Shown here one piece after another: positions 1-64,000 of a stretch of DNA of 64,000 bases. The stretch is from positions 1 to 64,000 of the forward strand of contig NZ_JABCPZ010000020.1 of assembly GCF_013283785.1 (NCBI RefSeq), written 5' to 3'. The DNA is from Nonomuraea antri. GTDB lineage: Bacteria; Actinomycetota; Actinomycetes; Streptosporangiales; Streptosporangiaceae. Both the position numbers and the translations under genes were made by a program. The first letter of the stretch is position 1; each line of letters opens with the position of its first letter. A model generated the notes under the pieces. It was not told the DNA's origin. It did no database searches and was given only the letters and a program-made list of their open reading frames with translations.

Positions 1-89
1 CGGTCATCACGTGTCTCCTTTGATCTTGAAGTGTCGCATTCAAAGGATCACGCGATGACCGTCCTCATTTCCCGGCGGCACGCCTGTGA

Positions 90-127
90 CCAGGTGAAAC
101 TCGTACACCACCTCCGTGGACGCAACC
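90..127 (+). repeat. IS110-end-like repeat copy 1
   Basis: Positions 90-123 match the reverse complement of 49411-49444 at 31 of 34 positions, and both copies are followed by a shared GGACGCAACC-type stretch. The second copy lies at the downstream end of a broken IS110-family transposase, so this one is probably a terminal remnant of a related insertion sequence. No transposase coding is visible beside it; the rest of 1-319 holds no convincing gene. Confidence 0.5.
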
Positions 128-319
128 AGCCCGCACGCCCTGCACCTCGCGCTGTCCGAGCAGGCCGCGCTCCTGCATGGCTGGCGTTCCTGTGCACCCC
201 GGCCCACCGCTGCTGCCGCCGCCGGTGGGCCGGGGCCGGCTTCGCTGAGCGCCGAGGAGGTGATGCCCGAGTCTCACTCCGCATCGTCCAGCACGTGATC
301 GCCCTGATTGGAGCACCGC

Positions 320-805
320 ATGAACACATCGTCGGCGACGTCTCCACCGAAGGACGGCGTCATGGAAGGCCGTAGTCTGATCAGTCCTGACCTGTTCTCT
401 CGGCTCACGGCTCGCGTCTCGATCGAGCACGACACGCCTGTGGAGGAGGCGGAACGGATCATGGACCAGGCGCTCGGGTTTTTGTACACCTGCGCGCTCA
501 ACCCTGGTGCGGCGCTCACCCCGTCCCCACAGGTGGACCTGGGGTGGCATCAGTTCATCCTGCACACCCGCGACTACGCTGCCTTCTGCGAGGCCGTCGC
601 GGGCCGGTTCATCCACCACACGCCCGATGAACCCGGTACCGGCGATCACGCCGCGGCGGTGGCCAGGATCGGACGCACCGTCCAGGCCATGCGCGCCGCT
701 GGCGTGACCGTGCAGCCCGGCCTGTGGCTGCTGCCCGCCCAGTGCAGCCAGTGCTATCAGGGCTGCGCCGACGACCCCAGCCCGTACGGAGGATTCCAGC
801 CATGA
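320..805 (+). CDS. GRDP-like (DUF1399-type) hypothetical protein
   Basis: A 161-residue soluble protein. The central segment with VDLGWHQFILH at about residues 72-82, then YAAFCEAVAGRFIHH, resembles the domain of plant and bacterial glycine-rich-domain proteins (GRDP/DUF1399), whose function is poorly known. The C-terminus has three cysteines in CSQCYQGC, which could bind metal or form disulfides. I chose the ATG at 320 because GGAG lies six bases upstream; an in-frame ATG at 362 is the alternative. Its stop overlaps the start of the next gene by 4 bp (ATGA), so the two are probably translationally coupled. Confidence 0.6.
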   Translation: MNTSSATSPPKDGVMEGRSLISPDLFSRLTARVSIEHDTPVEEAERIMDQALGFLYTCALNPGAALTPSPQVDLGWHQFILHTRDYAAFCEAVAGRFIHHTPDEPGTGDHAAAVARIGRTVQAMRAAGVTVQPGLWLLPAQCSQCYQGCADDPSPYGGFQP

Positions 806-1692
806 CCCGACCCGACTGGGAATCACTCCCGCACTCCGTCCGCGATGCCGTACAAGCGCAGGTCGGGCCGGTGCTCAAGGCCGAGACCGTCAGCGGCGGC
901 ATCATGCCCGGCCTGGCCGCTCGGCTGCACACCGAGAGCGGCGAGGTGTTCCTCAAGGCGATTGAGGCCAGAGACCCCGGCGCGGTCCTGCACGAGCGGG
1001 AGCGGTGGGCAGGCGGGCACCTTCCCGCCGACATCCCCGCGCCTCGCTTGCTGGGCAGCGTCACGATGGACGGCTGGTACGCCACGACGTGGCAGTACAT
1101 CAACGACAACGCCCGCCACGCCGACCTGTCGCCCGGCTCCGACGACCTGCCCCGGGTGCTGGACACGCTCGCACTGCTGGGCACGCAGCTCACGCCCGCT
1201 CCGGCCGGTGCCACGCCGGTCATCGACAACGTCGAAGCCCTGCTGAACAAGGGCAGACACCTGCTCGCCAAGCCGGGTCTGGACGGCCGCGAGCTGTATC
1301 TGGCCGCGCTCGACGGCTGGGACGCGGCCGAACTGGCCGGTGACACGCTGGTCCACTACGACCTGAGCGAGAGCAACCTGCTCGTCTCGGGTCGGTGCGT
1401 GTGGGTAGTCGATTGGGCGTTCGCCGCTCAGGGCGCGGAGTGGCTGGACGCGGCCCTGTTCGCGCCGCGCCTCGTCCAGGCCGGACACACGCCGGAGGAG
1501 GTTGACGAGCTGCTGCGCGCGCTGCCGTCCTGGCAGCACAACCGGTCCAAGGCGATCAGCGGCCTGACCGCTCTGTGGACGCTGTTCCGCCTCTACAAGG
1601 CCAGGTACGGGCCGGAAGAAGTGCGCCAGGCCCGCGCTCTCGCCGCCCAAGCCGGTGAAGCCTGGCTGGCGTACTACCTGGCCAAGAACTGA
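802..1692 (+). CDS. Aminoglycoside-phosphotransferase-like kinase
   Basis: A 296-residue protein of the protein-kinase-like phosphotransferase (APH) fold. The catalytic loop is VHYDLSESN near residue 183 (H-x-D-L-x-x-x-N), followed by VWVVDWAFAAQG, the equivalent of the metal-binding Asp motif, with a tryptophan next to it as in many members. The family phosphorylates small molecules such as aminoglycosides, choline, homoserine or sugars; nothing here fixes the substrate. It overlaps the upstream GRDP-like gene by 4 bp, so the pair probably works together. Strong hairpins follow the stop codon. Calling it an antibiotic-resistance gene would go beyond the evidence. Confidence 0.75.
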   Translation: MTRPDWESLPHSVRDAVQAQVGPVLKAETVSGGIMPGLAARLHTESGEVFLKAIEARDPGAVLHERERWAGGHLPADIPAPRLLGSVTMDGWYATTWQYINDNARHADLSPGSDDLPRVLDTLALLGTQLTPAPAGATPVIDNVEALLNKGRHLLAKPGLDGRELYLAALDGWDAAELAGDTLVHYDLSESNLLVSGRCVWVVDWAFAAQGAEWLDAALFAPRLVQAGHTPEEVDELLRALPSWQHNRSKAISGLTALWTLFRLYKARYGPEEVRQARALAAQAGEAWLAYYLAKN

Positions 1693-1702
1693 CCCAGGCG
1701 TG

Positions 1703-1768
1703 CGGCATCCCGTAGTGGGATGTCGCCGGCGAAGCGGCCCCACCCTGGGATGCGCCTGGGGTGGGGCC
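1703..1768 (+). terminator. Tandem hairpins after the phosphotransferase gene
   Basis: Two inverted repeats follow the stop at 1692: GCATCCC/GGGATG around 1703-1724, and a perfect 10-bp stem GGCCCCACCC (1736-1745) with GGGTGGGGCC (1759-1768). There is no T-tract, as is common for actinomycete terminators. This probably ends the 320-1692 transcript. Confidence 0.55.
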
Positions 1769-1853
1769 ACTTGCGGTCACCGCATGTCAGTCTGGGCCCG
1801 CCTGGCCACCAAGACCCTGTTCACCTGGAAGAACCACGAGAGACGGACCCCAG

Positions 1854-2126
1854 ATGGCAGCTTCACCCCGTCCACAGCTGAATCCGGACCTCTGCGGCGC
1901 GTTCAAGCGGTTCTACGTCTGGCGCAGCCCTGATGGCGGCTGGCACGCGCGACCGCTGCCGAACCTGACGTTCGAGGAGATGGCGTTCGGCGTCCTGCCG
2001 GAGCTGACGGCCGACTCTCCTCTGCAACTCGCCTTCACTTGCACCTGGCAGCGCAGCCGTCGCAACGTCTGCCGCTACCTCTCGCAGTGGTCAGACGGAA
2101 GCCCTCAGCTCTGCGCGGCTTCCTGA
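1854..2126 (+). CDS. Small hypothetical protein
   Basis: A 90-residue ORF starting at ATG 1854, with a purine-rich GAGAG about 12 bases upstream. It is rich in Trp, Arg and Pro, has no signal peptide or membrane segment, and I recognise no family. It sits alone after the hairpins that end the previous operon. A real small gene is plausible but not proven. Confidence 0.35.
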   Translation: MAASPRPQLNPDLCGAFKRFYVWRSPDGGWHARPLPNLTFEEMAFGVLPELTADSPLQLAFTCTWQRSRRNVCRYLSQWSDGSPQLCAAS

Positions 2127-2462
2127 GTCACCGGGTTGCCTGAACGGGCTGACACTGACAATTCTGCGGAATAACGCGGGATTTGCGATGCGTCTGGAGC
2201 TGGGAACGGAGCCATCTATGCAGGCCAATTGGCCTGCGGTTATAGCCCTCTTGGCGATTTTGCGGATTCTGCGGATAGTGCTCGCCGCCGTGGCGTGTCA
2301 GCGAGGGAAGAGCGCGGCACATCCGGCCCTTGACCCACCTGACGTACGAGAAGCGGTGCCTGCTGTGGTGGTTGCTGGCCTGGCGGCGCTGCCTTTATGA
2401 GCGATCTGGCTTGCTTGTTGAGGCGGTGAGATTCACTCAGACCCGGGCATCCTGGTGTCGCG
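2127..2462. other. Intergenic stretch, nothing recognised
   Basis: I see no supported gene, RNA or strong inverted repeat. A 70-codon ORF at 2188-2400 has a hydrophobic middle (VIALLAILRILRIVLA) but no ribosome site or family resemblance. Confidence 0.4.
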
Positions 2463-3053
2463 TCACCGGATGACGAGGCGGTCCCAAGCCAGGCGTCGCA
2501 GGTCCGCCGGCACGCACTGGTCCTTGAGAGCGCGATGCAGCAGGTCAGGATCGCACCCGTTGGCGCTCATGTGGTCGAGGAGGGGTTCGTAACGGTCGGC
2601 CCGGTCCCGCAGGAGTTCCGTGGCCAGCCGCAGCTCCAGACGAACCGCAGGCACTTGGTGCGATCCACACGCGATCCACAGGTAGTGCTCCCACGGGCCG
2701 CGCCCGACGCATTCCATCCCGTCTGAGTCGACCTGTCGCTCAGTGGTGCTGATCTCCACGTTGACCCCGCGCACCTCGTACCTGGCGAAGTACTGCAAGG
2801 AGTCCGGAAGCCACGAGGCGGTATGCGTGCAGGGGAACGAGGCGAGCGCGGCGGAGAACCGATCCACGTCCTGCCGTCGCGCCACCAAGAGATCGATGTC
2901 CCCGACAGGAAGCTGAACACCCTGTAATAGGGCTGCGCTCGTACCGCCCAGACGGTAGACGACATCGGTGTCCACGGGACGCACCGCGGTGAGTACAGTG
3001 TCCAGCACCTCAGTCACGTCCGTCTCTCGAAGAAATGTTCCCTCAGTGTCCAT
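2463..3053 (-). CDS. Nucleotidyltransferase-fold protein
   Basis: About 196 residues from the ATG at 3053; the frame stays open to 3125, so a longer N-terminus is possible. The segment GGTSAALLQGVQLPVGDIDLLV has the G-S/T...D-x-D pattern of the MNT/AbiEii nucleotidyltransferase superfamily, with the DID pair as likely metal ligands. Relatives include substrate-modifying NTases and the catalytic parts of toxin-antitoxin pairs. No partner antitoxin is adjacent. It ends the segment just before the tRNA-Arg scar, so it may be cargo of an integrated element. Confidence 0.6.
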   Translation of the reverse strand: MDTEGTFLRETDVTEVLDTVLTAVRPVDTDVVYRLGGTSAALLQGVQLPVGDIDLLVARRQDVDRFSAALASFPCTHTASWLPDSLQYFARYEVRGVNVEISTTERQVDSDGMECVGRGPWEHYLWIACGSHQVPAVRLELRLATELLRDRADRYEPLLDHMSANGCDPDLLHRALKDQCVPADLRRLAWDRLVIR

Positions 3054-3346
3054 AACGCGCAGCCTACGATCACGAGGATGCGTCACGTCAGCTCTCCGCC
3101 TCGGCTGCTTCCCGAGGGTTGGCACCGCTCCTCTGCGGCCATGCCTCCGGAACGCAGACGATTGGTGCGAAGCTGCCGGGGGACGCGCTCAGATTGCTGA
3201 TGACGCCCGAACGGGCATGTCCTCAGTCTTTCGCGTAGGGGCGCATTTTGCCCTCTCGAAGAGGCCCTAGAGCATGATCACGTACGACCGGCGTACGGAA
3301 TGGTTGGCGTACGGGACGTTTTTGCAGGTCAAAGCCGTGATTGTGG

Positions 3347-3393
3347 CCGGTCTCCGGAGCCGGGTGCGCAGGTTCGAATCCTGCAGGGGGCAC
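3347..3393 (+). other. 3' half of tRNA-Arg(CCG), candidate att scar
   Basis: Seen directly: an anticodon arm with stem CCGGT/GCCGG and loop CTCCGGA (anticodon CCG), a variable region, a T-arm GCAGG-TTCGAAT-CCTGC, and the 3' acceptor strand AGGGGGC. The 5' half of the tRNA (acceptor 5' strand and D-arm) is absent upstream. Tyrosine integrases commonly recombine in the 3' half of tRNA genes and leave this kind of duplicate, so this is best read as one attachment site of an integrative element. Just upstream, GGCGTACGG is directly repeated at 3290-3298 and 3306-3314. It should not be called a functional tRNA. Confidence 0.75.
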
Positions 3394-3423
3394 ACAGAAC
3401 AGGGGGAACATCTCCCTCACTGC

Positions 3424-3445
3424 CTGGGCGCGGTTCAGCGCCCAG
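3424..3445 (+). terminator. Hairpin after the tRNA-Arg fragment
   Basis: A perfect 8-bp stem CTGGGCGC (3424-3431) and GCGCCCAG (3438-3445) with a 6-base loop lies about 30 bp after the tRNA fragment and is followed by ACAAAGAA, with no T-run. It may be the original tRNA terminator. Confidence 0.4.
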
Positions 3446-3537
3446 ACAAAGAACGCGCAGTTCCACTGTCGAAGCTGTTTACAGGCTTCCTGTGCGGCGT
3501 AGTCAGCGCGACCGATCCGCTGTGGGGCAGTGATCCC

Positions 3538-4288
3538 ATGGCGCTGATCATCAGGCATGACCTGACTCCGCCTCCCTTGGGGCAGGCGAGCGATCCCGAA
3601 CCCGCCAAGTGCTCCGAGTCGCTACCTGCCGTGTCTCGAAGCCCGGAGAAGTGGATCTGGGGCGTGACGACCGCCAGCGTGCTCTTGGTGGCCCTGATCG
3701 CTGCGGTGGTCTCTTTCCGGCACATGCACGAACTCGCCCTGCAGCATGGAGAGGATCGGTTGGCTGCCGCTCTTATTCCTCTCGCGGTGGACGGGACGAT
3801 CGTGGCGGCTTCGATGTCGCTGCTGCTCGCCAGCCGTTCCGGTGCCCGGGGTGGTGTCTTGCCCTGGACCATGCTCGTTCTCGGCAGTCTGGCCAGTCTG
3901 GGCGCGAACATCGCTGTTGCCGAGCCGTCCCTAATCGGCCGGGTGATCGCTGGCTGGCCCAGCTTCGCGTTGATCGGCGCGTACGAGATGCTCATGACCC
4001 AGATCCGTCGGCACGCCGCGACGAAGAGGAGGCGTCCAGAGGGTGATTTGCATCCACAAGGGGTGGACGAGGAGCTGACTGATGGTCATGCCGGTTTGCA
4101 CCTTGCAGCCCGGCGAGCGGGTGCTGCAGCGAGCGGCATGGCAGTGGGCGTGTTCGAGGCGAACAGAGACTGGAGCGATGCCGACTGGCCGGGCCATTGC
4201 GCAGCAGTTCGAGCGGTCGCCTCGATGGGGGCGGATGGTGAAGAGAGCCGGACTGGGGGGTGAGTTGGACGACGGGAGTGGGACTTAG
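3538..4288 (+). pseudogene. DUF2637 plasmid-transfer-type membrane protein, frameshifted
   Basis: From ATG 3538 the product has about four membrane helices (VLLVALIAAVVSF, ALIPLAVDGTIVAASMSLLL, WTMLVLGSLASLGANIAVA, then a helix before YEML). This is the DUF2637/Spd-like architecture found on actinomycete plasmids and AICEs. The expected C-terminal helix-turn-helix (AWQWACSRR, IAQQFERSPRWGRMVKRAG) appears in a different frame from 4082 to 4288, so a frame change lies at about 4050-4125. The uncorrected frame runs to 4263 with unrelated residues. The family supports conjugative spread. Its position just after the tRNA-Arg scar fits an AICE remnant; no replication, integrase or TraB gene is nearby. 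Confidence 0.7.
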
Positions 4289-5005
4289 CCCGCCGATGGA
4301 CGAGGTGGGCTCGCTCAATCGGTCTGCGTCTGTGTCGGCGAGGTCCCGTCCGACGCGCGCTCGGCCGGGGAGAAGGTCGGTCGATGGTTCCGAAGCGCCA
4401 TCGCATGGGTGATGACTTTGCTTCTCCAGGATGGACACACGTGTCCCTGATCCTCTTGAACGATCTCGCTCATCCGCAGGTGAACATGGAACGCCGTCGG
4501 CCTTTGTGGTTGGGTCTGGCTGGTCTGCCTGGATCACGTCTCGATCTGAGGGGTGATGAAGACGTTAACGGGGTCAAGCAGGCGACGGGTGCCTATGTCG
4601 GTTGCTGCTTTCGGCCGGAGTGGCGTCGATCTGCTGGGTGTTTCCAGCGCTGCAGTCAGACGTGGAAGTCAGCGGTGGTTGGCCTCTCATTGAGGGGTGA
4701 GAGATAGATGGGGTGCCGATGATGCCCTTCGAAAGCCGTCAATGATCTCCGGCCCCCGAATACAGCTCGGGATCATGTGCCCCTTTCACCCGCTTTATGC
4801 GCCTTGGTAGGCAATAGGTTGCTTTATGTAACGTTGTGGAGGGCAGCTGTCAGGCGATGAGTCAGTCGTACGTCGCGAGGATCTACGCGTGATAGGTGGT
4901 CGAACGCTCGGTCCTCAGCGAAGCGAACGTTGCACCGAGTGCCAGGGTTCGCGATCCCGACCGGTGCAGCCTGTCGGCCGCTGGGCGACGTGATCGGAGG
5001 AGGTC
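4289..5005. other. Long non-coding stretch, nothing recognised
   Basis: About 700 bp with only unsupported ORFs in overlapping frames. I see no RNA gene and no clear repeat. It may hold decayed remains of the element that carried DUF2637. Confidence 0.4.
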
Positions 5006-5375
5006 GTGACCACCTGTGTGGCCCGTACCGCCGTCTCCGAGCCGGGCCTGCCGAGTATCCGCCACGAGATCGAGACGGTGCTGTGGGCATTCATGCGAGA
5101 CAAGGTGGCCGCCGCAGCCGGCGACCGTCTGTCGGACGAGATACCCCGGGCCAGTCACGACTTCCTGTTCGCCGGCGGCTGCGACCTCTGTTGTGCGTGC
5201 TCGGCTGGCACGCCGCGCACGGCCAGGACGATTGCCGTCCGGTGATCCGGGTCGCCGCGGCACTGGAGATGTTCCCACGCCTTCGCCCTCATTCACGACG
5301 ACGTGATGGTCCGCTCCGCCCCCGCCGCGGCCGCCCCACCGTCCACCGTGTCCTGGCCGACCACCACATCATCGG
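5006..5375 (+). pseudogene. Polyprenyl synthetase N-terminal remnant
   Basis: A GTG at 5006 with GGAGGAGG upstream begins a protein that in one frame reads LPSIRHEIETVLWAFM and SHDFLFAGG, continues in another as RLRPLLCVLGWHAAHG and AALEMF, and in a third as HAFALIHDDVM, then RGRPTVHRVL. These are the consecutive conserved blocks of bacterial trans-isoprenyl diphosphate synthases, including the first Asp-rich motif (here DDVM). Three frames and an abrupt end near 5375, where the opposing gene begins, show that only the first ~115 residues survive. It cannot be functional: the second Asp-rich motif is missing. Confidence 0.75.
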
Positions 5376-6713
5376 TCTCGCTCAGGGCGCAGATCAGCGG
5401 CGAGCACATTGAGGAAGGACCGGGGGCCATCACAGCTGAGCGCCAACTGCCCGTTCACCAGCCCATTCATGTTCGTGGCAGTCGCGATCCACTCCACGGA
5501 TATGTCTCCGACCGCAACCTCCCCTCCGATGAGAACGAAGGGCTCCAGGTCAACGTGTTGCCTCGGACGGAGCTCGACGGGTGGCAAGTGGATGATCACT
5601 GGCCCGGAGTTGTCGATCCGGATAGACGCTCCCGCATGAACAGGCTGAAGACCAGAGAAAGCACCCGTCTGGATGGGGAAATGAGGGAAGGCGCCGTACC
5701 GATGTAGCTCAGGCAGGGCGCGCTCGAAGTACACAAAACCTGTCTGATCACCCTCCTCGTTCTCCAAAGCCCGCACGTCCCCGTGGATGTGGAGGACGAC
5801 TTGGACGCTCGACAGGGGCGTGTCCGTTCGATTGCTCAGGCGCAACACGACGGGGTCAATGATGGCGGCAGTCGCCTCATCAACGGCTTCAGGCAGCACC
5901 GCACGACACTTTCGCAGGTAGCGGTTTACCTCCTGGCGGTAGCGCTGGGGCGAACGAGACTCCATTGCCGGCCCGAAGAGAGAGCCGGACCTACTCTCAT
6001 GTTCCCTGAGCGGCTTCAGCGCCTGGTCCTCCAGGAAGTGCAACACCTTGTCGACGTCGGACTCGGTGATGGTCACCGGGACCACTGTTCCCTCTTGCAA
6101 CGCCACCTCCAGATCGAGGGTAGGTGCCCGGCGCACCAGCCTTTCACTGAGCGTGTCAAGATCAACGGCTTTGGCGCGGGAGGTCGTTCCTTCTGCCCGG
6201 CGAACGAAGACCGTTGCCTCGGGGATGCTCTTGTCTTTCGAAGTCGAGGTCACCTCCCTGCGCATGCAGAAGATAGGGTCACCCCAACGGGGCGGATCGA
6301 CGGTGACGACCAGGATGGAGGCGGGTCCGCTGTCACCCTCGATTTCCACGTAGGTCGGCTGCCAGCGAATCTCTTCGCCGACGTAGGGCTCGATCCATCG
6401 AACCAACTCGGTGATGTCATGCTGGGCGACGCCCTTCGTGCCCTCGGGGCTCACTCCAGCCAGGAGGAACCCGAAGCCTTCAGCGAATCGGGTGGGCTGT
6501 GTCAGGCATGCGGTTGGCGAAGCCAATGATGGCTCGGGCCACATGCGCGCGACCGCTCTTGTCCACCTTGTCCGCTGGATTCAGGTCTAGGTCAGACTTC
6601 CATTCCAGCCAGAATGTCTCATCGGCCTTGCTCGCACTGCGGACCGCCTGCACCAGTTTCTTGAGCTCGGCGTGGTTGCGCGGTGCCGTGCGGGTGTCGA
6701 AGTCTAAGGCCAT
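5369..6713 (-). pseudogene. AlbA_2/Schlafen-type putative DNA-binding protein, frameshifted
   Basis: From ATG 6713, preceded by AAGGGGG, the first 76 residues carry FWLEWKSDLDLN and HVARAIIGFANR, the start of an AlbA_2 (Schlafen-like) domain. The frame then closes at 6480. The domain continues in the next frame (RFAEGFGFLLAGVSPEGT, then PTYVEIEGD and ILVVTVDPP) and the reading stays open to 5369. One base change near 6490 would give a protein of about 448 residues with an uncharacterised C-terminal half. AlbA_2 proteins occur in regulators and defence genes. The clean coding on both sides suggests recent damage or a sequencing indel. Confidence 0.65.
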
Positions 6714-6863
6714 GCTTGTCGATCCCCCTTCTGCTCGCCCGGACAGGCGCTGAGCGAAGGTCACATTAGCCTGCTTGCTGGGATTTCGGCACGATCCGAG
6801 CCGTCGCAGACGCTGAACCGGGGGAAGACTGTTACAGCTGGCCGGGGTCCGCTGCCCCTCACG

Positions 6864-7304
6864 TCAGCTGCTCGTGAGGGAAGGTAATGACGGCTCCTCT
6901 GGCTCAGCGGGGTCGAGGCCGGATCGGTTCGTTGCAGTTCCACTGAAGACCGGGTTCTTCCCGCGCGCAGAGCATGCCTTGAACATGGAGATCCAGCTGA
7001 TGTAGGTCCGGTCGTCGGCGCAGCCTCCTTGAGGCGCTTCGACGACATAGACCGTCGGATCGATGGGGTTGTCCGTCGAGAATTCAGCCTTGACCCGAAT
7101 GCCGTCGTTGCTGTCGTGGTCGCATACGGTGATCTTTCGTCGATCCGCGTCAACCACGGCCTTGCCTCCGGAGATGCTGCTGCTCCAATCCTCTGAGCTG
7201 GCGATTGTGGGGACGGAGGAGATCCCCGCCGCGAGGGCGGCAGTGAACACGGTGGCGGCTCTGCGCAGATGCATGTGGTCGGGCCTCTGGTGGCGAGATC
7301 GCAT
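6864..7304 (-). CDS. Small secreted protein, copy 1 of a paralogous pair
   Basis: A 146-residue protein with a signal peptide (charged start, then AATVFTAALAAGISSVPTIAS). The ATG at 7304 has AGGGAG five bases upstream. The mature part shares a pattern with the protein at 27790-28167: a D-R-x-x-x-x-V-C-D block and the identical segment EAPQGGC/RAPQGGC followed by D-x-x-x and an aromatic MF block. The two cysteines may form a disulfide. I know no function for the family. It lies divergent from the Tad-type locus, and its paralogue lies next to an isolated Flp-like pilin. Confidence 0.7.
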   Translation of the reverse strand: MRSRHQRPDHMHLRRAATVFTAALAAGISSVPTIASSEDWSSSISGGKAVVDADRRKITVCDHDSNDGIRVKAEFSTDNPIDPTVYVVEAPQGGCADDRTYISWISMFKACSARGKNPVFSGTATNRSGLDPAEPEEPSLPSLTSS

Positions 7305-7463
7305 GATCTCTCCCTGAGAAGGCCGTGACTACGGTGTGTGATGGGGGGCGGTTTTCCTTAAAGGCTGGTTGCGCCGATTACTGGAGCCCCTGCTGATGAG
7401 TTCGGCCTCAGCCGCAGCCCGAGGCAGGCACGCTATGCCTTCATGTGGACGAGGAGGGGAAGC

Positions 7464-8141
7464 TTGCGCGACGTCCAGGCTTCAGAGACACACGCTGGGG
7501 CGATTGGCTCGCTAACGAGCCCGACCACGCGGGCGCTGCCGGTGTCGGTGCGTGAGCGGCGTCCGGCCCTGGCGACCCTCGCCGTGCTGCTGATCCTGGG
7601 TGGCGCACTGGCCTCGACGGTCCTGGTCATGCGGGCGGACGAACGCACGTCGGTGATCCGCGTCGTCAAGTACGTCGGAGCAGGGCTGCCGATCGAGCCC
7701 GAGGCGATGCAGGAGGCGTTGATCGCCGATCCCGGCGGGGACTACCGGCTCTGGAGGGATCGGGAGCAGGTCGCCAAGACCTTCGCGAGTGTCACCCTGC
7801 TTCCCGGGACTCTGCTCACCAGCGGCATGGCCGTCCCTGCAAGCAAGGAGTTGGTGCCGGGCAAGGCGCGCGTCGGTCTGGCGCTCAAGCCGGGGCAGGT
7901 AACCGACGGGCTGAAGGTCGGCCAGCGAGTGCAGGTCATTCACGTTCCCGGCACGAGCGTCACGGCAGGAAGAGAAGGCACGCTGCTCGCCCAGCGCGCC
8001 TTGGTCGACCAGGTCGAGACCGCCGGTCGAGGTCCCACTGGTCAGGTCACCGTGATCGTGGACAGCGACGTCTCCACCGCGGTCGCCGCGTATGCCTCAA
8101 CGGGTCAGATCGTCATCGTGGAAGTGCCGGAATTCCGGTAG
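7464..8141 (+). CDS. SAF-domain (CpaB-like) membrane protein
   Basis: About 225 residues with one N-terminal membrane helix (LATLAVLLILGGALASTVLVM) and an extracytoplasmic SAF/CpaB-like region including LLPGTLLTSGM and GLALKPGQVTDGLKVGQRVQVI. CpaB/RcpC proteins help assemble Tad pili. The frame opens at ATG 7443, but the TTG at 7464 has AGGAGG six bases upstream and is my preferred start. It is convergent with the ParA-like gene at 8151-9188. A second SAF protein lies inside the operon at 10775. Confidence 0.7.
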   Translation: MRDVQASETHAGAIGSLTSPTTRALPVSVRERRPALATLAVLLILGGALASTVLVMRADERTSVIRVVKYVGAGLPIEPEAMQEALIADPGGDYRLWRDREQVAKTFASVTLLPGTLLTSGMAVPASKELVPGKARVGLALKPGQVTDGLKVGQRVQVIHVPGTSVTAGREGTLLAQRALVDQVETAGRGPTGQVTVIVDSDVSTAVAAYASTGQIVIVEVPEFR

Positions 8142-8150
8142 TCGGCCGAC

Positions 8151-9188
8151 TCAGGAGTCCACCGGCTTGCCGAAGGCGCGGGGCACGACGACCCTTTCGT
8201 CCGAATGGGGTCTCGTGAACCCGTCTCCGACGGCTGCCGCCAACAGCAGGTATGCCTCCCGGCTGTCGGTGGACAGATGGTCGAGGTCAAGTTCCGAGTC
8301 TTCTTCCAGATGCGGGTCGAAGGGGATGGTCACCACCGCGCGGCAACGGTCGGTGAAATGCCCGTGGAGGGCGTCCATGTCCACGGTGGATTTACTGCTC
8401 CGGTGCACGCCGGAGAGCACTACCGTCGCGGATCTCGCGAGATCGGCATGACCGTGCGCTTCCAGCCAGTCCAGCGTCGCGTCGGCAGACCGTGCAGCGG
8501 CGACGGAGGGGATGGTGACCAGCACGATCTGATGGGCGAGGTCGAGCGTCGCGGACATGGCCGAGTGGAGCAGGCCGGTGCCACAGTCGGTGATGCAGAT
8601 CGAGTAGAAGTGTTCCAACAGTCGGGCGACGGTCCGGTAGTCGTCGGCGCTGAGCGCCTCGGAAACTTCCGGGTCCTCCGCGGAGGCGAGGATCTCCAAA
8701 CGGCTGGATGTGGACTGCGAGGTGAAGGCGCGGACGTCGGCGTAGCGAGGGTTTCCCATGGTGGTCAGCTCGGTGAGCAGGTCCCGGATGGTGGCGGGCG
8801 TCTCCAGTCGCATCCGGTCGGACAGCGTGCCCCGGTCGGGGTTCGCGTCTACCGCGATTACCCGGTCACCACGTACGGAGGCGAGCATCGAGCCCAGGCC
8901 GACCGCGGTCGTGGTCTTGCCGACTCCACCCTTGAGGCTGAGAACCGCGACCCGATGATGTCCGCCGGCGACCGGGGTCCGGGCTCGTCCGATGAGTTCT
9001 CTCCGGCGTAGTTCCGCTGGATTCTCGCCCGGGTGGATCAGGCCGCCTGTCGCCTTGTAGACGATCCGGCGCCATCCATTGGCGGGTGCACGGCGTCTGG
9101 TGCGGAGGAGTAGTTCAGGAGTCAGGCGACCTGCCTGCCTGGGGTGAACGCGAATGTCCTGAGTTTCCGAGCCTGGGTCGTAGGCCAC
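8151..9188 (-). CDS. MinD/ParA-family ATPase
   Basis: A 345-residue protein with a deviant Walker A motif SLKGGVGKTTT near residue 86, a VIAVDANPDRGTL segment (A'-like Asp) and ICITDCGTGL as Walker B. The first ~75 residues are a basic linker without similarity I recognise. Actinomycetes use such ATPases in Tad loci (TadZ/CpaE role) and in type VII secretion. The setting here favours polar positioning of the pilus machine. It is transcribed against the main tad operon, and a TadZ-like gene is also present at 11447, so its exact partner is uncertain. Confidence 0.75.
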   Translation of the reverse strand: MAYDPGSETQDIRVHPRQAGRLTPELLLRTRRRAPANGWRRIVYKATGGLIHPGENPAELRRRELIGRARTPVAGGHHRVAVLSLKGGVGKTTTAVGLGSMLASVRGDRVIAVDANPDRGTLSDRMRLETPATIRDLLTELTTMGNPRYADVRAFTSQSTSSRLEILASAEDPEVSEALSADDYRTVARLLEHFYSICITDCGTGLLHSAMSATLDLAHQIVLVTIPSVAAARSADATLDWLEAHGHADLARSATVVLSGVHRSSKSTVDMDALHGHFTDRCRAVVTIPFDPHLEEDSELDLDHLSTDSREAYLLLAAAVGDGFTRPHSDERVVVPRAFGKPVDS

Positions 9189-9463
9189 GGTGACCTCCGC
9201 TGATTACGGATCGTGTCAATCATTGGAGAAGGGGTACCGTAGCCAGCCATTTGCTAAACCTCGGCATTCACGCTGGTAGACAAGGTAGATGAAGGCGCTC
9301 ATAGCCCCATATTTGGTCGGGCCGCTGATTACGTTCCGGATAACTCCCTGGTAGTGGTCTCGATGGAGCCTTGTCGAACCATCGATGGAGGCATACTCTG
9401 CACTCCGCGACTGAATCATCACGTAGAGTGACTATGTCGGCTTGTTGAGCAATTCGCTCGCGC

Positions 9464-10006
9464 ATGAGCGCGGCCATGGCGCTGGTTGTCGTGGCCGTCT
9501 GTGGGTGTCAGGGGCAGAAAGAGGCCCTGCCTCCCATCACCGCGACTCCGGCGGCGTCGGTCCCCTCGGTGGCCGTCTCTTCTCCGCGCACGACGCATGA
9601 ACGGGTCCAGCAGACGTACATCGAGTACTGGAAGGTGCTTGCTCAGGCGGGCAAGGAAGATCCAGATCAGGCGCGAGCCTTGCTCAAGGCCTACGTGATG
9701 GGTGCCTATCTGGACCACCTTGTCGACGGCGTGCGCAAGATGCGTGACAAAGGCCAGGAGCCGGCAGGCCAGGTGAGCCCACATGTGAAGGAGGTCTGGA
9801 TCGCTGGCGGCGATGCGAAGGTAGTCGACTGCCAGGGTGTTTCAGGCGCGCATCTCGTAACCACTCGCTCTGGTCAGGTCGTTTCGTCGGCCAAGTCGGG
9901 CAAGGCTTTCGCGAATATCGAGGCCACGCTCCAACGGGGCAAGGACGGGCGCTGGCGTCTGGCGAGCTTGCACATTAAGGACGAGTCATGCACGCCACCG
10001 TCCTGA
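9464..10006 (+). CDS. Putative lipoprotein of the Tad locus
   Basis: A 180-residue protein starting with a short hydrophobic segment ending in VVVAVCGCQG, which resembles a lipobox with Cys at about residue 14-16. A Pro/Ala/Ser linker follows, then an SnoaL/NTF2-like segment (YIEYWKVLAQAG, later WRLASLHIKDE). Probably anchored outside the membrane. It overlaps the next gene by 19 bp and starts the tad operon. The 275 bp upstream (9189-9463) contain no other gene and probably hold its promoter. Confidence 0.6.
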   Translation: MSAAMALVVVAVCGCQGQKEALPPITATPAASVPSVAVSSPRTTHERVQQTYIEYWKVLAQAGKEDPDQARALLKAYVMGAYLDHLVDGVRKMRDKGQEPAGQVSPHVKEVWIAGGDAKVVDCQGVSGAHLVTTRSGQVVSSAKSGKAFANIEATLQRGKDGRWRLASLHIKDESCTPPS

Positions 10007-10773
10007 CCGCGCTCGTCGCCACGCTGTTCGGCCTCGTGTCCACCAGTGACGACAAGGGGGCTTACCCCTGGGGCGGCGGCTGGGTTGGATTCGCCGAACG
10101 CGAATCCGGAACGCCGGCAGGCGCGGGAAACCCTGGCACACGCGGTGGGACGGTGTCCGACTGCTTCAGCTTCCGCGGGGCGAACGGGGAGACCTATGTG
10201 CAGTGCCGCAGTGGCCCCAACGGTCAGGCCAACCGTTTCGGCACCGTCATTCCGGGCGAGGGTTCTCCGGCCGTGACTCCCGAAATGCTGCTCGAAGAGG
10301 CGCGGCGCAGACTGGCGCCTTCGAAGCCGAAGATCAGCACGGCTCCACCGCGCAGCAGGGATGGGCTTGTCGGCCTTCGCCACTTCTTCTGGATCGAACC
10401 AGGCCAATGGCATCCCATCAGCGAGCGAGCCACGGCTGGACCGGTGTGGGCCGAAGTGACCGCGACGCCGGTGAACCTGACGATCGAGCCGGGTTCCGGC
10501 CAGGACGCCATCACCTGCAAGGGACCGGGGAAGCCGTACGACCCGAAGAAGCCGCCCGGCAAGCAGCGGACGGATTGCAGCCTCATGTTCACCCGGTCCA
10601 GCGCGGGCTTGCCGGGCGAGCAGTACCAGGTGAGAGCGTCCATCACCTGGACCGCTGACTGGGTCGGCTCGGGAGGCGCTGGCGGGCCGTTGCCGCCGGT
10701 CACGACCAGTATCACGTTCCCGCTCCGGGTCGCCGAAGGACAAGCGCTGATCCAGCCGCAAGGAGGTAGCTGA
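9988..10773 (+). CDS. Secreted protein of the Tad locus
   Basis: A 261-residue protein with an N-terminal hydrophobic segment (HATVLTALVATLFGLVS) that probably acts as a signal peptide, then a Gly/Pro-rich exported domain with five or so cysteines. No catalytic motif is visible. Position and spacing (overlap with the lipoprotein, one base before the CpaB-like gene) make it part of the pilus operon. Its role is unknown; I infer an envelope or pilus-associated factor. Confidence 0.6.
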   Translation: MHATVLTALVATLFGLVSTSDDKGAYPWGGGWVGFAERESGTPAGAGNPGTRGGTVSDCFSFRGANGETYVQCRSGPNGQANRFGTVIPGEGSPAVTPEMLLEEARRRLAPSKPKISTAPPRSRDGLVGLRHFFWIEPGQWHPISERATAGPVWAEVTATPVNLTIEPGSGQDAITCKGPGKPYDPKKPPGKQRTDCSLMFTRSSAGLPGEQYQVRASITWTADWVGSGGAGGPLPPVTTSITFPLRVAEGQALIQPQGGS

Positions 10774-10774
10774 G

Positions 10775-11446
10775 GTGGCCAGAAAGCATCTGCCCAGCCC
10801 GCCCACCGCAACGGCGAACGGCTCGCCGCCCCCTGTTGCCATCGCCACCACGCCGAAGCTGCCTCGGCAGCGACGAGCGGGAATGATCGCGCTCGCCCTG
10901 CTCATCGTCGTGGTGGGAGGCATCGCCGGAGCCCAGGCAGTCATCCAGTTGAGCGACCGCCGGCCCGTCGTCGTGATGGGACGGACCGTCCCTGCCGGTC
11001 AGCAAGTGGCCCGAGCGGACCTGACCACCACCATGGTCGCGGCCGACTCAACGGTCCTGACCGTCCCGGCCGGCGAACTCGGCAGGGTCGTGGGACGACG
11101 CGCCACGACGGACCTGCCGGTGGGCACGCTGCTCAGCCCCGCCGTGGTGACAGAGGTGATCAGCCCACTGCCGGGCACCCAACTCGTCCCGGTGGCCGTC
11201 AAACCGAGTCGCGTACCGGGGCGCGGGTTGAGACCAGGTGACGTGGTCGTCGTGACCTTCGATGCGACCGACGGCGCGAAGGACGCGCGGCCTCCCCTTC
11301 CCGCCGTCGTCGACAAGGTGGTGCCGCAAAGCGCTGACGGACTCGTGGTCGTGGATCTCCTGGTGGACGAGAAGCACGCCACCGCGCTGGGTGAGCAGGC
11401 AGGAAGTGGCGAGATGGTGTTGCTCCTCGCCCCACGGAGGCCATGA
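10775..11446 (+). CDS. CpaB/RcpC-like SAF-domain protein
   Basis: A 223-residue protein from GTG 10775, with AGGAGGT just upstream. A basic N-terminus is followed by one membrane helix (MIALALLIVVVGGIAGAQAVI), then an SAF domain with MGRTVPAGQQVARADL and DLPVGTLLSPAVV, then GLRPGDVVVVTF. CpaB proteins are periplasmic or wall-side assembly factors of Flp pili. It ends with an ATGA arrangement just before the TadZ-like gene, consistent with operon translation. Confidence 0.75.
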   Translation: MARKHLPSPPTATANGSPPPVAIATTPKLPRQRRAGMIALALLIVVVGGIAGAQAVIQLSDRRPVVVMGRTVPAGQQVARADLTTTMVAADSTVLTVPAGELGRVVGRRATTDLPVGTLLSPAVVTEVISPLPGTQLVPVAVKPSRVPGRGLRPGDVVVVTFDATDGAKDARPPLPAVVDKVVPQSADGLVVVDLLVDEKHATALGEQAGSGEMVLLLAPRRP

Positions 11447-12250
11447 ATGGCGATCTACACGCTGATGAGCGCGAGTGGTTCGCCGGGCGTGACCACCACC
11501 GCCCTCGCCGTCACCTACGCCTGGAGTGGACGCGCCCTGCTGGCCGAATGCGCCCCGGCGGGTGGCAACGTCCTCGCCGGATTCCTGGGCGGGCAGACGG
11601 ACGGCATCCCGGGAGGTCTGCTCGACCTCGCGCTGGGAATCGCGCACAGCTCGAACCCGGCGGTCCTGTGGGAGCACGTGGTCTCGCTTGATCAGGAAGC
11701 GCGAGAGTGGCTGCTCCTGCCGGGGCTCAAGGATCCTCGACACGCACCCCAAGTCGACTGGGACGCCGTCGTGGACGTGCTGAGAAGCGCGACCACCGAC
11801 ACGATCGACGTCGTCGCGGACGTGGGCGCCCTCGGCAGGCCCGACACTCCACTGCGCCTGATCGCCGCCTCGGACGTGGCCGTTCTGGTGATACGTCCGA
11901 CGTTGCGGCAGATCAACGATGCCCGGCCCAGGTTGGAGGCGCTCGGGCGGGTTGTGGGAACCGCGGTCCCTGTCGCTCTCTGCCTCATCGGGTCCGGTGA
12001 CTACAGCCTGAGACAGGTCAGTCAGGCGCTGTACGGGTTGCCGGTCATCGGGATGCTTCCCTGGTCCCGCCGCTGCGCCGAGGTGTTGTCGGACGGCAGA
12101 CGAACACGCCGTTCGGTACGGATCTCCTCTCTCATCCGTGACGCATCCGCCTTGGGCGCGGCCATGCGCGATCTGGCCGAAAGGAACCGACCCGATGAGC
12201 AGTTGGCCGCCGAGTCCGCAATGGCCGCCCGCCGACCTTCAGGCGGATGA
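11447..12250 (+). CDS. TadZ/CpaE-like P-loop protein
   Basis: A 267-residue SIMIBI-type protein. The P-loop region is SASGSPGVTTTALAV, lacking the usual GK, as in many actinobacterial TadZ-like proteins, so ATP hydrolysis may be weak or absent. The segment VVADVGALG corresponds to Walker B. TadZ proteins position the Tad ATPase. It overlaps the tadA start by 56 bp. Confidence 0.65.
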   Translation: MAIYTLMSASGSPGVTTTALAVTYAWSGRALLAECAPAGGNVLAGFLGGQTDGIPGGLLDLALGIAHSSNPAVLWEHVVSLDQEAREWLLLPGLKDPRHAPQVDWDAVVDVLRSATTDTIDVVADVGALGRPDTPLRLIAASDVAVLVIRPTLRQINDARPRLEALGRVVGTAVPVALCLIGSGDYSLRQVSQALYGLPVIGMLPWSRRCAEVLSDGRRTRRSVRISSLIRDASALGAAMRDLAERNRPDEQLAAESAMAARRPSGG

Positions 12251-13586
12251 GTTCGTCCGTCCGCCACAGCAGAACGACCTGGACGACGCGGCCATGCGTG
12301 AAGCCGTCCGGGCGATCAGCGACATGGTGGCCGACGACCTCAAGGAGACAACGGACAGGAAGTCGGCACGGCAGGCGGTGCAGGCGGGAGTTCAGCGTTG
12401 GGTTCAGGATCGGCTTCGTGACGATGTGGCGATCAGCTTCGCGACTCAGCGGCGCCTGGTCGACGCCGTTCTGGACGAGCGGTTCGAGCTCGGCATGCTC
12501 ACTCCGTACATCAGGGACAGCCGCGTCGAGAGCATCGACGTCAACGGGCACGACGAGGTCTGGATCACCTACAGCGACGGGACGTGCGAGGAAGGCCCGG
12601 CACTGGCTGCCTCCGACGAGGATCTGGTACGCAAGATCCAGATGTGGGCCTTGCACAAGGCGTACGCGCCGCGTGAGTTCTCCGAAGCGAACCCGCTGCT
12701 GAACGCGGCGCTCAAGCCGGGCGAAGGCGATGACGGGGTCGGCGTGCGGCTCAGCGCCTCGATGTCGGTGACGCCCCGGCCGTACGCGAGCTTGCGCTGC
12801 CACCGGCTGGTCGATGTCACTATGTCTGATCTCCACCGGCTGGGCACGGTGAGCCGGAGCGTGCGGGCGTTCATCGAGGCTGCGGTGAAGGCGCGCCTGA
12901 ACATTATGATCAGCGGTGCGACCGCGGCGGGAAAGACGACCGCGCTGCGCGCCTTCTCCTCCGTCATCGATCCGATGGAACGCATCGCCACGCTGGAGAG
13001 CGACTTCGAGCTGTTCTTCCACCAGCTCAGGCACCGCCACCGCAACGTCGTCGCCTTCCAGGCCCGGCAGCCGAACAGCGAAGGCGCGGGAGCCATCTCG
13101 CTGAACGACCTGATCCCGCACTCGCTCCGCAAGAACATCAAGCGGATCTTCGTCGGCGAAGTCCGGGCGGATGAGATCACCGCGATGTTCGAGGCGATGA
13201 ACACCGGCCATCCCGGCTCGATGTGCACCATTCACGCGGACGGCGCGGAGGAGGTGTTCAACCGCATCGTCATGTTGTGGACACGCGGCCCTAGCGGCGT
13301 GCACACCCCGGCCTCGGTCATCCACCTCAACACCGGCATGACCATCAACCTGGTCGTTCATCTGCGCATGGATCCCGACACCCACACCAGGTTCGTCAGC
13401 GAGGTCCTTGAGGTCATGGCCCCCGGCGACAACGACCTGCCCAGTCGCAACACCGTCTACAGCCCGACCGGTCCAGCAGGTCGGGCCATGCCGGACATCA
13501 CTCCGCAGTGCCTCGACCGGCTCATCGCGGCCGGCTTCGATCCAGCGCTGCTGGACGCTCGGAACGCCACCTGGGAGGTGACATGA
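12195..13586 (+). CDS. tadA: TadA-type secretion ATPase
   Basis: A 463-residue GspE/VirB11-superfamily ATPase. Walker A is SGATAAGKTTALRAF near residue 240; the Asp-box equivalent is ATLESDFELF; Walker B is KRIFVGEVRADEI; a His-box-like MNTGHPGSMCTIHAD follows. This is the CpaF/TadA signature. It powers extension of Flp pili or export of pseudopilins. The ATG at 12195 fits the overlap with the TadZ-like gene. Its stop forms ATGA with the tadB start at 13583. Confidence 0.9.
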   Translation: MSSWPPSPQWPPADLQADEFVRPPQQNDLDDAAMREAVRAISDMVADDLKETTDRKSARQAVQAGVQRWVQDRLRDDVAISFATQRRLVDAVLDERFELGMLTPYIRDSRVESIDVNGHDEVWITYSDGTCEEGPALAASDEDLVRKIQMWALHKAYAPREFSEANPLLNAALKPGEGDDGVGVRLSASMSVTPRPYASLRCHRLVDVTMSDLHRLGTVSRSVRAFIEAAVKARLNIMISGATAAGKTTALRAFSSVIDPMERIATLESDFELFFHQLRHRHRNVVAFQARQPNSEGAGAISLNDLIPHSLRKNIKRIFVGEVRADEITAMFEAMNTGHPGSMCTIHADGAEEVFNRIVMLWTRGPSGVHTPASVIHLNTGMTINLVVHLRMDPDTHTRFVSEVLEVMAPGDNDLPSRNTVYSPTGPAGRAMPDITPQCLDRLIAAGFDPALLDARNATWEVT

Positions 13587-14441
13587 ACCTCTCCGCCGTC
13601 ACAGCTGGGCTGGGGCCTCGACGATTCTTACCGGGCTGATCCTCTTGATCAGAGAATTCACCAGGCGTGCCAACCACCAGGAGGCCCGTCCACCCAGCCG
13701 ATTGCTCACGAGTCTCTCCCGGCCCGCGACCCGGTTGAATCTGCTGATCGCCGTCGCGGTGGGAACCGCCGTGTGGCTCGTCACGCGTTGGCCGGTCGCA
13801 GTCGTGGCCTCCGCACTGGCGGCAGTGACGTTGCCCAGGGTGATCTCGGGACGTGCCGCGACCGCCCGCATCCAGAAGCTGGAAGCGCTGGAGCAGTGGA
13901 CCCGGCGGCTCTGTGACTGCTGCAAGCAGGCCGAGCACCGGAACACGCCTTGGCGCAGAGCGCCGCACGCAACCTCTCCGCGCCGATCGCGCCCGCCGTC
14001 GCGAACCTGGGACGCCGGGTGTCGGTGTCGCGCATCCCCACAGAAGAAGCCCTGCGACAGTTCGCCGACGAGCTGAACGACCCAGTGGGCGACCGAATCG
14101 CCGCCGCGCTGATCCTGGTCTCCCGGCGCAGAGGCAACAAGGCCGGGGTGGTTCTGTCCCATCTGGCCGAACTCGTGGCCAAGGACGTCTCCGATCGCAG
14201 AGAGGTCGAGGCGGCCCGCGCCGAGCACCGCACCACGGTCCGCTGGATCGTCATCATCCTCGCGTTCTTCGCCTCCCTCGCGGTCTGGCAGCGAGCGTAC
14301 GTCGCCCCCTACTCCACCCCGATCGGCCAAGTCGTGCTGGCCGTCGTGGCCGCCTTCTACGGGCTGGCGGTGTGGTGGCTGCACCGGCTGGGCAACGCCG
14401 CTCCGGGTCAGCGCTTCCTCTCCCAGGAGGGTCGGAAATGA
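13583..14441 (+). pseudogene. tadB: TadB inner-membrane platform protein, two frameshifts
   Basis: ATG 13583 gives MNLSAVTAGL before a stop. The sequence then continues in another frame (ILTGLILLIREFTRRAN, two membrane segments, VISGRAATARIQKLEALEQW). At about 13915 coding moves to a third frame (LLQAGRAPEHALAQSAARN, then the final membrane helices to QEGRK at 14441). Together these reconstruct one TadB protein of about 285 residues with the T2SSF core. Two single-base changes (near 13600 and 13915) disrupt it. If real, the platform is non-functional and the Tad machine is dead; if they are assembly indels, the gene is intact. Confidence 0.8.
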
Positions 14442-15286
14442 GCACCCTGGCCATCACCGGCGGCTGTCTGGCCGGGCTGGGGCTCGCCCTGTTGATCGCC
14501 GAACTGTTCCCCGGCCGCCCTCGCCTTGATGCGGCCCTCGCCCGCTTGGCCGGGATCCCCCTGACGGGCCATGGAATGCCCGTACGGCTGGCTGCGTTCG
14601 CCGCCCGGTTCCCCGTGCCGCGCGCCGACCTGGCCTTGCTCGGCATCTCGGTCGAACGCTTCGCGCTGCAGCGCATCGGCTTCACCGCCCTCGGGCTCCT
14701 CCTGCCGATGATGCTCAACGTCGCCGCAGCGCTGACCGGCATCTCACTTCCCTGGGCTGTCCCCGCCATTGCGGGTCTGATCATCGGCGGCGTCTTCGGA
14801 CTCTTCCCCGACATCGCGGCCAGGAGCGAAGCGGCGAAACGCCGGGCCGAGTTCCGCGTCGCGCTGTCGACGTATCTCGACATGGTCGCCCTGGAACGGG
14901 CGGCCGGTGCCGCGCCCACCCAGGCCCTGCAAGCGCCCGTCGACATCTGCACCGGCTGGGTCTTCCTGCGCATCGCCGCCGTGCTCGAACAGGCCAGGCG
15001 CGCCGGGGACCAGCCATGGCGTGGGCTGGCCGAGCTCGGAGAGCGGATGGGCGTCAGCGAGCTCACCGACCTGGCCGACATCGCCGAGGACGCCGGCACC
15101 GAGGGTGCCCAGGTCCTCACCACCCTGCTGGCCAAGGCGCAGTCGATGCGGACCGCGGCCCTCACGAATGCCCGCGCGCAGGCGAACGCGCGCACCAGCG
15201 ACATGCCCATCGCCATCAGCTCGACCGTGATCGGGTTCTTGCTGCTCGTCTGTTTCCCCGCTCTCTACCGGATCTTCGCCAGCTGA
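14438..15286 (+). CDS. tadC: TadC-type T2SSF membrane protein
   Basis: A 282-residue protein from ATG 14438, overlapping the tadB stop by 4 bp. Two N-terminal helices, a cytoplasmic segment with RAEFRVALSTYLDMVALERAAGA and GVSELTDLADIAEDAG, and a C-terminal helix (ISSTVIGFLLLVCFPALY) match the TadC/GspF-like fold. It should pair with TadB as the platform for the TadA ATPase. Confidence 0.85.
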   Translation: MSTLAITGGCLAGLGLALLIAELFPGRPRLDAALARLAGIPLTGHGMPVRLAAFAARFPVPRADLALLGISVERFALQRIGFTALGLLLPMMLNVAAALTGISLPWAVPAIAGLIIGGVFGLFPDIAARSEAAKRRAEFRVALSTYLDMVALERAAGAAPTQALQAPVDICTGWVFLRIAAVLEQARRAGDQPWRGLAELGERMGVSELTDLADIAEDAGTEGAQVLTTLLAKAQSMRTAALTNARAQANARTSDMPIAISSTVIGFLLLVCFPALYRIFAS

Positions 15287-15298
15287 GGAGGACTGCGC

Positions 15299-15508
15299 AT
15301 GCGCCGACACCTACCCCCGGAGGCCGCGTACTGGCTGGCTCTCATGCGGCTCCTTCGCTCCCGCATCGAGCATGCCCGCAAGCATCCGGACGACGGCATG
15401 TCCGCCGAGCTGATGGTGCTCATCGGTGCCCTCGTCCTGGTCGCCATCGCCGCCATGGCCATCGTGACTGCCAAGATCATCGAAAAGGCGAACAGCATCA
15501 AGCTGTGA
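15299..15508 (+). CDS. Flp-type pilin-like small membrane protein
   Basis: A 69-residue protein with a basic leader, a Gly-Met-Ser-Ala-Glu processing-like site (DDGMSAELMVLIGALV), a single hydrophobic helix with the Glu five residues after the Gly as in type IV pilins, and a short charged tail. This fits the major or a minor Flp pilin of the locus. AGGAGG lies about ten bases upstream of ATG 15299. No prepilin peptidase gene is present in the window. Confidence 0.7.
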   Translation: MRRHLPPEAAYWLALMRLLRSRIEHARKHPDDGMSAELMVLIGALVLVAIAAMAIVTAKIIEKANSIKL

Positions 15509-15521
15509 CCAGGAGCCCACG

Positions 15522-15923
15522 ATGCGATCAGCTCACGACTCAGATCGAGGCACATCCACGGCGGAGGTGGCGATCGTGCTGACCGTGCTGATGCTCACGA
15601 TCCTGGCCTGCATGCAGGTGATCCTGTTGTACTTCGCCAGATCGGTGGCCCTGGCCGCCGCACAGGAAGGAGTTCGTGCCTCTCGCGCCGAAAACGCCTC
15701 CCGTACTGCGGGTGCGGCCGTCGCCGAGCGGTACGCCGAGCAGACGGCGGGCGGATTCCTGTCCGGGATCAGCGCCTCCATGAAGGAGACGGGACCCGAC
15801 AACGTCCGGGTGATGGTCGCGGGACAGTCGCTTTCACTGGTGCCGTTCCTGGCGTCCATCCCGGTGGAGGAGGAAGCCGCGGGCGTCATCGAGGAGTTCA
15901 ACCCGCCCGCGAGAACGAGATGA
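15522..15923 (+). CDS. TadE-like pseudopilin 1
   Basis: A 133-residue protein with a short polar leader, then RGTSTAEVAIVLTVLMLTIL, the TadE signature of Gly-x-x-x-x-Glu followed by a hydrophobic helix. The outside domain is Ala-rich and helical at first (RSVALAAAQEGVRASRAENA). TadE proteins are minor pseudopilins processed by a prepilin peptidase. Its end overlaps the next gene by 4 bp. Confidence 0.75.
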   Translation: MRSAHDSDRGTSTAEVAIVLTVLMLTILACMQVILLYFARSVALAAAQEGVRASRAENASRTAGAAVAERYAEQTAGGFLSGISASMKETGPDNVRVMVAGQSLSLVPFLASIPVEEEAAGVIEEFNPPARTR

Positions 15924-16351
15924 GGGATCCGCACGCTGAGCGCGGCAGCAGTACCGCGGAAACGACGATCATCATCTCGGTGATCGCGCTGGTCCTGATG
16001 TTCGCCGTCGTGGTCGGGCGTATCACCGTGGCCACGGCGGCCGTCGAAGCCGCCGCGCGCGATGCCGCGCGACAGGCATCGATGGCACGTACCGCGAGCG
16101 AAGCGGAGGCGAACGCCGCCTCCAGCGCCGAGGAATCGCTACGCAGTCGTGGCGTCAGTTGCGAGGCGCTGGCTGTGGACACGGAAACAGGCGGGTTCGC
16201 GCAAGAGGCGGGAACGCCGGCTGTGGTCGTCGCGCATGTGTCATGCACGGTCCCGCTCGAGGACGTCGGATTCCCCGGCTTCGGTGGCGGCATGGTGCGC
16301 GAAGCCAGCTTCACCAGCCCGCTGGACCCGTACCGGGGGAGACAAGAGTGA
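15920..16351 (+). CDS. TadE-like pseudopilin 2
   Basis: A 143-residue protein with RGSSTAETTIIISVIALVLM, again the TadE processing site and helix, followed by TAAVEAAARDAARQAS, typical of the family. Two cysteines in the exported domain may pair. It overlaps both neighbours by 4 bp, so the three pseudopilins are made as a translationally coupled set. Confidence 0.75.
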   Translation: MRDPHAERGSSTAETTIIISVIALVLMFAVVVGRITVATAAVEAAARDAARQASMARTASEAEANAASSAEESLRSRGVSCEALAVDTETGGFAQEAGTPAVVVAHVSCTVPLEDVGFPGFGGGMVREASFTSPLDPYRGRQE

Positions 16352-16773
16352 CGGAGCGCTGGAACGCCGAGCGGGGATCGGTGACGCCGTACAGTCTGAT
16401 CTTCATCGTCACGTTGATGGCGTTCGCCGGTTTGGCCGTCGACGGTGGTGCCAAGTTGCGCGCTGGGTGGGAAGCCGTCGGGGTGGCGGAGGAAGCGGCA
16501 CGAGCGGGAGCAGGGCTCGTGGACCAGGCTGCCGCGTATGCGGGAAGACCCTTCGTGGTAGATGCGGCAGCAGGTGCTCAAGCAGCACGTGCCTATCTCG
16601 CCAAAAGTGGCCATGCCGGAACGGTCGGTCTCGCAGGCCCTCAGACCGTCAGGGTCACCGTGACAGTCACCAAGAGCACCTACCTGCTCTCCATGGTCGG
16701 GATCTCCGAGGTCACGGCAACCGCCAGAACTACGGCCGACCTCGCGACCGGTGTGTCGAGGCGCGAGCGATGA
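16348..16773 (+). CDS. TadG/TadE-like pilus-assembly protein
   Basis: A 141-residue protein from GTG 16348. The start RGSVTPYSLIFIVTLMAFAGLAVDGG is the N-terminal motif of TadG-type proteins in actinobacteria (a helix followed by the AVDGG turn). It is shorter than classical TadG and lacks a von Willebrand domain. Coupled by 4-bp overlaps on both sides. Confidence 0.7.
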   Translation: MTERWNAERGSVTPYSLIFIVTLMAFAGLAVDGGAKLRAGWEAVGVAEEAARAGAGLVDQAAAYAGRPFVVDAAAGAQAARAYLAKSGHAGTVGLAGPQTVRVTVTVTKSTYLLSMVGISEVTATARTTADLATGVSRRER

Positions 16774-19162
16774 TCGTGATTCGCGTCGTCCGAGCCACGC
16801 TGGCGGCCCTGGCGTTGCTTCTCCTGAGCGTGGGCCCGCCGATTGCCCTCTACCTGCTCGCGGGGCTGCCGCTCCCTGACCACATGCCGACGATCGACGA
16901 ACTCGGTACCGCCCTGCTCGCGCCGGATGATGGCGCCTTGTTCTGGGATTTCGTCACCTTGATCGCCTGGGCTGCATGGTTGCTCTTCGCCTTCACGGTG
17001 GTCACTGAGGTCGTGGCCAGACTACGGGGACTCAAACTGGCACCGAGGTTGCCCGGCCTGGGCTGGATGCAATGGTTCGCGGCAGGACTCATCGCGACCA
17101 TCACCTTCGCCGCCAGCGCGTCCGCCGTGTCTGCATCTGTTCCGCCCGCCGTCGTAGCCTCGGCTCCGCCGCATCCCCTGGAGGTCGCTCCTTCCGTAAC
17201 TGAACCGCGCATCCACATGGTCAAGGAGGGCGACACCCTTTCCACCATTGCGACGAGGAAACTGGGCAACCCTGGCAAGTGGCTCAAGATCTGGAAGCTC
17301 AATGCCGGCGAGCGTCAGGGTGACGGGCGTGTCTTCCGCGACCCTGATCTCATCCATCCCGGCTGGGCCTTGAAGCTCCCCGGTATGCCACTCCATAGAG
17401 ATCGTGCGCCGATGCCCGCGGTCGTTCCGGACCTGCCGCCACAGATTCACGTCACCGAGCCGGCAAAAGAATCAAGCCCGCGTCAGACGGTCATCGTTGT
17501 CGAAGTACCCGGTGGCGGCATGGTGACCATGGCTTTCGCGGCCGGCATCAGCACCGCCTGGGCCGCATCGCGGCTCTGGCGGCGCAAACGACACCGTACG
17601 CCTCAGCCCGGCGAACCCGATCCAGGTGATGGCCGAGCCCCAACCCGAGCCGGCCGTCGAAGCGCTGAGACGACACCACCTCAAGAGCCTCCCACCGGAG
17701 GAGCAGCCCAGCGATCAGGAGTTGATCCGGTCATCATTCTCCTCGGAAATCCCGACCCGCCAGACGGTGGGACGACACCCGGACGGCAGCGAGGTGGCAC
17801 TGGACCTGTCCGGGCTCAACCTGGGGCTCACCGGCGCCGGTGCCGAAGACGTTCTACGAGCACTCGTTCTGGACCTGCTGCAGCAATCCGACCACTATCG
17901 AGTCGAGATCATCATCACCGAAGCTCAAGCCAGCACGATCCATCGGTATTCCGCTGGAGCTTCTGCGCACGCTCACCGAAGCCGACGCGCTACCGGGTCT
18001 GACGCTCGCCGCGACCCCTGATGAAGCCCACGCCCGCCTCGAAGAGGCGTATCTCACGAGAGGGCGCATTCTCTTCGAGCGGGAAGCGGACGACATCGGC
18101 ACCCTTCGCGCCGCGGACCCAGGGGATGTCCTCCCCGCGATCGTGCTGGTCGCCGCCCTGGACCAACGGCCCAACCGGCGACTGGAGTCACTGCTACGCC
18201 TGGCGGAGCCGTATGGAATCGGGGGGCTGCTGCTGGGCCGGTGGCCATCGGGAACGACCTGCCACGTGGATGGAGAAGGGCAGGTCATCGCGGTAGAAGG
18301 AGAACTCGCGGGCCGGCTGAACAACGCATGCCTTGTTCATATCACCGAAAGCCAGGCGGCCGAGTATGGTCGGCTGATCGCGGCCAGCCACGGGGCTCAC
18401 AACAACCATCTCCCTTCCGAGTCTCGGCATCGAGGCGCGCCGGAAATCCCGAAGCAATCGCTCGCCGCTCAGGAAGGTGAAAGCCCGCCCGTTTCCCTCC
18501 TGCTACTCGGCCCGCCCGAGGTGCGGGTCGGTGATCGCCTCATCCCCCTGGCGCGCAGGGAGAAGGCATTTGAGTTGCTCGTGTACCTGGCGCTGCACCC
18601 CGGCGCGACCCGCAAGCATCTGCTCAAGGTCCTGTGGCCAGGTGACTTCCCAGGAGACTTCCACAGCACGCTGCGACATCTACGGGATCCGTTGAAACAG
18701 GCGACCGGCCTGAAGGAGAAGCTCTTCATCCGTCACGAGAACGATCGCTATTGGATCATGGAGGATCTGATCGATGTAGACGTGTGGAGGTTGTACAAGC
18801 TGCTCTCCGAAGCCCACGCCGCAGAGAACGATGAGGCACGCATCGAAGTGCTGGAGAAGGTCGCTCGGCTGTGCCGCGGCGTCGCCCTGGACGGTGCGGA
18901 GTTCGACTGGTGCGAACGGGATGGGTGGCCGCTGACGCGAGCCATGGCCGACGCCCTGGTCCAGCTCGCTCGACTACAGGAGGAGTCTCATCCCGATCGG
19001 GCGATGGAACTCCTGGCGCAAGCACTGACGCTTGATCCGGACAGCGAGGAGACCTATCACGATCTCATCGCACTTCAACGGCGCCTCGGGCTCCAGGCCG
19101 AAGCCGGCCGTACCGCCAAAGCTCTGAAGCATCGGCTCGCCGCCTTCGGATCCCAGCCCTGA
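16770..19162 (+). pseudogene. LysM-BTAD membrane regulator, two frameshifts
   Basis: Reconstructed, this is one protein of about 797 residues. Frame 1 (16770 to about 17625): two membrane helices, then a LysM domain (HMVKEGDTLSTIATRKLGN, HPGWALKLPG), then a third helix. Frame 2 (17628 to about 17940): EPQPEPAVEALRRHH to VEIIITEAQ. Frame 3 (about 17945 to 19162): LELLRTLTEADALPG, an OmpR-like winged helix and a bacterial transcriptional activator (BTAD) domain near the end (VDVWRLYKLLSEAH, LARLQEESHPDRAMELL). LysM-BTAD fusions are commonly found in actinobacterial Tad loci and probably link wall binding to regulation. Frame changes lie near 17625 and 17941. The last frame alone looks like an ordinary gene from 17840 but lacks the real N-terminus. 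Confidence 0.75.
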
Positions 19163-19241
19163 CCCGAGGCGCCGAGCAGTCCCGCGCACTCGGATCCCAC
19201 AGATCGTTTTGCGCATGGTGCCATCGCCATCGCTTCTATCC

Positions 19242-22200
19242 TCAGCGAAGTAGAGCTTTCACCACAGCTCCCCGGTCTGATTCGGAAAGCGCCGAGAACG
19301 TGCCGATCACGTACCGGGTCGCAAGTCCGAAGGCGAGCGCCTTGCTATAACTGTCCCGGAGTAAGACAGCGCAGGTCGGGAGTGGATCAGGAATCGCGGG
19401 CTGGTCAGGATCGGCGACGTAATCCAGCGCTTCTCGGCACGCCGCAACAAGCTGGCCTGCCCGTTCTCCTTGAGCGGCAGCTACGTGGAGTGCGAGCGTG
19501 AGGAGCCGGGCGGCGGACTCTGATGCGGCGATGCCGTTCCGGCTGGCGAGCACAGCACCCTTTGTCGCCTGGTAGAGCCATGCTTGGATCCCTTCTGGGC
19601 TCTGGGTGCGAGCTTGCGCGAGTATCTTGGAAAAAAGAGTGGCGGTGGCAACCGTGTTGGCCCAGGCGGAGGGCTGGCTCAAGACGGCCGCAACGCATCC
19701 GGGTGTCCATCGGTCTTCTTCTGCCAGTTCGAGCAGGCGTCGCTCTTCCACAGGGAACATGCCGATGCCGGCGCGAATGAAAGTCCGAATGGTGTCCTCG
19801 TGCTGCTTCGCTGTGATGACTCCCGTGTTCGCGAGATGCCTCACGATTGCCGGTGTCGAGGTGGCATGAAGGTTGAATCTTCGCGCAATGGCGCGTAGCG
19901 ATGGGTCATCGCTCCATAGCGCGATGTCCCGAGCTCTCGCGAGATCGGCAGGAGAGGCCCAGGCGCTCAACGCAGCAAATCCATGCGTCTCAATTACGTG
20001 GGGCACCGGCCGCGGGTGCCGCGCGAGGGCGTCGACGGACTCAAGAAGCTTCCGTGCCTCAAGCGCCAAGCGGTCTGCCTCGTCATCGCTGATGGAAGCG
20101 GAACGCCTCGCCTGGGCTCGCTCGTCATAGAACAGCGTGTCCGTGCTCCGAAGCAGGAGAGTTTCGTGGGCAACCAGCGCGTCACGCTTGACGTCGTCCG
20201 TGGTCATCACTCGTGCGAAACACCGAGTAACGGCCTCACGCACGTCCTGCGGCAGTGTTATGAACGACACCAGCGCGCTGGTGTCAACGACCAGATCCTG
20301 GTCAATGGAGGTTGCTGCGGTTGCCGCACATGCCGCAATTTCCTGCGGGTCTGGATGACGGGCAGGAAGAACGCTGACGCCGTGCCGGAGCGTAACTTCC
20401 GCGAGGCTGCGTCTCGTTGCTTGCGCCAGTATGGACAGCGGCAGCACGCCCAGGAGCAGACCACGAACCAGGCGACGCCGTTCGAGTAGCGCTTCATCGC
20501 TGGGGCGGACCCGATTTGTCAGTTCTTCGGCCAGGGCCTCGAGGTCGGTAGTTTCCAAGCGCTCGATCAGCCGACTCTCCGGCCAGCGGTAGAAAAAGAG
20601 CGACATCTGGGCATGCATCTGAGCGATCTGGGCCTCTGTGCGCCCTTCAGACCATGGCCCTGGCATGATGAGGTTAGTCAACACAAATGCGCTGAACTGC
20701 TCGGAGTCGCCAAACCTGCGCAACAGGCGTAGGCAGCCAGATGTCGTCTCTTCCGGGTCCCCGAAGCGGCGATGGAGATGAACCCACAGTTCGCCCTCAG
20801 AGATGCTGGCCGGCTCGAGAGGTCTTGGCGCATTGCTTAGTGCGACCCATGCTTCATCGAGGTCTCCCCGCTGAAGACGCATGCGCACAAGCGCCCATCG
20901 CGTTTCTGCGTGGTCTGGTTGAATTCTCAGGGCTGTTTCGAGTAGTTCGGATGCGCGCTCAGGCTTGTGATCGGCGTAGGCCAGTTCAGCCGCCAGACGT
21001 AGCGCATCTAGCCTGTCGCTCCAGTCTCCTGGCGCGGCAGCCAGCAGTGCATTCAGCTCCTGCTCTGCCTCGGGGCCACGACCAGCACGCGCCAAGACTT
21101 CCGCCGCGTTCAATCTGAACGACGGCTCGCGAAAGTCCTCTGCAGCGTCCAGCAGAGTGCGAACCTGCTTCTCGACGTCGCCGATAGCCTGGTAGGCCTT
21201 AGCCAAGGTGAAGGCTGCCCCTGCTGAGACGCGACGGCGCGTGCGCAGGCGGCTTATGGCGGTCTTGGCGTCACCCGTCTTTAGTTCCTGGAGGGCTCGG
21301 ATCTCATTCGCTGCTTCAGGCTGACGCGCGGCGAACTCGTCTATCCTCGGGAGCACTGCAGCCCCGGAGTGCGCCATCCCGGCCAGTCCTTCCGCCAATT
21401 GCTCATCGTCGTCGGCCAAGTGGACGGCATGCCGCCAGTAGGGCTGGGCGTCGTTTCCTCTGGCCTCGGCAAGGAGCGCGTCGAGGCGGGCTCGGCGTGC
21501 CGCATGGGTAACGTGGCTGATGCAATCTTCCGCGAGAGCCAGGTCCCCAAGCTGTATCGCCGAAATGGCTACATATTCCCGGACGGTTGATGAGGCGGCT
21601 TCATCCTCGGTCGCGCCGTCATCGGCCAGCGTGCCTATCGCGATTGCCGCCCGGGGATCAGAGCTGAGGGCCGCAGCCTGACAGGCCAGCTCGGTCGGCT
21701 CGACACTGTCGCCTCGGTAGGTGCGGCGATCGTTGCGCGCACGCAGCGCGAGCCGCTTGGCTTCTCGCAAATCTCCGTCAGAGTTCGTCGACTCGCTGCG
21801 TCTTACTCGGAGAAGCAGCAAGCGAGCGCAGGCGACTGCCAGGCCAGTGAACCACTCATCCCGGAGGACGGAGCAGAGTAGCTGGATGCCCTTGTCGAGT
21901 GTTGTGCGGTTGATGACGATGGCGCCGTCCACCGTGGACATGACCCGGAGCAGTAGTGCAACACGATTCCCTCGATCGTTAGGATCTTGGGGATGCCACG
22001 AACTCAGTTCACGTGATGCGGTAGCAGCGTCTCCCCTGAAGAGGGCATCAACCGCGCGCGAGTAGCCGTTCAACGCCGTGCCGGGAGATCGCAGTTCGGC
22101 CAGTGCAGCGGCCGCGTCCGCGGGCCGTTCGCCGTCGTCGTAGAGGATCACCGAACGTGCGAGCCAGTAGCCTCGTCTCTCAGCTTCTCCCGCTGCAGCC

Positions 22201-23192
22201 GCGCGAAACAGGGCGGCAGCGAGGAATCTTCCCCCGTACCCGACAGCCAAGTCCGCAGCCGCAACCTGAATCTGCCATGGGGCATCGAGTAACCACGAGG
22301 GTGTCGAGTTCTCCCAGGAACGTATGACCTCGATGGGAGAGGTTTCTATGGTGGTCAACGCTGTTACGAGACGCCAGGTCGATGGTTGATCATCTCGCCA
22401 GACCTGCCGGAGCCGCGCAGCGTGCACCGGCGGGAGGTTCATCAGTCGATCGTCGAATTCCTGCTGATCCGGCGCTTGCAGTGAGGCGGCCTCCAGGACT
22501 GGGAGGCGGGACCCGAGATCACGCAAGAGCATTGCGCGGTTCACTTGGGCAGACTTCGTCGCGTATCCGGCCGACAGGCTGACCAGATAGCGCCACAAGT
22601 CATCGGCTGCTGCCACGTTCGGGGCACGCGCCATCAGGTGCTGGATGAGATTGGTTCGATCTATCGCGTCGTCGCCCTCAAGACGCAGGTCGAGGATGCG
22701 CAAGGCCTTCAGCAGACGCCACGTGAGTTCGTTCGCCACGGGTAACCCGCCTTGTGCCGCAGCTGCCACGACGACGGCGTCCATGAGCTCAAGTCGTCGC
22801 CGCACGTTGCCGCTCACCGCTCTTGGAACGTCTACCGCAGCACGGAAGGCCTGATCATCAGGCTGCCCACGGGCGAACTCGGCGAGCTTTTTTACTTCCT
22901 GGGAAGCGGTATGCGGACCAGCCACAGCGAGAGCCAACCGCCAACGATCCGCGTCGAACTCTGGCCGATGCTGTTCCAGCATCCGCAGGTAATCCACCAG
23001 GAGCGCGATGAACGGCGAGTTTTTCGGTCCGATGACCGGATCGCGCCGCACCCCGATGAACAGCCTTCTGGTACCCGTGAGACACTGGCCAACGATGACA
23101 AGATCGTCTACGGATGAATTGGCTGCCTGCTGAAAGTGCACCTCCGCAGGAGCCACGTCGTTGCCGAGCCCGAGCACGGGCATCTCAAGCAA
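19242..23192 (-). CDS. Giant helical-repeat protein with PIN nuclease domain
   Basis: A 1,316-residue frame starting at a TTG (23192) or ATG (23183). Most of the protein is TPR-like helical repeats (for example AAPGDWSDRLDALRLAAELAY, ALRIQPDHAETRWALVRMRL). Near residues 960-1110 lies a PIN-like domain: VVDTSALVSFI at the start and LWSDDPSLRAIARRFNL at the end give the expected acidic residues. The frame stays open above 23192 with convincing coding (GGGGTVLEHSYGAALLASLL). The likely true start is ATG 23304 (MTSDFDR), one base out of frame near 23290. PIN domains cut RNA; the architecture suggests a sensor-nuclease of a defence or stress system. The N-terminal SSVDDLVIV block could be a degenerate nuclease-like region. 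Confidence 0.65.
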   Translation of the reverse strand: MLEMPVLGLGNDVAPAEVHFQQAANSSVDDLVIVGQCLTGTRRLFIGVRRDPVIGPKNSPFIALLVDYLRMLEQHRPEFDADRWRLALAVAGPHTASQEVKKLAEFARGQPDDQAFRAAVDVPRAVSGNVRRRLELMDAVVVAAAAQGGLPVANELTWRLLKALRILDLRLEGDDAIDRTNLIQHLMARAPNVAAADDLWRYLVSLSAGYATKSAQVNRAMLLRDLGSRLPVLEAASLQAPDQQEFDDRLMNLPPVHAARLRQVWRDDQPSTWRLVTALTTIETSPIEVIRSWENSTPSWLLDAPWQIQVAAADLAVGYGGRFLAAALFRAAAAGEAERRGYWLARSVILYDDGERPADAAAALAELRSPGTALNGYSRAVDALFRGDAATASRELSSWHPQDPNDRGNRVALLLRVMSTVDGAIVINRTTLDKGIQLLCSVLRDEWFTGLAVACARLLLLRVRRSESTNSDGDLREAKRLALRARNDRRTYRGDSVEPTELACQAAALSSDPRAAIAIGTLADDGATEDEAASSTVREYVAISAIQLGDLALAEDCISHVTHAARRARLDALLAEARGNDAQPYWRHAVHLADDDEQLAEGLAGMAHSGAAVLPRIDEFAARQPEAANEIRALQELKTGDAKTAISRLRTRRRVSAGAAFTLAKAYQAIGDVEKQVRTLLDAAEDFREPSFRLNAAEVLARAGRGPEAEQELNALLAAAPGDWSDRLDALRLAAELAYADHKPERASELLETALRIQPDHAETRWALVRMRLQRGDLDEAWVALSNAPRPLEPASISEGELWVHLHRRFGDPEETTSGCLRLLRRFGDSEQFSAFVLTNLIMPGPWSEGRTEAQIAQMHAQMSLFFYRWPESRLIERLETTDLEALAEELTNRVRPSDEALLERRRLVRGLLLGVLPLSILAQATRRSLAEVTLRHGVSVLPARHPDPQEIAACAATAATSIDQDLVVDTSALVSFITLPQDVREAVTRCFARVMTTDDVKRDALVAHETLLLRSTDTLFYDERAQARRSASISDDEADRLALEARKLLESVDALARHPRPVPHVIETHGFAALSAWASPADLARARDIALWSDDPSLRAIARRFNLHATSTPAIVRHLANTGVITAKQHEDTIRTFIRAGIGMFPVEERRLLELAEEDRWTPGCVAAVLSQPSAWANTVATATLFSKILAQARTQSPEGIQAWLYQATKGAVLASRNGIAASESAARLLTLALHVAAAQGERAGQLVAACREALDYVADPDQPAIPDPLPTCAVLLRDSYSKALAFGLATRYVIGTFSALSESDRGAVVKALLR

Positions 23193-23483
23193 CAGCGAAG
23201 CGAGAAGGGCTGCCCCATACGAATGTTCAAGGACCGTGCCGCCGCCACCTGTGGAGTAGGCGCTTGCGTGGCCTTTGGCGCTACCGGTCGAAGTCAGATG
23301 TCATCACCACTTCGCTGATCGCAGCAGTTGGGCGCGAGACACCTTATATCGAAGGGCTGGCACCGAGTAAACACACATTTTCCCATGAGGGAACGGTGCA
23401 ACGGCCTTTCCTCTTGGCTGAGCGGTGTGTCGTGAGCCCCCAGCGCCAGTGGGACGGGCAAGGAAGTGTCGATGAGCGCCATG

Positions 23484-23773
23484 TCGGGCAGCCAAACCAG
23501 CGCGCCCACCGCAGTCAGTGAGCTGTCGGGCAAGCAGCGCATCGGCGGCATCGACGCCGATATGGCGGCTAAGACGCACGAAAAGATCCGCGAGACGGCG
23601 GGCGAGCTCTTGAAGGCAAGGCCACGGAAGCGTGCGAGAAGCTCCAAGAGCTGGGCTGTAACCTGGTTAGGGCTCGTAGTGAGGGCAATCGCCGACGGCC
23701 CGCCGCTTGCATTGTAGCCCGAGTCCGGCGTCCGCAACCGCGTGAGGCGACCCGAGCAGCGACTACGTCGTGA
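23484..23773 (+). pseudogene. Small hypothetical gene with a frameshift, coupled to the next gene
   Basis: ATG 23472 or 23484 opens SGSQTSAPTAVSELSGKQR and AAKTHEKIRETAGE. Near 23610 the plausible coding moves to another frame (LEGKATEACEKLQELG, then a basic tail), whose TGA at 23771-23773 overlaps the GTG start of the next gene. The GTGA overlap is the main evidence for reality. About 96 residues, no family recognised. Confidence 0.4.
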
Positions 23774-24567
23774 CGTGGCCAGAAGGCGGTGCCAGAGTTG
23801 CCGCCTCGGCGGTCGGCAGCGAGGCGATTTTGGTTGTTGTTGGCTATGAAGGGCCGAGCATCGTGACACCGACTGCAGACGCTGACCCGGTTACGCACGC
23901 GCGTAGCGACTTCCGTCTGGGACATTGGGTTATCCCAGATGAGAGGGCGGATGTGTACATGTACCGAGCTGCATGGGTTCCCGATGGGGAAGGCCGTGAT
24001 TGGGAAGAGGCTGCTGACATAGCCGTCGACTGGGTGCTCAGCGAAGCTCATGGCCGAGGCGCTCCGCCGTTGGTCATTGCGAACGGCAAGAACTCCGTGA
24101 CAGACGTCGGCCGCCTTGGCCAACTGGGGAGGCAGTACGGTGTCGCAACCCCGCGGTCGCGTGACCTGACCCGTGGCCGGGGTGCGGTTCTCGCCTACGT
24201 GCCGACCCTGGAAGCGCTGGAGATGGCCGTCCGAGTAGCCCGCGGTTCGTCGCTGTGCGTTGTTGAAGGATTCGCACAACCGATGGCTGGCTGGGCAGTT
24301 GCGGTGGGTGCCGAGGATCTGACGTTGCCTGCCGTCGGAACTGCCGCGCCGCTCAACAGTGTCCTCGTGGAGGCGCTGGAGAGGCTCGTGTCCTACGGCA
24401 ACAACGGCTGGGGCGACCAGTTCGGCAAGCAGCAGGCTCAGCGCGTCCTCGCGGACCTCTCAAGAGAGTGGCGCAATCCAGAGTTCATTGCTGGATACGT
24501 GATCGGGAAAGGCCGATCGGCTCGCGGCGCGAAGAACTTGCAGGCCATCATCAGGAAGCTGAGCTAG
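23770..24567 (+). CDS. Hypothetical protein, possible conflict-system partner
   Basis: A 265-residue soluble protein from GTG 23770. I recognise no family. A middle block (PPLVIANGKNSVTDVGRLG, then LAYVPTLEALEMAV, SSLCVVEGF) looks like a Rossmann or NTPase-like alpha/beta unit without a P-loop. The last 65 residues (LVEALERLVSYGNNGWGDQ, then RSARGAKNLQAIIRK) are helical and basic. It lies between a PIN-domain giant and a DUF4365 nuclease, which suggests defence or competition, but this is context only. Confidence 0.55.
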   Translation: MTWPEGGARVAASAVGSEAILVVVGYEGPSIVTPTADADPVTHARSDFRLGHWVIPDERADVYMYRAAWVPDGEGRDWEEAADIAVDWVLSEAHGRGAPPLVIANGKNSVTDVGRLGQLGRQYGVATPRSRDLTRGRGAVLAYVPTLEALEMAVRVARGSSLCVVEGFAQPMAGWAVAVGAEDLTLPAVGTAAPLNSVLVEALERLVSYGNNGWGDQFGKQQAQRVLADLSREWRNPEFIAGYVIGKGRSARGAKNLQAIIRKLS

Positions 24568-24705
24568 CGCGAGACTGGGTGGAGACCATCTACTTCGCAC
24601 TCGATCGGGCCAAGCACTGCGCCCGCCGCCTTCAAGGTCGGCCGCGCTGAAGGTGGAATGGGCGTTTCTCGTCTTTGACGAGGGTGTGGGAAAGCACTGA
24701 ATCGT

Positions 24706-24956
24706 ATGCGTGATCCGGACTCCGCCCGCTTCGCTTCGCACGCACCTCTGGACGAGATGAGCGAGGCTCTCGAATGGGTGGCGAGTGAACCTTGGTGGAG
24801 CGAGCGAGATCTCGTGGACGCCGTCGTGGCCAGCGAGGAATTTGCCGGGTGGCTGGCCGATCGCCGTCTTACGACACGTGATACTACAAGGATCCCTGGA
24901 CGGAAGCGATCACGGAGGAGACCGCTGGGCCCCATGCGAGACAGTCGGAGGCGTGA
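24706..24956 (+). pseudogene. Small hypothetical ORF, probably frameshifted
   Basis: ATG 24706 opens an acidic helical segment (DEMSEALEWVASEPWWSE, DAVVASEEFAGWLADRR). After about 24888 the better coding is in another frame (YYKDPWTEAITEETAG, ending in TGA at 24954-24956). Roughly 80 residues if joined. No family recognised. The flanks 24568-24705 and 24957-25210 hold nothing I can support. Confidence 0.3.
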
Positions 24957-25210
24957 TCAGTCCAGCCCGACACGCGACGTTGGTGTCCGCCAAACCGGAG
25001 CGCACAGGTTTTGAGCGTTGGATTGAGCTGCATCTTTGCCCATGCTGCCGTCGGCGCCGCGCAAGGATCAGGGGAGGCTCCGCACGACCTGCCCGTCGGG
25101 TGGATTTGGGTCATCCGGATGGGGTGCTTAGCGCTCCACTGATATACGACCGAGATCACGATCCCGTTGCGTAGAATGACATTCCAGTCCGTCAACGGTA
25201 GCGTTCCAGC

Positions 25211-25690
25211 GTGGGCAACTTGGACATTTCTGCATGCAAGGAACGGTTCAGTCTCGCTTATGTGGAAGCTCTGGCATATGCTGCGGGGTACGCTGTGACC
25301 ATTGTCCATGTAGACCATTTCGGGGTCGATCTCGAGCTTCGTGATCGGGCCCTGCGGGTGGATGTGCAGATGAAGTGCACGAATGAGTCTGAGGCGAAAT
25401 CGGATCATATCGCCTACCCGCTCGATACGCGGACTTATAATCTGCTGAGCGATCCTGGAAGAAATGTCCCGGCCTACCTGTTCGTCGTGGAAGTGCCATC
25501 ACTTAAGACGGATTGGGTGAGTTGCAGCACCGATGGGTTGCACCTGCGGCGCTGCGGCTACTACGCCAGCATGTCGGCGCTCCCACCTACCAGCAACAAG
25601 GCGACCAGGTCTGTCAAGGTGGCGAGGGCGAATCGGTTGACGGTCGCGTCACTTGACCAGCTCATGCGCCAGGCAAGGGGCGGGTTATGA
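25211..25690 (+). CDS. DUF4365 PD-(D/E)XK nuclease-like protein
   Basis: A 159-residue protein from GTG 25211. ERFSLAYVEALAYAAGYAV, then FGVDLELRD and VDVQMKCT, gives a helix, an Asp and a Q-x-K signature as in DUF4365, a domain with the PD-(D/E)XK endonuclease fold that often begins multi-domain defence proteins. Here it stands alone and is coupled to the next gene by an ATGA overlap. It would act on nucleic acid if active; the second acidic residue is harder to assign. Confidence 0.7.
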   Translation: MGNLDISACKERFSLAYVEALAYAAGYAVTIVHVDHFGVDLELRDRALRVDVQMKCTNESEAKSDHIAYPLDTRTYNLLSDPGRNVPAYLFVVEVPSLKTDWVSCSTDGLHLRRCGYYASMSALPPTSNKATRSVKVARANRLTVASLDQLMRQARGGL

Positions 25691-26853
25691 TCAACATCGA
25701 TGCGCTCGCTTCCGAAGTGACTCCTGCAGGCTTGCGAGCCTATCTCAGGGCGAACTCGTGGCATTGCCAAGGTAAAGCGCTGCCACGTATGGAGTTATGG
25801 ACCAGAGACGCTTGGGAAGTCTTGATTCCCCTGAATCGCCAGGCTACGGATTATCCGCGGAGAATCTGGAATTTTATCGAGGACATCGCGGGCGAGCGAG
25901 GTTCCAGGACTGAGGAAATCGCGACCGAACTCCGCTACATCGAAGATGATGTCATAGATCTGGAGTTCGATGACGATCGCTCCCGCATCCCGCTTTCCGA
26001 GGTGGCGAAGCTCATGGAAGGCGCGCGGGCCTTCGCCGTTGCCAACGCCTGTTCGGCCATCCAGCGCCGCTCCTATCACGGGCGGTCGCAACCACGGCGC
26101 GCCCGCGAATACGCCGACTTCGTAGGCATGGGACACACCAGGGAAGGCAGCTTCGTCATCCCCATCGTCAGTCCGATCGGCGTCATGAAGCCCGTAATCA
26201 TTGAGGGTGACCAGGAACCGCTGATCGATGCTCAGTCCGAACTCAACTACTTCCCGCGCCGAGTCACCGGCATCATGGCCGACGTTCTTCGTGAGATCTA
26301 TGAGTTGGCCATCGTCAGGGAGCGGATACCGCCGAAGGAAGACTTGAACCGCGCGGTCGTCGCCGGGCTGTCAGCCGACGCGTGCGCCGCCCTGGCCACG
26401 ATGGTGTCCGCCCCCAACGGCAGCAACTTGGACATCACCTTCCAATGGGCGCTGACGGCTGCTCCGCCCCGGGCCGGTGGTGACACGGTCGAGTTCCCGG
26501 CAGTAGCCGCAGGGGCCATTCGAGAGATCGGTCACCTCCTAAGGGACCACGTCAGGGTCGAGGACACCGTCATCTACGGGTTCGTCAGCTCCCTCGACCG
26601 AGATCCGGACGACGAAGAGGGTGTCGTCAAAGTCAAGGCGCTCGTGGGTAGCCGGGTTCGCCCGGTCAAGATAGTTCTGCGGGGAGACGCCTATCACACC
26701 GCGGTGGAAGCCCATGATCTCAAACTCCGGGTCATCGTCACCGGGCACATGATGAAGAGCGGCGCCGGGACGCTGTCGATGCCCCGGGTGCATCTCTTCC
26801 GCGTTGACGATTACCTTCCCCTGGAGATGAGCAGTGACAGCCGATCGGCTTAG
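25687..26853 (+). CDS. Hypothetical partner of the DUF4365 protein
   Basis: A 388-residue soluble protein, coupled by 4 bp to the nuclease-like gene. Features: an acidic segment (YIEDDVIDLEFDDDRSRIPL), a middle helical domain, and a C-terminal beta-rich part (GVVKVKALVGSRVRPVKIVL, AVEAHDLKLRVIVTGHM). No family recognised. The pairing suggests an inhibitor, sensor or specificity subunit. Uniform reading frame and base composition. Confidence 0.55.
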   Translation: MINIDALASEVTPAGLRAYLRANSWHCQGKALPRMELWTRDAWEVLIPLNRQATDYPRRIWNFIEDIAGERGSRTEEIATELRYIEDDVIDLEFDDDRSRIPLSEVAKLMEGARAFAVANACSAIQRRSYHGRSQPRRAREYADFVGMGHTREGSFVIPIVSPIGVMKPVIIEGDQEPLIDAQSELNYFPRRVTGIMADVLREIYELAIVRERIPPKEDLNRAVVAGLSADACAALATMVSAPNGSNLDITFQWALTAAPPRAGGDTVEFPAVAAGAIREIGHLLRDHVRVEDTVIYGFVSSLDRDPDDEEGVVKVKALVGSRVRPVKIVLRGDAYHTAVEAHDLKLRVIVTGHMMKSGAGTLSMPRVHLFRVDDYLPLEMSSDSRSA

Positions 26854-27150
26854 TGGATCACCCTGCCGTCCATAATCGCACGAAGGGATGACCGCATGAC
26901 CGAGAGATCCTCGCGCGGGTCCGCGTCTTAGACCACGGCGTCGGCAGGAGCGCCCTCCTCAAGCATTCGAGACCGAACCATTCACGTACGCGCCATAAGG
27001 CCGCCGCCAGGACCTGTGCTGGACTCATGCCCGCATGGGGTGCCGAATCGGAGAGTTCGGCGTACGGCCCGCCATCGGTGCTGGCATGTGCCCTCGCATT
27101 GCATCTCGTCGTTGACGGCATACTGCTGTCACGGGTCGGCTGCTTGGTGG
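26850..27150 (-). pseudogene. Amidohydrolase C-terminal remnant
   Basis: Read on the minus strand, the sequence gives AGMSPAQVLAAALW and VREWFGLE, then in another frame EEGAPADAVV, a TAA stop, and DADPREDLSVMRSSLRAI-MDGRVIH ending at 26850. This is the C-terminal region of metal-dependent amidohydrolases (imidazolonepropionase-like). A stop codon and frame change show decay. The N-terminal metal-binding region is missing. Confidence 0.6.
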
Positions 27151-27427
27151 CGGTGCTGCCGGCACTCGGTTTCACCGACATGCTCGGCACCGGGCAGAGT
27201 GAGCTCTTCACCACGGCACCGCTGCTGGTTTTGTTCGCGAGAGTTGACCGCGGCGAGCTAGAGCGGGAGGTCGGCCCTGGGTGCGGTGCTGGCCACCGAG
27301 GTCGCCGCTACTCGCATATCCCGCATCACCGTCCGTGACGCCCTCGCTCGCCTGTAGGACGCGCCGAGATTCGCCCTCCGGCGCGTCGCCCGCCTGGGGA
27401 TGCTCTATTGGGGTGCGATCAAGCCGG
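27151..27427. other. Decayed stretch with a GntR-like helix-turn-helix trace
   Basis: At about 27270-27357 the plus strand reads LGAVLATEVAAT then RISRITVRDALARL before a stop, like the recognition helix of GntR regulators. No complete gene can be reconstructed. Confidence 0.3.
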
Positions 27428-27634
27428 CTATTTCGGCCCTATCTCCTCGATGCGGTGCGCCCACTCTTCTACGAGATTCTTGATCAGGAGGGCGAGTCCG
27501 AGCGCGACTCCGGCCACGATCGCCGTGATGATGACCCATTCGACGGCGGATGCCCCGCGGCTCGGGGATGTGCGAGCCCGTTGGAGGCGGGTGTGAAGCT
27601 GTGCCTGCACAGAGATGAGCCAAGGATGATTCAT
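27428..27634 (-). CDS. Isolated Flp/TadE-like pilin
   Basis: A 68-residue protein with a basic leader, then SRGASAVEWVIITAIVAGVALGLALLI: a Gly-Ala-Ser-Ala-Val-Glu processing-like site with Glu at +5 and a hydrophobic helix, then a short tail. This is the Flp-type pilin layout. It lies about 8 kb from the tad operon, alone, and faces away from the secreted protein at 27790, whose paralogue flanks the tad operon. Confidence 0.6.
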   Translation of the reverse strand: MNHPWLISVQAQLHTRLQRARTSPSRGASAVEWVIITAIVAGVALGLALLIKNLVEEWAHRIEEIGPK

Positions 27635-27789
27635 CGACGACCTTTCGGCTTGTCAGGGTTGATGCGATATGCCCCGAATCTCCTTGCGGAGAAGTCAGTG
27701 GCGACGGGACCTGTTGCTTCTATTAGCTTGACGTGTTCGATCAGCTACTTAAAGTTATCATCCTGGCTTCGCATAGAGACGGAGATCGA

Positions 27790-28167
27790 ATGGCGCGATG
27801 GGGTAGCAGATCACTCGCAGCACTGGCCGCCGGTCTGGTGCTCACGACGGCCCTCCCGGCGGCGGCACGGGCCAACAACTTCTACGACAGCCACTCCGAC
27901 GGCTACGCCCAGGTAGCGGCTGACCGATCGTGGGTCAAGGTGTGCGACGGCCGAGACGACAACCTCGTCTACAAGATCCACTGGATGAACGACAACTTCG
28001 CGGATCCCAGGTACTGGGAGGTCAGGGCGCCTCAGGGTGGCTGCAGGACCGACAGCTCAGCGCTGGGGGACGTCAAGATGTTCAGGCTCTACTGGGGCCA
28101 CCTGGAGCCTGACCGCCGAGTCGTCTGGGATGGGCGCAACCCCGCGAAGTACCCCGCCGGCAGGTGA
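27790..28167 (+). CDS. Small secreted protein, copy 2 of a paralogous pair
   Basis: A 125-residue protein with a signal peptide (LAALAAGLVLTTALPAAARA). The mature part has VKVCDGRDDN and EVRAPQGGC, matching the spacing and residues of the minus-strand protein at 6864-7304. The two conserved cysteines probably pair. Function unknown. ATG 27790 has GGAGAT upstream. Confidence 0.7.
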   Translation: MARWGSRSLAALAAGLVLTTALPAAARANNFYDSHSDGYAQVAADRSWVKVCDGRDDNLVYKIHWMNDNFADPRYWEVRAPQGGCRTDSSALGDVKMFRLYWGHLEPDRRVVWDGRNPAKYPAGR

Positions 28168-28215
28168 ATCGAAGTACCCGGTCACCCACGAAGGCGGCCG
28201 GGTACGACCGCACGC

Positions 28216-29010
28216 TTACGCCGATGAGTCTCCTCCGCTGCCATTTACACCTGGAAAGGTCATGTGGTGGCGCGCCCTTGACCTCATCACCGAGTTGCGT
28301 AGCCTAGTGGCCATCAATCCCCTGATCATGCCGGGTGCCATGAGAGCGATCAGCACCGCCGATGCCCACGGCAACTCACCGCCTTGACCTGCCCACTGCA
28401 CGGGGTGGGCCGCGACCCGGTGTCCGAACCGTTGAAGCAGGTGCAGCAGTTCGACGTCGAAGGCCCAGGATCGCCAGGAGGCGCGGGCGAGGAGCAGATC
28501 CGCTGCTCGGCGGTTCATGACCTTGAGCGGGGTCTGCGTGTCGCGGACCGGCAGCCGGGGGAACAGCACACGGGTCAGGGCGATGAATCCGTTCGTCTTG
28601 AGCTTCCTGGTACGACTCCAGCCCTGCTGCGCGCGTTCGGCGACGAGGCAGTCGGCTTCTCCGGCGATGATGCGCCTGGTCATGGCGCGGAGATCGTCAG
28701 GCGAGGCTTCCCAACCATGATCGGCGTCGAGGTAGGCGAGGACCTTGCCGGTGGCCTGGGCCAAGCCGTGTCGTACGGCCGTGGCCTTGTCGCAGGGAAG
28801 GTCGAGCAGCCTCACCCGTGAATCGACCGCCAGGGCGTACCTGCGGACGTCGGCGGCGGTCGGACCGCGAACGACGGTGTCGGTCACGACGAGGATCTCG
28901 ATGTCGGGCCAAGCTGCCCGGACGAGGTCGAGCGTGGCGTTCATGCCCAAGTGGTGGCCGCGCGCGGGGATGACGACGGACAGTTCAGGCACGTAGACGG
29001 GTGACGGCAT
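28216..29010 (-). CDS. GT2 glycosyltransferase, dolichyl-phosphate-glucosyltransferase-like
   Basis: A 264-residue GT-A fold enzyme: LSVVIPARGHH at the start, YLDADHGWEASPDDL with the metal-binding D-x-D, and VRDTQTPLKVMNRRAADLL with WAFDVELLHLLQRFGHRV, the acceptor and catalytic blocks of dolichyl-phosphate-glucose/mannose synthase relatives. It has no clear C-terminal membrane anchor. It is the last gene of the minus-strand operon and overlaps the RtcB-like gene by 26 bp. The donor is probably a nucleotide sugar, perhaps the one made by the nucleotidyltransferase at 32970. Confidence 0.8.
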   Translation of the reverse strand: MPSPVYVPELSVVIPARGHHLGMNATLDLVRAAWPDIEILVVTDTVVRGPTAADVRRYALAVDSRVRLLDLPCDKATAVRHGLAQATGKVLAYLDADHGWEASPDDLRAMTRRIIAGEADCLVAERAQQGWSRTRKLKTNGFIALTRVLFPRLPVRDTQTPLKVMNRRAADLLLARASWRSWAFDVELLHLLQRFGHRVAAHPVQWAGQGGELPWASAVLIALMAPGMIRGLMATRLRNSVMRSRARHHMTFPGVNGSGGDSSA

Positions 29011-30262
29011 CGACGTGGGTCTCCTTGTAGTTGGCCCAAGGCAGGAGCCGGACGACAGGGGCTGCGTGGCCGGTCGTTTCGAGCGAGGAACGGACGAGTT
29101 CGAGGTTCGTCACGGCATCGCGCCAGGTGCCTGGATCCAGAGCGGTGTTGGCCTGGAGCTGCTGCGGATCCGGCAGTTGCGGCAGCTCGACGGAGGCGTG
29201 CGCGTGAGCCCACATGGGGACCCCGTGGCTCAGTAGACCGCAATGCCGGGGGCCGGGGCGGAACAGATAGGAGTGTGTCCTGCCGCCGCCGACCACCAAG
29301 GTCGGTCGGCCGGTGAGAGTTTGGGCGCCGCGGCCGGATCGGAGGCGTCCCGGCTGATGTTCGTACCAGCCGTGTGCGTTGTGGCGGATGAGACGCGGTT
29401 CGGCGAGGCGGGCCGGCCGGTGCCGAGTGAGCACGTCCAAAATGATTTCGGCCGCGAGATGGCGGGTGGCGGAGCTGTAGAGCGTGGCGGTGGCCGCCAT
29501 AAGGAGGAACGCCTGCGACAGGGCGTGGCTCAGAGGCAGGCCGAAGAGATGATGCTCGCCGATGAGGCGCGGTTCGACCAGGCCGAGTGCGAGGCAGTGT
29601 TCGGCGATAAGGCCGAACAACTGGTCGTAGGCCCAGGCCCGAATGGCTGGGGCACCGGTGTGGACCACGAGCACCAGCTCCCCGGGGATGAGGTCGGTGT
29701 GCGCGCCGGGCAGGGGCTCGGCGGTGTAGAGGGCGATGAAGTGACCGGCGACGGACCCGGCGTGTTCGGCGAGGGTTTGCCGCTTGGTGGCGTCGAACAT
29801 CGCCGGGTCGCCGATGAGATGGCCTGGTTGTTCGGCGCCTGGGCCCGGAGCGTAGCGGGTGGGAGAGGGAAGGGCGTTCAAGCCCGAAGTCAGGATGGCT
29901 TCCATGTCGACCGGCGGTGGCTTGCGAGAGCGCGAAGTGACGGCGACGGCTGAGATCAGGTCGGCGAACGCTCGGCGTGCTTGTGCGCGGGTCCATCGTG
30001 CGGGGTCGATGCCTGTGGCGATCACGGCGAAGCCGCAGGCGATGTCGGTGACTGCCGTGGGGTAGACCATGGGGTCGTCTCCGGAGACGGTGAGAACGAC
30101 TCCGGAGGGGATGCCGAGTGTCTTGGGCGCCACGTCGGCGAAGACCTCGACCGATTCGACCGTCGGCAGCGCCGAGACCCTGTCGATGACGGGGCGCAGC
30201 GGCGAGGCTTGGAAGCGCTGGGTGAGGCAGGCGTTCATGTGAACGCGTACCGGTGCGTTCAT
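28985..30262 (-). CDS. RtcB-family ligase, divergent
   Basis: A 425-residue protein. All main RtcB positions can be matched: D73 and C76 in TDIACGF (family DxGCG), H174 in GSVAGHFIAL (family GGGNHF, Asn lost), H201 in VVHTGAP (family HSGSR), H294-N295 in IRHNAHGWYEH (family HN), and H346 in LSHGVP, the position of the guanylylated His. RtcB joins 3'-phosphate or cyclic phosphate RNA ends to 5'-OH ends using GTP and Mn. Here it is embedded in a peptide/sugar operon, with ATGA coupling to the PEP enzyme. It may have a non-RNA phosphate-activating role; RNA repair is the alternative. Confidence 0.8.
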   Translation of the reverse strand: MNAPVRVHMNACLTQRFQASPLRPVIDRVSALPTVESVEVFADVAPKTLGIPSGVVLTVSGDDPMVYPTAVTDIACGFAVIATGIDPARWTRAQARRAFADLISAVAVTSRSRKPPPVDMEAILTSGLNALPSPTRYAPGPGAEQPGHLIGDPAMFDATKRQTLAEHAGSVAGHFIALYTAEPLPGAHTDLIPGELVLVVHTGAPAIRAWAYDQLFGLIAEHCLALGLVEPRLIGEHHLFGLPLSHALSQAFLLMAATATLYSSATRHLAAEIILDVLTRHRPARLAEPRLIRHNAHGWYEHQPGRLRSGRGAQTLTGRPTLVVGGGRTHSYLFRPGPRHCGLLSHGVPMWAHAHASVELPQLPDPQQLQANTALDPGTWRDAVTNLELVRSSLETTGHAAPVVRLLPWANYKETHVDAVTRLRA

Positions 30263-31779
30263 GGGAGCTCCAAAGGAAGGACGGTGCGGTGACCGTCTGG
30301 GGCGCCGGCCCAGAGCTGTCCGTGCGTCTCGGCATCGTCGATCAGCCAGCGAAGGCGAGCACCGCAGGGTAGTTCGACCGAAGGTTCCTGTACATCGGTT
30401 CCTTCGGGAAACAGCAGTCCTGCCACGTCCGGCGGTCGATCGACGAAGGCTGCGGTTTCGTGGTCGACCGCGAGGACGACCGGCCCTTGTCTGGGTCCGG
30501 CGACCACTCGCAGGCCAAGGGGAAGAGGCTGAGGCTCGGAGGCACGGAGGGGCACATCGTTCAGGCGCACGACCCCGCGGTCGCCGTCGACGGTGATGCG
30601 CTCTCCGTCCCTGATGATGTCTGGGGCGGCCAGGACGCCCGTGACGCAGGGCTTGCCGAGTTCGCGAGCCACGATGGCGGTGTGACACAGGACGCCCGCG
30701 TCAGTGGACACGATGCCGGCGGCCTCGACGAGGGCGGGCACGAGTTCCGGGCGGGCGGAACCGCACACCAGCACACCGTTGTCCGGCATCCGTGGCGAGT
30801 CGGAGGCCGGAGTGATGACAGCCGCCGGGCCGGTGGCCAAGCCGCTCGAAGCAGCTTCGCCGACGAGTTCGTCGCCGCTCTTATCGGCGCCCTTTCGCCT
30901 GTTGAATCCGGTGGAGGTGGCGGGACGCGCCTGCACCAGCCACAGAACGCCGTCGGTGTCCTGGACCCACTCGATGTCGAGAGCATCGCTGCCCATCACG
31001 GCCTGCGCCCACCAGCCAAGGCTGCGTACGCCGTGCACCGCGGCGTGGTCGAGGGCCGGCCGCCGGCCGAGCTCGGTGGACGGCCGGACGTACGCCAGGT
31101 TTCCGTCACTGAAGACCAGCTTGGAGCGTGCGTTGTGCGGCCATTCGAGCCATTCGCCAGGCGGCAGATCGCGCTCGTGCCGTCTGGTAGGGATCACGGC
31201 CACATGCTTGACGCTGGGCTGGTCGTTACGCCGGCCGTCGGCTTCCCCGTAGACATCCGGTGCTACTTCACCGCCCAGCAGCAAGGCCGCCAGCCCAAGC
31301 GTCGCCTCGATCCGCCATCCCGTTCCCCACTTGGTGAACAGCACTCCTGAGGCGGCCGCGCGGAGGGCAGGCTGGATCAGCACCGCCGTCCCGTCCGGAG
31401 CGGGAACATCGCGTGCTCGTGCATACGCGGTCACGAGATCACTGAAGACGGAGCCGTGCACGTCGGCCACCGCACGAGTGATGTCGTCCGGTGTGGCGGA
31501 GACGAAGCACGAGGTGAACAGCCCTGCAAAACTCGCCTCCGCACCGTCCTCCCCAGGTGTGGACGAACGAACGACGAGCCCGCTCCGACCCTGAGACGCC
31601 GCCCACAACGCGATCTGATCAGCGAGGCCGTGATCCTCGCCTCGGGCCAGCCGAGCGACGCGTTGCGCCGGAACCACGATCCCGTCCGGAACGGGCACGC
31701 CGGCACTCATGAGCCTGGCCAGATTCACGGCCTTGCCGCCGTGCTGGGCGGGATCCGCGGCCTGTGCCAGAGGGATCAT
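30259..31779 (-). CDS. PEP-synthase/PPDK-like enzyme (ATP-binding plus phosphohistidine domain)
   Basis: A 506-residue protein. The N-terminal part has GGKAVNLARLMSAGVPVPDG and LVVRSSTPGEDG, the PPDK/PEP-synthase ATP-grasp signature. The middle has DIEWVQDTDGVLWLVQARP, the end of that domain. Near residue 360 the swivelling domain has GVLCHTAIVARELGKP with the phospho-accepting His. There is no C-terminal PEP-binding barrel. This two-domain layout recalls rifampin phosphotransferase, which moves the beta-phosphate of ATP through His to a small molecule. Overlaps of 4 bp on both sides tie it to the RtcB-like gene and to the 322-residue protein upstream. Confidence 0.8.
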   Translation of the reverse strand: MIPLAQAADPAQHGGKAVNLARLMSAGVPVPDGIVVPAQRVARLARGEDHGLADQIALWAASQGRSGLVVRSSTPGEDGAEASFAGLFTSCFVSATPDDITRAVADVHGSVFSDLVTAYARARDVPAPDGTAVLIQPALRAAASGVLFTKWGTGWRIEATLGLAALLLGGEVAPDVYGEADGRRNDQPSVKHVAVIPTRRHERDLPPGEWLEWPHNARSKLVFSDGNLAYVRPSTELGRRPALDHAAVHGVRSLGWWAQAVMGSDALDIEWVQDTDGVLWLVQARPATSTGFNRRKGADKSGDELVGEAASSGLATGPAAVITPASDSPRMPDNGVLVCGSARPELVPALVEAAGIVSTDAGVLCHTAIVARELGKPCVTGVLAAPDIIRDGERITVDGDRGVVRLNDVPLRASEPQPLPLGLRVVAGPRQGPVVLAVDHETAAFVDRPPDVAGLLFPEGTDVQEPSVELPCGARLRWLIDDAETHGQLWAGAPDGHRTVLPLELP

Positions 31780-32744
31780 GCGGGCATCTCCTGAGCGAGT
31801 TCGAGGAAGTCGGCGAGGGTCAGTTCGTAGGGGTCCCGGCCGTGCTGCTCGGCGAGCTTGCGCAGAGTACGCAGGGTCTGCTGCTGGGCGACCTTGCGGA
31901 ACTCCTCCTCGTCAGCCGCGAGGCGGCAGATCACCGCCAGAGCCTGGGTCCGCTGGTAGGCGGCGCCGTCCGAGCTGCTGGCCAGCAGAGCTGCCGCGTA
32001 GAAGTCGGATCGCCGCTGGCTGGCGCGTTCGTGCAGGTGGCGCAGCTTCGTCAGCGCCTGTTGGGTTTCAGCATTGGAGAACTGCTCGATCGTGCGGGCG
32101 ACGACAGCGGGATCTTCCCAAGGCGACGCGGTCAGCCCTTGAGCTTGGAGGAACCCCTTCTGATCGGCGAAGGCAGATGTGTCACCGGTGCTCGCGGTTC
32201 GCAGGAGCCAGGCGTACACGTCGACCACGTGAGCGGGTTCTGATGGCACCATGAGAGCCAGAAGGCAGGTACGAGCAGCATGTTCATCAGCGAAGACCTG
32301 AGTCAGATGCGCCTCGGCCGCTTCGCGTGGCAGTAGCCAGTTCAGCGTGTGCAGCGCCATCAGGTCGTCGAGCGCTACAGTCAGCATCGCCAGCTGTGCC
32401 GCCGCTCCTCTACGGTTCAGGCGAGACTCCAGCTTCGAGATCCGGCTCCAGAATTTCGATCTCGCCGTCTCGAATGCGCTTCTGACGGCCAGAGCGCCAG
32501 GAAGGTCCAGCAGCCGGTGCTGTACCGCGGCGCAGAACGCGTCATATTCGGTGGCGGGGACGTCGACGATACCTGGCCGACGGATGCGGCCCAGAGGCGC
32601 GGGATCGTCCAGCAGCACGCGCGGTGCGATATGCAGTCCTCGCCCATACAGGTCGTATTCGACCACCGCGCCGCGGCCTGACACGCCATCGGCGAGGGCG
32701 ACCTCGTAGTCGCAGATGACCAGGTCACGCCAGCGGATTTCCAT
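31776..32744 (-). CDS. Probable substrate-domain partner of the PEP-synthase-like enzyme
   Basis: A 322-residue, mostly helical protein from ATG 32744 with GGGAGGAAACC upstream. HTLNWLLPREAAEAHL, LMVPSEPAHVVD and a long C-terminal helical tail resemble the helical middle domain that lies between the ATP-binding and His domains in rifampin-phosphotransferase-like enzymes. Here it is a separate coupled gene, so it may be a detached substrate-binding subunit. No catalytic motif of its own is visible. This assignment is inference from fold-like patterns and operon position. Confidence 0.5.
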   Translation of the reverse strand: MEIRWRDLVICDYEVALADGVSGRGAVVEYDLYGRGLHIAPRVLLDDPAPLGRIRRPGIVDVPATEYDAFCAAVQHRLLDLPGALAVRSAFETARSKFWSRISKLESRLNRRGAAAQLAMLTVALDDLMALHTLNWLLPREAAEAHLTQVFADEHAARTCLLALMVPSEPAHVVDVYAWLLRTASTGDTSAFADQKGFLQAQGLTASPWEDPAVVARTIEQFSNAETQQALTKLRHLHERASQRRSDFYAAALLASSSDGAAYQRTQALAVICRLAADEEEFRKVAQQQTLRTLRKLAEQHGRDPYELTLADFLELAQEMPA

Positions 32745-32806
32745 TGGTTTCCTCCCATCCGGTACCGGAGGTGGCCGGGTGAGGGCGGCCACCTCCGGGA
32801 AGCGGG

Positions 32807-32950
32807 TCAGCCGGCCGAGGCGGCGATGGTCGTCGGCTGGGGCGCGGTGGCCGGGATGGTCGGCGTGCTGTCGGGCCGGGTCTTGGTCTGGCCCGCCAGC
32901 TTGGCGACGAGCTGGGCGAGCTTGGAATCGGCGAGTGTCTCTTCCGACAT
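32807..32950 (-). CDS. 47-residue candidate precursor peptide
   Basis: A short gene with AAGGAGATCAC immediately before ATG 32950, a very good ribosome site. Residues 1-20 form an acidic then amphipathic leader-like helix (ETLADSKLAQLVAKLAG); residues 22-47 are Thr/Pro/Ser/Ala-rich with two charged residues early and a C-terminal Gly. No signal peptide, Cys or membrane helix. It lies between the nucleotidyltransferase and the PEP-enzyme genes, as RiPP precursors do. Hydroxyl-rich residues make phosphorylation or glycosylation of the tail plausible. Modification is not shown by sequence. Confidence 0.65.
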   Translation of the reverse strand: MSEETLADSKLAQLVAKLAGQTKTRPDSTPTIPATAPQPTTIAASAG

Positions 32951-32969
32951 GTGATCTCCTTTCGGGAGG

Positions 32970-33689
32970 TCACCAGTTGAGCTCGGTGACCTCCACGGAT
33001 GCCTCGTTGACGTCCTTGACGGTGTCCACGCCCCGCCAATAGGCGTCGATCTTGTAAGCGGCGAGCTTCTTGTCCACAGCCAGCTGCGGGAACGTGGTGT
33101 CCTCGTGATCACCCTTGACCGGCAGCAGCGGTATCACTTCGGGCTGGAGGACGTAGATACCGCCGTTGATCCAGTACGGGAGCCGCGGCGACTGCACGAA
33201 CCCGACGATCCTGTCGGAGTCGTCGAGTGTCGCGATGCCCCAGGATGTGCGGTACTGGGCAAGGGCGATCGTGGCCATGGCCTCGGCGGTGACGTGCCGA
33301 TCCAGCATCTGCCGGAGGGGAAACCTGGTCAGGACGTCACCGTTGAGCGCCAGCCACGGCTCATCGGGATGGGGCAGGCGGTCCGCGGCAAAACGGAGCG
33401 CCCCGCCGCGGCCGAGCGGTTCGGACTCGACCGCCACCTCGATTCTCAGGGGGTAGGTGTGGCCGGCGAGATGGGCGTCCAGAACGTCGGCCCGGTAGCC
33501 GCACGAGACGACCACGTTCTCGGCGCCCTGATCGGCCAGCCATTCCAGTTGCCAGTTCAGGATCGGCTTGCCCGCCACCGGCACCATGGCCTTGGGCCGA
33601 TCGTCCGTGTACGGCCTCAACCTCGTGGCCTGCCCGCCCGCCAGGATGACGGCCTGCCGTACCTGGGTGTTTCCGCTGGTGATTGCCAT
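32970..33689 (-). CDS. Sugar-phosphate nucleotidyltransferase
   Basis: A 239-residue GT-A-like nucleotidyltransferase. AVILAGGQATRLRPYTDDRPK is the pyrophosphorylase signature, MVPVAGKPILNWQLEWL follows, and LALNGDVLTRF carries the metal-binding Asp. WINGGIYVLQPEV completes the core. It activates a sugar-1-phosphate with an NTP, giving a donor that the GT2 at 28216 could use. It is the first enzyme gene of the peptide operon, 19 bp before the peptide gene. Confidence 0.85.
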   Translation of the reverse strand: MAITSGNTQVRQAVILAGGQATRLRPYTDDRPKAMVPVAGKPILNWQLEWLADQGAENVVVSCGYRADVLDAHLAGHTYPLRIEVAVESEPLGRGGALRFAADRLPHPDEPWLALNGDVLTRFPLRQMLDRHVTAEAMATIALAQYRTSWGIATLDDSDRIVGFVQSPRLPYWINGGIYVLQPEVIPLLPVKGDHEDTTFPQLAVDKKLAAYKIDAYWRGVDTVKDVNEASVEVTELNW

Positions 33690-33731
33690 GGACGGACCAT
33701 AGCTGCCGGTCTTGGAGCGCGTTGGCCGCTC

Positions 33732-34196
33732 TCACCGGCCACACCTGTCGTTCAGCGGGAGGCCGAACCAGGTCGCTTTACCCCAAAGGTCTGGCGCAGT
33801 GACGAATGGGGCTGCGTGCCAGCCATACCTACCCTGGCTCAGGGCCTTCACGATGTTCAGCCCGCGACCGTGCTCGACCAGCGCGGTTTCCCTCTGTGGT
33901 GACGGAGTGTCCGGGCTGACATCCAGCACCTGGCAGATGACCTGGTCGCCTTCCACACTTACCGCCAGTTCGAGTGGCGGTTCGCCGTAGCGCACGGCAT
34001 TGGTCACCAGTTCGCTCACCATCAGCATCGCGTCCTCGACCAGCTCGGACGGGAGCCTGAGTGTGCGCAGCTTCTCGCGGAGGAACTTCCGCGCCTGTTT
34101 GGGCGCCTGATCATCCGTCCTCAGCCGCCAGGCGTCCGGCATGGCGTCTTGCGACGGCGGGTGATCGACTCCCCGCCCGGTGAGCAGAGCGATCAT
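33732..34196 (-). CDS. HATPase_c anti-sigma-type regulator
   Basis: A 154-residue protein of the SpoIIAB/RsbW-like HATPase group: MLMVSELVTNAVRYGEPPLEL is the N-box, SPDTPSP lies in the G1 region and EHGRGLNIV is the G2 box. Such proteins in actinomycetes are often paired with XRE regulators. It is 43 bp upstream of the peptide operon on the same strand and divergent from the XRE-TPR regulator at 34369. It probably regulates or co-regulates the cluster. Confidence 0.75.
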   Translation of the reverse strand: MIALLTGRGVDHPPSQDAMPDAWRLRTDDQAPKQARKFLREKLRTLRLPSELVEDAMLMVSELVTNAVRYGEPPLELAVSVEGDQVICQVLDVSPDTPSPQRETALVEHGRGLNIVKALSQGRYGWHAAPFVTAPDLWGKATWFGLPLNDRCGR

Positions 34197-34212
34197 CGCG
34201 CCTCGCTTCCTC

Positions 34213-34368
34213 CGGTGTGAACTGGCATGACCTCACGATCGCTGCAATCGGTCACGCGCTGTAGCGAGAGCCGGTCGCGCTCTGGTGCGGCGAATCCGCA
34301 CGACGGGTGCGGCAGACTCACACCGCCGTCTGAACCCCTCGGGCGTGTTGACTCCGTACGGTCGAGCC
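34213..34368. promoter_or_regulatory. Divergent promoter region of the peptide cluster
   Basis: Between divergent genes. A perfect hairpin GTGCGG (34285-34290) and CCGCAC (34296-34301), and a wider inverted repeat CGGTGTGA (34213-34220) and TCACACCG (34318-34325). TTGACT at about 34349 could be a -35 element but is close to the start codon. These are candidate operator sites for the XRE regulator; binding is not shown. Confidence 0.35.
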
Positions 34369-35736
34369 ATGGCGAGACATGACGCCACCTGCGCCCGCGA
34401 GCTTCACCGAAGACGACGGCACCTGCCTGCGCAGACGGTCGCCGAGGAGATCACCCGTTGCTGTGGCCACAACCGGCTGAAGGCGCACCGACTGGCTCGG
34501 GGCTGGACCGTCGAGAGCGCGGTCGAGGCGTTCCACCAGATGTGCGTGAAGGACGAGTTGCCCGCACGGGGACTTACCGTCCGGTCCTGGTTGGAATGGG
34601 AGGCAGACCATCCACCGAGCCCTGCCTACCAGGATCTGCTCTGCCGGTTGTTCCTGACCGGGCCCGTGCAACTCGGCTTCGCCGTCTCCTACGAGGCACC
34701 CGCGTCGCCGCCGCGTCCAGGGCACGTCGACGACGTGGTGGCAGAGGCCGCCAGGTCGTCCTTCGCGCACGCTGCCGCCGCGCAGCTCAGCGACGTGACA
34801 CCGATGACGGTCGATCACATCGACGCGCAGATACGGCGGCTGGCGGTCGAGTACGTCTACGAGGAGCCTCTTCCCCTCTTCCGCCGTATGGTGACGCTTC
34901 GGGATCAGGTTCACGACGCGCTCGCCGGTCGCCACCATCCTGAGCAGGCGACCGCGCTGCTCCTGTCTCTCGGGCAGTTGTGCGGGTTGCTGTCCAACGC
35001 GAGTCTCGACCTGGGCAACCCGCCCGCCGCTGTGACTCAGGCCAGATCCGCGTGGACGTACGCGTCGATCATCGACCATCATGGCCTTCGGGCGTGGGTA
35101 CGGGGACTGCAGGCGATGATCGCCTACTGGGCCGGTGCACATGAGGTGGCTGCTGATCTGGCTCGGGACGGACAGCGGTACGCGCCGGGACCGACAGCCT
35201 TGTCCCGGCTGGCCAGTATCGAAGCGCTCACCCGAGCTGTGCTCGATGACCCGCGAGGAACCGGTCTCGCGATCCAGCGGGCCAGGGACGCCCTGGCCGC
35301 GGGCACCCCGCAGGATGAGATGCACGACGACATCGGCGGCGAGTTCGGCTTCCCCGCGGCCAAGTTCTCCTACCTGGCCGCCGCCACTTATGTCCATCTG
35401 GGTGACCACGCCCGCGCCATCGAACAGGCGCGGCTCGCCATCGACCTGTATAAGTCGGGCTCGGCGACCTCACGGGCCTATGGCAACGAGGCGCTGGCAC
35501 ACGTCAACCTCGCGACGGGCTATCTCATGGCCGGAGAGATCGACGACGCGGCCACCGCGATCAGCGGTGTGCTGACGATGTCGACGAACCGCCGGATCGA
35601 CGGGCTCACCCGCCGCCTCTCCCAGATTCGCCTCCAGTTGCTGGCCCAACCCCGGTTCAAGGGGTCACGGCGGGCTGGAGAACTCGCCGAACGGATCGAA
35701 GACTTCCGCTCCTCTCTTCCGGTGCTGGAGCCGTAA
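34369..35736 (+). CDS. XRE-TPR family transcriptional regulator 1
   Basis: A 455-residue protein from ATG 34369. The N-terminus has the degenerate helix-turn-helix of actinomycete XRE-like regulators (ITRCCGHNRLKAHRLARGW, then VESAVEAFHQMC and VRSWLEWEAD). The rest is TPR-like helices (AAVTQARSAWTYASIIDHHG, HARAIEQARLAIDLYKSG). Its closest relative in the window is the broken regulator at 36696-38124. It abuts the phosphotransferase gene with no gap, so the two are co-expressed. Confidence 0.75.
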   Translation: MARHDATCARELHRRRRHLPAQTVAEEITRCCGHNRLKAHRLARGWTVESAVEAFHQMCVKDELPARGLTVRSWLEWEADHPPSPAYQDLLCRLFLTGPVQLGFAVSYEAPASPPRPGHVDDVVAEAARSSFAHAAAAQLSDVTPMTVDHIDAQIRRLAVEYVYEEPLPLFRRMVTLRDQVHDALAGRHHPEQATALLLSLGQLCGLLSNASLDLGNPPAAVTQARSAWTYASIIDHHGLRAWVRGLQAMIAYWAGAHEVAADLARDGQRYAPGPTALSRLASIEALTRAVLDDPRGTGLAIQRARDALAAGTPQDEMHDDIGGEFGFPAAKFSYLAAATYVHLGDHARAIEQARLAIDLYKSGSATSRAYGNEALAHVNLATGYLMAGEIDDAATAISGVLTMSTNRRIDGLTRRLSQIRLQLLAQPRFKGSRRAGELAERIEDFRSSLPVLEP

Positions 35737-36609
35737 GTGGGAATAGCGATAGCAGTGGACCTGCATCGAGCGGTGGACGAGCTGTGCCATGAGGCGGGAG
35801 TCGACGGACGCGACGCGCGGCTCTTGCGCCAGTGCGCCAACGCGGTCTTCCTGCTCCCACGCGAAGCCGCCGTGGTGCGACTCGCGCCGGTCTCTCAAGC
35901 GCTCCTCGACAGGGCGCAGACCACCGTGCGCATGGCACGATGGCTGGAGAACATCGGCTTTCCCGCCGTCCGGCTCCTAGCAGGAGTGGAACGACCCGTC
36001 GTGGCAGGCGGATGTCTGGCTACGTTCTGGCAGTTCATTCCCCAGCCGGACCGGCAGCCCGAGCCTACGCTTCTCGTACCCCTGCTGGCCGAGCTGCACG
36101 AGCTGATCCCGCCGTTCTCCGTGCCCCGATGGAGCCCGGTGGCTGACGCACGGCGCCGGCTGAGTAACTCCGCCGATCTGGCCAGTGCTCAGTTCCTCTC
36201 CCAGTGGTGCGACCGGCTGGACGGTCAGCTCTCCCAGGTGCGATACGAGCTGCCTGCATCGCTGATTCATGGCGATGCCTGGGTGGGCAACCTGCTGTGG
36301 TCCGATCGGGGTGTCGTCCTGAGCGATCTCGATCAGGTGTGTTTCGGCCCGCGAGAGTGGGACCTCGTCCCGACGGTCGTCAACGCGATGCGATTCGGCG
36401 AACCGTCCTACGAGTCCTTTCTCAGAGCGTACGGTCACGATGTCACCGCATGGCCTGGCTTCCCCGTACTTCGGGAGGCTCGAGAGCTGACGATGCTGAC
36501 AGGCGTGCTTCCGGCTCTGGCTTCGAGTCCGTCCATATCGGCGGAGTTTGAGCGGAGGATGGCCGATCTCCGAGAAGAGGCGAGCGGACTGTGGGCACCT
36601 TACAAGTGA
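35737..36609 (+). CDS. APH-family phosphotransferase 2
   Basis: A 290-residue protein from a GTG directly after the regulator stop. The catalytic loop SLIHGDAWVGNLLW near residue 176 (H-x-D-x-x-x-x-N) and GVVLSDLDQVCFGPREWDL (metal Asp, then the PREWDL block) are typical of APH-like enzymes. The substrate is unknown; the surrounding sugar and peptide genes make a pathway metabolite possible. It is only distantly like the phosphotransferase at 802. Confidence 0.75.
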   Translation: MGIAIAVDLHRAVDELCHEAGVDGRDARLLRQCANAVFLLPREAAVVRLAPVSQALLDRAQTTVRMARWLENIGFPAVRLLAGVERPVVAGGCLATFWQFIPQPDRQPEPTLLVPLLAELHELIPPFSVPRWSPVADARRRLSNSADLASAQFLSQWCDRLDGQLSQVRYELPASLIHGDAWVGNLLWSDRGVVLSDLDQVCFGPREWDLVPTVVNAMRFGEPSYESFLRAYGHDVTAWPGFPVLREARELTMLTGVLPALASSPSISAEFERRMADLREEASGLWAPYK

Positions 36610-36695
36610 TGGGGGGTGCCATTCGCATCCGGAACCGGTTTACTGGGAACGCGGTGTGACGAGCCGCACACGCATGCGGACGGCGGGAGCCGTAC

Positions 36696-38124
36696 ATGAG
36701 CCGACACGAGGTCCGGCGGAAGGCCGCCATTCACGACGCGATGTGCGCGGAGCGAATCCGGCTGCGGCGCCTCGTCCAGGTCAGCGAGTCGTCCGCGGCG
36801 GTTCTGCACGCGATAGCGGCGGACATCCGGACTTGCTGCGGGCATCATCCACTCAAATGCCACCGCCTCGCGTATGGCTGGAGCAGCGCGGAGAAGGCCG
36901 TCCGCGCGATGCACGACATGTGCCGGGACAAGGAACTGGGGGCTCACCAAGCGCTCCTGGCTTGATTGGGAGAGCGGCCGCCGGCCCGGAGCTGACTACC
37001 TGGACCTGCTCTGCCGCCTGTTCGAAACCGGACCGGTGGAGCTCGGCTTCGGCACTGACTACACGCCTGTCGATGTCACCGTCCTGTCTCATAGCGTGGA
37101 ACCCGAAGGGACCATCACGCGGGAGTGGGAACTGATCATGAGCGCCGCGAACGAGTCCAGCGACCACGCCGCGCGAGCCGAAGCCGCGAGCGTCGGGCCG
37201 TACGCCATGGAACAGATCGCCGAGGACATCGTGCGGCTGGCACGGTCATACGTGCATGCGCCGCCGCTGCCGCTGTTCGACGAGCTGACCCGAGTACGTG
37301 ACAGGGCCTACTGGATGCTCGACCAGACCAGTCGCCCTGACCAGCGACGCGATCTCTATCTCCTCGCAGGACAGGCCTGCGGACTGCTGGCCAGCGCCAG
37401 TTTCGACCTCGGATATCCCGCCGCCGCCTCCGAGCAAGCACGAGCGGCGCGCGCCTACGGCGATGTGACCGGGCACGCCGAACTGCGAGCCTGGGCCGAC
37501 GGGATGCTCGCCTGCATCGAGTTCTGGGCCGGCCACCCCAGCCGGGCGCTCTCGCTCGTGGAACGAGGCCTGGACGACGCACCCACCGGCACCCCGAGGA
37601 TTCGACTACTTTCCATCGGTGCTCGGGCGGCGGCCTTGCAAGGTGACGCAGCGTATGTGAACAAGGCCCTCCAGACTGCGCGCCAGGTCGATGGTGGAGC
37701 TCATGAGATGCATGACGAGATCGGCGGCGAGTTCGGGTTCGACGAGGCACGGCACGCGTTCTGCAGCGGCAGTGCGTACGTGACGCTGGGCAGGTCATCC
37801 GAGGCCATCGATGAATGCAGGCGTGCGCTTGAGCTGTACCGGTCTGTTCCAGTGCAGCAGCGGTGGTATGCGGCGGAAGCGAGCGCGTCAGTCGATCTTT
37901 CCATCGCTTATCTGCTCGCCGGGGATACTTCCGGGGCGGCCGAAGCGTTGTCTCCTGTCTTCGGCCTCCCCATGGAGAAGCGGGTCGAGGGGCTCGTTAA
38001 GAGGATCACTCAGGTCCGTGCGGTGCTGGCGACGGTCGGCGGTCATGAAGCCAGTGAGCTGGCTGAGCGGATCGAGCACTTTTCGGCCGATTCCATCACT
38101 CGGATTCTGCCTGCGGACTCTTAA
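36696..38124 (+). pseudogene. XRE-TPR regulator 2, frameshifted
   Basis: ATG 36696 gives MSRHEVRRKAAIHDAM through AVRAMHDMCRDKELG, after which the frame closes at 36965. The match to regulator 1 continues in the next frame (LTKRSWLDWESGRRPG, YLDLLCRLFETGPVELGFG) to 38124. The break is a run of five G at about 36938-36943; removing one G restores the alignment. The reconstructed protein would be about 475 residues with C-terminal TPR repeats. Its stop codon lies inside the tRNA-Lys fragment. The homopolymer position makes a sequencing error likely. Confidence 0.75.
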
Positions 38125-38162
38125 TCAGCGGGTCCGGGGTTCGAGTCCCTGGCGGCGCACCA
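38116..38162 (+). other. 3' half of tRNA-Lys(CTT), candidate att scar
   Basis: Seen directly: GACTCTTAATC (anticodon loop with CTT), GGGTCC variable region, T-arm with GGGTTCGAGTCCC, acceptor 3' strand GCGGCGC and encoded ACCA. The 5' acceptor strand and D-arm are absent; upstream is the coding end of the regulator gene. A strong terminator follows at once, as after a normal tRNA gene. This is the pattern of an integrase attachment site in a tRNA 3' half. The left side would be element and the right side host DNA, or another nested element. Confidence 0.8.
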
Positions 38163-38167
38163 CGCGA

Positions 38168-38199
38168 AAACCCCAGCTCGGGGCCCTGAGCTGGGGTTT
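38168..38199 (+). terminator. Rho-independent-type terminator after the tRNA-Lys fragment
   Basis: A perfect 12-bp stem AAACCCCAGCTC (38168-38179) and GAGCTGGGGTTT (38188-38199) with an 8-base loop, followed by CTCGGTTTT. It is likely the original tRNA-Lys terminator. The next 200 bp hold nothing recognised. Confidence 0.75.
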
Positions 38200-38399
38200 C
38201 TCGGTTTTCGAGGGGCTCCGGCGGGGTTGAGTCGCTCCTGTGGTTGCTCGGTCAGATCCATAAGACGATCAAGAGAACGCCAAATCGGAAGGTGCAGCGG
38301 GCATTCCGGGCCGGGGTGCGCTTTCCCACTGGCCGAGAGTTGATCAAGCTGTCTGCGGCGGAACCTGCGGGACGCCTGTGGACTCATAAATAGGATGCA

Positions 38400-39079
38400 G
38401 TGTCTGGCCTTCTCGGGTGGTGTCAACTCGCCACCTGATTCGCTGGCGATCCTGTTTCGGCTTGCGCTGAGGCCAGTTGGTCGATGCCGCGGTGAGGCAG
38501 TGCGCGTTCGTCTTCGGGGCCTGCGGTGGAGTCGTGATGACCCGCAGGTAGGCGTCGGTGAAGACTGCGTCGAAAGCATCGGTGAGCTGGCCGCCACGAT
38601 CGCGGACCAGGAACTTCGACTTGGCATGTTGGTGGCGGTGTCGATGAGGAGGTTGCGGGCGGCCTGCGCGACCTGGGCGGTCCAGGGGCCTGTGGGGTTG
38701 GCAGTGATGCCGGGTAGGTGGGCGAGGCGGCTACCGTGTTCGAGCATGATCAGGGCGTACAAGCGTGTGAGGTGATGGTGTCCACATGGAGATAGTCGAC
38801 GGCGACGATGTGCTCGGCCTGGGAGGTCAGGAACCGCTTTCATGTGGGCCCGCTGCGGCGCCGGGCCGGGTCGATCCCGGCCTGGTTGAGGATTCCGCCT
38901 AAGAGGTCCAAGAGTGCAGCAGGTGTCGGGGCGTATCGCATGTCGAAGAGCACGTCCCGAGCAGTAGCCATGGCACTGGGCGGTGTGCCGATGCCGGTTG
39001 CGAACTCTTGACCGTTCGATGCCTGCGGCGTGTGCGGCTTTGTCGACACTCTGATGTCGGTCGGCCGACGACATTGCAA
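38400..39079 (-). pseudogene. Integrase-core (rve) transposase remnant
   Basis: The minus strand reads NQAGIDPARRRSGPT, then a TGA where a Trp codon is expected, then KRFLTSQAEHIVAVDYLHVD. After a frame change it gives LIMLEHGSRLAHLPGITANP and QAARNLLID. These are the rve-type DDE integrase core blocks of a common actinomycete transposase. An internal stop and frame changes show true decay. The end near 38400 is approximate. 39080-39460 contains no gene I can support. Confidence 0.7.
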
Positions 39080-39460
39080 GGTGCTGAGAAGGGTTTCAGG
39101 CCGAGTGCGCTATTGGCGAGCTTAGGCCATGGGCATCCTTTACTTAATGGGCTGCTGGGCGGCTGTCCCTGAAGCCACAATGAGTCGGGCATATCGAGGC
39201 TTCCAAGCACAAGGGCAACGACGCTTCTTGGATGGATGAAACATGCGGAGGGGCTGGTGGAGGACCACAGTTCGCGAAGCCCTGGACGCTTCCACCTCCG
39301 GAACATTCGAGCCGGTTTCGCAGGCCGTGGCGAACGAATACGCGCAGCGTCTACAGAGCCGAAAAGTTGAGGTTCCTAGGCGTGGTTGCCTGTCTTCGTG
39401 CTGATCTGTGACTATCCCGGGGGGATGCGGTACCCGGGTGGTGGTGGCCTGAGCCTGGCC

Positions 39461-40200
39461 GCTAGCTGTACTCGGTCATGAGATTGGTGACACTCGGCTG
39501 ATCGGCGAGAGACCGGCCAAGTACAGCTAGCGCCAAGCGCGAGCAGGTGCGCATGCAGGCCGGGGAGCTTATTCGTTGCCGCGTGACGCCCTCGCTAGTT
39601 GCCGAGCAGTTGACGGTGTCGAAGAAGTCCTCTCATGCCTGGCATCGAGCCTGGCGGGCCGGCGCGCTGGCGCTGTGGGCCAAGGGGCCGAGCGCGTCGT
39701 CATGTCGGCTGACGGAGCAGCAGATGGCGCTCCTGGAGTACGGGCTGGACGCCGACCCGGCGGCCGCCCATGGCTGGGCCGAGGACCAGCGGTGGATGCT
39801 GGCACGGTAACGTCGCTGATGGAGCAGTTGTTCCGGTGTCCTACACCCTGCGCGGCACCTCCTACCTGCTGCACTGGCTGGGCTGGAGTCCGCAGGTGCC
39901 GCAGCGGCGCACTGGGGAGCGGGACGAGGAGGCCACCGCCACGTGGGGGAAGAGACCTGGCCGAGCGCGGTAAGAATACCCGGGACCAGGACGCGTGGAT
40001 CTGCTTCGAGGACGAGGCAGGCCAGTTGCTGAAACCGCCTAAGGCCCGAACCTGGTCCCGCCGGGGCTGCATCCCGGTCGTCACCGTCACCGGCAAACGT
40101 TCCGGTCGCGTCTCGCTGGCCGGGCTGATCTGCCTCAAGCCCGGGCAGCGGACCGGCTGATTTGCCGGATGCGGCTGTATCGCGGCCGCCGCGGGGAGCC
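39461..40200 (+). mobile_element. IS630-family remnant
   Basis: From 39547 the plus strand reads a winged-helix part (VTPSLVAEQLTVSKKS, WHRAWRAGGAL-like) and, after frame changes near 39810 and 39950, the DDE endonuclease part: DAWICFEDEAGQLLKPP and WSRRGCIPVVTVTG, GRVSLAGLICLKPG. This order is typical of actinomycete IS630 transposases. The reading ends near 40190, so the C-terminal catalytic Glu region is lost. GCTAGCTGTACTCGG (39461-39475) and CCAAGTACAGCTAGC (39519-39533) form a 14/15 inverted repeat upstream, perhaps from an end. Confidence 0.7.
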
Positions 40201-40362
40201 CCTCTCGCTAGCGGAGAGGCGCCGGTAGGTGTCCGCTAGGCAACCAAACTGTCACTACCTACAGATATCGGGTGACCACGAAAACGAGGTGCGTGAGGGG
40301 TGATATCGATATCGTGCGGCATGGGGTGTTCGTGACCTAGAGCGTCGCGCGGGGAGGGGCGG

Positions 40363-41901
40363 ATGGATGATCCTCGGCGATGGTGGCAATCGGTGTATCC
40401 GGCCGACTGGGGAGTGTTCGGCCTTGCTGACGACCTCGCTCGGGATCGATATACGGCGCTGCTCGCGGCGTTGGAGGAATTGTCTACGAGAGGGCCTATG
40501 TCCACTCTGGAGGAGATCTCCGAACGGATGCGCGGGGTCGGTTATCACGACCGGTTGCCGGAGGACGATCTGCGCGATGTCCTCGACCGACTCGCCGAGC
40601 GCGGTATGGCGGAGCCGTTCCGTGACTATGCGGCGCCGGTTCGGGACTACCGCGGTCTGATCGTCCGACAGGAGGCGTGGGCGCTCACGCGCAAGGGAAG
40701 GGGTATCGTCGCCGCGGTACGTGCGGCGGTCGTTGACGCACGGCGTGCGTTGCAACTGCCCAGCCGGCTGCTCGACAGCGTCGAGATGACGATCAGGGCC
40801 ATCCTCGGCCATCTCATCGACGACACCGGGATCCTTCCGATGGATCTTGACGACGTGCGGACGCGCATCGATGAGTTGCAGCGCGTAACCGCAGACTTTT
40901 ACACGGCACTCGCCCGGATGGTGCAGTCGGATGTCACCGATGATGAGTTCTTCGGGGAGAACCGGGATCGCGTCATCGAGGCGCTGCGCCAGTTCCCGCG
41001 GGAGTACGGTAGGGGGCTCGCCCGGGTCGAGGCAGCACTTGGAGATCTCCGAGAGGCGGGTCACCGGCGCGTGGCCGAGGCCGCGGTCCGGCACGCGGGG
41101 TTGATCGACGTCCGGGACCAGCAGCACTGGGTCGAGGAGCGGGTGCGGCGTCTGTCCGACCTGGAGGCGTGGTTCGCCGAGGACGGGACGGTTCACCGGT
41201 TGATCGCCTCCGCCACCGGTGCCGTCTATACGTTGCTCGTGGCGATCGACCGGAGGTATTCGGCCCGCCGCCGGGGCACAGATCTCGGTGCGGATTTCCA
41301 TGCGCTCGCGCAGAGCCTGTTCCGGCAACCGACCGATGCGGAGGCCCGTACCGTCCGTGCGGCGGCGTTCGGAGACTGGCCCGCATGGCACGCTACCGTC
41401 GGCGGAGCCGAGGACGTCGCTCACGGGACGGTGGCGGCGTCAGGGGAGTCCCGCCACGTCATCGAGGTGACGCTGCGCGAGCATGAGAGGCAGGGACGGG
41501 CGAGCGGACGTCCGAGAAAAGTCCCGGACGCCTCCGCGGACCGTGCCTCGGCACTGGCCGCCGCAGCCGCGGAGGCAGAGCGGTGGCGCCGTCTTGCTGA
41601 CCGTCTGACCACCCCGGGGGAGGTCGGGCTCGATCATTTCGCGGGTCTGGATGCTGAGGCCGCCGGGGTTCTGTTCCGGGCGATCGAGATCGCGTTGGCT
41701 CGCATCGATCCAGGCACCGGGCTCGGTACCGCCCACGCCGACGGAGCGAACGTGGTCGTCGAGGTGCGGCTCGGTGCGGACCACGTCTCCGTAACGGTTG
41801 GATTCGACGAAGGCAGGCTGACCGTCCGAGATCTGAGAGTCCGCGTGTTCCCGGCAGGAGCGCGTCCAGCCACGGCCGATGAAGATTGGCGGATCGCATG
41901 A
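40363..41901 (+). CDS. jetA: Wadjet JetA (DUF2397, kleisin-like)
   Basis: A 512-residue protein matching the DUF2397/TIGR02677 pattern: a winged-helix-like N-terminus (MSTLEEISERMRGVGYHD, LRDVLDRLAERGM), a long helical middle, and a C-terminal region with an alpha/beta tail. In the SMC-like Wadjet complex this subunit plays the kleisin role, linking the JetC heads. It is the first gene of a four-gene operon with ATGA overlaps. The set restricts plasmids by loop extrusion and DNA cleavage in characterised relatives. Confidence 0.85.
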   Translation: MDDPRRWWQSVYPADWGVFGLADDLARDRYTALLAALEELSTRGPMSTLEEISERMRGVGYHDRLPEDDLRDVLDRLAERGMAEPFRDYAAPVRDYRGLIVRQEAWALTRKGRGIVAAVRAAVVDARRALQLPSRLLDSVEMTIRAILGHLIDDTGILPMDLDDVRTRIDELQRVTADFYTALARMVQSDVTDDEFFGENRDRVIEALRQFPREYGRGLARVEAALGDLREAGHRRVAEAAVRHAGLIDVRDQQHWVEERVRRLSDLEAWFAEDGTVHRLIASATGAVYTLLVAIDRRYSARRRGTDLGADFHALAQSLFRQPTDAEARTVRAAAFGDWPAWHATVGGAEDVAHGTVAASGESRHVIEVTLREHERQGRASGRPRKVPDASADRASALAAAAAEAERWRRLADRLTTPGEVGLDHFAGLDAEAAGVLFRAIEIALARIDPGTGLGTAHADGANVVVEVRLGADHVSVTVGFDEGRLTVRDLRVRVFPAGARPATADEDWRIA

Positions 41902-43154
41902 GCGGGGCCCTGCTCGACCCGGATCTGAGCGAGGCCGCCCGTGCGCTGATCGCGACCGGGCGCTTGCGCGCGGAGATAGATCCAGAGACATACCGCCAGG
42001 CTGTGAAGGGGCGACGGGAGCTCGCCGCGTTCTTCCACGGTGAACTTGGCTGGACGCTCGAGGTTATCGAGGTCGCACAGCTGGTCCGGCTGCACAAACG
42101 CCGGATGGACGTCCCAGGCGACCGGGGCCCAGTGCTCGTTCGAGCTCAGGGCGAGGGGCGGCTGGCTCCGCGGGAGGTGCTGGTCTGCGAGGCGCTGATC
42201 TGCGAGCAGCTCTGGCGGCGCCCCAAGATGAGCCTTCGGGAGCTCCTTCAAGCGGTGGCTCAGGTGTGTGCTGCGGAATCCATGGCGGGGACGCTTCCGG
42301 AGTTCCAGGTTGTCGGGCAGGACGGCCCAGCCAAACGACGTGCGAGGCAGAACCGCCAGACTTTGGCGGACGCGTTGAGGCTTCTCGTCGATGAAGGCAC
42401 GATCACCGTCGACGCGGATTTGGACCGGGTCGTCTCCGATGAAGAGGCGGACCTGGTGGTCAGCTCGTCGAGAGAACGATTGGCCGCGAAGTTCTCTTCG
42501 CTCTCGCCCGTCCTGCTCAGGCTCGGAGATCTCTCCGCCGACCGCCACGCTGCCGTTCTTTCCGCGGGTTCCCTTCCGGGTGAGGAAGGGAACGGCTTGG
42601 AGCTTCCGGATCTCGAAAACCGACGTCTGCGCCTAGTGCGCCGACTCGTCGACGATCCGGCTGCGGATCCATCGGATGACCCGACGAGCGGCTCCCCCTA
42701 CCTGCACACGTTGAGCGGTAGAGAACGCGCGCTGAACGTCCTGTACTCGCTTGGGTTCGCCGTCTCCGTTCGACGGGACTGGTGGGAAGTCACGGATCCG
42801 ACCGGAGTCGGGACGGCCATCGGATTCCCCGGTGGCAGGAAGACCGAGCGGCAGGCCGCCCTCGCGCTCCTCGCTGAACTACCGAGGCGCGAGCGGCCGG
42901 AAGAGATCTTGCCCCTCGACGAGATCGTTCAGATCTTCGCGCAGGCTCGTGAGTCGGTCCCCAGGTGGGCGGCGGCATATTCCGCGAGAGTCGCCGTGCT
43001 CGCCAGGGCCGCTGCGAGCGAGCTCGTCGCCGTCGGGCTGCTGCGCGCGGACTCCGAACGGCCGGACTCATGGCATCCGATGCCGGGAATCCACCTGTGG
43101 CGCGTCCGCGTCCGCCCCTCGAAACCAGTCGAGACCTCGGAGACCACGACATGA
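41898..43154 (+). CDS. jetB: Wadjet JetB (DUF2398, KITE-like)
   Basis: A 418-residue protein of the DUF2398/TIGR02678 family: LHKRRMDVPGDRGP, then LVCEALICEQLWRRPKMSL and LADALRLLVDEGTITVD, a tandem winged-helix arrangement as in KITE subunits. It would bind the kleisin and modulate the JetC ATPase. It overlaps jetA and jetC by 4 bp each. Confidence 0.85.
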   Translation: MSGALLDPDLSEAARALIATGRLRAEIDPETYRQAVKGRRELAAFFHGELGWTLEVIEVAQLVRLHKRRMDVPGDRGPVLVRAQGEGRLAPREVLVCEALICEQLWRRPKMSLRELLQAVAQVCAAESMAGTLPEFQVVGQDGPAKRRARQNRQTLADALRLLVDEGTITVDADLDRVVSDEEADLVVSSSRERLAAKFSSLSPVLLRLGDLSADRHAAVLSAGSLPGEEGNGLELPDLENRRLRLVRRLVDDPAADPSDDPTSGSPYLHTLSGRERALNVLYSLGFAVSVRRDWWEVTDPTGVGTAIGFPGGRKTERQAALALLAELPRRERPEEILPLDEIVQIFAQARESVPRWAAAYSARVAVLARAAASELVAVGLLRADSERPDSWHPMPGIHLWRVRVRPSKPVETSETTT

Positions 43155-46100
43155 CGATCTCGACCCTCCGCGGAGCTGACGACTTGCGGCTTGGGGAACC
43201 CGACACCGACGGCAGATGGCAGCCGACCAGAGCTGGCGTCGTCAACTCCTGGGCGTGGGCCGAAGAGGTCTTCTACTTCGCCGACGGCTGGCTGGCGCTG
43301 GCTGGGCCCAACGGGTCGGGTAAATCATTGACGGCTTCGATGCTCGTCACCGTGCTGCTCGACGCCGAGGTGTCTCAGACCGCGCTCTCGGTGTCCGGCA
43401 AAGCAAGTGGGACGCTGACCAGCCGGCACACCGACAGAAACGAACGTGAGGATCGGACCGGAGCCTGGTGGTTGGAGTACGGTCGGCATGATCCCGCCAC
43501 GGGTGAGACGGAGTTCCTCACCACCGGTGTCTGGCTCAGATCTACCGGCAGCGAGCTGCAACGCGCGTTCTTTCTCGCTCCGGGCAGGGTCGGGCACGAC
43601 CTCCTCCTGCAGCGCGACCGCGAGCCGGTGCGGATCGTGGATCTTGCTGAACAGCTGGCTGAGATCGCCGGAGAACTGTTCGTCTCCTCATCCGCACTAC
43701 GCTCGGCCTCGACCGGGATTCTGGCCTCAGTCGGCGAGGAGCGGCACTTCAAGTCGGCTATCAGGACGCGACTGTTCGCGCCGCTGGATGAGGTGCAGTT
43801 CGACGCTCTGATCGGGGTGCTGCGTAGCCTGCGCAGCGTCCGCACAGCCGAGGCGATCTCACCGAATCGGATGCGTGAGGTTCTTACCGAGGCACTGCCC
43901 GCCCTGGATCCCGACCAGCTCAAGTTGATCGCCGAGGCGATGGAGCGCATCGCCGAGCTGGAGAACCAGCTCGAACGGGCGCGCACCGAAGCGGGTCTGC
44001 TGAACGACGCGGACCGACGTTACCGGACCTATCTGGGCGCGGTCGCGCAGCTCCAGGCGGCCGAACTGGTCAGAGCGGACAACGATCACGGCGATCTGAC
44101 CAGGGAGGCACGTACCGCGACCGAGCGGAGAGACGCTGCCGTCGAAGAGAAGAGAGCTGCGGCGAGGGAGCGGGACCAGGCGGCAGAGAACGAGGCCGCG
44201 TTGATGGGCGAGATCGCGGCGGCGGACTCAGCGTTACGAGACCATGCCGGCGCAGAGCTTCCGCTACTCGAACAGCGTGCCGCTGAGCTGGCCGACACCG
44301 CTCGGACGGCCGAGGAGAACGCGGCAGAGGCCCAGGGCAGAGCGGAAGTGACCGCGCGGGAGGCTGAGGAATCGGCCGACGTCCTCCAGGAAGCCCAGAG
44401 CCACCTGGAACAACTGGTTCAGGGTCTCCGCAGTGAGGCAACTGTCCTGGGCGCGGAAGCGGCGCTGGACCGCATGATCGCTGTGCTCGGGGAACTGACT
44501 CACGCTGAACGGACTGTCGTCGTCGAAGCCCCGGACATGGACGAGCTCGTCAGTACTCCGCAAGCCTGGACAGAGGCCCGTACGGGGCAGATCGGGCGGG
44601 TTCGTGCGGCGCTGCGCGCGAACGAAGAGGCTCAGCACCGCGTTCGGGGGGCGGCTGATGACAGACGGAGGGCGGAGGACTCGGAGGACGCTGCCAGGGA
44701 ATCCGCCGACGTGGCAGGCGGAGATCGCCTGTCAGCCGAAGAAGGGCTCCTGCTGGCTCTTGAGGAATGGGACGCGGCGAATCGCCATCTTGGACGTCCA
44801 GTTGCGGGGTTCGAGTTCGGCCGATCGGATGATGGAGAAGGGCGTCTGGCTCTCGGGGAACTGCGTGCCTGGCTGATGGAAGCGGCCGAGACGGCACGCG
44901 GCCGGATCGATCTCGCAGGACGAGAGCGGCAAGCCAGTGCCGATGAGGCGGTCGCAGCCGCAGCTCGTGCAGAGGCCGGGCGGGCACGGACACGTCACGC
45001 CGACGCGGCGAGCCGGTGGGAAACGGCTCGCTCGGCGCTGGCCGAGACGGAGGACGAAGCCGCCGATGAGGCAGCGGCCGACGCGGAGCGTGAGGCCCAG
45101 GCCATCGCGGAACATGAAGCAGAGTTCCGTCTGGCAGCGGAAGAGGTTGCGGAGGCCGAACTGAACCGGGCTGACGGACTGTCCGCCGTAGTGCAAGCGG
45201 GAGGGGAGTGGATCGCACGGACGGCGCGATGGCGGAATGCCCTTCGGTGGCTGAACGGAGACGACATCCCGATCCCAGAGCTTCCGTCTGCGAACGACGT
45301 ACAGCTGGATCCGGCGGCGACAAAGCTCAGCGTCGTTCAGGCCCATGCCAGAGCTGACAGGGCGCTGCATGAAAAGCTGGCGCGGGCCCGGGAGACAGTC
45401 AATGGGATCGGCGATGAGATCGACGTCCTGGAAGCTGAGCTCGCCGAAGCCCGTCAGACACCGCCGCTGCCTCCAGCGCCGACCTGGCGTCGTCCACGCC
45501 CGAGTGACGGCGTTCCGCTCTGGGCGCTCGTCGACTTCGCACCGGACCTCGCCCAAGGGGAGGCGGACCGGATCGAGGGCGCGCTTCTGGTCGCCGGCTT
45601 GCTCGACGCTCTCGTCATGCCTTCAGGAAGGCTTGTAGCGGGTGAGCTGGTCCTTACTCCAGGAGGACCGATTGATGGGCGGACGCTGGCCGACGTGCTC
45701 ACACCGGACGATGGAAGCCCGCTTCCGGCACCGCTGGTCGCCGGATTGCTTCGCGCGATTCCCGTCGGTCGTGCGGAGTCAGGAACTCTGACCCACGGTG
45801 TCCTGACCGCGGCATGTCCTGAGGGATACCGGTCCGCCTTCATCGGCCGTTCCGCCCGAGAGCGGGCGCGGCGTGAGCGCGTCGCGGCGCTCGAGAGTTG
45901 GCTCTCGACACTGGAGGGCAGGCTGGGAGAGGCGCGCGCACAGGTTCGCGAACGGCAGAGGGATATCTCAGAGGCGGAGGCCGAGGCGGATTCCTTCCCG
46001 GACTGGGATGCCCTTGCGGCGGCGCGGCAACGGCTGGCGGAGTTGTCCGACCTCGTGTCAGCGGCTCAGCGGTCGGCCGCGCACCGCAGGGCCGACGCCG

Positions 46101-48109
46101 ATCTGGTTCTGGAGAAGAGCCGTGCCGACCTGGCCGCCGCCGCTTTGCGCCGGGAGGCCAGGATCGCCGCGGAGCGACAGGCGACTTTCCTCCTGGAGGA
46201 ACAGGAACAGCAAACGGACGAGCAGGCCGAGGCCACCGCACAGGCGGCTGAGGAGAGTGCCGTGACCGCCGCCGAGAGCACACGGCTCCGGACGATCGCG
46301 GCAGAGGAACAAGCGGAGGCAGAGGCCGAGCATGCCAGGTTTCCTGGCGACCGTGTCACCGAAGCGGAAAATGCGCAGGCCGCTGAGGATCGGGCCGAGG
46401 AGCGTCTGATCGAAGCGCGGCGGCTCACCGTCGAGGCGATCGAGCGGCACCGCAAGAGCTCTGAGCATCTTCAGCAATCCCTCAAAGCCCTCAACACGGA
46501 GGCGAAGCTGCCGGACGGCTCGCTCCTGCCGACCTCGGGAGCCGCGCTCGACCATCATGGTGAGGAGAACAACCGACTGGTGCGATCCATCGACGGCTGC
46601 GCGGCCGCCGCCAGGCGGTGCTCCGACCTCCTCGACCGAGCACGCAGAGATCTGCGCACCGCCGCCGGCCAGGCGCAGGTGGCAGACCGGTTGGCCACTG
46701 CAGCGACCAACACCCGTCAAGAAGCGGTGACCGCACGCGCCACGGTCGACAAGATCAGAGCTCTGCACGGTGCCGAGTACCTGCATCTCATCGAGGTTAA
46801 AGAGACCCTCACCGGGCGACTGGCGGGCCTCAAAGAGAAGATCAGGACGTTGGACCTGCGGAAACAGGAAGCCGGGGAGCGGGCAGCCGCCGAACAATCG
46901 ACGCTCAACGGCATCGCACCCCGGCGCGAGTCCTCTGAGATCCACAGGGAGGCATGCTTCCGCGCGTTCGCCCGTCTCGCCGAGGAACGTCTGGCATCCC
47001 TCCCCGACGACCTCCCTTCCGACTCCGCTGGCCGGCCCGCCCATCTCACGGCGGGCCTTGTCTGGGCACGCCGCGTCCTCTCTGATCAGCCACCGAGTAC
47101 CGAGCGGATGAACACGCTCATCGCGAACCGCAATCGGGCGCATAGCGGGCTGGAGAACAGCGTGCGGACCGCGAGCACCGCTCTCGCGCGTTTCAACCGC
47201 CAGGTCACCCTCGCCACCATCGAGGGCACAGACTGGCGCCGCGCCGTGGTGGCCGACCCCGACGCCAGCCGGGGCGAGGACCTCGGGCAGGCGCTCCTAG
47301 CGTTGCGGGCGAGCATCGATCAGCTCGAAGGCGACCTGCGCGAGGATGTCAAACGAACGATGAAGACGAGCCTGTTCACCAAGCTCAGGAGGGATATTCT
47401 CGAACGTAAACAGGCGGCGCACGAGCTGGTCCGGCAGGTCCGGGGCACCCTGAAAAGGGTGCGCACAGGAGTCGCCGACGTTGGTGTCCAGGTCGCCTGG
47501 GATGTCAAGAAGGACGACGAGGACTCCCAGCGCATGGTCGACCTCATCACGAGCCCGCCATCCGATGAGACCTTCGACCAGATGTACTCCGTGCTGCGCC
47601 AGCGCATGGATGAGACCGTCGGCGAGCCATGGCTCGACCGGGTGGCGCACACCTTCGACTACCGGAGCTGGCACGAGTGGGAGATCACTGTCACCCACTC
47701 CTCATTCGGCGACGGCAGCTCGGAGATCTTCCGAAAGGTGACCGCACGCTCCAATCCCCTTGAGTCGCTGTCGACCGGTGAGCGGCGGCTGGCCACGATG
47801 CTGCCGTTGCTGGCGGCGGCTTGGTCCATGTACTCCGCTGAGGAATTCAAGGGCCCGCGCCTGCTGTCCATCGACGAGATCGACGCCGCCTTCGACGAAC
47901 CGAATCTGAGGCAGATCCTCGGGCTTCTGCGCTCATGGGAGTTCGACGTCCTCGCCACCACGCCGTCGATCACGCCGATGATGAAGCGCGAAGCCGGTCG
48001 GGCCATGGTGCACCAGGTCGTGGCCGCCGGCCGCCGGCGAGTGACGATTCCCTGGCACTGGTCCGGGGAGGGTGAACCCCGGATCGTCACCCCCGAGCCT
48101 GCTCAGTGA
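43151..48109 (+). CDS. jetC: Wadjet JetC SMC-like ATPase
   Basis: A 1,652-residue SMC/SbcC-like protein of the TIGR02680 group. Walker A is AGPNGSGKSL near residue 52; two long Ala/Glu/Arg-rich coiled-coil arms run from about 260 to 600 and 920 to 1,300 around a hinge-like region (LWALVDFAPDLAQGEADRI). The C-terminal head has the ABC signature SLSTGERRLATMLPLL and Walker B LLSIDEIDAAFDE. It extrudes DNA loops in characterised Wadjet complexes. The frame is intact over nearly 5 kb, in contrast with the left part of the window. Confidence 0.9.
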   Translation: MTISTLRGADDLRLGEPDTDGRWQPTRAGVVNSWAWAEEVFYFADGWLALAGPNGSGKSLTASMLVTVLLDAEVSQTALSVSGKASGTLTSRHTDRNEREDRTGAWWLEYGRHDPATGETEFLTTGVWLRSTGSELQRAFFLAPGRVGHDLLLQRDREPVRIVDLAEQLAEIAGELFVSSSALRSASTGILASVGEERHFKSAIRTRLFAPLDEVQFDALIGVLRSLRSVRTAEAISPNRMREVLTEALPALDPDQLKLIAEAMERIAELENQLERARTEAGLLNDADRRYRTYLGAVAQLQAAELVRADNDHGDLTREARTATERRDAAVEEKRAAARERDQAAENEAALMGEIAAADSALRDHAGAELPLLEQRAAELADTARTAEENAAEAQGRAEVTAREAEESADVLQEAQSHLEQLVQGLRSEATVLGAEAALDRMIAVLGELTHAERTVVVEAPDMDELVSTPQAWTEARTGQIGRVRAALRANEEAQHRVRGAADDRRRAEDSEDAARESADVAGGDRLSAEEGLLLALEEWDAANRHLGRPVAGFEFGRSDDGEGRLALGELRAWLMEAAETARGRIDLAGRERQASADEAVAAAARAEAGRARTRHADAASRWETARSALAETEDEAADEAAADAEREAQAIAEHEAEFRLAAEEVAEAELNRADGLSAVVQAGGEWIARTARWRNALRWLNGDDIPIPELPSANDVQLDPAATKLSVVQAHARADRALHEKLARARETVNGIGDEIDVLEAELAEARQTPPLPPAPTWRRPRPSDGVPLWALVDFAPDLAQGEADRIEGALLVAGLLDALVMPSGRLVAGELVLTPGGPIDGRTLADVLTPDDGSPLPAPLVAGLLRAIPVGRAESGTLTHGVLTAACPEGYRSAFIGRSARERARRERVAALESWLSTLEGRLGEARAQVRERQRDISEAEAEADSFPDWDALAAARQRLAELSDLVSAAQRSAAHRRADADLVLEKSRADLAAAALRREARIAAERQATFLLEEQEQQTDEQAEATAQAAEESAVTAAESTRLRTIAAEEQAEAEAEHARFPGDRVTEAENAQAAEDRAEERLIEARRLTVEAIERHRKSSEHLQQSLKALNTEAKLPDGSLLPTSGAALDHHGEENNRLVRSIDGCAAAARRCSDLLDRARRDLRTAAGQAQVADRLATAATNTRQEAVTARATVDKIRALHGAEYLHLIEVKETLTGRLAGLKEKIRTLDLRKQEAGERAAAEQSTLNGIAPRRESSEIHREACFRAFARLAEERLASLPDDLPSDSAGRPAHLTAGLVWARRVLSDQPPSTERMNTLIANRNRAHSGLENSVRTASTALARFNRQVTLATIEGTDWRRAVVADPDASRGEDLGQALLALRASIDQLEGDLREDVKRTMKTSLFTKLRRDILERKQAAHELVRQVRGTLKRVRTGVADVGVQVAWDVKKDDEDSQRMVDLITSPPSDETFDQMYSVLRQRMDETVGEPWLDRVAHTFDYRSWHEWEITVTHSSFGDGSSEIFRKVTARSNPLESLSTGERRLATMLPLLAAAWSMYSAEEFKGPRLLSIDEIDAAFDEPNLRQILGLLRSWEFDVLATTPSITPMMKREAGRAMVHQVVAAGRRRVTIPWHWSGEGEPRIVTPEPAQ

Positions 48110-49239
48110 CCGCCGGATCACACATGTTCGTCGACGATCCCGTGTTCCTGCCCTTGTGGAAGGCCGTCCATGACCGCCTCTGCGCCGGTGAGGCCCCAGA
48201 GAAGATCGCGGCACTGCGGATTCGCGGTCTCACCGCGCCCGCCATCGCCGAACTGCGAACCTGCCTCGACACCACGGCCCGGCGACGAAGAGGACGCTCC
48301 GCCGTTGTGGTCGATGCGACCTCGGTCGTCATCCCATTTCGGGAGCTCCTGACCGCCTTGGAGATCGCCACCGAACAGGTGGCTGTTCTCGCCGAGAGAG
48401 CCACTGGTATCCCCGTGATCGACAAAGCGGCTCTCCGCCAGGGCGCCGCGGCTCTCCGCAAAGATCTCTGGGCCTACGCCGCCGAGCGGCTACCACGGCT
48501 CCCCAAGCTCACCACCCGGATGCGCATGGCCGGAGTCTCAAGCGACGAGGACGCCATCCGTCACCTGATCGACTCGCTCGCCCTCGTTATCGCGCTCCTG
48601 CCCTGCCGTCCGCCCGTCAGCTTGCCGAAGCTTGCACACGACGCCACAGGCGACCCCCACTACTTCGACCTGAACACTCTCAACGGCGCACGTCTGGTGG
48701 CAGCGGTCGCCGAGCTCGTCGGAGTCTCGGAGCCCAGGCGTCCAGATCATGTCCGGGCGTTGCTAGCGAGCAGGGGGATCACCGCCGACAGGCTCTCAGC
48801 AACGGTCCTGCTCCACAATGTCCGCGTCGTCGGCGATGGCCCGATCGACCGTCGATTGCGTGATGCGGCTGCCCCGGTGGCACTGACGCTCCTCGACCTC
48901 GTCGAGTACCCACCGGCCTTCTCCACCGCGGCACCCCTCACCGTCGTGGAAAACCCTTCCGTCCTCGAAGCAGCCATGGTCGCAGGAGCAACCATCCCTT
49001 TGGCGTGCACGAGCGGACACTTCCGAGGAGTCGATCACGCTCTCCTCCAACTCGCCCACGACCAGGGAATCCACCTTCGCTACGCCGGAGACCTCGATCC
49101 CGATGGTCGACTCGCCGCCGCCCAGGCGGCAGAACTCTACGGCGCCGAACTGATCGCGATGGAGGGCCTTCCCTCCGAGGCCATCTATCAGGAACATGAC
49201 GCCATCCTCCGACGCCTTTTCTCAACTGAGGATGTCTGA
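48106..49239 (+). CDS. jetD: Wadjet JetD (DUF2399/DUF3323, TOPRIM nuclease)
   Basis: A 377-residue protein from GTG 48106, overlapping jetC by 4 bp. The C-terminal TOPRIM-type core is visible: LTVVENPSVLEAA (catalytic Glu) and LRYAGDLDPDGRLAA (D-x-D). The N-terminal DUF3323-like half has arrayed helices (PEKIAALRIRGLTAP, HLIDSLALVIALLP). JetD cleaves the plasmid DNA after JetABC recognition. The complete four-gene order supports an active system. Confidence 0.85.
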   Translation: MTAGSHMFVDDPVFLPLWKAVHDRLCAGEAPEKIAALRIRGLTAPAIAELRTCLDTTARRRRGRSAVVVDATSVVIPFRELLTALEIATEQVAVLAERATGIPVIDKAALRQGAAALRKDLWAYAAERLPRLPKLTTRMRMAGVSSDEDAIRHLIDSLALVIALLPCRPPVSLPKLAHDATGDPHYFDLNTLNGARLVAAVAELVGVSEPRRPDHVRALLASRGITADRLSATVLLHNVRVVGDGPIDRRLRDAAAPVALTLLDLVEYPPAFSTAAPLTVVENPSVLEAAMVAGATIPLACTSGHFRGVDHALLQLAHDQGIHLRYAGDLDPDGRLAAAQAAELYGAELIAMEGLPSEAIYQEHDAILRRLFSTEDV

Positions 49240-49338
49240 TGATCACGGGTATCAATCGATGCCGCGTCAACCGCCTCGACAAGGAGTCTGGCGGTTCGGT
49301 GCTGAAGACCAAACCTATTTCATCCTCCGATGCGAGAC

Positions 49339-49902
49339 TCACTGTCCACGGCATGATCGGGAGCCGCAGGGTTGCGTCCAGAGGTTGTCATTTCCAGGAG
49401 CGATACCCCTGCGTCCACGGGGGTGATGTACGAGTTTGACCTGGGCAAGAGGCCTGGTGTTGTGAAATGGTGACGGCCTTCCCGTGACGCTTGACCAGCA
49501 GCATGCGGACCGCCTCCCGCGGGCCATCGGTGCGAGGATGGCGTTCTGCTCGCGGCCGAGCGCTTCACGGGCGGCGCGGCGGGCGTCAAGTGCGTCGTTC
49601 TTGCCGCTGCCCCGCCGGCTGACGCGTTTGGGGCGATCGGACTCGATGACCTGCCGGCTAGTGGAACGCAGGACACGGGCCGGCCGGAGCCGTGGCTGCG
49701 GGCCCTCGATCGCCCAGACCACCGTGGGGCCTGGCGCGTGTGCGGTGGCCCAGCGGACCAGGTGCGCATACCCGTCCGCATCGGCGGTGACGGTGATGGC
49801 GGCCAGCTCGCCGCCGACCGGGTTGACCAGGCAAGCGCTGTGGCTATCGCGGTGGGTGTCGACCCCGATGACGGCATCGACCGAGTCGGACAGCAGCGCC
49901 AT
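49339..49902 (-). pseudogene. IS110-family transposase, N-terminal fragment
   Basis: From ATG 49902, with AAAGGGAG upstream: VIGVDTHRDSHSACLV (first catalytic Asp), VVWAIEGPQP (Glu), VIESDRPKRVSRRGSGKNDALDARRAA (the DEDD block). After about residue 125 the frame loses similarity and runs into RPLAQVKLVHHPRGR, the non-coding end repeated at 90-123. The C-terminal transposase_20 domain is missing. It follows the Wadjet operon by 100 bp. Confidence 0.8.
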
Positions 49903-49930
49903 ATGCGGCTCCCTTTGACGATGTGAAGGC

Positions 49931-50372
49931 CTGGGCGAACTCGCCGCGCGGACACCTCTGTGAGGAGTCACGCCAGCAGCGCGGACAGGCTTCTGATCAA
50001 GTCAGCGGGGCGAACCAGGCCGGTAGCGGCGCGCGCCGGGGGACCGGACACGTCACGCGCTGGGGCCCCCGGGGCGGCCAGATCCTTCGTAAGTCATCCG
50101 AGATCACCGATACCGAGCCTGTCAGCGCTTCGCCTCAAGTGCCACCACCAGACTCACAGATCCTTCGAAAGCGCAATCCAAGATCCGCAGGCAGCGCTCA
50201 TTCTTCCTTCGCCGTAGAGGTGGCTGAGAACTGTCCTCCTGACATGGGGCAGAGGGATGTCCATGTCAGATGCCGCACCTTGGCTCACACTCAAGCGACA
50301 GTTTTACCCACGGTCAAAGGCCGATCTTGGTAGCTTGATAGCGCCAACGATTGTGGGTCGAGATGGGGGCTT
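49931..50372. other. Promoter-side intergenic region before the STAND gene
   Basis: No supported gene. An 11-bp direct repeat CAGATCCTTCG occurs at 50079-50089 and 50157-50167. It probably contains the promoter of the STAND NTPase gene starting at 50373. Confidence 0.4.
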
Positions 50373-52475
50373 GTGAGCGCAGGCGTCAATTTCTTCGATG
50401 GCCGATCTGGCACAGTGGTTCAGGTTGGCACGCTCAACGGCTCGGTGGAGCTGGGCCAACGGACACGACGAGCGGTGCGGCTGGTACCCGCGATCACGTC
50501 GGTGTTCCGGGATCGGATGCCTGAGTTCGCGACGCTCGATGCGTGGGCCGAGCGCGCCGAGGAGGGTGGGAGCCGCCTGTGGAACATCACAGGACCGTCG
50601 GGTATCGGAAAGACCACGCTGGCACTGACCTGGATCAACGAGAACCGGCACCGCTTCGATCACGCTCAGATCGCGATGGAGTGCGGCGGTGGTCCGGGCG
50701 AAGGTCGTGGCCGGAGCGTCGAGGAGGTCTGTGACCGCTACTTCGCATTGGCCGGTATGGCGCAGGCGGCCGGCACCCCTGCCGCGAAGATGGAGTTGTT
50801 GAGTTCGCTGATCGAGGGAGAGAAGGTCGCTCTTCTCCTGGATGACGTGCAGTCGGCCGCGCAGGTGCTCCCGTTCCTGTCGAATCTACCTGGCGTGCTC
50901 GTCATATCGACAAGCCGGCTGCCTCTTGCCGGGCTCGCGCAGTACCAGCCACAGCGGCTGAGCCTGGCGTCGCTACCCGATGAGGCGGTCATGGAGATGC
51001 TGGTCGAGATCGTCGGGGCGGACCGGGTCGCGGCTGAGCCCGAAGCCACGGCCGAGCTCGTTCGGCTGTGCGCGGGGCTTCCCATCCTGGCCAGCCATGC
51101 CGCAGGCCTGCTGCACGACGACTGGGAGCTACGACTTTCCGACCTCACTCACCAGATGGCCGTGCAGGGACGCTTGACGGCCTTGGAAGCCGGGCACGAC
51201 GATCCCATGGCCAGGCCGTCCGCGGTGTTCGAGGTGATGTACCGCGAGCTTGGCGCGCCGGCGGCTCAGCTCTACCGCGCACTCGGGCTGCACCCGGTCC
51301 GGGATTTCGATCCAGGGTTGGTGGCGGCGCTCTTCTCGGAGTCGCCCGGTGATGGCGTGGCAGGTCTGGAGCAGCTGAAGAAGCGTGGCATGGTCAAGTC
51401 AGATCAACGTCACCGCTACCTGATGGAGGACCTCACCTACGAGCATGCCGCGTTAGCAGCGCGGCGAGATCTCGATCCCGCAGTACGGACGTGGCTGCGC
51501 TCGCGCATCGCCGACTACTACCTGTACGGCGCCATCGCCGCGAGCAGGCATCTGTCGCAACGCTGGACGCTGAGCCCCCTCTATGAGCAAACGGCACCGT
51601 TCCCGCTTCCGGAGTTCGCCTTATCGGAAGGGCAACGGGATCCGATCGCGTGGATCGGTGACAATCTGGCCGCGATCATGGCCTGCATGGAGCGCGTCGG
51701 CCGCGTCTGGGAAGGGACCGGGTTGCCGCGAGGCTACCGGTGGCAAATGGCGGAAGCCACCCATGCGTACTTCACCGTCAGCGGACGGAGTGACGAACGC
51801 GCCACCGTTCTGGCTTGGGCCGAGGAGGATGCCGATGCGTGCCAGAATCCAGACGCGCAGGCGCGAATTCAGGCTCAGTGGGGCGAGATGCTGCTCGGGC
51901 AGGGACGGCTGGAGGAAGCCGAGCAGCGTTTTCAACGTTCTCTGGAGGCGGCGGAGGCGGGCATCGAATACCGGGGAATCGGCGCTGCCCTGGAATGGCT
52001 GGGCATCACCGAACGCCGCTGCGGCAATCCCGCGGCGGCCTTGGAGTATTTCGATCGCGCGATGCCGTTCCTCGATCCAGCCCGTCCGCGAAGTCAGGCG
52101 TTGCTGCAGATGCACCGAGGGGACGCCCACGCGGTCCTGGGCGATGTGCCGGCCGCGCTGGAACGCTATGCGGCGGCCACCGCGCTGTTCCGCCGGCTCG
52201 CCGACGAGGGCAGACGCGATCACGTCAACGAGGGCAAGGTGCTCATGGGACAGGCCGAGCTGCTCGTACGTGGCCGTCCGCGGCAGGCGCGCGCCCTGTT
52301 CGAGGAGGCGTTGACGCTGTTCCAGACCGCGCGCCGGCCCTATCAGGAGGCCAAGGTGTGGGAGGTGCTCGGCGACCTCGGCGACGGGGCGGCAGCGTGG
52401 CAGAACGCCCTTGAGCTGTACGAGAGCGTCGGTGCCCAGGAAGCGAGCGAGCGCGTTCGAGTGAAACTTCAATGA
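50373..52475 (+). CDS. STAND NTPase 1 (NB-ARC-like) with N-terminal amyloid-like motif and TPRs
   Basis: A 700-residue NLR-like protein. Residues 13-27 contain TVVQVGTLNGSVEL, a Gln-centred RHIM/BASS-like motif at the N-terminus, where fungal and bacterial NLRs carry amyloid signalling motifs. P-loop GPSGIGKTTLAL at 74-85; Walker B KVALLLDDVQ; STAND sensor LVISTSRLPLAG; the winged-helix region GLHPVRDFDPGLVAALF. TPR-like repeats follow from about residue 480 (AEQRFQRSLEAAEAG, ALEYFDRAMPFLD). It is convergent with the GT-like gene at 52469 (7-bp overlap). The likely role is a threat sensor that nucleates an effector. Confidence 0.8.
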   Translation: MSAGVNFFDGRSGTVVQVGTLNGSVELGQRTRRAVRLVPAITSVFRDRMPEFATLDAWAERAEEGGSRLWNITGPSGIGKTTLALTWINENRHRFDHAQIAMECGGGPGEGRGRSVEEVCDRYFALAGMAQAAGTPAAKMELLSSLIEGEKVALLLDDVQSAAQVLPFLSNLPGVLVISTSRLPLAGLAQYQPQRLSLASLPDEAVMEMLVEIVGADRVAAEPEATAELVRLCAGLPILASHAAGLLHDDWELRLSDLTHQMAVQGRLTALEAGHDDPMARPSAVFEVMYRELGAPAAQLYRALGLHPVRDFDPGLVAALFSESPGDGVAGLEQLKKRGMVKSDQRHRYLMEDLTYEHAALAARRDLDPAVRTWLRSRIADYYLYGAIAASRHLSQRWTLSPLYEQTAPFPLPEFALSEGQRDPIAWIGDNLAAIMACMERVGRVWEGTGLPRGYRWQMAEATHAYFTVSGRSDERATVLAWAEEDADACQNPDAQARIQAQWGEMLLGQGRLEEAEQRFQRSLEAAEAGIEYRGIGAALEWLGITERRCGNPAAALEYFDRAMPFLDPARPRSQALLQMHRGDAHAVLGDVPAALERYAAATALFRRLADEGRRDHVNEGKVLMGQAELLVRGRPRQARALFEEALTLFQTARRPYQEAKVWEVLGDLGDGAAAWQNALELYESVGAQEASERVRVKLQ

Positions 52476-54184
52476 GCGTGGACCCGAAACGTTGCCCTGA
52501 CGATGTGTTCTGATCCTGCGGCCAGGGTGAGCGGGCTGAGGGCGGTGATATCGTCCGAGCCATTGACAGAGCGTTCGGCTAATACGGCGAATACGAGTTC
52601 CGCGTCAGCGGGGTGGTCGATCTCGTTGAGAGTCACCTGCGTCAGCGAGCCATCTCGGCCTCGCAGACTGGCATTCTGCTCGTCATGAGCCACTGTGAGT
52701 TCGACACCTGGTCGATACTCGAAAACAGCGGCTGACCAGGTTTCCTCGTCCGAGGGAAGCTCGTCCCGCCTTATCTGGACGATGCTGGCCAGGCCGGCCA
52801 AGCGGTGGTCCAGCTCTCGATCGGAAGCTATCAGTATCCCGGCCGGGCCCGATCGGGTGATGGAGGCCGGCACTCGGTGGACGGCCAGGTCTCCCCTTTC
52901 GGGTCCCATGTGCTCGACGTGCGTCCAGAAGGACGAAGGAGGAACGTCATCGATCTCGGGAGCATCGACGGCCAGGAGCATGGGCTCGGTGTCAGGTGGC
53001 GCCTCGCCTGTCAGCCGGTAGATCTCTTCGCGGATCAAGTGAAGTGAACGTCCCGGCGCGGAACTGATCCACGTGGTGGCGACATCGCGGCAACGATCAC
53101 GCAGTTCCTCAGCGCGACGCAACTGAGGCTCAAGGGGAGCGAGCGGGTCGAGCGTCGGTGCGACGGTCAGCAGCCTGCCGAGCGCGGAACGCGGATCGAT
53201 CACGTCCAGACCGGTTTTGTCCAGGAGCACCGGCCGTCCGATGGCTGCCGCGTAAATGCCGACGGACCCATGGTCAGACAGCACCCAGTCGGCAGCGATG
53301 ACCGCGGCTCGCCAGCCTTCTTCCGGGGGTAGGAGTAAGAGCCCGGCGCGCAACGCCTCGGCCAGCCACGCCTTGATCTGGAAGCTGCTGTGAGAGGCCC
53401 AGACATTGGGGTGAAGGATCAGCGCTACCCGGTACCGGTCGAAGGGCAATTCGCCGAGCAGTCGGGAAACGAGCAACGGGTCGATGCCGAAGAGAGAATC
53501 CTCCCGCCAGGTCGAGGCGACGGTGATCAGCCGCTGGCCAGGGCGGAGGTGGAAGGAGCGACGATAGTGGAGTCTGCGCGGCAGGCTCGCGAGCATCCGG
53601 TCGTAGCAGGGGTCTCCTGCGACAAACGCTCGGGAGATTGCATCGGGACACCCCTCGGCAAGTCGTTCGAACTGCTCGGGGTGGGAGAGGCCGATGGCTG
53701 CAGGGATTATCCGCTCGCCGTTCTTCAGAGTTTCAGCAGACAGACCGAAGACTGATCGCTGATCGCTGATCGCTGATCGCTGATCGCTGATCGCTGATCG
53801 CTGATCCCAGCGTTTATTGTAACCGTTTCCGTGAGGAATTCGCAATATTGGCGAGTTTATCTCATGAAGATTGTCGCCTAGGCTTGCTGTGATGACTGCG
53901 TGAAATTCAATCGCTCTTGCTTGTTCCCAGGACAGATGAAGAAGGCCGAGTCGCTGAATGAAAGTCTTCACTCCTGCGGGAAACATGGAGTCGCTGGTCT
54001 GCGTACAGAACAGTTGAATGCGTTGATCTTGGAGAGCGGGGAGAAGGTCCGCCAACCTCGTCGCGGCGGTGAGGCTGTGGATGACAAGAAGGACGCGTAT
54101 CGATGTTCGAGCCGTCCGCCATGCCGTCAGGACCGAGCTGACCCGCCGGGCGACAAGGGGAGGATCCGCTACCCAGTCCGTCAC
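52469..54184 (-). CDS. GT-B-fold CDP-glycerol-glycerophosphotransferase-like protein 1
   Basis: A 571-residue protein from GTG 54184. The core has VVATTWISS-type and LITVASTWREDSLFG, ALILHPNVWASHS and LSDHGSVGIYAAAIGRPVLL. The last is the nucleotide-binding S-D-x-x-S block of the CDP-glycerol/UDP-GlcNAc-epimerase GT-B group. About 35% of residues appear shared with the protein at 55626 (estimated by eye). A 7-bp tandem tract inside the gene encodes repeats of DQRSAIS at about residues 128-145, in a loop that is absent from its paralogue. No ribosome site is obvious, so an internal start is possible. Substrate unknown. Confidence 0.65.
   Translation of the reverse strand: MTDWVADPPLVARRVSSVLTAWRTARTSIRVLLVIHSLTAATRLADLLPALQDQRIQLFCTQTSDSMFPAGVKTFIQRLGLLHLSWEQARAIEFHAVITASLGDNLHEINSPILRIPHGNGYNKRWDQRSAISDQRSAISDQRSVFGLSAETLKNGERIIPAAIGLSHPEQFERLAEGCPDAISRAFVAGDPCYDRMLASLPRRLHYRRSFHLRPGQRLITVASTWREDSLFGIDPLLVSRLLGELPFDRYRVALILHPNVWASHSSFQIKAWLAEALRAGLLLLPPEEGWRAAVIAADWVLSDHGSVGIYAAAIGRPVLLDKTGLDVIDPRSALGRLLTVAPTLDPLAPLEPQLRRAEELRDRCRDVATTWISSAPGRSLHLIREEIYRLTGEAPPDTEPMLLAVDAPEIDDVPPSSFWTHVEHMGPERGDLAVHRVPASITRSGPAGILIASDRELDHRLAGLASIVQIRRDELPSDEETWSAAVFEYRPGVELTVAHDEQNASLRGRDGSLTQVTLNEIDHPADAELVFAVLAERSVNGSDDITALSPLTLAAGSEHIVRATFRVHAH
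53754..53802 (+). repeat. Seven copies of a 7-bp repeat inside the GT-like gene 1
   Basis: GATCGCT is repeated seven times without interruption, followed by GATCCC. The unit is not a multiple of three, so in-frame translation cycles through DQRSAIS every three units. Gain or loss of one unit would shift the frame of the gene. This is the layout of a contingency locus. Confidence 0.9.
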
Positions 54185-54640
54185 AAGGGGTTAATCATAG
54201 CGGGGCGCAAGGGACGGATGATGTGATCTTGTCCTGTTCCTCCGAGAGCGGTGGCAGCCGGGTTTCGATCAACTTGAGTCTGGCGAGCAGTCAGCACCTC
54301 GCGATGGGATCTGGTTGCCCCGTGACGAGCGACCCGGGGCCTAAAGCAATCGCGGAGCGATTCAAACGGCATGTCGCTCAATCCCATGGACGAGTGGAGG
54401 AGCCGATGGCTCCGGCGGTGCGCCGATCTGCGGCGGCGCCTGACAAGTGCCGCGTAGCTGCCTGCATCGGGCTACGCTGATCGTGGGGTCGTCGGCTGGT
54501 CAATGGTCGCGAAACGGGGTGTCACAACGTTGGGACTCTTCGTCGACACGGCCGTCCGGGTGGGCACATCGCCTGTTTGCTTTCAGCGAAGCTCGCGGTC
54601 GTGGTTGACTGCATGGAGGCCCCGCGTGGAAGGGAACCGT
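54185..54640. other. Divergent intergenic region of the symmetric STAND locus
   Basis: No supported gene. It separates the GT-like gene 1 (leftward) from the small Bell-like gene (rightward) and must hold both promoters. No strong inverted repeat seen. Confidence 0.4.
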
Positions 54641-54943
54641 ATGGACCCGATGATCTTGGCCATCGCCTCGGCCCTTGGTACGGGAATGGCGACCGGTGCC
54701 GGCGAACGGGCAGGGACCGCATTGGCGACGCTGATCGGCCGAGTCCGTCAGCGCCTCACCGGAGCGCAGCAGAGCACGGAGGAAACGGCTGCGGCTCTCC
54801 ACGAAGAGTTCGTTCGTGACCCGGCCTTCGCCGAAGAGATTCGTGCGTTGTGGCAGCAGGTCAACCAAGGGAACTCCTTCACCGGCACTGCCAAGAACGT
54901 CCTCCAGATCCAGGAGAGCAACGGGCCGATCACCCTCACCTGA
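54641..54943 (+). CDS. 100-residue Bell/HeLo-like candidate effector with C-terminal amyloid-like motif
   Basis: ATG 54641 has AAGGGAA upstream. Residues 4-30 form a hydrophobic Gly/Ala-rich helix (ILAIASALGTGMATGAGERAG), then charged helices to residue 76 (ALHEEFVRDPAFAEEIRALW). Residues 85-99 are KNVLQIQESNGPITL, which lines up with the N-terminal motifs of both neighbouring STAND proteins. A short helical toxin domain followed by a C-terminal amyloid motif is the architecture of fungal HeLo and bacterial Bell effectors, which permeabilise membranes. The domain call is by pattern only. An alternative is an EAD-type adaptor. Confidence 0.6.
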   Translation: MDPMILAIASALGTGMATGAGERAGTALATLIGRVRQRLTGAQQSTEETAAALHEEFVRDPAFAEEIRALWQQVNQGNSFTGTAKNVLQIQESNGPITLT

Positions 54944-55482
54944 GGGGCTGGGCCTGGTTCGGCGAGAGCGTCTGGAGGCCACCGGTCTCTGGTGGTGCGG
55001 ATGCGAGATGCGCCACGGTCAGGGGCCGAGGAGGTCCTGCCATCATGCTGGACGGACGGTGGTGCGGACCATCAGCGGCCCAGTCGCCGACCGCCCTCGC
55101 CGCGGACATGTGGAGCATGAATCGTCGCCCAGTTCGATACTGCTCTGGTTGTCCTGAGGTGCCCCGTCGTCCTGGTCGGTCCAGCATTTCGCAGGCGGAG
55201 CCGTACACTTGATCGACTGGTGGACCCGCCTCCGGAAGATCATTAGCCGGAATGGGTACGACTTCTGTGATCAGTGTTGAGAATGCCTTGATGCGGTTCG
55301 TGTCGCAGATAACTTGCTGGGTTGGGCGAAGAAGGTCGAGTAGTGGTCAAATTTAGTTCGATTTCAATGCAGGAAGTTCGTGGGATGGCAGGTATTTATC
55401 GCGAGCGCTCATGGGGCTGACGCAGCAGAATTGTCCTCATGTCTTTACATTTGATTTTCTGAATGAGATAATTGAATTGCCG
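54944..55482. other. Intergenic stretch before the octamer tract
   Basis: No supported gene with a known family. From about 55300 the sequence is AT-richer than elsewhere (TTACATTTGATTTTC region) and probably holds the promoter of the GT-like gene 2. An ATG at 55411 opens a frame that reads MGLTQQNCPHVFTFDFL and enters the tandem tract. Confidence 0.4.
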
Positions 55483-55610
55483 CCACGCGACCACGCGACC
55501 ACGCGACCACGCGACCACGCGACCACGCGACCACGCGACCACGCGACCACGCGACCACGCGACCACGCGACCACGCGACCACGCGACCACGCGACCACGC
55601 GACCACGCGA
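55483..55610 (+). repeat. Sixteen copies of an 8-bp repeat just before the GT-like gene 2
   Basis: CCACGCGA is repeated 16 times exactly over 128 bp, ending 15 bp before the GTG start at 55626. The unit changes frame with each copy. A frame open from ATG 55411 runs through the tract (repeating PRDHATTR) and at the present copy number is out of frame with the gene; losing one unit or gaining two would fuse it in frame. Length changes would also alter promoter-to-start spacing. Confidence 0.95.
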
Positions 55611-55625
55611 TAGGGGTGGGCCTTC

Positions 55626-57299
55626 GTGGCTGATGGAGCTTCGGTGTCACCAAGGCCGCCCCTGGCAGGCGGCCGTTGGCAGACTCTTGCCGCGCAGAGG
55701 GTGGTTCTGGCGGTCGTCCGTACCTTCACCTCGGCGATCCGGCTGATAGACGCGCTGTCGATGTTCCGGGGCGACACTCGTGTCCAGGTTCTCTTCTCGA
55801 TCGATGAATCATCGGCGTTCAGCGGCGGCATCCATGCGTTGCTGGCCACGGCGGGTGCTCGCGTGATCTCCTGGGAGGAGGCGCAGGACCTGGAGTGCGA
55901 CGCTGTGATCACGGCAAGTGAGAACGTCGACCTACGCCATGCGGAAACGCCGGTCCTCGTGCTGCCGCACGGCATCGGCTTTCACAAAATGGTGCCGGAG
56001 TCCCGCTCCCGGGGAGAGCGGGTCTCGGGGCTGGTTCCTTCCCGGTATCGTCGGGGCCGAAAGGTCTGGATGGCGATATCCCATCCCGACCAGCGGGAGC
56101 AACTGCGCGAACTGAGCCCGGACGCCGCTGACCACTGTGTGTTGGTCGGGGATGTGACCTACGATCGTCTGATCGCGAGCCTGCCCCTCCGCGAGCACTT
56201 CCGCCACCTGCTGGGGATCGGCCCACACCAGCGGCTTGTGCTGATGACATCAACGTGGGGGGCAGACTCCCTGCTGGGAAGGAATCCCGGCCTACCGGCG
56301 AAGGCACTCGGCCAGCTCCCGATCGATGAGTATCGGGTGGCTCTGGTGACGCACCCCAACATCGTCTCCTGGCACGGGGCCTTCCATCTCCAGCAGGTCC
56401 TGGCTGACGCCGATGACATGGGCCTGATACGGATTCCGCCGACGCAGGGATGGCAGGCAGCACTGATCGCCGCTGACTGCATCATCGGCGATCACGGATC
56501 AGTCACCCTCTACGGTGCGGCGATCGACCGGCCCTTGCTGCTCTCAGGAGCCAGCGACGAGACGATCACGGGCACACCGCCCGACCGGTTGCGCACCCTG
56601 GTGCCCGTCTTTCGCGATGACCGGCCGATCAAAGATCAAATCGCTCAAGCCATCGAAGGCCACCGCACAGGCGCTCTGAACGAGATCAGCAACGGGATGT
56701 TCGCCCTGCACGGCCAGGCCACCGCGGAACTACGTCGTTTCACGTACGAACTGCTGAAGCTGCCCGAGCTCGATCACCCGCCATCCGTACGCGCCGTCGA
56801 CGCTCCGACACCTGGCCACACCAACCCTCGATCCTTCATCATCCACTCCCGCGGAAACGCGAAAACAGGCATCTCCATCTGGCGGTATCCCACGCGAGGT
56901 GACCAGCGCCGCACCGAGATGCCCGGCCTGTACCGGCATCTGGCCTGCTACGAGGACGAGCCGGATCGGCTGCTGGTGAGCAATGCCTCGGTGGTCGCCC
57001 GGCACCGGGTCTCCGGCGAGACGGACGCGCATCGGTGGATCAGCCAGATCCTGGATCACTACCCGGGTTCGCTGATGGGCGTGGCCGCGACACGTAACGG
57101 CATCGTGAGCGGCATGCGAGACGGGCAGAGGATCCTCGCCTCTCTCGTGGACGGGCAGCCTGACGACCCGCTGCTGGCAGCGGCGGTCGTCTACACCTGC
57201 TGGCGAGAAGGTCGGATCCCGGACGGCCCGGTGACGGTCCAGCTGGGCACCGTCAGAAGGCCCTTGCGCCTGGTGAATGTCACGCCTGCCGCTCGCTGA
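55626..57299 (+). CDS. GT-B-fold CDP-glycerol-glycerophosphotransferase-like protein 2
   Basis: A 557-residue protein from GTG 55626 with a GGGGTGGG stretch upstream. Paralogue of 52469-54184: VLVLPHGIGFHKM, RLVLMTSTWGADSLLG, ALVTHPNIVSWHGAFH and IIGDHGSVTLYGAAIDRPLLL occur in the same order. The last block marks the nucleotide-binding site of the GT-B group. Homologues in actinomycetes carry misleading names. A role in wall teichoic-type polymer or in signalling by nucleotide-sugar is possible, but not shown. Convergent with STAND NTPase 2 (20-bp overlap). Confidence 0.65.
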   Translation: MADGASVSPRPPLAGGRWQTLAAQRVVLAVVRTFTSAIRLIDALSMFRGDTRVQVLFSIDESSAFSGGIHALLATAGARVISWEEAQDLECDAVITASENVDLRHAETPVLVLPHGIGFHKMVPESRSRGERVSGLVPSRYRRGRKVWMAISHPDQREQLRELSPDAADHCVLVGDVTYDRLIASLPLREHFRHLLGIGPHQRLVLMTSTWGADSLLGRNPGLPAKALGQLPIDEYRVALVTHPNIVSWHGAFHLQQVLADADDMGLIRIPPTQGWQAALIAADCIIGDHGSVTLYGAAIDRPLLLSGASDETITGTPPDRLRTLVPVFRDDRPIKDQIAQAIEGHRTGALNEISNGMFALHGQATAELRRFTYELLKLPELDHPPSVRAVDAPTPGHTNPRSFIIHSRGNAKTGISIWRYPTRGDQRRTEMPGLYRHLACYEDEPDRLLVSNASVVARHRVSGETDAHRWISQILDHYPGSLMGVAATRNGIVSGMRDGQRILASLVDGQPDDPLLAAAVVYTCWREGRIPDGPVTVQLGTVRRPLRLVNVTPAAR

Positions 57300-59496
57300 G
57301 TCGGGCGGCGACGACGTCCGCCTCAGGGTGCCCGGCCCGGTGGTAGATGCTCCATGCGGCCCGCAGATGCTCGCGGGCACGCTCCTCGTCCCCCTGCTGA
57401 CCGGCAAGGCCGGCCAGCAGGACCTCGGCCTCGGCGGCGTAGTGCAGTCCTCCCAGCTCCTGCGCCGCCCGCTGCAAGATCGCTCTTGCTTCGTCGTACG
57501 CGCCTGCTTCCGCAAGGGCAGCACCGCGATCGATGCTCACGCGGGCCCTCATCCGGCCGTCCCCCAGCCACGTCAGAAGGTCTTCAGCCTGGTTCAGGGC
57601 ATCAGCCGACCGCCGGGGCTGACCCAGCCGCCGCAGGGTACGGCCGCAGAAGTACAGCGTGAGCGCGACGCCCCGCCATTCCTCAGCCTGAATGTTGAGA
57701 TCCAGCGCTCGCTGATAGGCGGCGAACGCCGCCTCGGGCTGCTCTCGGTCGAGATATCGGCCACGGAACTCCCACGCTGACGCCTGAAGGACGACATCGC
57801 CGCCTCGTTGTGCCAGCTCGACGGCCTGACGAGACTCGGCGTCGGCCCGGTCCCAATCGTTCTGGTCGGCGTAGGCGCGGGAGACCAGCATGCGCAAGCG
57901 GGCCTCGGCCCGCTCGTTACCCGTACGGCGCGCCGCTTCGATGCCGATCGTGCTGGTCGTGATCCAGTCGCCGAGGTGACGATGGTTGAGGTAATAGCCC
58001 GTCAGCACCTCGGCCAGCTGCCACGCCCGCTCGTCAAGGCCGGCTGCTACGGCTGTCCGAACCACGTCGGTCAGATTGGGCCGCTCCGCATCCAGCCACG
58101 CCAGGGCCGAGTCGCGTCCGCCGAACGGCTCCGTCTGATCCCGGACCTGCCGCACGTCGGCGATCAGAGTCCGTTCACCCATGATGGCGTGGACGGCCTG
58201 GGCTACCCGGCTCAGGCAATGATCGACGAACTGCTGACTGATCGCCTCCCTGCGCTCCTGGGGGATCTCCTGGGCACGCTCGGCGGCGTGCAACCGGATC
58301 AGCTCGTGGAACTGGAAACGGTCCCGGGAATGGGGCGTCATCAGGCGGCTCTGCGCCAGGAGGTCGAGGCACTGTCGTGCCTGCTGAACGCTGATGGTCG
58401 CGGCCGCGGCGGCCGACTCGGCCGAGACGATCGGCCCGGGCAGCAAGCCCAAGACGCGATACAGGTACTGCACAGGCTCAGGAAGACGCTCATACGCCGC
58501 GCTGAAGGTGGAGGACACGATCGGCTTGCCTCCCAAGCTCAAGCCCGCCAGCCGTCGGCGTTCGTCAGCGAGTTCCGCTTCGAGATCGCCCAGGTCCATA
58601 CCAGGAGTGCTCGCCACGCGTCCGGCCGCGACGCAGATGGCCAGCGGCAGCCCGGCGCAGAGCCGAACCAGCGCACCTGCCGTGGAGGACCGCGCCACCT
58701 TCTCCGACATCCCGGAAACAGCGGCGAACAGCACGAGGCTGTTTGTCTCGTCCAACCGTGTCACGTCGAAGAAGACAGCGCCGCTGCCGTGCAGCTCCGT
58801 CAAATCATGATGGGTGGTGGCCAGGAGAAGGCTGCCGTCCGCCTTCGGTGTCAAGGCGCGAACCTGAGCGGCCTCGGTCGCGTTCTCCACTACGACCAGG
58901 ACAGGGCGGCGTGCCGTCCTAGCCCGCAAGCAGTTGGCTCGCGCAGCCAGGCTGGCCGGCACGAAGGCATCGGCCACCCCCAGCGAACTGAGACAAGCCG
59001 CGATCATCCCGCCGATGTCCGCGCGACCATAGCTCGCCCCGAAGTGATCGCAATCGACATAAAGATCACCACCAGGGAACCGCTCCCGCGCCTGCCGTGC
59101 ATACCATCGTGCCGCCGCCCGCTTGCCCACACCGGGCGGGCCAGTGAGCACCACGACTCGAGGTGGGTGGCTTGGGTCCGCGACTGTGACCTCGATCGCC
59201 GCAAGTACATCGTGCCGATCCACGAAACCGCTGGTCGGTGAGGGCGTGGTTCGAGGAGTCTCCGGCCCGTTGTCGACGAGTCGAATGTCCCCGAACACGT
59301 TCCCCGCCACCTGTACTACGTTCCTGGCCTGGGCATCTCCGCCGAACTGGTTGCCACGCCGCAGGTTCTCGCCTTCGGAGCGCTCGGCATCGTGCACACC
59401 CCACCTCAGCTCATGATCGCTCTTGGTCAAGGTATCGCCTGGACCGGCGTTCGACAGCCGAGATGACAAGGTTTCGCCGGTCGCTTCGCCAGGCAT
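57280..59496 (-). CDS. STAND NTPase 2 (NB-ARC-like) with N-terminal amyloid-like motif and TPRs
   Basis: A 738-residue protein from ATG 59496 (GGAG about ten bases upstream); the frame stays open to 59595. Residues 58-74 are RNVVQVAGNVFGDIRLV, the same kind of Gln-centred motif as in STAND 1. Walker A GPPGVGKRAA at 119-128 (Lys present, the usual Thr replaced by Arg); Walker B RPVLVVVENA; sensor SLLLATTHHDL; CAGLPLAICVAAGRV; winged helix LLPGPIVSAES. TPR-like repeats occupy the last 250 residues (AFAAYQRALDLNIQAEE, RRSADALNQAEDLL). The odd Walker A could reduce hydrolysis. Confidence 0.8.
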   Translation of the reverse strand: MPGEATGETLSSRLSNAGPGDTLTKSDHELRWGVHDAERSEGENLRRGNQFGGDAQARNVVQVAGNVFGDIRLVDNGPETPRTTPSPTSGFVDRHDVLAAIEVTVADPSHPPRVVVLTGPPGVGKRAAARWYARQARERFPGGDLYVDCDHFGASYGRADIGGMIAACLSSLGVADAFVPASLAARANCLRARTARRPVLVVVENATEAAQVRALTPKADGSLLLATTHHDLTELHGSGAVFFDVTRLDETNSLVLFAAVSGMSEKVARSSTAGALVRLCAGLPLAICVAAGRVASTPGMDLGDLEAELADERRRLAGLSLGGKPIVSSTFSAAYERLPEPVQYLYRVLGLLPGPIVSAESAAAAATISVQQARQCLDLLAQSRLMTPHSRDRFQFHELIRLHAAERAQEIPQERREAISQQFVDHCLSRVAQAVHAIMGERTLIADVRQVRDQTEPFGGRDSALAWLDAERPNLTDVVRTAVAAGLDERAWQLAEVLTGYYLNHRHLGDWITTSTIGIEAARRTGNERAEARLRMLVSRAYADQNDWDRADAESRQAVELAQRGGDVVLQASAWEFRGRYLDREQPEAAFAAYQRALDLNIQAEEWRGVALTLYFCGRTLRRLGQPRRSADALNQAEDLLTWLGDGRMRARVSIDRGAALAEAGAYDEARAILQRAAQELGGLHYAAEAEVLLAGLAGQQGDEERAREHLRAAWSIYHRAGHPEADVVAARLSERQA

Positions 59497-59558
59497 ACGT
59501 CGTTCGCTCCACACAGTCAACCCTCGGGCTGAGGTGCAACGCGCCAGCTTGAACACCA

Positions 59559-59589
59559 CGACCCCGCCCGAGCATCCTCGGCGGGGTCG
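59559..59589. terminator. Hairpin terminator between STAND 2 and the fasciclin genes
   Basis: CGACCCCGCC (59559-59568) and GGCGGGGTCG (59580-59589) form a perfect 10-bp stem with an 11-base loop, with TTTC following on the plus side. On the minus strand it lies downstream of the fasciclin gene and upstream of the STAND gene. Confidence 0.6.
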
Positions 59590-59713
59590 TTTCATGCCCG
59601 GCCATACTCAATGTCGGTGTCGCCTTCATCAACATCTTGAGTGACCGCTCACAGTGGTGCGGCCCCTTCGTCCCGGCCCTCCGCTGAAGGGGCGCGGCGA
59701 GCCGGCCCGAGGG

Positions 59714-60382
59714 TCACTTCTTGGGCATGAGCACGGTGTCGATGATGTAGACGGTGGCGTTGCGGGTGGCCACGTTGCCGCACACCACGTCGGCGTCGCC
59801 GATCGTGTAGTCCTGGCCGGATCCCGTCGTGGTGATCTTGCCGCCCTGCAGGGTGGTGAAGGAGCCGCTTTCCAGGTCGGCGGGGGTCTTGCGCCCGGGA
59901 ACGACGTGGTAGGTGAGGATATCGGTCAGAGTCTTCTTGTCGGCCAGCACCTTGTCCAACGTCTTCTTGTCGATCTTGGAGAAGGCGTCGTTGGTCGGGG
60001 CGAAGACGGTGATGCCGTCGGTGGAGTTGAGGGTGTCGGCCAGGCCCGCCTTCTGCACCGCGGCGACGAGGGTGGACAGGATCGGGTTGTGGGAGGCGGC
60101 TGTGGCGACCGGGTCGGCGGCCATACCGGTGAAGCTGCCCTTGCCGGTGGCGGGAACGGCTGAGCAGGCCATGCCGAACGGCGCGTCAGCGGCGCGCTCG
60201 CCGGTGGAGCCGGCGGAGCCGGTGGCCATCGGGGCGCTGCTGGCGGGGGCCGGGGTGGTGCTGCTGGCGGAAGGGGCCGCGCTGGTGCCGGCGCTGGTGT
60301 CACCACCGGCGCCGCAGGCGGTCAGCGACACGGCCAGGGTCAGCAGGGGCACAGCGGCGGTCAGGCGCTTGTTCGTGATCAT
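59714..60382 (-). CDS. Fasciclin-domain lipoprotein
   Basis: A 222-residue protein with signal peptide and lipobox (LTLAVSLTACGAGG, Cys 23), a Ser/Thr/Ala/Pro linker, then one fasciclin (FAS1) domain: LVAAVQKAGLADTLN, ITVFAPTNDAFSKID, DILTYHVVPGRKTP and the terminal VYIIDTVLMP. It resembles mycobacterial MPT83. FAS1 proteins are surface adhesion or matrix proteins. It and its neighbour are near-duplicates and lie downstream of the SigK-RskA pair, which controls mpt83/mpt70 in mycobacteria. Confidence 0.9.
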   Translation of the reverse strand: MITNKRLTAAVPLLTLAVSLTACGAGGDTSAGTSAAPSASSTTPAPASSAPMATGSAGSTGERAADAPFGMACSAVPATGKGSFTGMAADPVATAASHNPILSTLVAAVQKAGLADTLNSTDGITVFAPTNDAFSKIDKKTLDKVLADKKTLTDILTYHVVPGRKTPADLESGSFTTLQGGKITTTGSGQDYTIGDADVVCGNVATRNATVYIIDTVLMPKK

Positions 60383-60575
60383 GTGCGTGGGTTCCTTTTC
60401 CGAGGTGAGGCAGGGGCGAGTGAAAGGGGTAAGCGGGCGTTGCGGATGACTGATGGACGGCGGCGATCAGGTCCTGTGCGGGAAGAACAGGCCCTGAGGC
60501 CATCGACGTGGCCGGCTCGCCTGCTTCGCGCTGACGGAGGGTGGGCCCGCCAGTGCGGCGGGCCCGAGAGGGCGG

Positions 60576-61211
60576 CTACCGGGTGGGCATGAGCACGGTG
60601 TCGATGATGTAGACGGTGGCGTTGCGGGTGGCCACGTTGCCGCAGACCACTCTGGCGTTGTTGACCTTGTAGGTGGTGCCGGAGCCGCGGGTGGCGACCG
60701 TGCCGCCCTGCAAGGTGGCGAAGCGGCCGCGTCGCAGGTCGGCCGGGGTCTTACGGCCGGCGACGACGTGGTGGGTGAGGATGGCGGTCAGCGTCTTCTT
60801 GTCGGCCAGGACCTTGGCGAGGGTCTTCTTGGGGATCTTGGCGAACGCCTGGTTGGTGGGTGCGAAGACGGTGATGCCGCCGGCCCCGTTGAGTGTGTCG
60901 GTCAGGCCGGCCTTCTGCACCGCGGCGACGAGGGTGGACAGGGCGGGGTTGTGGGAGGCGGCGGTGGCGACCGGGTCGGCGGCCATGCCGGCGAAGCTGC
61001 CCTTGCCGGTTCGGGGCACGGCCGAGCAGCCGGGGCCGAAGGGCCGCCGGGCGGTCATCGGCTGCGCGGCGGCGGCCCAGGACACGCCGCTGGCAGCGGT
61101 GTCGGCGTGCCGGGGGGAGGCGAGCGCGGCCGAGCCGGTACCGGATAGCGAGACGGCCATTGCGCCGGCCATGGCCAGGATCGGCAGTCCGGCGGCATGA
61201 CGAGTGTTCAT
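60576..61211 (-). CDS. Secreted fasciclin-domain protein
   Basis: A 211-residue protein with a signal peptide without lipobox (LAMAGAMAVSLSGTGSAALA), then a FAS1 domain nearly identical in layout to that at 59714: ITVFAPTNQAFAKIP, ILTHHVVAGRKTPADL, VYIIDTVLMP. This lipid-anchored and secreted pair mirrors MPT83/MPT70. Both copies share a CSAVP...GKGSF entry and a conserved Cys near the end (VVCGNV). Confidence 0.9.
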   Translation of the reverse strand: MNTRHAAGLPILAMAGAMAVSLSGTGSAALASPRHADTAASGVSWAAAAQPMTARRPFGPGCSAVPRTGKGSFAGMAADPVATAASHNPALSTLVAAVQKAGLTDTLNGAGGITVFAPTNQAFAKIPKKTLAKVLADKKTLTAILTHHVVAGRKTPADLRRGRFATLQGGTVATRGSGTTYKVNNARVVCGNVATRNATVYIIDTVLMPTR

Positions 61212-61253
61212 GATGCTCCCTGTGTTCGGTGGATGGGATCGTTGAGGGGGAGT

Positions 61254-62897
61254 TCAGGTGACGGTCACCAGGACCGTGTGCCAGCCGGTGGCGCCGTCCG
61301 GGATCGGCGGGACCCTCTGGGCGGGCTGAGTGTGACCGGCCGCGTCGGTGGCGCGAACCTCCAGCCGGTGCTGTCCAGAGGTGGCCTGCCAGGTCGTGCG
61401 CCACTGCCGCCAGGTGTCGAGCCCGGCGCAGGCCGCCAGGTCGGCCAGGCGCCAGGCGCCGCCGTCCACGCGCACCTCGACGGCGGCGATGCCGCGGTGC
61501 TGCGCCCAGGCGGTGCCGGCGACGGTGACCGGACCGGCGGGTATCTCGGCGAACGGCTTGGGCACCTCGATGCGGGAGGCGGTCTTGATCGGCGCACGTT
61601 CGGCCCAGCCGCGTCGGGTCCAGTACGCCCGCTCGTCGGCGAAGCGGGTGAGCTTGAGGTCGGTGACCCATTTGGTGGCCGAGACGTAGCCGTACAGGCC
61701 CGGCACGATCATCCGCGCAGGGAAGCCGTGCGCGGGCGGCAGCGGGGCGCCGTTCATCGCGATGGCCAGCAGCGCGTCCCGGCCGTCCAGCACCGGCTCC
61801 AGCGCGGTGGAGGAGCTCCAGCCGTCCGCGGAGCGGGACAGGATCTGATCGGCCCCGGCCTGGATGCCGGCCTCGCGCAGCAGCGCGGCCAGATCTGCGC
61901 CGAGCCAGCGGGCGTTTCCCGCATACGGGCCGCCGACCTCGTTGGAGACACAGGTCAGGGTGATGTCGCGCTCGCTCAGCGGCCGGGCCAGCAGGTCGTT
62001 GAAGGACAGTTCGATCGGGCGGTCGACCAGGCCGTGGATGCGCAGCGTCCACTCCTGGTGCGGCACGCGCGGCACGATCAGCGCGGTGTCGACCCGGTAG
62101 AAGGCGTCGTTGGGGGTGGTGAACGGGCTCAGCCCCGGCACCCTCAGCCCCACGCCCGGCGCGAGCGGCCGAGCCGGGTCGGCGGGAGAGGGCAGCACCA
62201 AGGTACGACCGTCAGCCGACGCCTGCCGGGTGGAGGTGATCGCCCGGCCGGCGCCGCCGGTCAGGACGGCCGCCCCGAGCACGACGGCGCCGCGAGTGAG
62301 CAGCGCCCGCCGGTCGGCGGCCGGCACCGGTACCGGCGGCTGGACGGGATGGCCGTAGCGCACCAGGTCGCCCAGCGTGATGCGGACATCATGCCTACGC
62401 AGCGGCAGGCGCCGGGTGGCCAGCAGGGCGAAGGCACCGCACGCCGCCCCCATCGCTGCGGGCAGCACGTCCACCGGATCCGCTGCCGGCCGTGACAGCG
62501 CCGCGGCCCCGGCGAGCGCCGCGAGCCCGGCCAGGGCCGCGATGGCCAGACGCGGTCGCCGGGGCGCGGCTGTTCCGATGCCCGCCGACACGGCCACGAT
62601 CACTGCGGCCAGTGTCAGGAGCAGGACCGGCTTGTCGGCGGTGCCGAAGGTGCGGATGGCGAAAGCCTTCAGCCATGCCGGGCTCAGGTCGATGACCGCC
62701 GAGCCCACCGCGAGCAGCGGACCGGCCTGCGGCCGGCCGGCCAGTGCGGCGGTCAGCTCCGCCATCCCCAGTGCCAGCGCCGCGGCCGCCACGCCAAATG
62801 CCGCCGGCACGCTGGCATCCAGCCCGCCGGCACGGGGGGCTGGCGTCGGGGCCGGTGTGGGAGCCGCCCCGTCGTGGGCCGGTTTCTCAGCAGTCAC
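61254..62897 (-). CDS. Membrane molybdopterin-dependent oxidoreductase (sulfite-oxidase family)
   Basis: A 547-residue protein. The first ~210 residues contain about five membrane helices. The catalytic domain follows: SPFTTPNDAFYRVDT, ITLTCVSNEVGGPYAGN with the likely Mo-ligand Cys 316, FPARMIVPGLYGYVSAKW-type block and a C-terminal dimerisation domain (GTAWAQHRGIAAVEVRVDGG). It belongs to the YedY/sulfite-oxidase family, facing outside the membrane. Located between the anti-sigma and fasciclin genes, it may be part of the SigK regulon and handle envelope oxidation damage. Confidence 0.85.
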   Translation of the reverse strand: MTAEKPAHDGAAPTPAPTPAPRAGGLDASVPAAFGVAAAALALGMAELTAALAGRPQAGPLLAVGSAVIDLSPAWLKAFAIRTFGTADKPVLLLTLAAVIVAVSAGIGTAAPRRPRLAIAALAGLAALAGAAALSRPAADPVDVLPAAMGAACGAFALLATRRLPLRRHDVRITLGDLVRYGHPVQPPVPVPAADRRALLTRGAVVLGAAVLTGGAGRAITSTRQASADGRTLVLPSPADPARPLAPGVGLRVPGLSPFTTPNDAFYRVDTALIVPRVPHQEWTLRIHGLVDRPIELSFNDLLARPLSERDITLTCVSNEVGGPYAGNARWLGADLAALLREAGIQAGADQILSRSADGWSSSTALEPVLDGRDALLAIAMNGAPLPPAHGFPARMIVPGLYGYVSATKWVTDLKLTRFADERAYWTRRGWAERAPIKTASRIEVPKPFAEIPAGPVTVAGTAWAQHRGIAAVEVRVDGGAWRLADLAACAGLDTWRQWRTTWQATSGQHRLEVRATDAAGHTQPAQRVPPIPDGATGWHTVLVTVT

Positions 62898-62969
62898 AGC
62901 AGGGCTTCGGAGCCACGGCCGAAACGGATGGGTGCCCTTTCCTCGGCCGGCCGGTGCCGGGCGGGAAGG

Positions 62970-63776
62970 TCAGGCGGCGGGCAGGTCCACCAACAGCAAC
63001 GGCGTGCCGGTCGGCTGCCGTGACCCGCCGGCCGGCTCCACCGTCATCCCCACCTGGCCCGCACCGGCGCTGATGGCGGCGAGGACCGGTAGCGTGCCGC
63101 CGGAGCCACTGGAGGTCAGCAGCCCGGCCGAGGTGATCTGTCCCGGGGCGAGCTGCCACAACTGGTAGACGCGGCCCGCGGGCGGATCGCTCAGCCCGGC
63201 AGCCCAGAACACCAGCGCGCCCTGCGAGCGCGACAGCACTACCGTGCCCCTGCCGCTCCGCCCCGCCCCAGCGGACGGCGCGGTGGCCGGGGCGGCCAGG
63301 GCGGTGACCGTGCGGGCGTCATCTGCGCTCAGCACCGCGGCGATCCGCTGCTCCACGCGCCGAGCCTGCTCCAGTTCCTGACGTGCCTGCACCGTGCTCA
63401 CGCCGAGCCCGGCCAGCCCGGCCAGCACGGTCAGCACGGCCAGCGCCGCCGCCACGCTCACCGCCGCCGGCCAGGGCCGCCACGCCACACGCCACACACG
63501 CCTCGCGCGCGAGGCCGGCGGGACCTGCGGCGGCAGTTGACGCACTTGCTCGATCTCGGCCAGGACCCGTTCCCGCAGACCGGGTGGCGGCTCGGCCGCC
63601 ACCGCTGTGCCCAGGCGCGCGACCGTCTCGCCGAGCGTCGCCGTCTCCTGCGCGCACTCGGCGCACCCGGTCAGATGCCGTTCGAAACGGCGCCGCTCGC
63701 CCTCATCGTCGATGGCGCCTAGCGCGTAGGCACCCGCCAGGGTGTGCGGGTCGAACCTGCCCTCTCGTGTCTTCAT
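62970..63776 (-). CDS. rskA: Anti-sigma-K factor RskA
   Basis: A 268-residue protein: a zinc-binding anti-sigma domain at the N-terminus (RFERHLTGCAECAQE, H-x3-C-x2-C), a linker, one membrane helix (AALAVLTVLAGLAGLGV) and an outer RskA domain (VYQLWQLAPGQITSAGLL). It holds the ECF sigma factor at the membrane and is released by regulated proteolysis. It overlaps the sigma gene by 4 bp. Confidence 0.85.
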   Translation of the reverse strand: MKTREGRFDPHTLAGAYALGAIDDEGERRRFERHLTGCAECAQETATLGETVARLGTAVAAEPPPGLRERVLAEIEQVRQLPPQVPPASRARRVWRVAWRPWPAAVSVAAALAVLTVLAGLAGLGVSTVQARQELEQARRVEQRIAAVLSADDARTVTALAAPATAPSAGAGRSGRGTVVLSRSQGALVFWAAGLSDPPAGRVYQLWQLAPGQITSAGLLTSSGSGGTLPVLAAISAGAGQVGMTVEPAGGSRQPTGTPLLLVDLPAA

Positions 63777-64000
63777 CGGTCTACTCCCAGGCAGTCGCGC
63801 AGCCGGATCAATCCATCGCGCATCCGTGTCTTGACCGTCGGCAGCGGCGCCTTGACCAGCTCAGCGACCTCCCGGTAGGAGTAGCCGCCGTAGTAGGCGA
63901 AGGTGACCGACTCGCGCTGCAGTTCGGTGAGATGGCCCAGGCAGCGGCGCAGCCGCTCGCCCTCCAACCGGCCCACCACCAGCTCCGACACCTCGTCAAA
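63773..64000 (-). CDS. sigK: ECF sigma factor SigK, C-terminal part (cut by window end)
   Basis: The frame is open to base 64000. The visible ~75 residues are sigma region 4: LTELQRESVTFAYYGGYSYREVAELVKAPLPTVKTRMRDGL, with the helix-turn-helix that reads the -35 element. The overlap with rskA and the downstream fasciclin genes fit SigK. The N-terminal region 2 lies outside the window. Confidence 0.85.
   Translation of the reverse strand, partial: FDEVSELVVGRLEGERLRRCLGHLTELQRESVTFAYYGGYSYREVAELVKAPLPTVKTRMRDGLIRLRDCLGVDR

Follow-up and report, generated by a model that had tools for sequence, protein, structure and literature searches.

A rare six-gene cassette in Nonomuraea antri that places an RtcB-like protein beside a PEP-synthase-like enzyme, sugar genes and a short conserved peptide

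Introduction

RtcB is regarded as an RNA ligase; this locus raises the question of what an RtcB-like gene does in an operon that also encodes a short peptide, a PEP-synthase-like enzyme and two sugar enzymes. The operon lies in what we call the window, the whole stretch of 64,000 nucleotides that was analysed. A preliminary description had listed six tightly packed minus-strand genes, in the order nucleotidyltransferase, 47-residue peptide, helical protein, PEP-synthase-like enzyme, RtcB and GT2 glycosyltransferase, with three overlaps of 4 bp or more, and had supposed that together they could phosphorylate, nucleotidylate and glycosylate a peptide or a metabolite. The layout was described correctly: all six genes are present on the minus strand in that order, and the overlaps measure 4, 4 and 26 bp.

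Results

A single query in which the helical and RtcB-like proteins were joined was searched against 341 genomes of the family, and the six genes occur in identical order in four of them: the window's own genome (G000), G581, G586 and Actinomadura harenae NEAU-Ht49 (G605). The helical protein had six carriers in this search, the window's own genome included, and in four of these the RtcB-like gene adjoins it. A first search among 98 relatives returned the own genome as sole carrier, which was likewise the only strong match among 394 genomes of the class; 20 other class genomes gave weak matches (E 9e-4 to 0.08), and three of 23 such matches were inspected and judged to be chance. No cassette was found in plasmids. 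The genes do travel together, as the preliminary description had anticipated, but its phrase "across actinomycetes" was too wide.

The surroundings of the cassette are of three kinds in the four carriers. Copies in G581 and G586 are flanked by genes that by eye resemble hydrogenase-maturation genes, and those of A. harenae and the window have other neighbours. Among the genes called at 20-42 kb of the window, only the six match the loci of other carriers (blastp, E up to 1e-4); the gene caller missed the GT2 genes of G581 and G586, which tblastn found there at 72-73% identity. The conserved unit therefore consists of these six genes. The neighbouring XRE, HATPase and APH genes, previously taken for control and accessory genes, fall outside it, none having a blastp match at the same threshold in the other carriers' loci. 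Across the four carriers, the best-matching relative of the window's HATPase is found at another site of its own genome (48%). Such HATPase, HTH and phosphotransferase-like genes are common in actinomycetes, and near the A. harenae cassette lie a HATPase gene, an HTH gene (both by Pfam) and a phosphotransferase-like gene (by eye), with no blastp match to the HATPase, XRE and APH genes of the window. The APH gene stands between a pair of paralogous genes, 34369-35736 and 37036-38124 (40% identical over 325 aa), for which Pfam returned nothing and TPR, respectively, so that the name XRE is a judgement by eye. Elsewhere in the window, 27790-28167 and 6864-7274 encode two small proteins that resemble each other (38% over 91 aa) and look secreted, and four genes at 40363-49239 match the PADLOC Wadjet models JetA, JetB, JetC and JetD.

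Pairwise dN/dS of the cassette genes lies between 0.13 and 0.65, with no gene pair above 0.65, values that are rough in the many pairs whose synonymous distances are near or above 1. The peptide genes of G581 and G586 differ by 2 synonymous and 0 amino-acid changes (dN/dS 0), and the other peptide pairs give 0.41-0.65. Comparison of the coding sequences thus indicates purifying selection on all six genes. Rare and patchy as it is, the six-gene cassette is one conserved unit under selection, and a self-contained biosynthetic unit is the best explanation for it.

The second gene of the operon (32807..32950) encodes the 47-aa peptide, and each of the four carriers has a similar ORF, of 44-47 residues, at this position. 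In the window it has a clear ribosome site and is the sole ORF of 20-120 aa on its strand between the flanking genes; it matches other carriers' peptides at E 1e-10 and 1e-6, with no family match in Pfam, NCBIfam or PHROGs. Across the four carriers its front part (ADSKLA..VA.LA in the window, D-S/N-K-L/M-A overall) is better conserved than its tail, a stretch of 24-27 aa in which Thr, Ser, Pro and Ala abound (6-9 Thr/Ser, 4-5 Pro). Every carrier has Thr24 within a TRP motif and Thr31 within a PT motif; the C-terminus varies by lineage (SAG, LNG, SAS), and no Cys occurs in any of the four peptides. The cassette thus shows a trait of RiPP pathways, a short conserved peptide gene beside enzyme genes with a front part more conserved than the tail, and we infer that this front part may act as a recognition leader.

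Downstream of the peptide, the helical protein (31776..32744; 322 aa) starts at an ATG preceded by GGAGG, and an alternative, longer frame opens with a GTG at 32792. It belongs to no recognised family: Pfam, NCBIfam, PADLOC and PHROGs gave nothing below 0.001, and a further search gave weak chance matches only. Its low-confidence structure model (mean pLDDT 44.4) is mostly helical. Its gene adjoins that of the PEP-synthase-like enzyme (30259..31779) in nine of nine carriers. The latter consists of an ATP-binding domain (PF01326, PPDK_N, 1.4e-28), a phosphohistidine swivel domain (PF00391, PEP-utilizers, 2.6e-19) and a C-terminal tail of about 100 aa; the swivel histidine, His366, is encoded at 30682-30684, and the ATP-site and His residues are invariant in five relatives. 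By profile comparison the ATP domain matches rifamycin phosphotransferases, and an ATP domain joined to a swivel domain with its catalytic His is what small-molecule dikinases of the RPH/HpeHI type possess. A plain PEP synthase (pyruvate, water dikinase) was considered and rejected, the Pfam scan having found these two domains and no C-terminal PEP/pyruvate-binding barrel. In the search for a homologous helical substrate-binding domain, the helical protein gave no profile match to eight RPH-like proteins, its structure model being too poor for a comparison of folds.

The same pair of genes occurs in five more genomes, two among 338 of the family (G638, G484) and three among the 394 of the class (G173, G303, G337), in all of which it ends one conserved second cluster (L059:4094-15214; also L041, L042, L057 and L058) that is to our knowledge uncharacterised. 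In one copy, a scan of ten genes gave PTPS (QueD-like), a radical SAM protein (QueE-like by eye), a phosphoribosyltransferase, GT4, PIG-L, WbqC, a weak thymidylate kinase, a further radical SAM protein, DegT and an RNase-T-like exonuclease; a NUDIX-like gene and the remaining copies were judged by eye. No comparable peptide ORF precedes the helical gene in any of the five, chance frames of ~20 residues occurring in two. Because the pair recurs there without a peptide, this kinase does not necessarily have a peptide as its substrate, and the two proteins look like a two-component kinase that serves as a module in two settings. A different two-domain PEP-synthase-like protein, which shares 34% identity with that of the cassette, is encoded in the window's own genome and two others of the genus (L104:7031-8317, L105:7545-8753, L106:6380-7627), divergently from genes for 130 and 210 aa, and is possibly another split dikinase.

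The RtcB-like protein (28985..30262) is assigned to RtcB by Pfam just above the cut-off (PF01139, 2.6e-7; 30.6 bits against 27) and by profile and fold searches, the alignment behind the fold model containing ordinary RtcBs. In the excerpted text of PMC10630183, RtcB (P. horikoshii numbering) has the metal ligands Asp95, Cys98, His203, His234 and His329 and the nucleophile His404. The cassette protein keeps the ligands as Asp73, Cys76, His174, His201 and His294, the last pairing with either of two neighbouring histidines depending on the alignment, and the nucleophile as His346. Eight ordinary RtcBs share 111 invariant columns, 24 of which are kept by all four cassette proteins and 87 are not. 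All six ligand and nucleophile positions fall within those 24; the odds under random retention are 6e-5, or 3e-4 for five positions if the ambiguous His294 is left out. The RtcB motifs GNHF, RKGA, PGS and HGAGR are changed in the cassette family, to SGHF/TGHF/AGHF, GRGxQ, VGG/IGA/TGG-type and HGxPMW, and since these motifs surround the nucleotide in ordinary RtcB, use of GTP by the RtcB-like protein is doubtful. An ordinary RtcB gene is present elsewhere in all four carriers, so the cassette protein is a specialised paralogue.

In G586 the intervening stop and start have been lost, and a single reading frame of 1021 aa runs from the PEP-synthase-like into the RtcB-like sequence across a Pro-rich linker. 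Relative to G581, the junction carries a 10-base gap and a 2-base gap, and an 84-base insertion lies further upstream; these differences do not look like what a single homopolymer error gives. This natural fusion links phosphorylation to the RtcB-like step, and on its evidence the two steps appear firmly coupled.

Sugar genes form the two ends of the operon. The first (32970..33689) encodes a sugar-1-phosphate nucleotidyltransferase resembling NDP-sugar synthases (PF00483, NTP_transferase, 4.3e-30), whose best NCBIfam model, mannose-1-phosphate guanylyltransferase, scores 141.5 bits against a cut-off of 440. It is 68-81% identical to its counterparts in the three other cassettes and 52-61% identical to relatives in 39 of 196 other class genomes (E up to 1e-45). 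Ten of 40 such loci were fetched, and no other cassette gene was found near the relatives (tblastn E up to 1e-3, up to 17 kb). The four cassette nucleotidyltransferases group apart with modest support (78/95), 80% of bootstrap trees showing one change. In A. harenae a broken version of this nucleotidyltransferase, its middle missing, lies at L127:8523-8997 (G605:C254), directly adjoining a TOMM/cyanobactin-like RiPP cluster (SagD-, SagB- and PatA-like).

The last gene (28216..29010) encodes the GT2 glycosyltransferase (PF00535, 1e-13), which has relatives at E up to 1e-15 in seven of 147 other class genomes, at 32-34% identity, and so looks cassette-specific. It weakly resembles GtrB and polyprenyl-phosphate sugar transferases (PpgS, 25 bits against a cut-off of 370; the GtrB-like phrog_841, 5e-7). 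Enzymes of that kind attach sugar to phosphate, and this faint likeness would be compatible, if weakly, with a phosphate acceptor.

Discussion

Judged by their families, the cassette proteins probably move phosphate from ATP through a phosphohistidine to an acceptor, act on that phosphate with a metal enzyme, and add an NDP-sugar and a glycosyl transfer. The PEP-synthase-like protein would take phosphate from ATP onto His366, and the helical protein, the likely acceptor-binding component, would present a hydroxyl to which it is handed, as in HpeHI and PpsAB. The RtcB-like metalloenzyme could then join or rearrange the phosphoester at its metal site with His346, while the nucleotidyltransferase would make an NDP-sugar and the GT2 transfer the sugar to a hydroxyl or to the phosphate. 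The likeliest acceptor would be the peptide (44-47 aa), modified on its Thr/Pro-rich tail, the conserved front part serving as recognition leader. We tentatively prefer, at somewhat short of an even chance, such a phospho- or phosphoglyco-peptide RiPP-like pathway, in which the acceptor and the exact reaction of the RtcB-like protein are guesses. The earlier proposal of phosphorylation, nucleotidylation and glycosylation is supported in part, by the joint travel of the genes and by the G586 fusion, which ties phosphorylation to the RtcB-like step; the changed nucleotide motifs of the RtcB-like protein make its use of GTP doubtful.

Several features nevertheless weigh against this pathway. The kinase pair stands in five genomes with no comparable peptide ORF, the peptide's C-terminus is lineage-variable, and among the six proteins Pfam recognised neither a protease or transporter nor a leader-binding domain; the helical protein has no recognisable link to a dikinase substrate domain, as far as its poor model allows, and the altered RtcB motifs cast doubt on GTP use. 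The second cluster, where the pair keeps company with phosphoribosyltransferase, PIG-L, WbqC, kinase-like, radical SAM and aminotransferase genes, suits a small-molecule pathway in which the helical and PEP-synthase-like proteins would phosphorylate a sugar or nucleoside, for example at C1, the nucleotidyltransferase would activate it, the GT2 would transfer it, and the RtcB-like protein would form or move a phosphoester, leaving the peptide as scaffold, chaperone or regulator. Split dikinases characterised in the excerpted text of PMC12167813 do use small molecules, and kinase, nucleotidyltransferase and GT2 make a plain sugar-activation series. We regard this pathway as a serious possibility, but the peptide is second in the operon in four of four carriers, with its conserved front and Thr/Ser/Pro tail, and the unit has no separate gene for making an acceptor; on balance a peptide acceptor is favoured.

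That a short peptide is kept with all the tailoring genes might also mean that it acts as a carrier, with a metabolite built up on it and later set free. Carrier peptides are extended at a fixed terminus, whereas here the C-terminus differs in all three lineages, and Pfam recognised no ligase or releasing peptidase in the six proteins, which makes a carrier improbable. The RtcB fold with its metal and nucleophile residues could instead point to an RNA ligase in an RNA repair or tagging system. Such an assignment seems most improbable, given the ordinary RtcB in every carrier and the loss of 87 of the 111 invariant residues. RNA-repair genes, among which the preliminary description allowed that RtcB-like genes of this clade might mainly be found, were not recognised by eye near the cassettes (RtcA and archease included), part of the neighbours having been family-scanned; the window contains no tRNA, and PADLOC gave no match for the five cassette proteins scanned, the peptide lying outside that scan. 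Chance neighbourhood or a misread GC-rich stretch is scarcely credible in view of the same order in four genomes and in independent surroundings, purifying selection on every gene, and the fusion.

The interest of the locus lies in a conserved RtcB paralogue in which the metal centre and nucleophile persist, most of the other invariant residues are gone, and fusion to a phosphate-transfer enzyme has occurred in one carrier. If confirmed, RtcB chemistry would here be seen in biosynthesis for the first time, to judge from the literature searched. Searches tying RtcB to RiPPs, to precursor peptides and gene clusters or to Actinomadura natural products found no paper; those pairing RtcB with biosynthetic gene clusters, judged by titles and abstract openings, returned nothing on such a cassette; and those for PEP-synthase-like enzymes with RiPPs found none. 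With limited coverage of subscription journals and preprints, all these results are weak evidence of absence. An RtcB-fold metalloenzyme and a kinase of the ATP-phosphohistidine type, in one carrier fused to it, might even link a ribosomally made peptide through a phosphodiester, for instance as sugar-phosphate-Thr; that would be a new class of peptide-modifying pathway, with RtcB chemistry outside RNA, which we consider unlikely. Since the cassette has only six genes, it is testable in one expression experiment.

Comparison with known systems places each part of the cassette near, and apart from, a familiar relative. The nucleotidyltransferase resembles free-standing NDP-sugar synthases of actinomycetes at 52-61% identity, but the ten loci fetched for these held no other cassette gene and the cassette copies form a group apart with modest support. 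Glycocin transferases such as SunS are GT2 enzymes, and the cassette shares with glycocins a short peptide adjoining a glycosyltransferase (excerpted text of PMC12457901). It differs in that its peptide is free of Cys and no C39 peptidase or transporter gene accompanies it; a glycocin identity was rejected on the absence of a Cys-containing core and of a C39 peptidase/transporter domain in the six proteins. Unlike glycocins, the cassette brings along an NDP-sugar enzyme, a dikinase and an RtcB-like enzyme. With the RtcB RNA ligase, as the excerpt of PMC10630183 presents it, the RtcB-like protein shares the fold, the Asp, Cys and three His ligands and the His nucleophile, and it differs in keeping 24 of 111 invariant residues, in its changed HGAGR and other motifs, and in a context that is not RNA repair. 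The kinase pair shares an ATP-binding domain and a His swivel domain with rifampin phosphotransferase (excerpt of PMC4844700) and with HpeHI, CreHI and PpsAB, in which, as in the cassette, the enzyme is split over two genes; HpeHI phosphorylates phenolics via its swivel histidine (excerpt of PMC12167813). In the known split dikinases the ATP domain stands alone and the swivel domain is fused to the substrate domain, whereas in the cassette one protein, which has its own tail, unites the ATP and swivel domains, and a separate protein, not recognisably related, is the putative substrate part.
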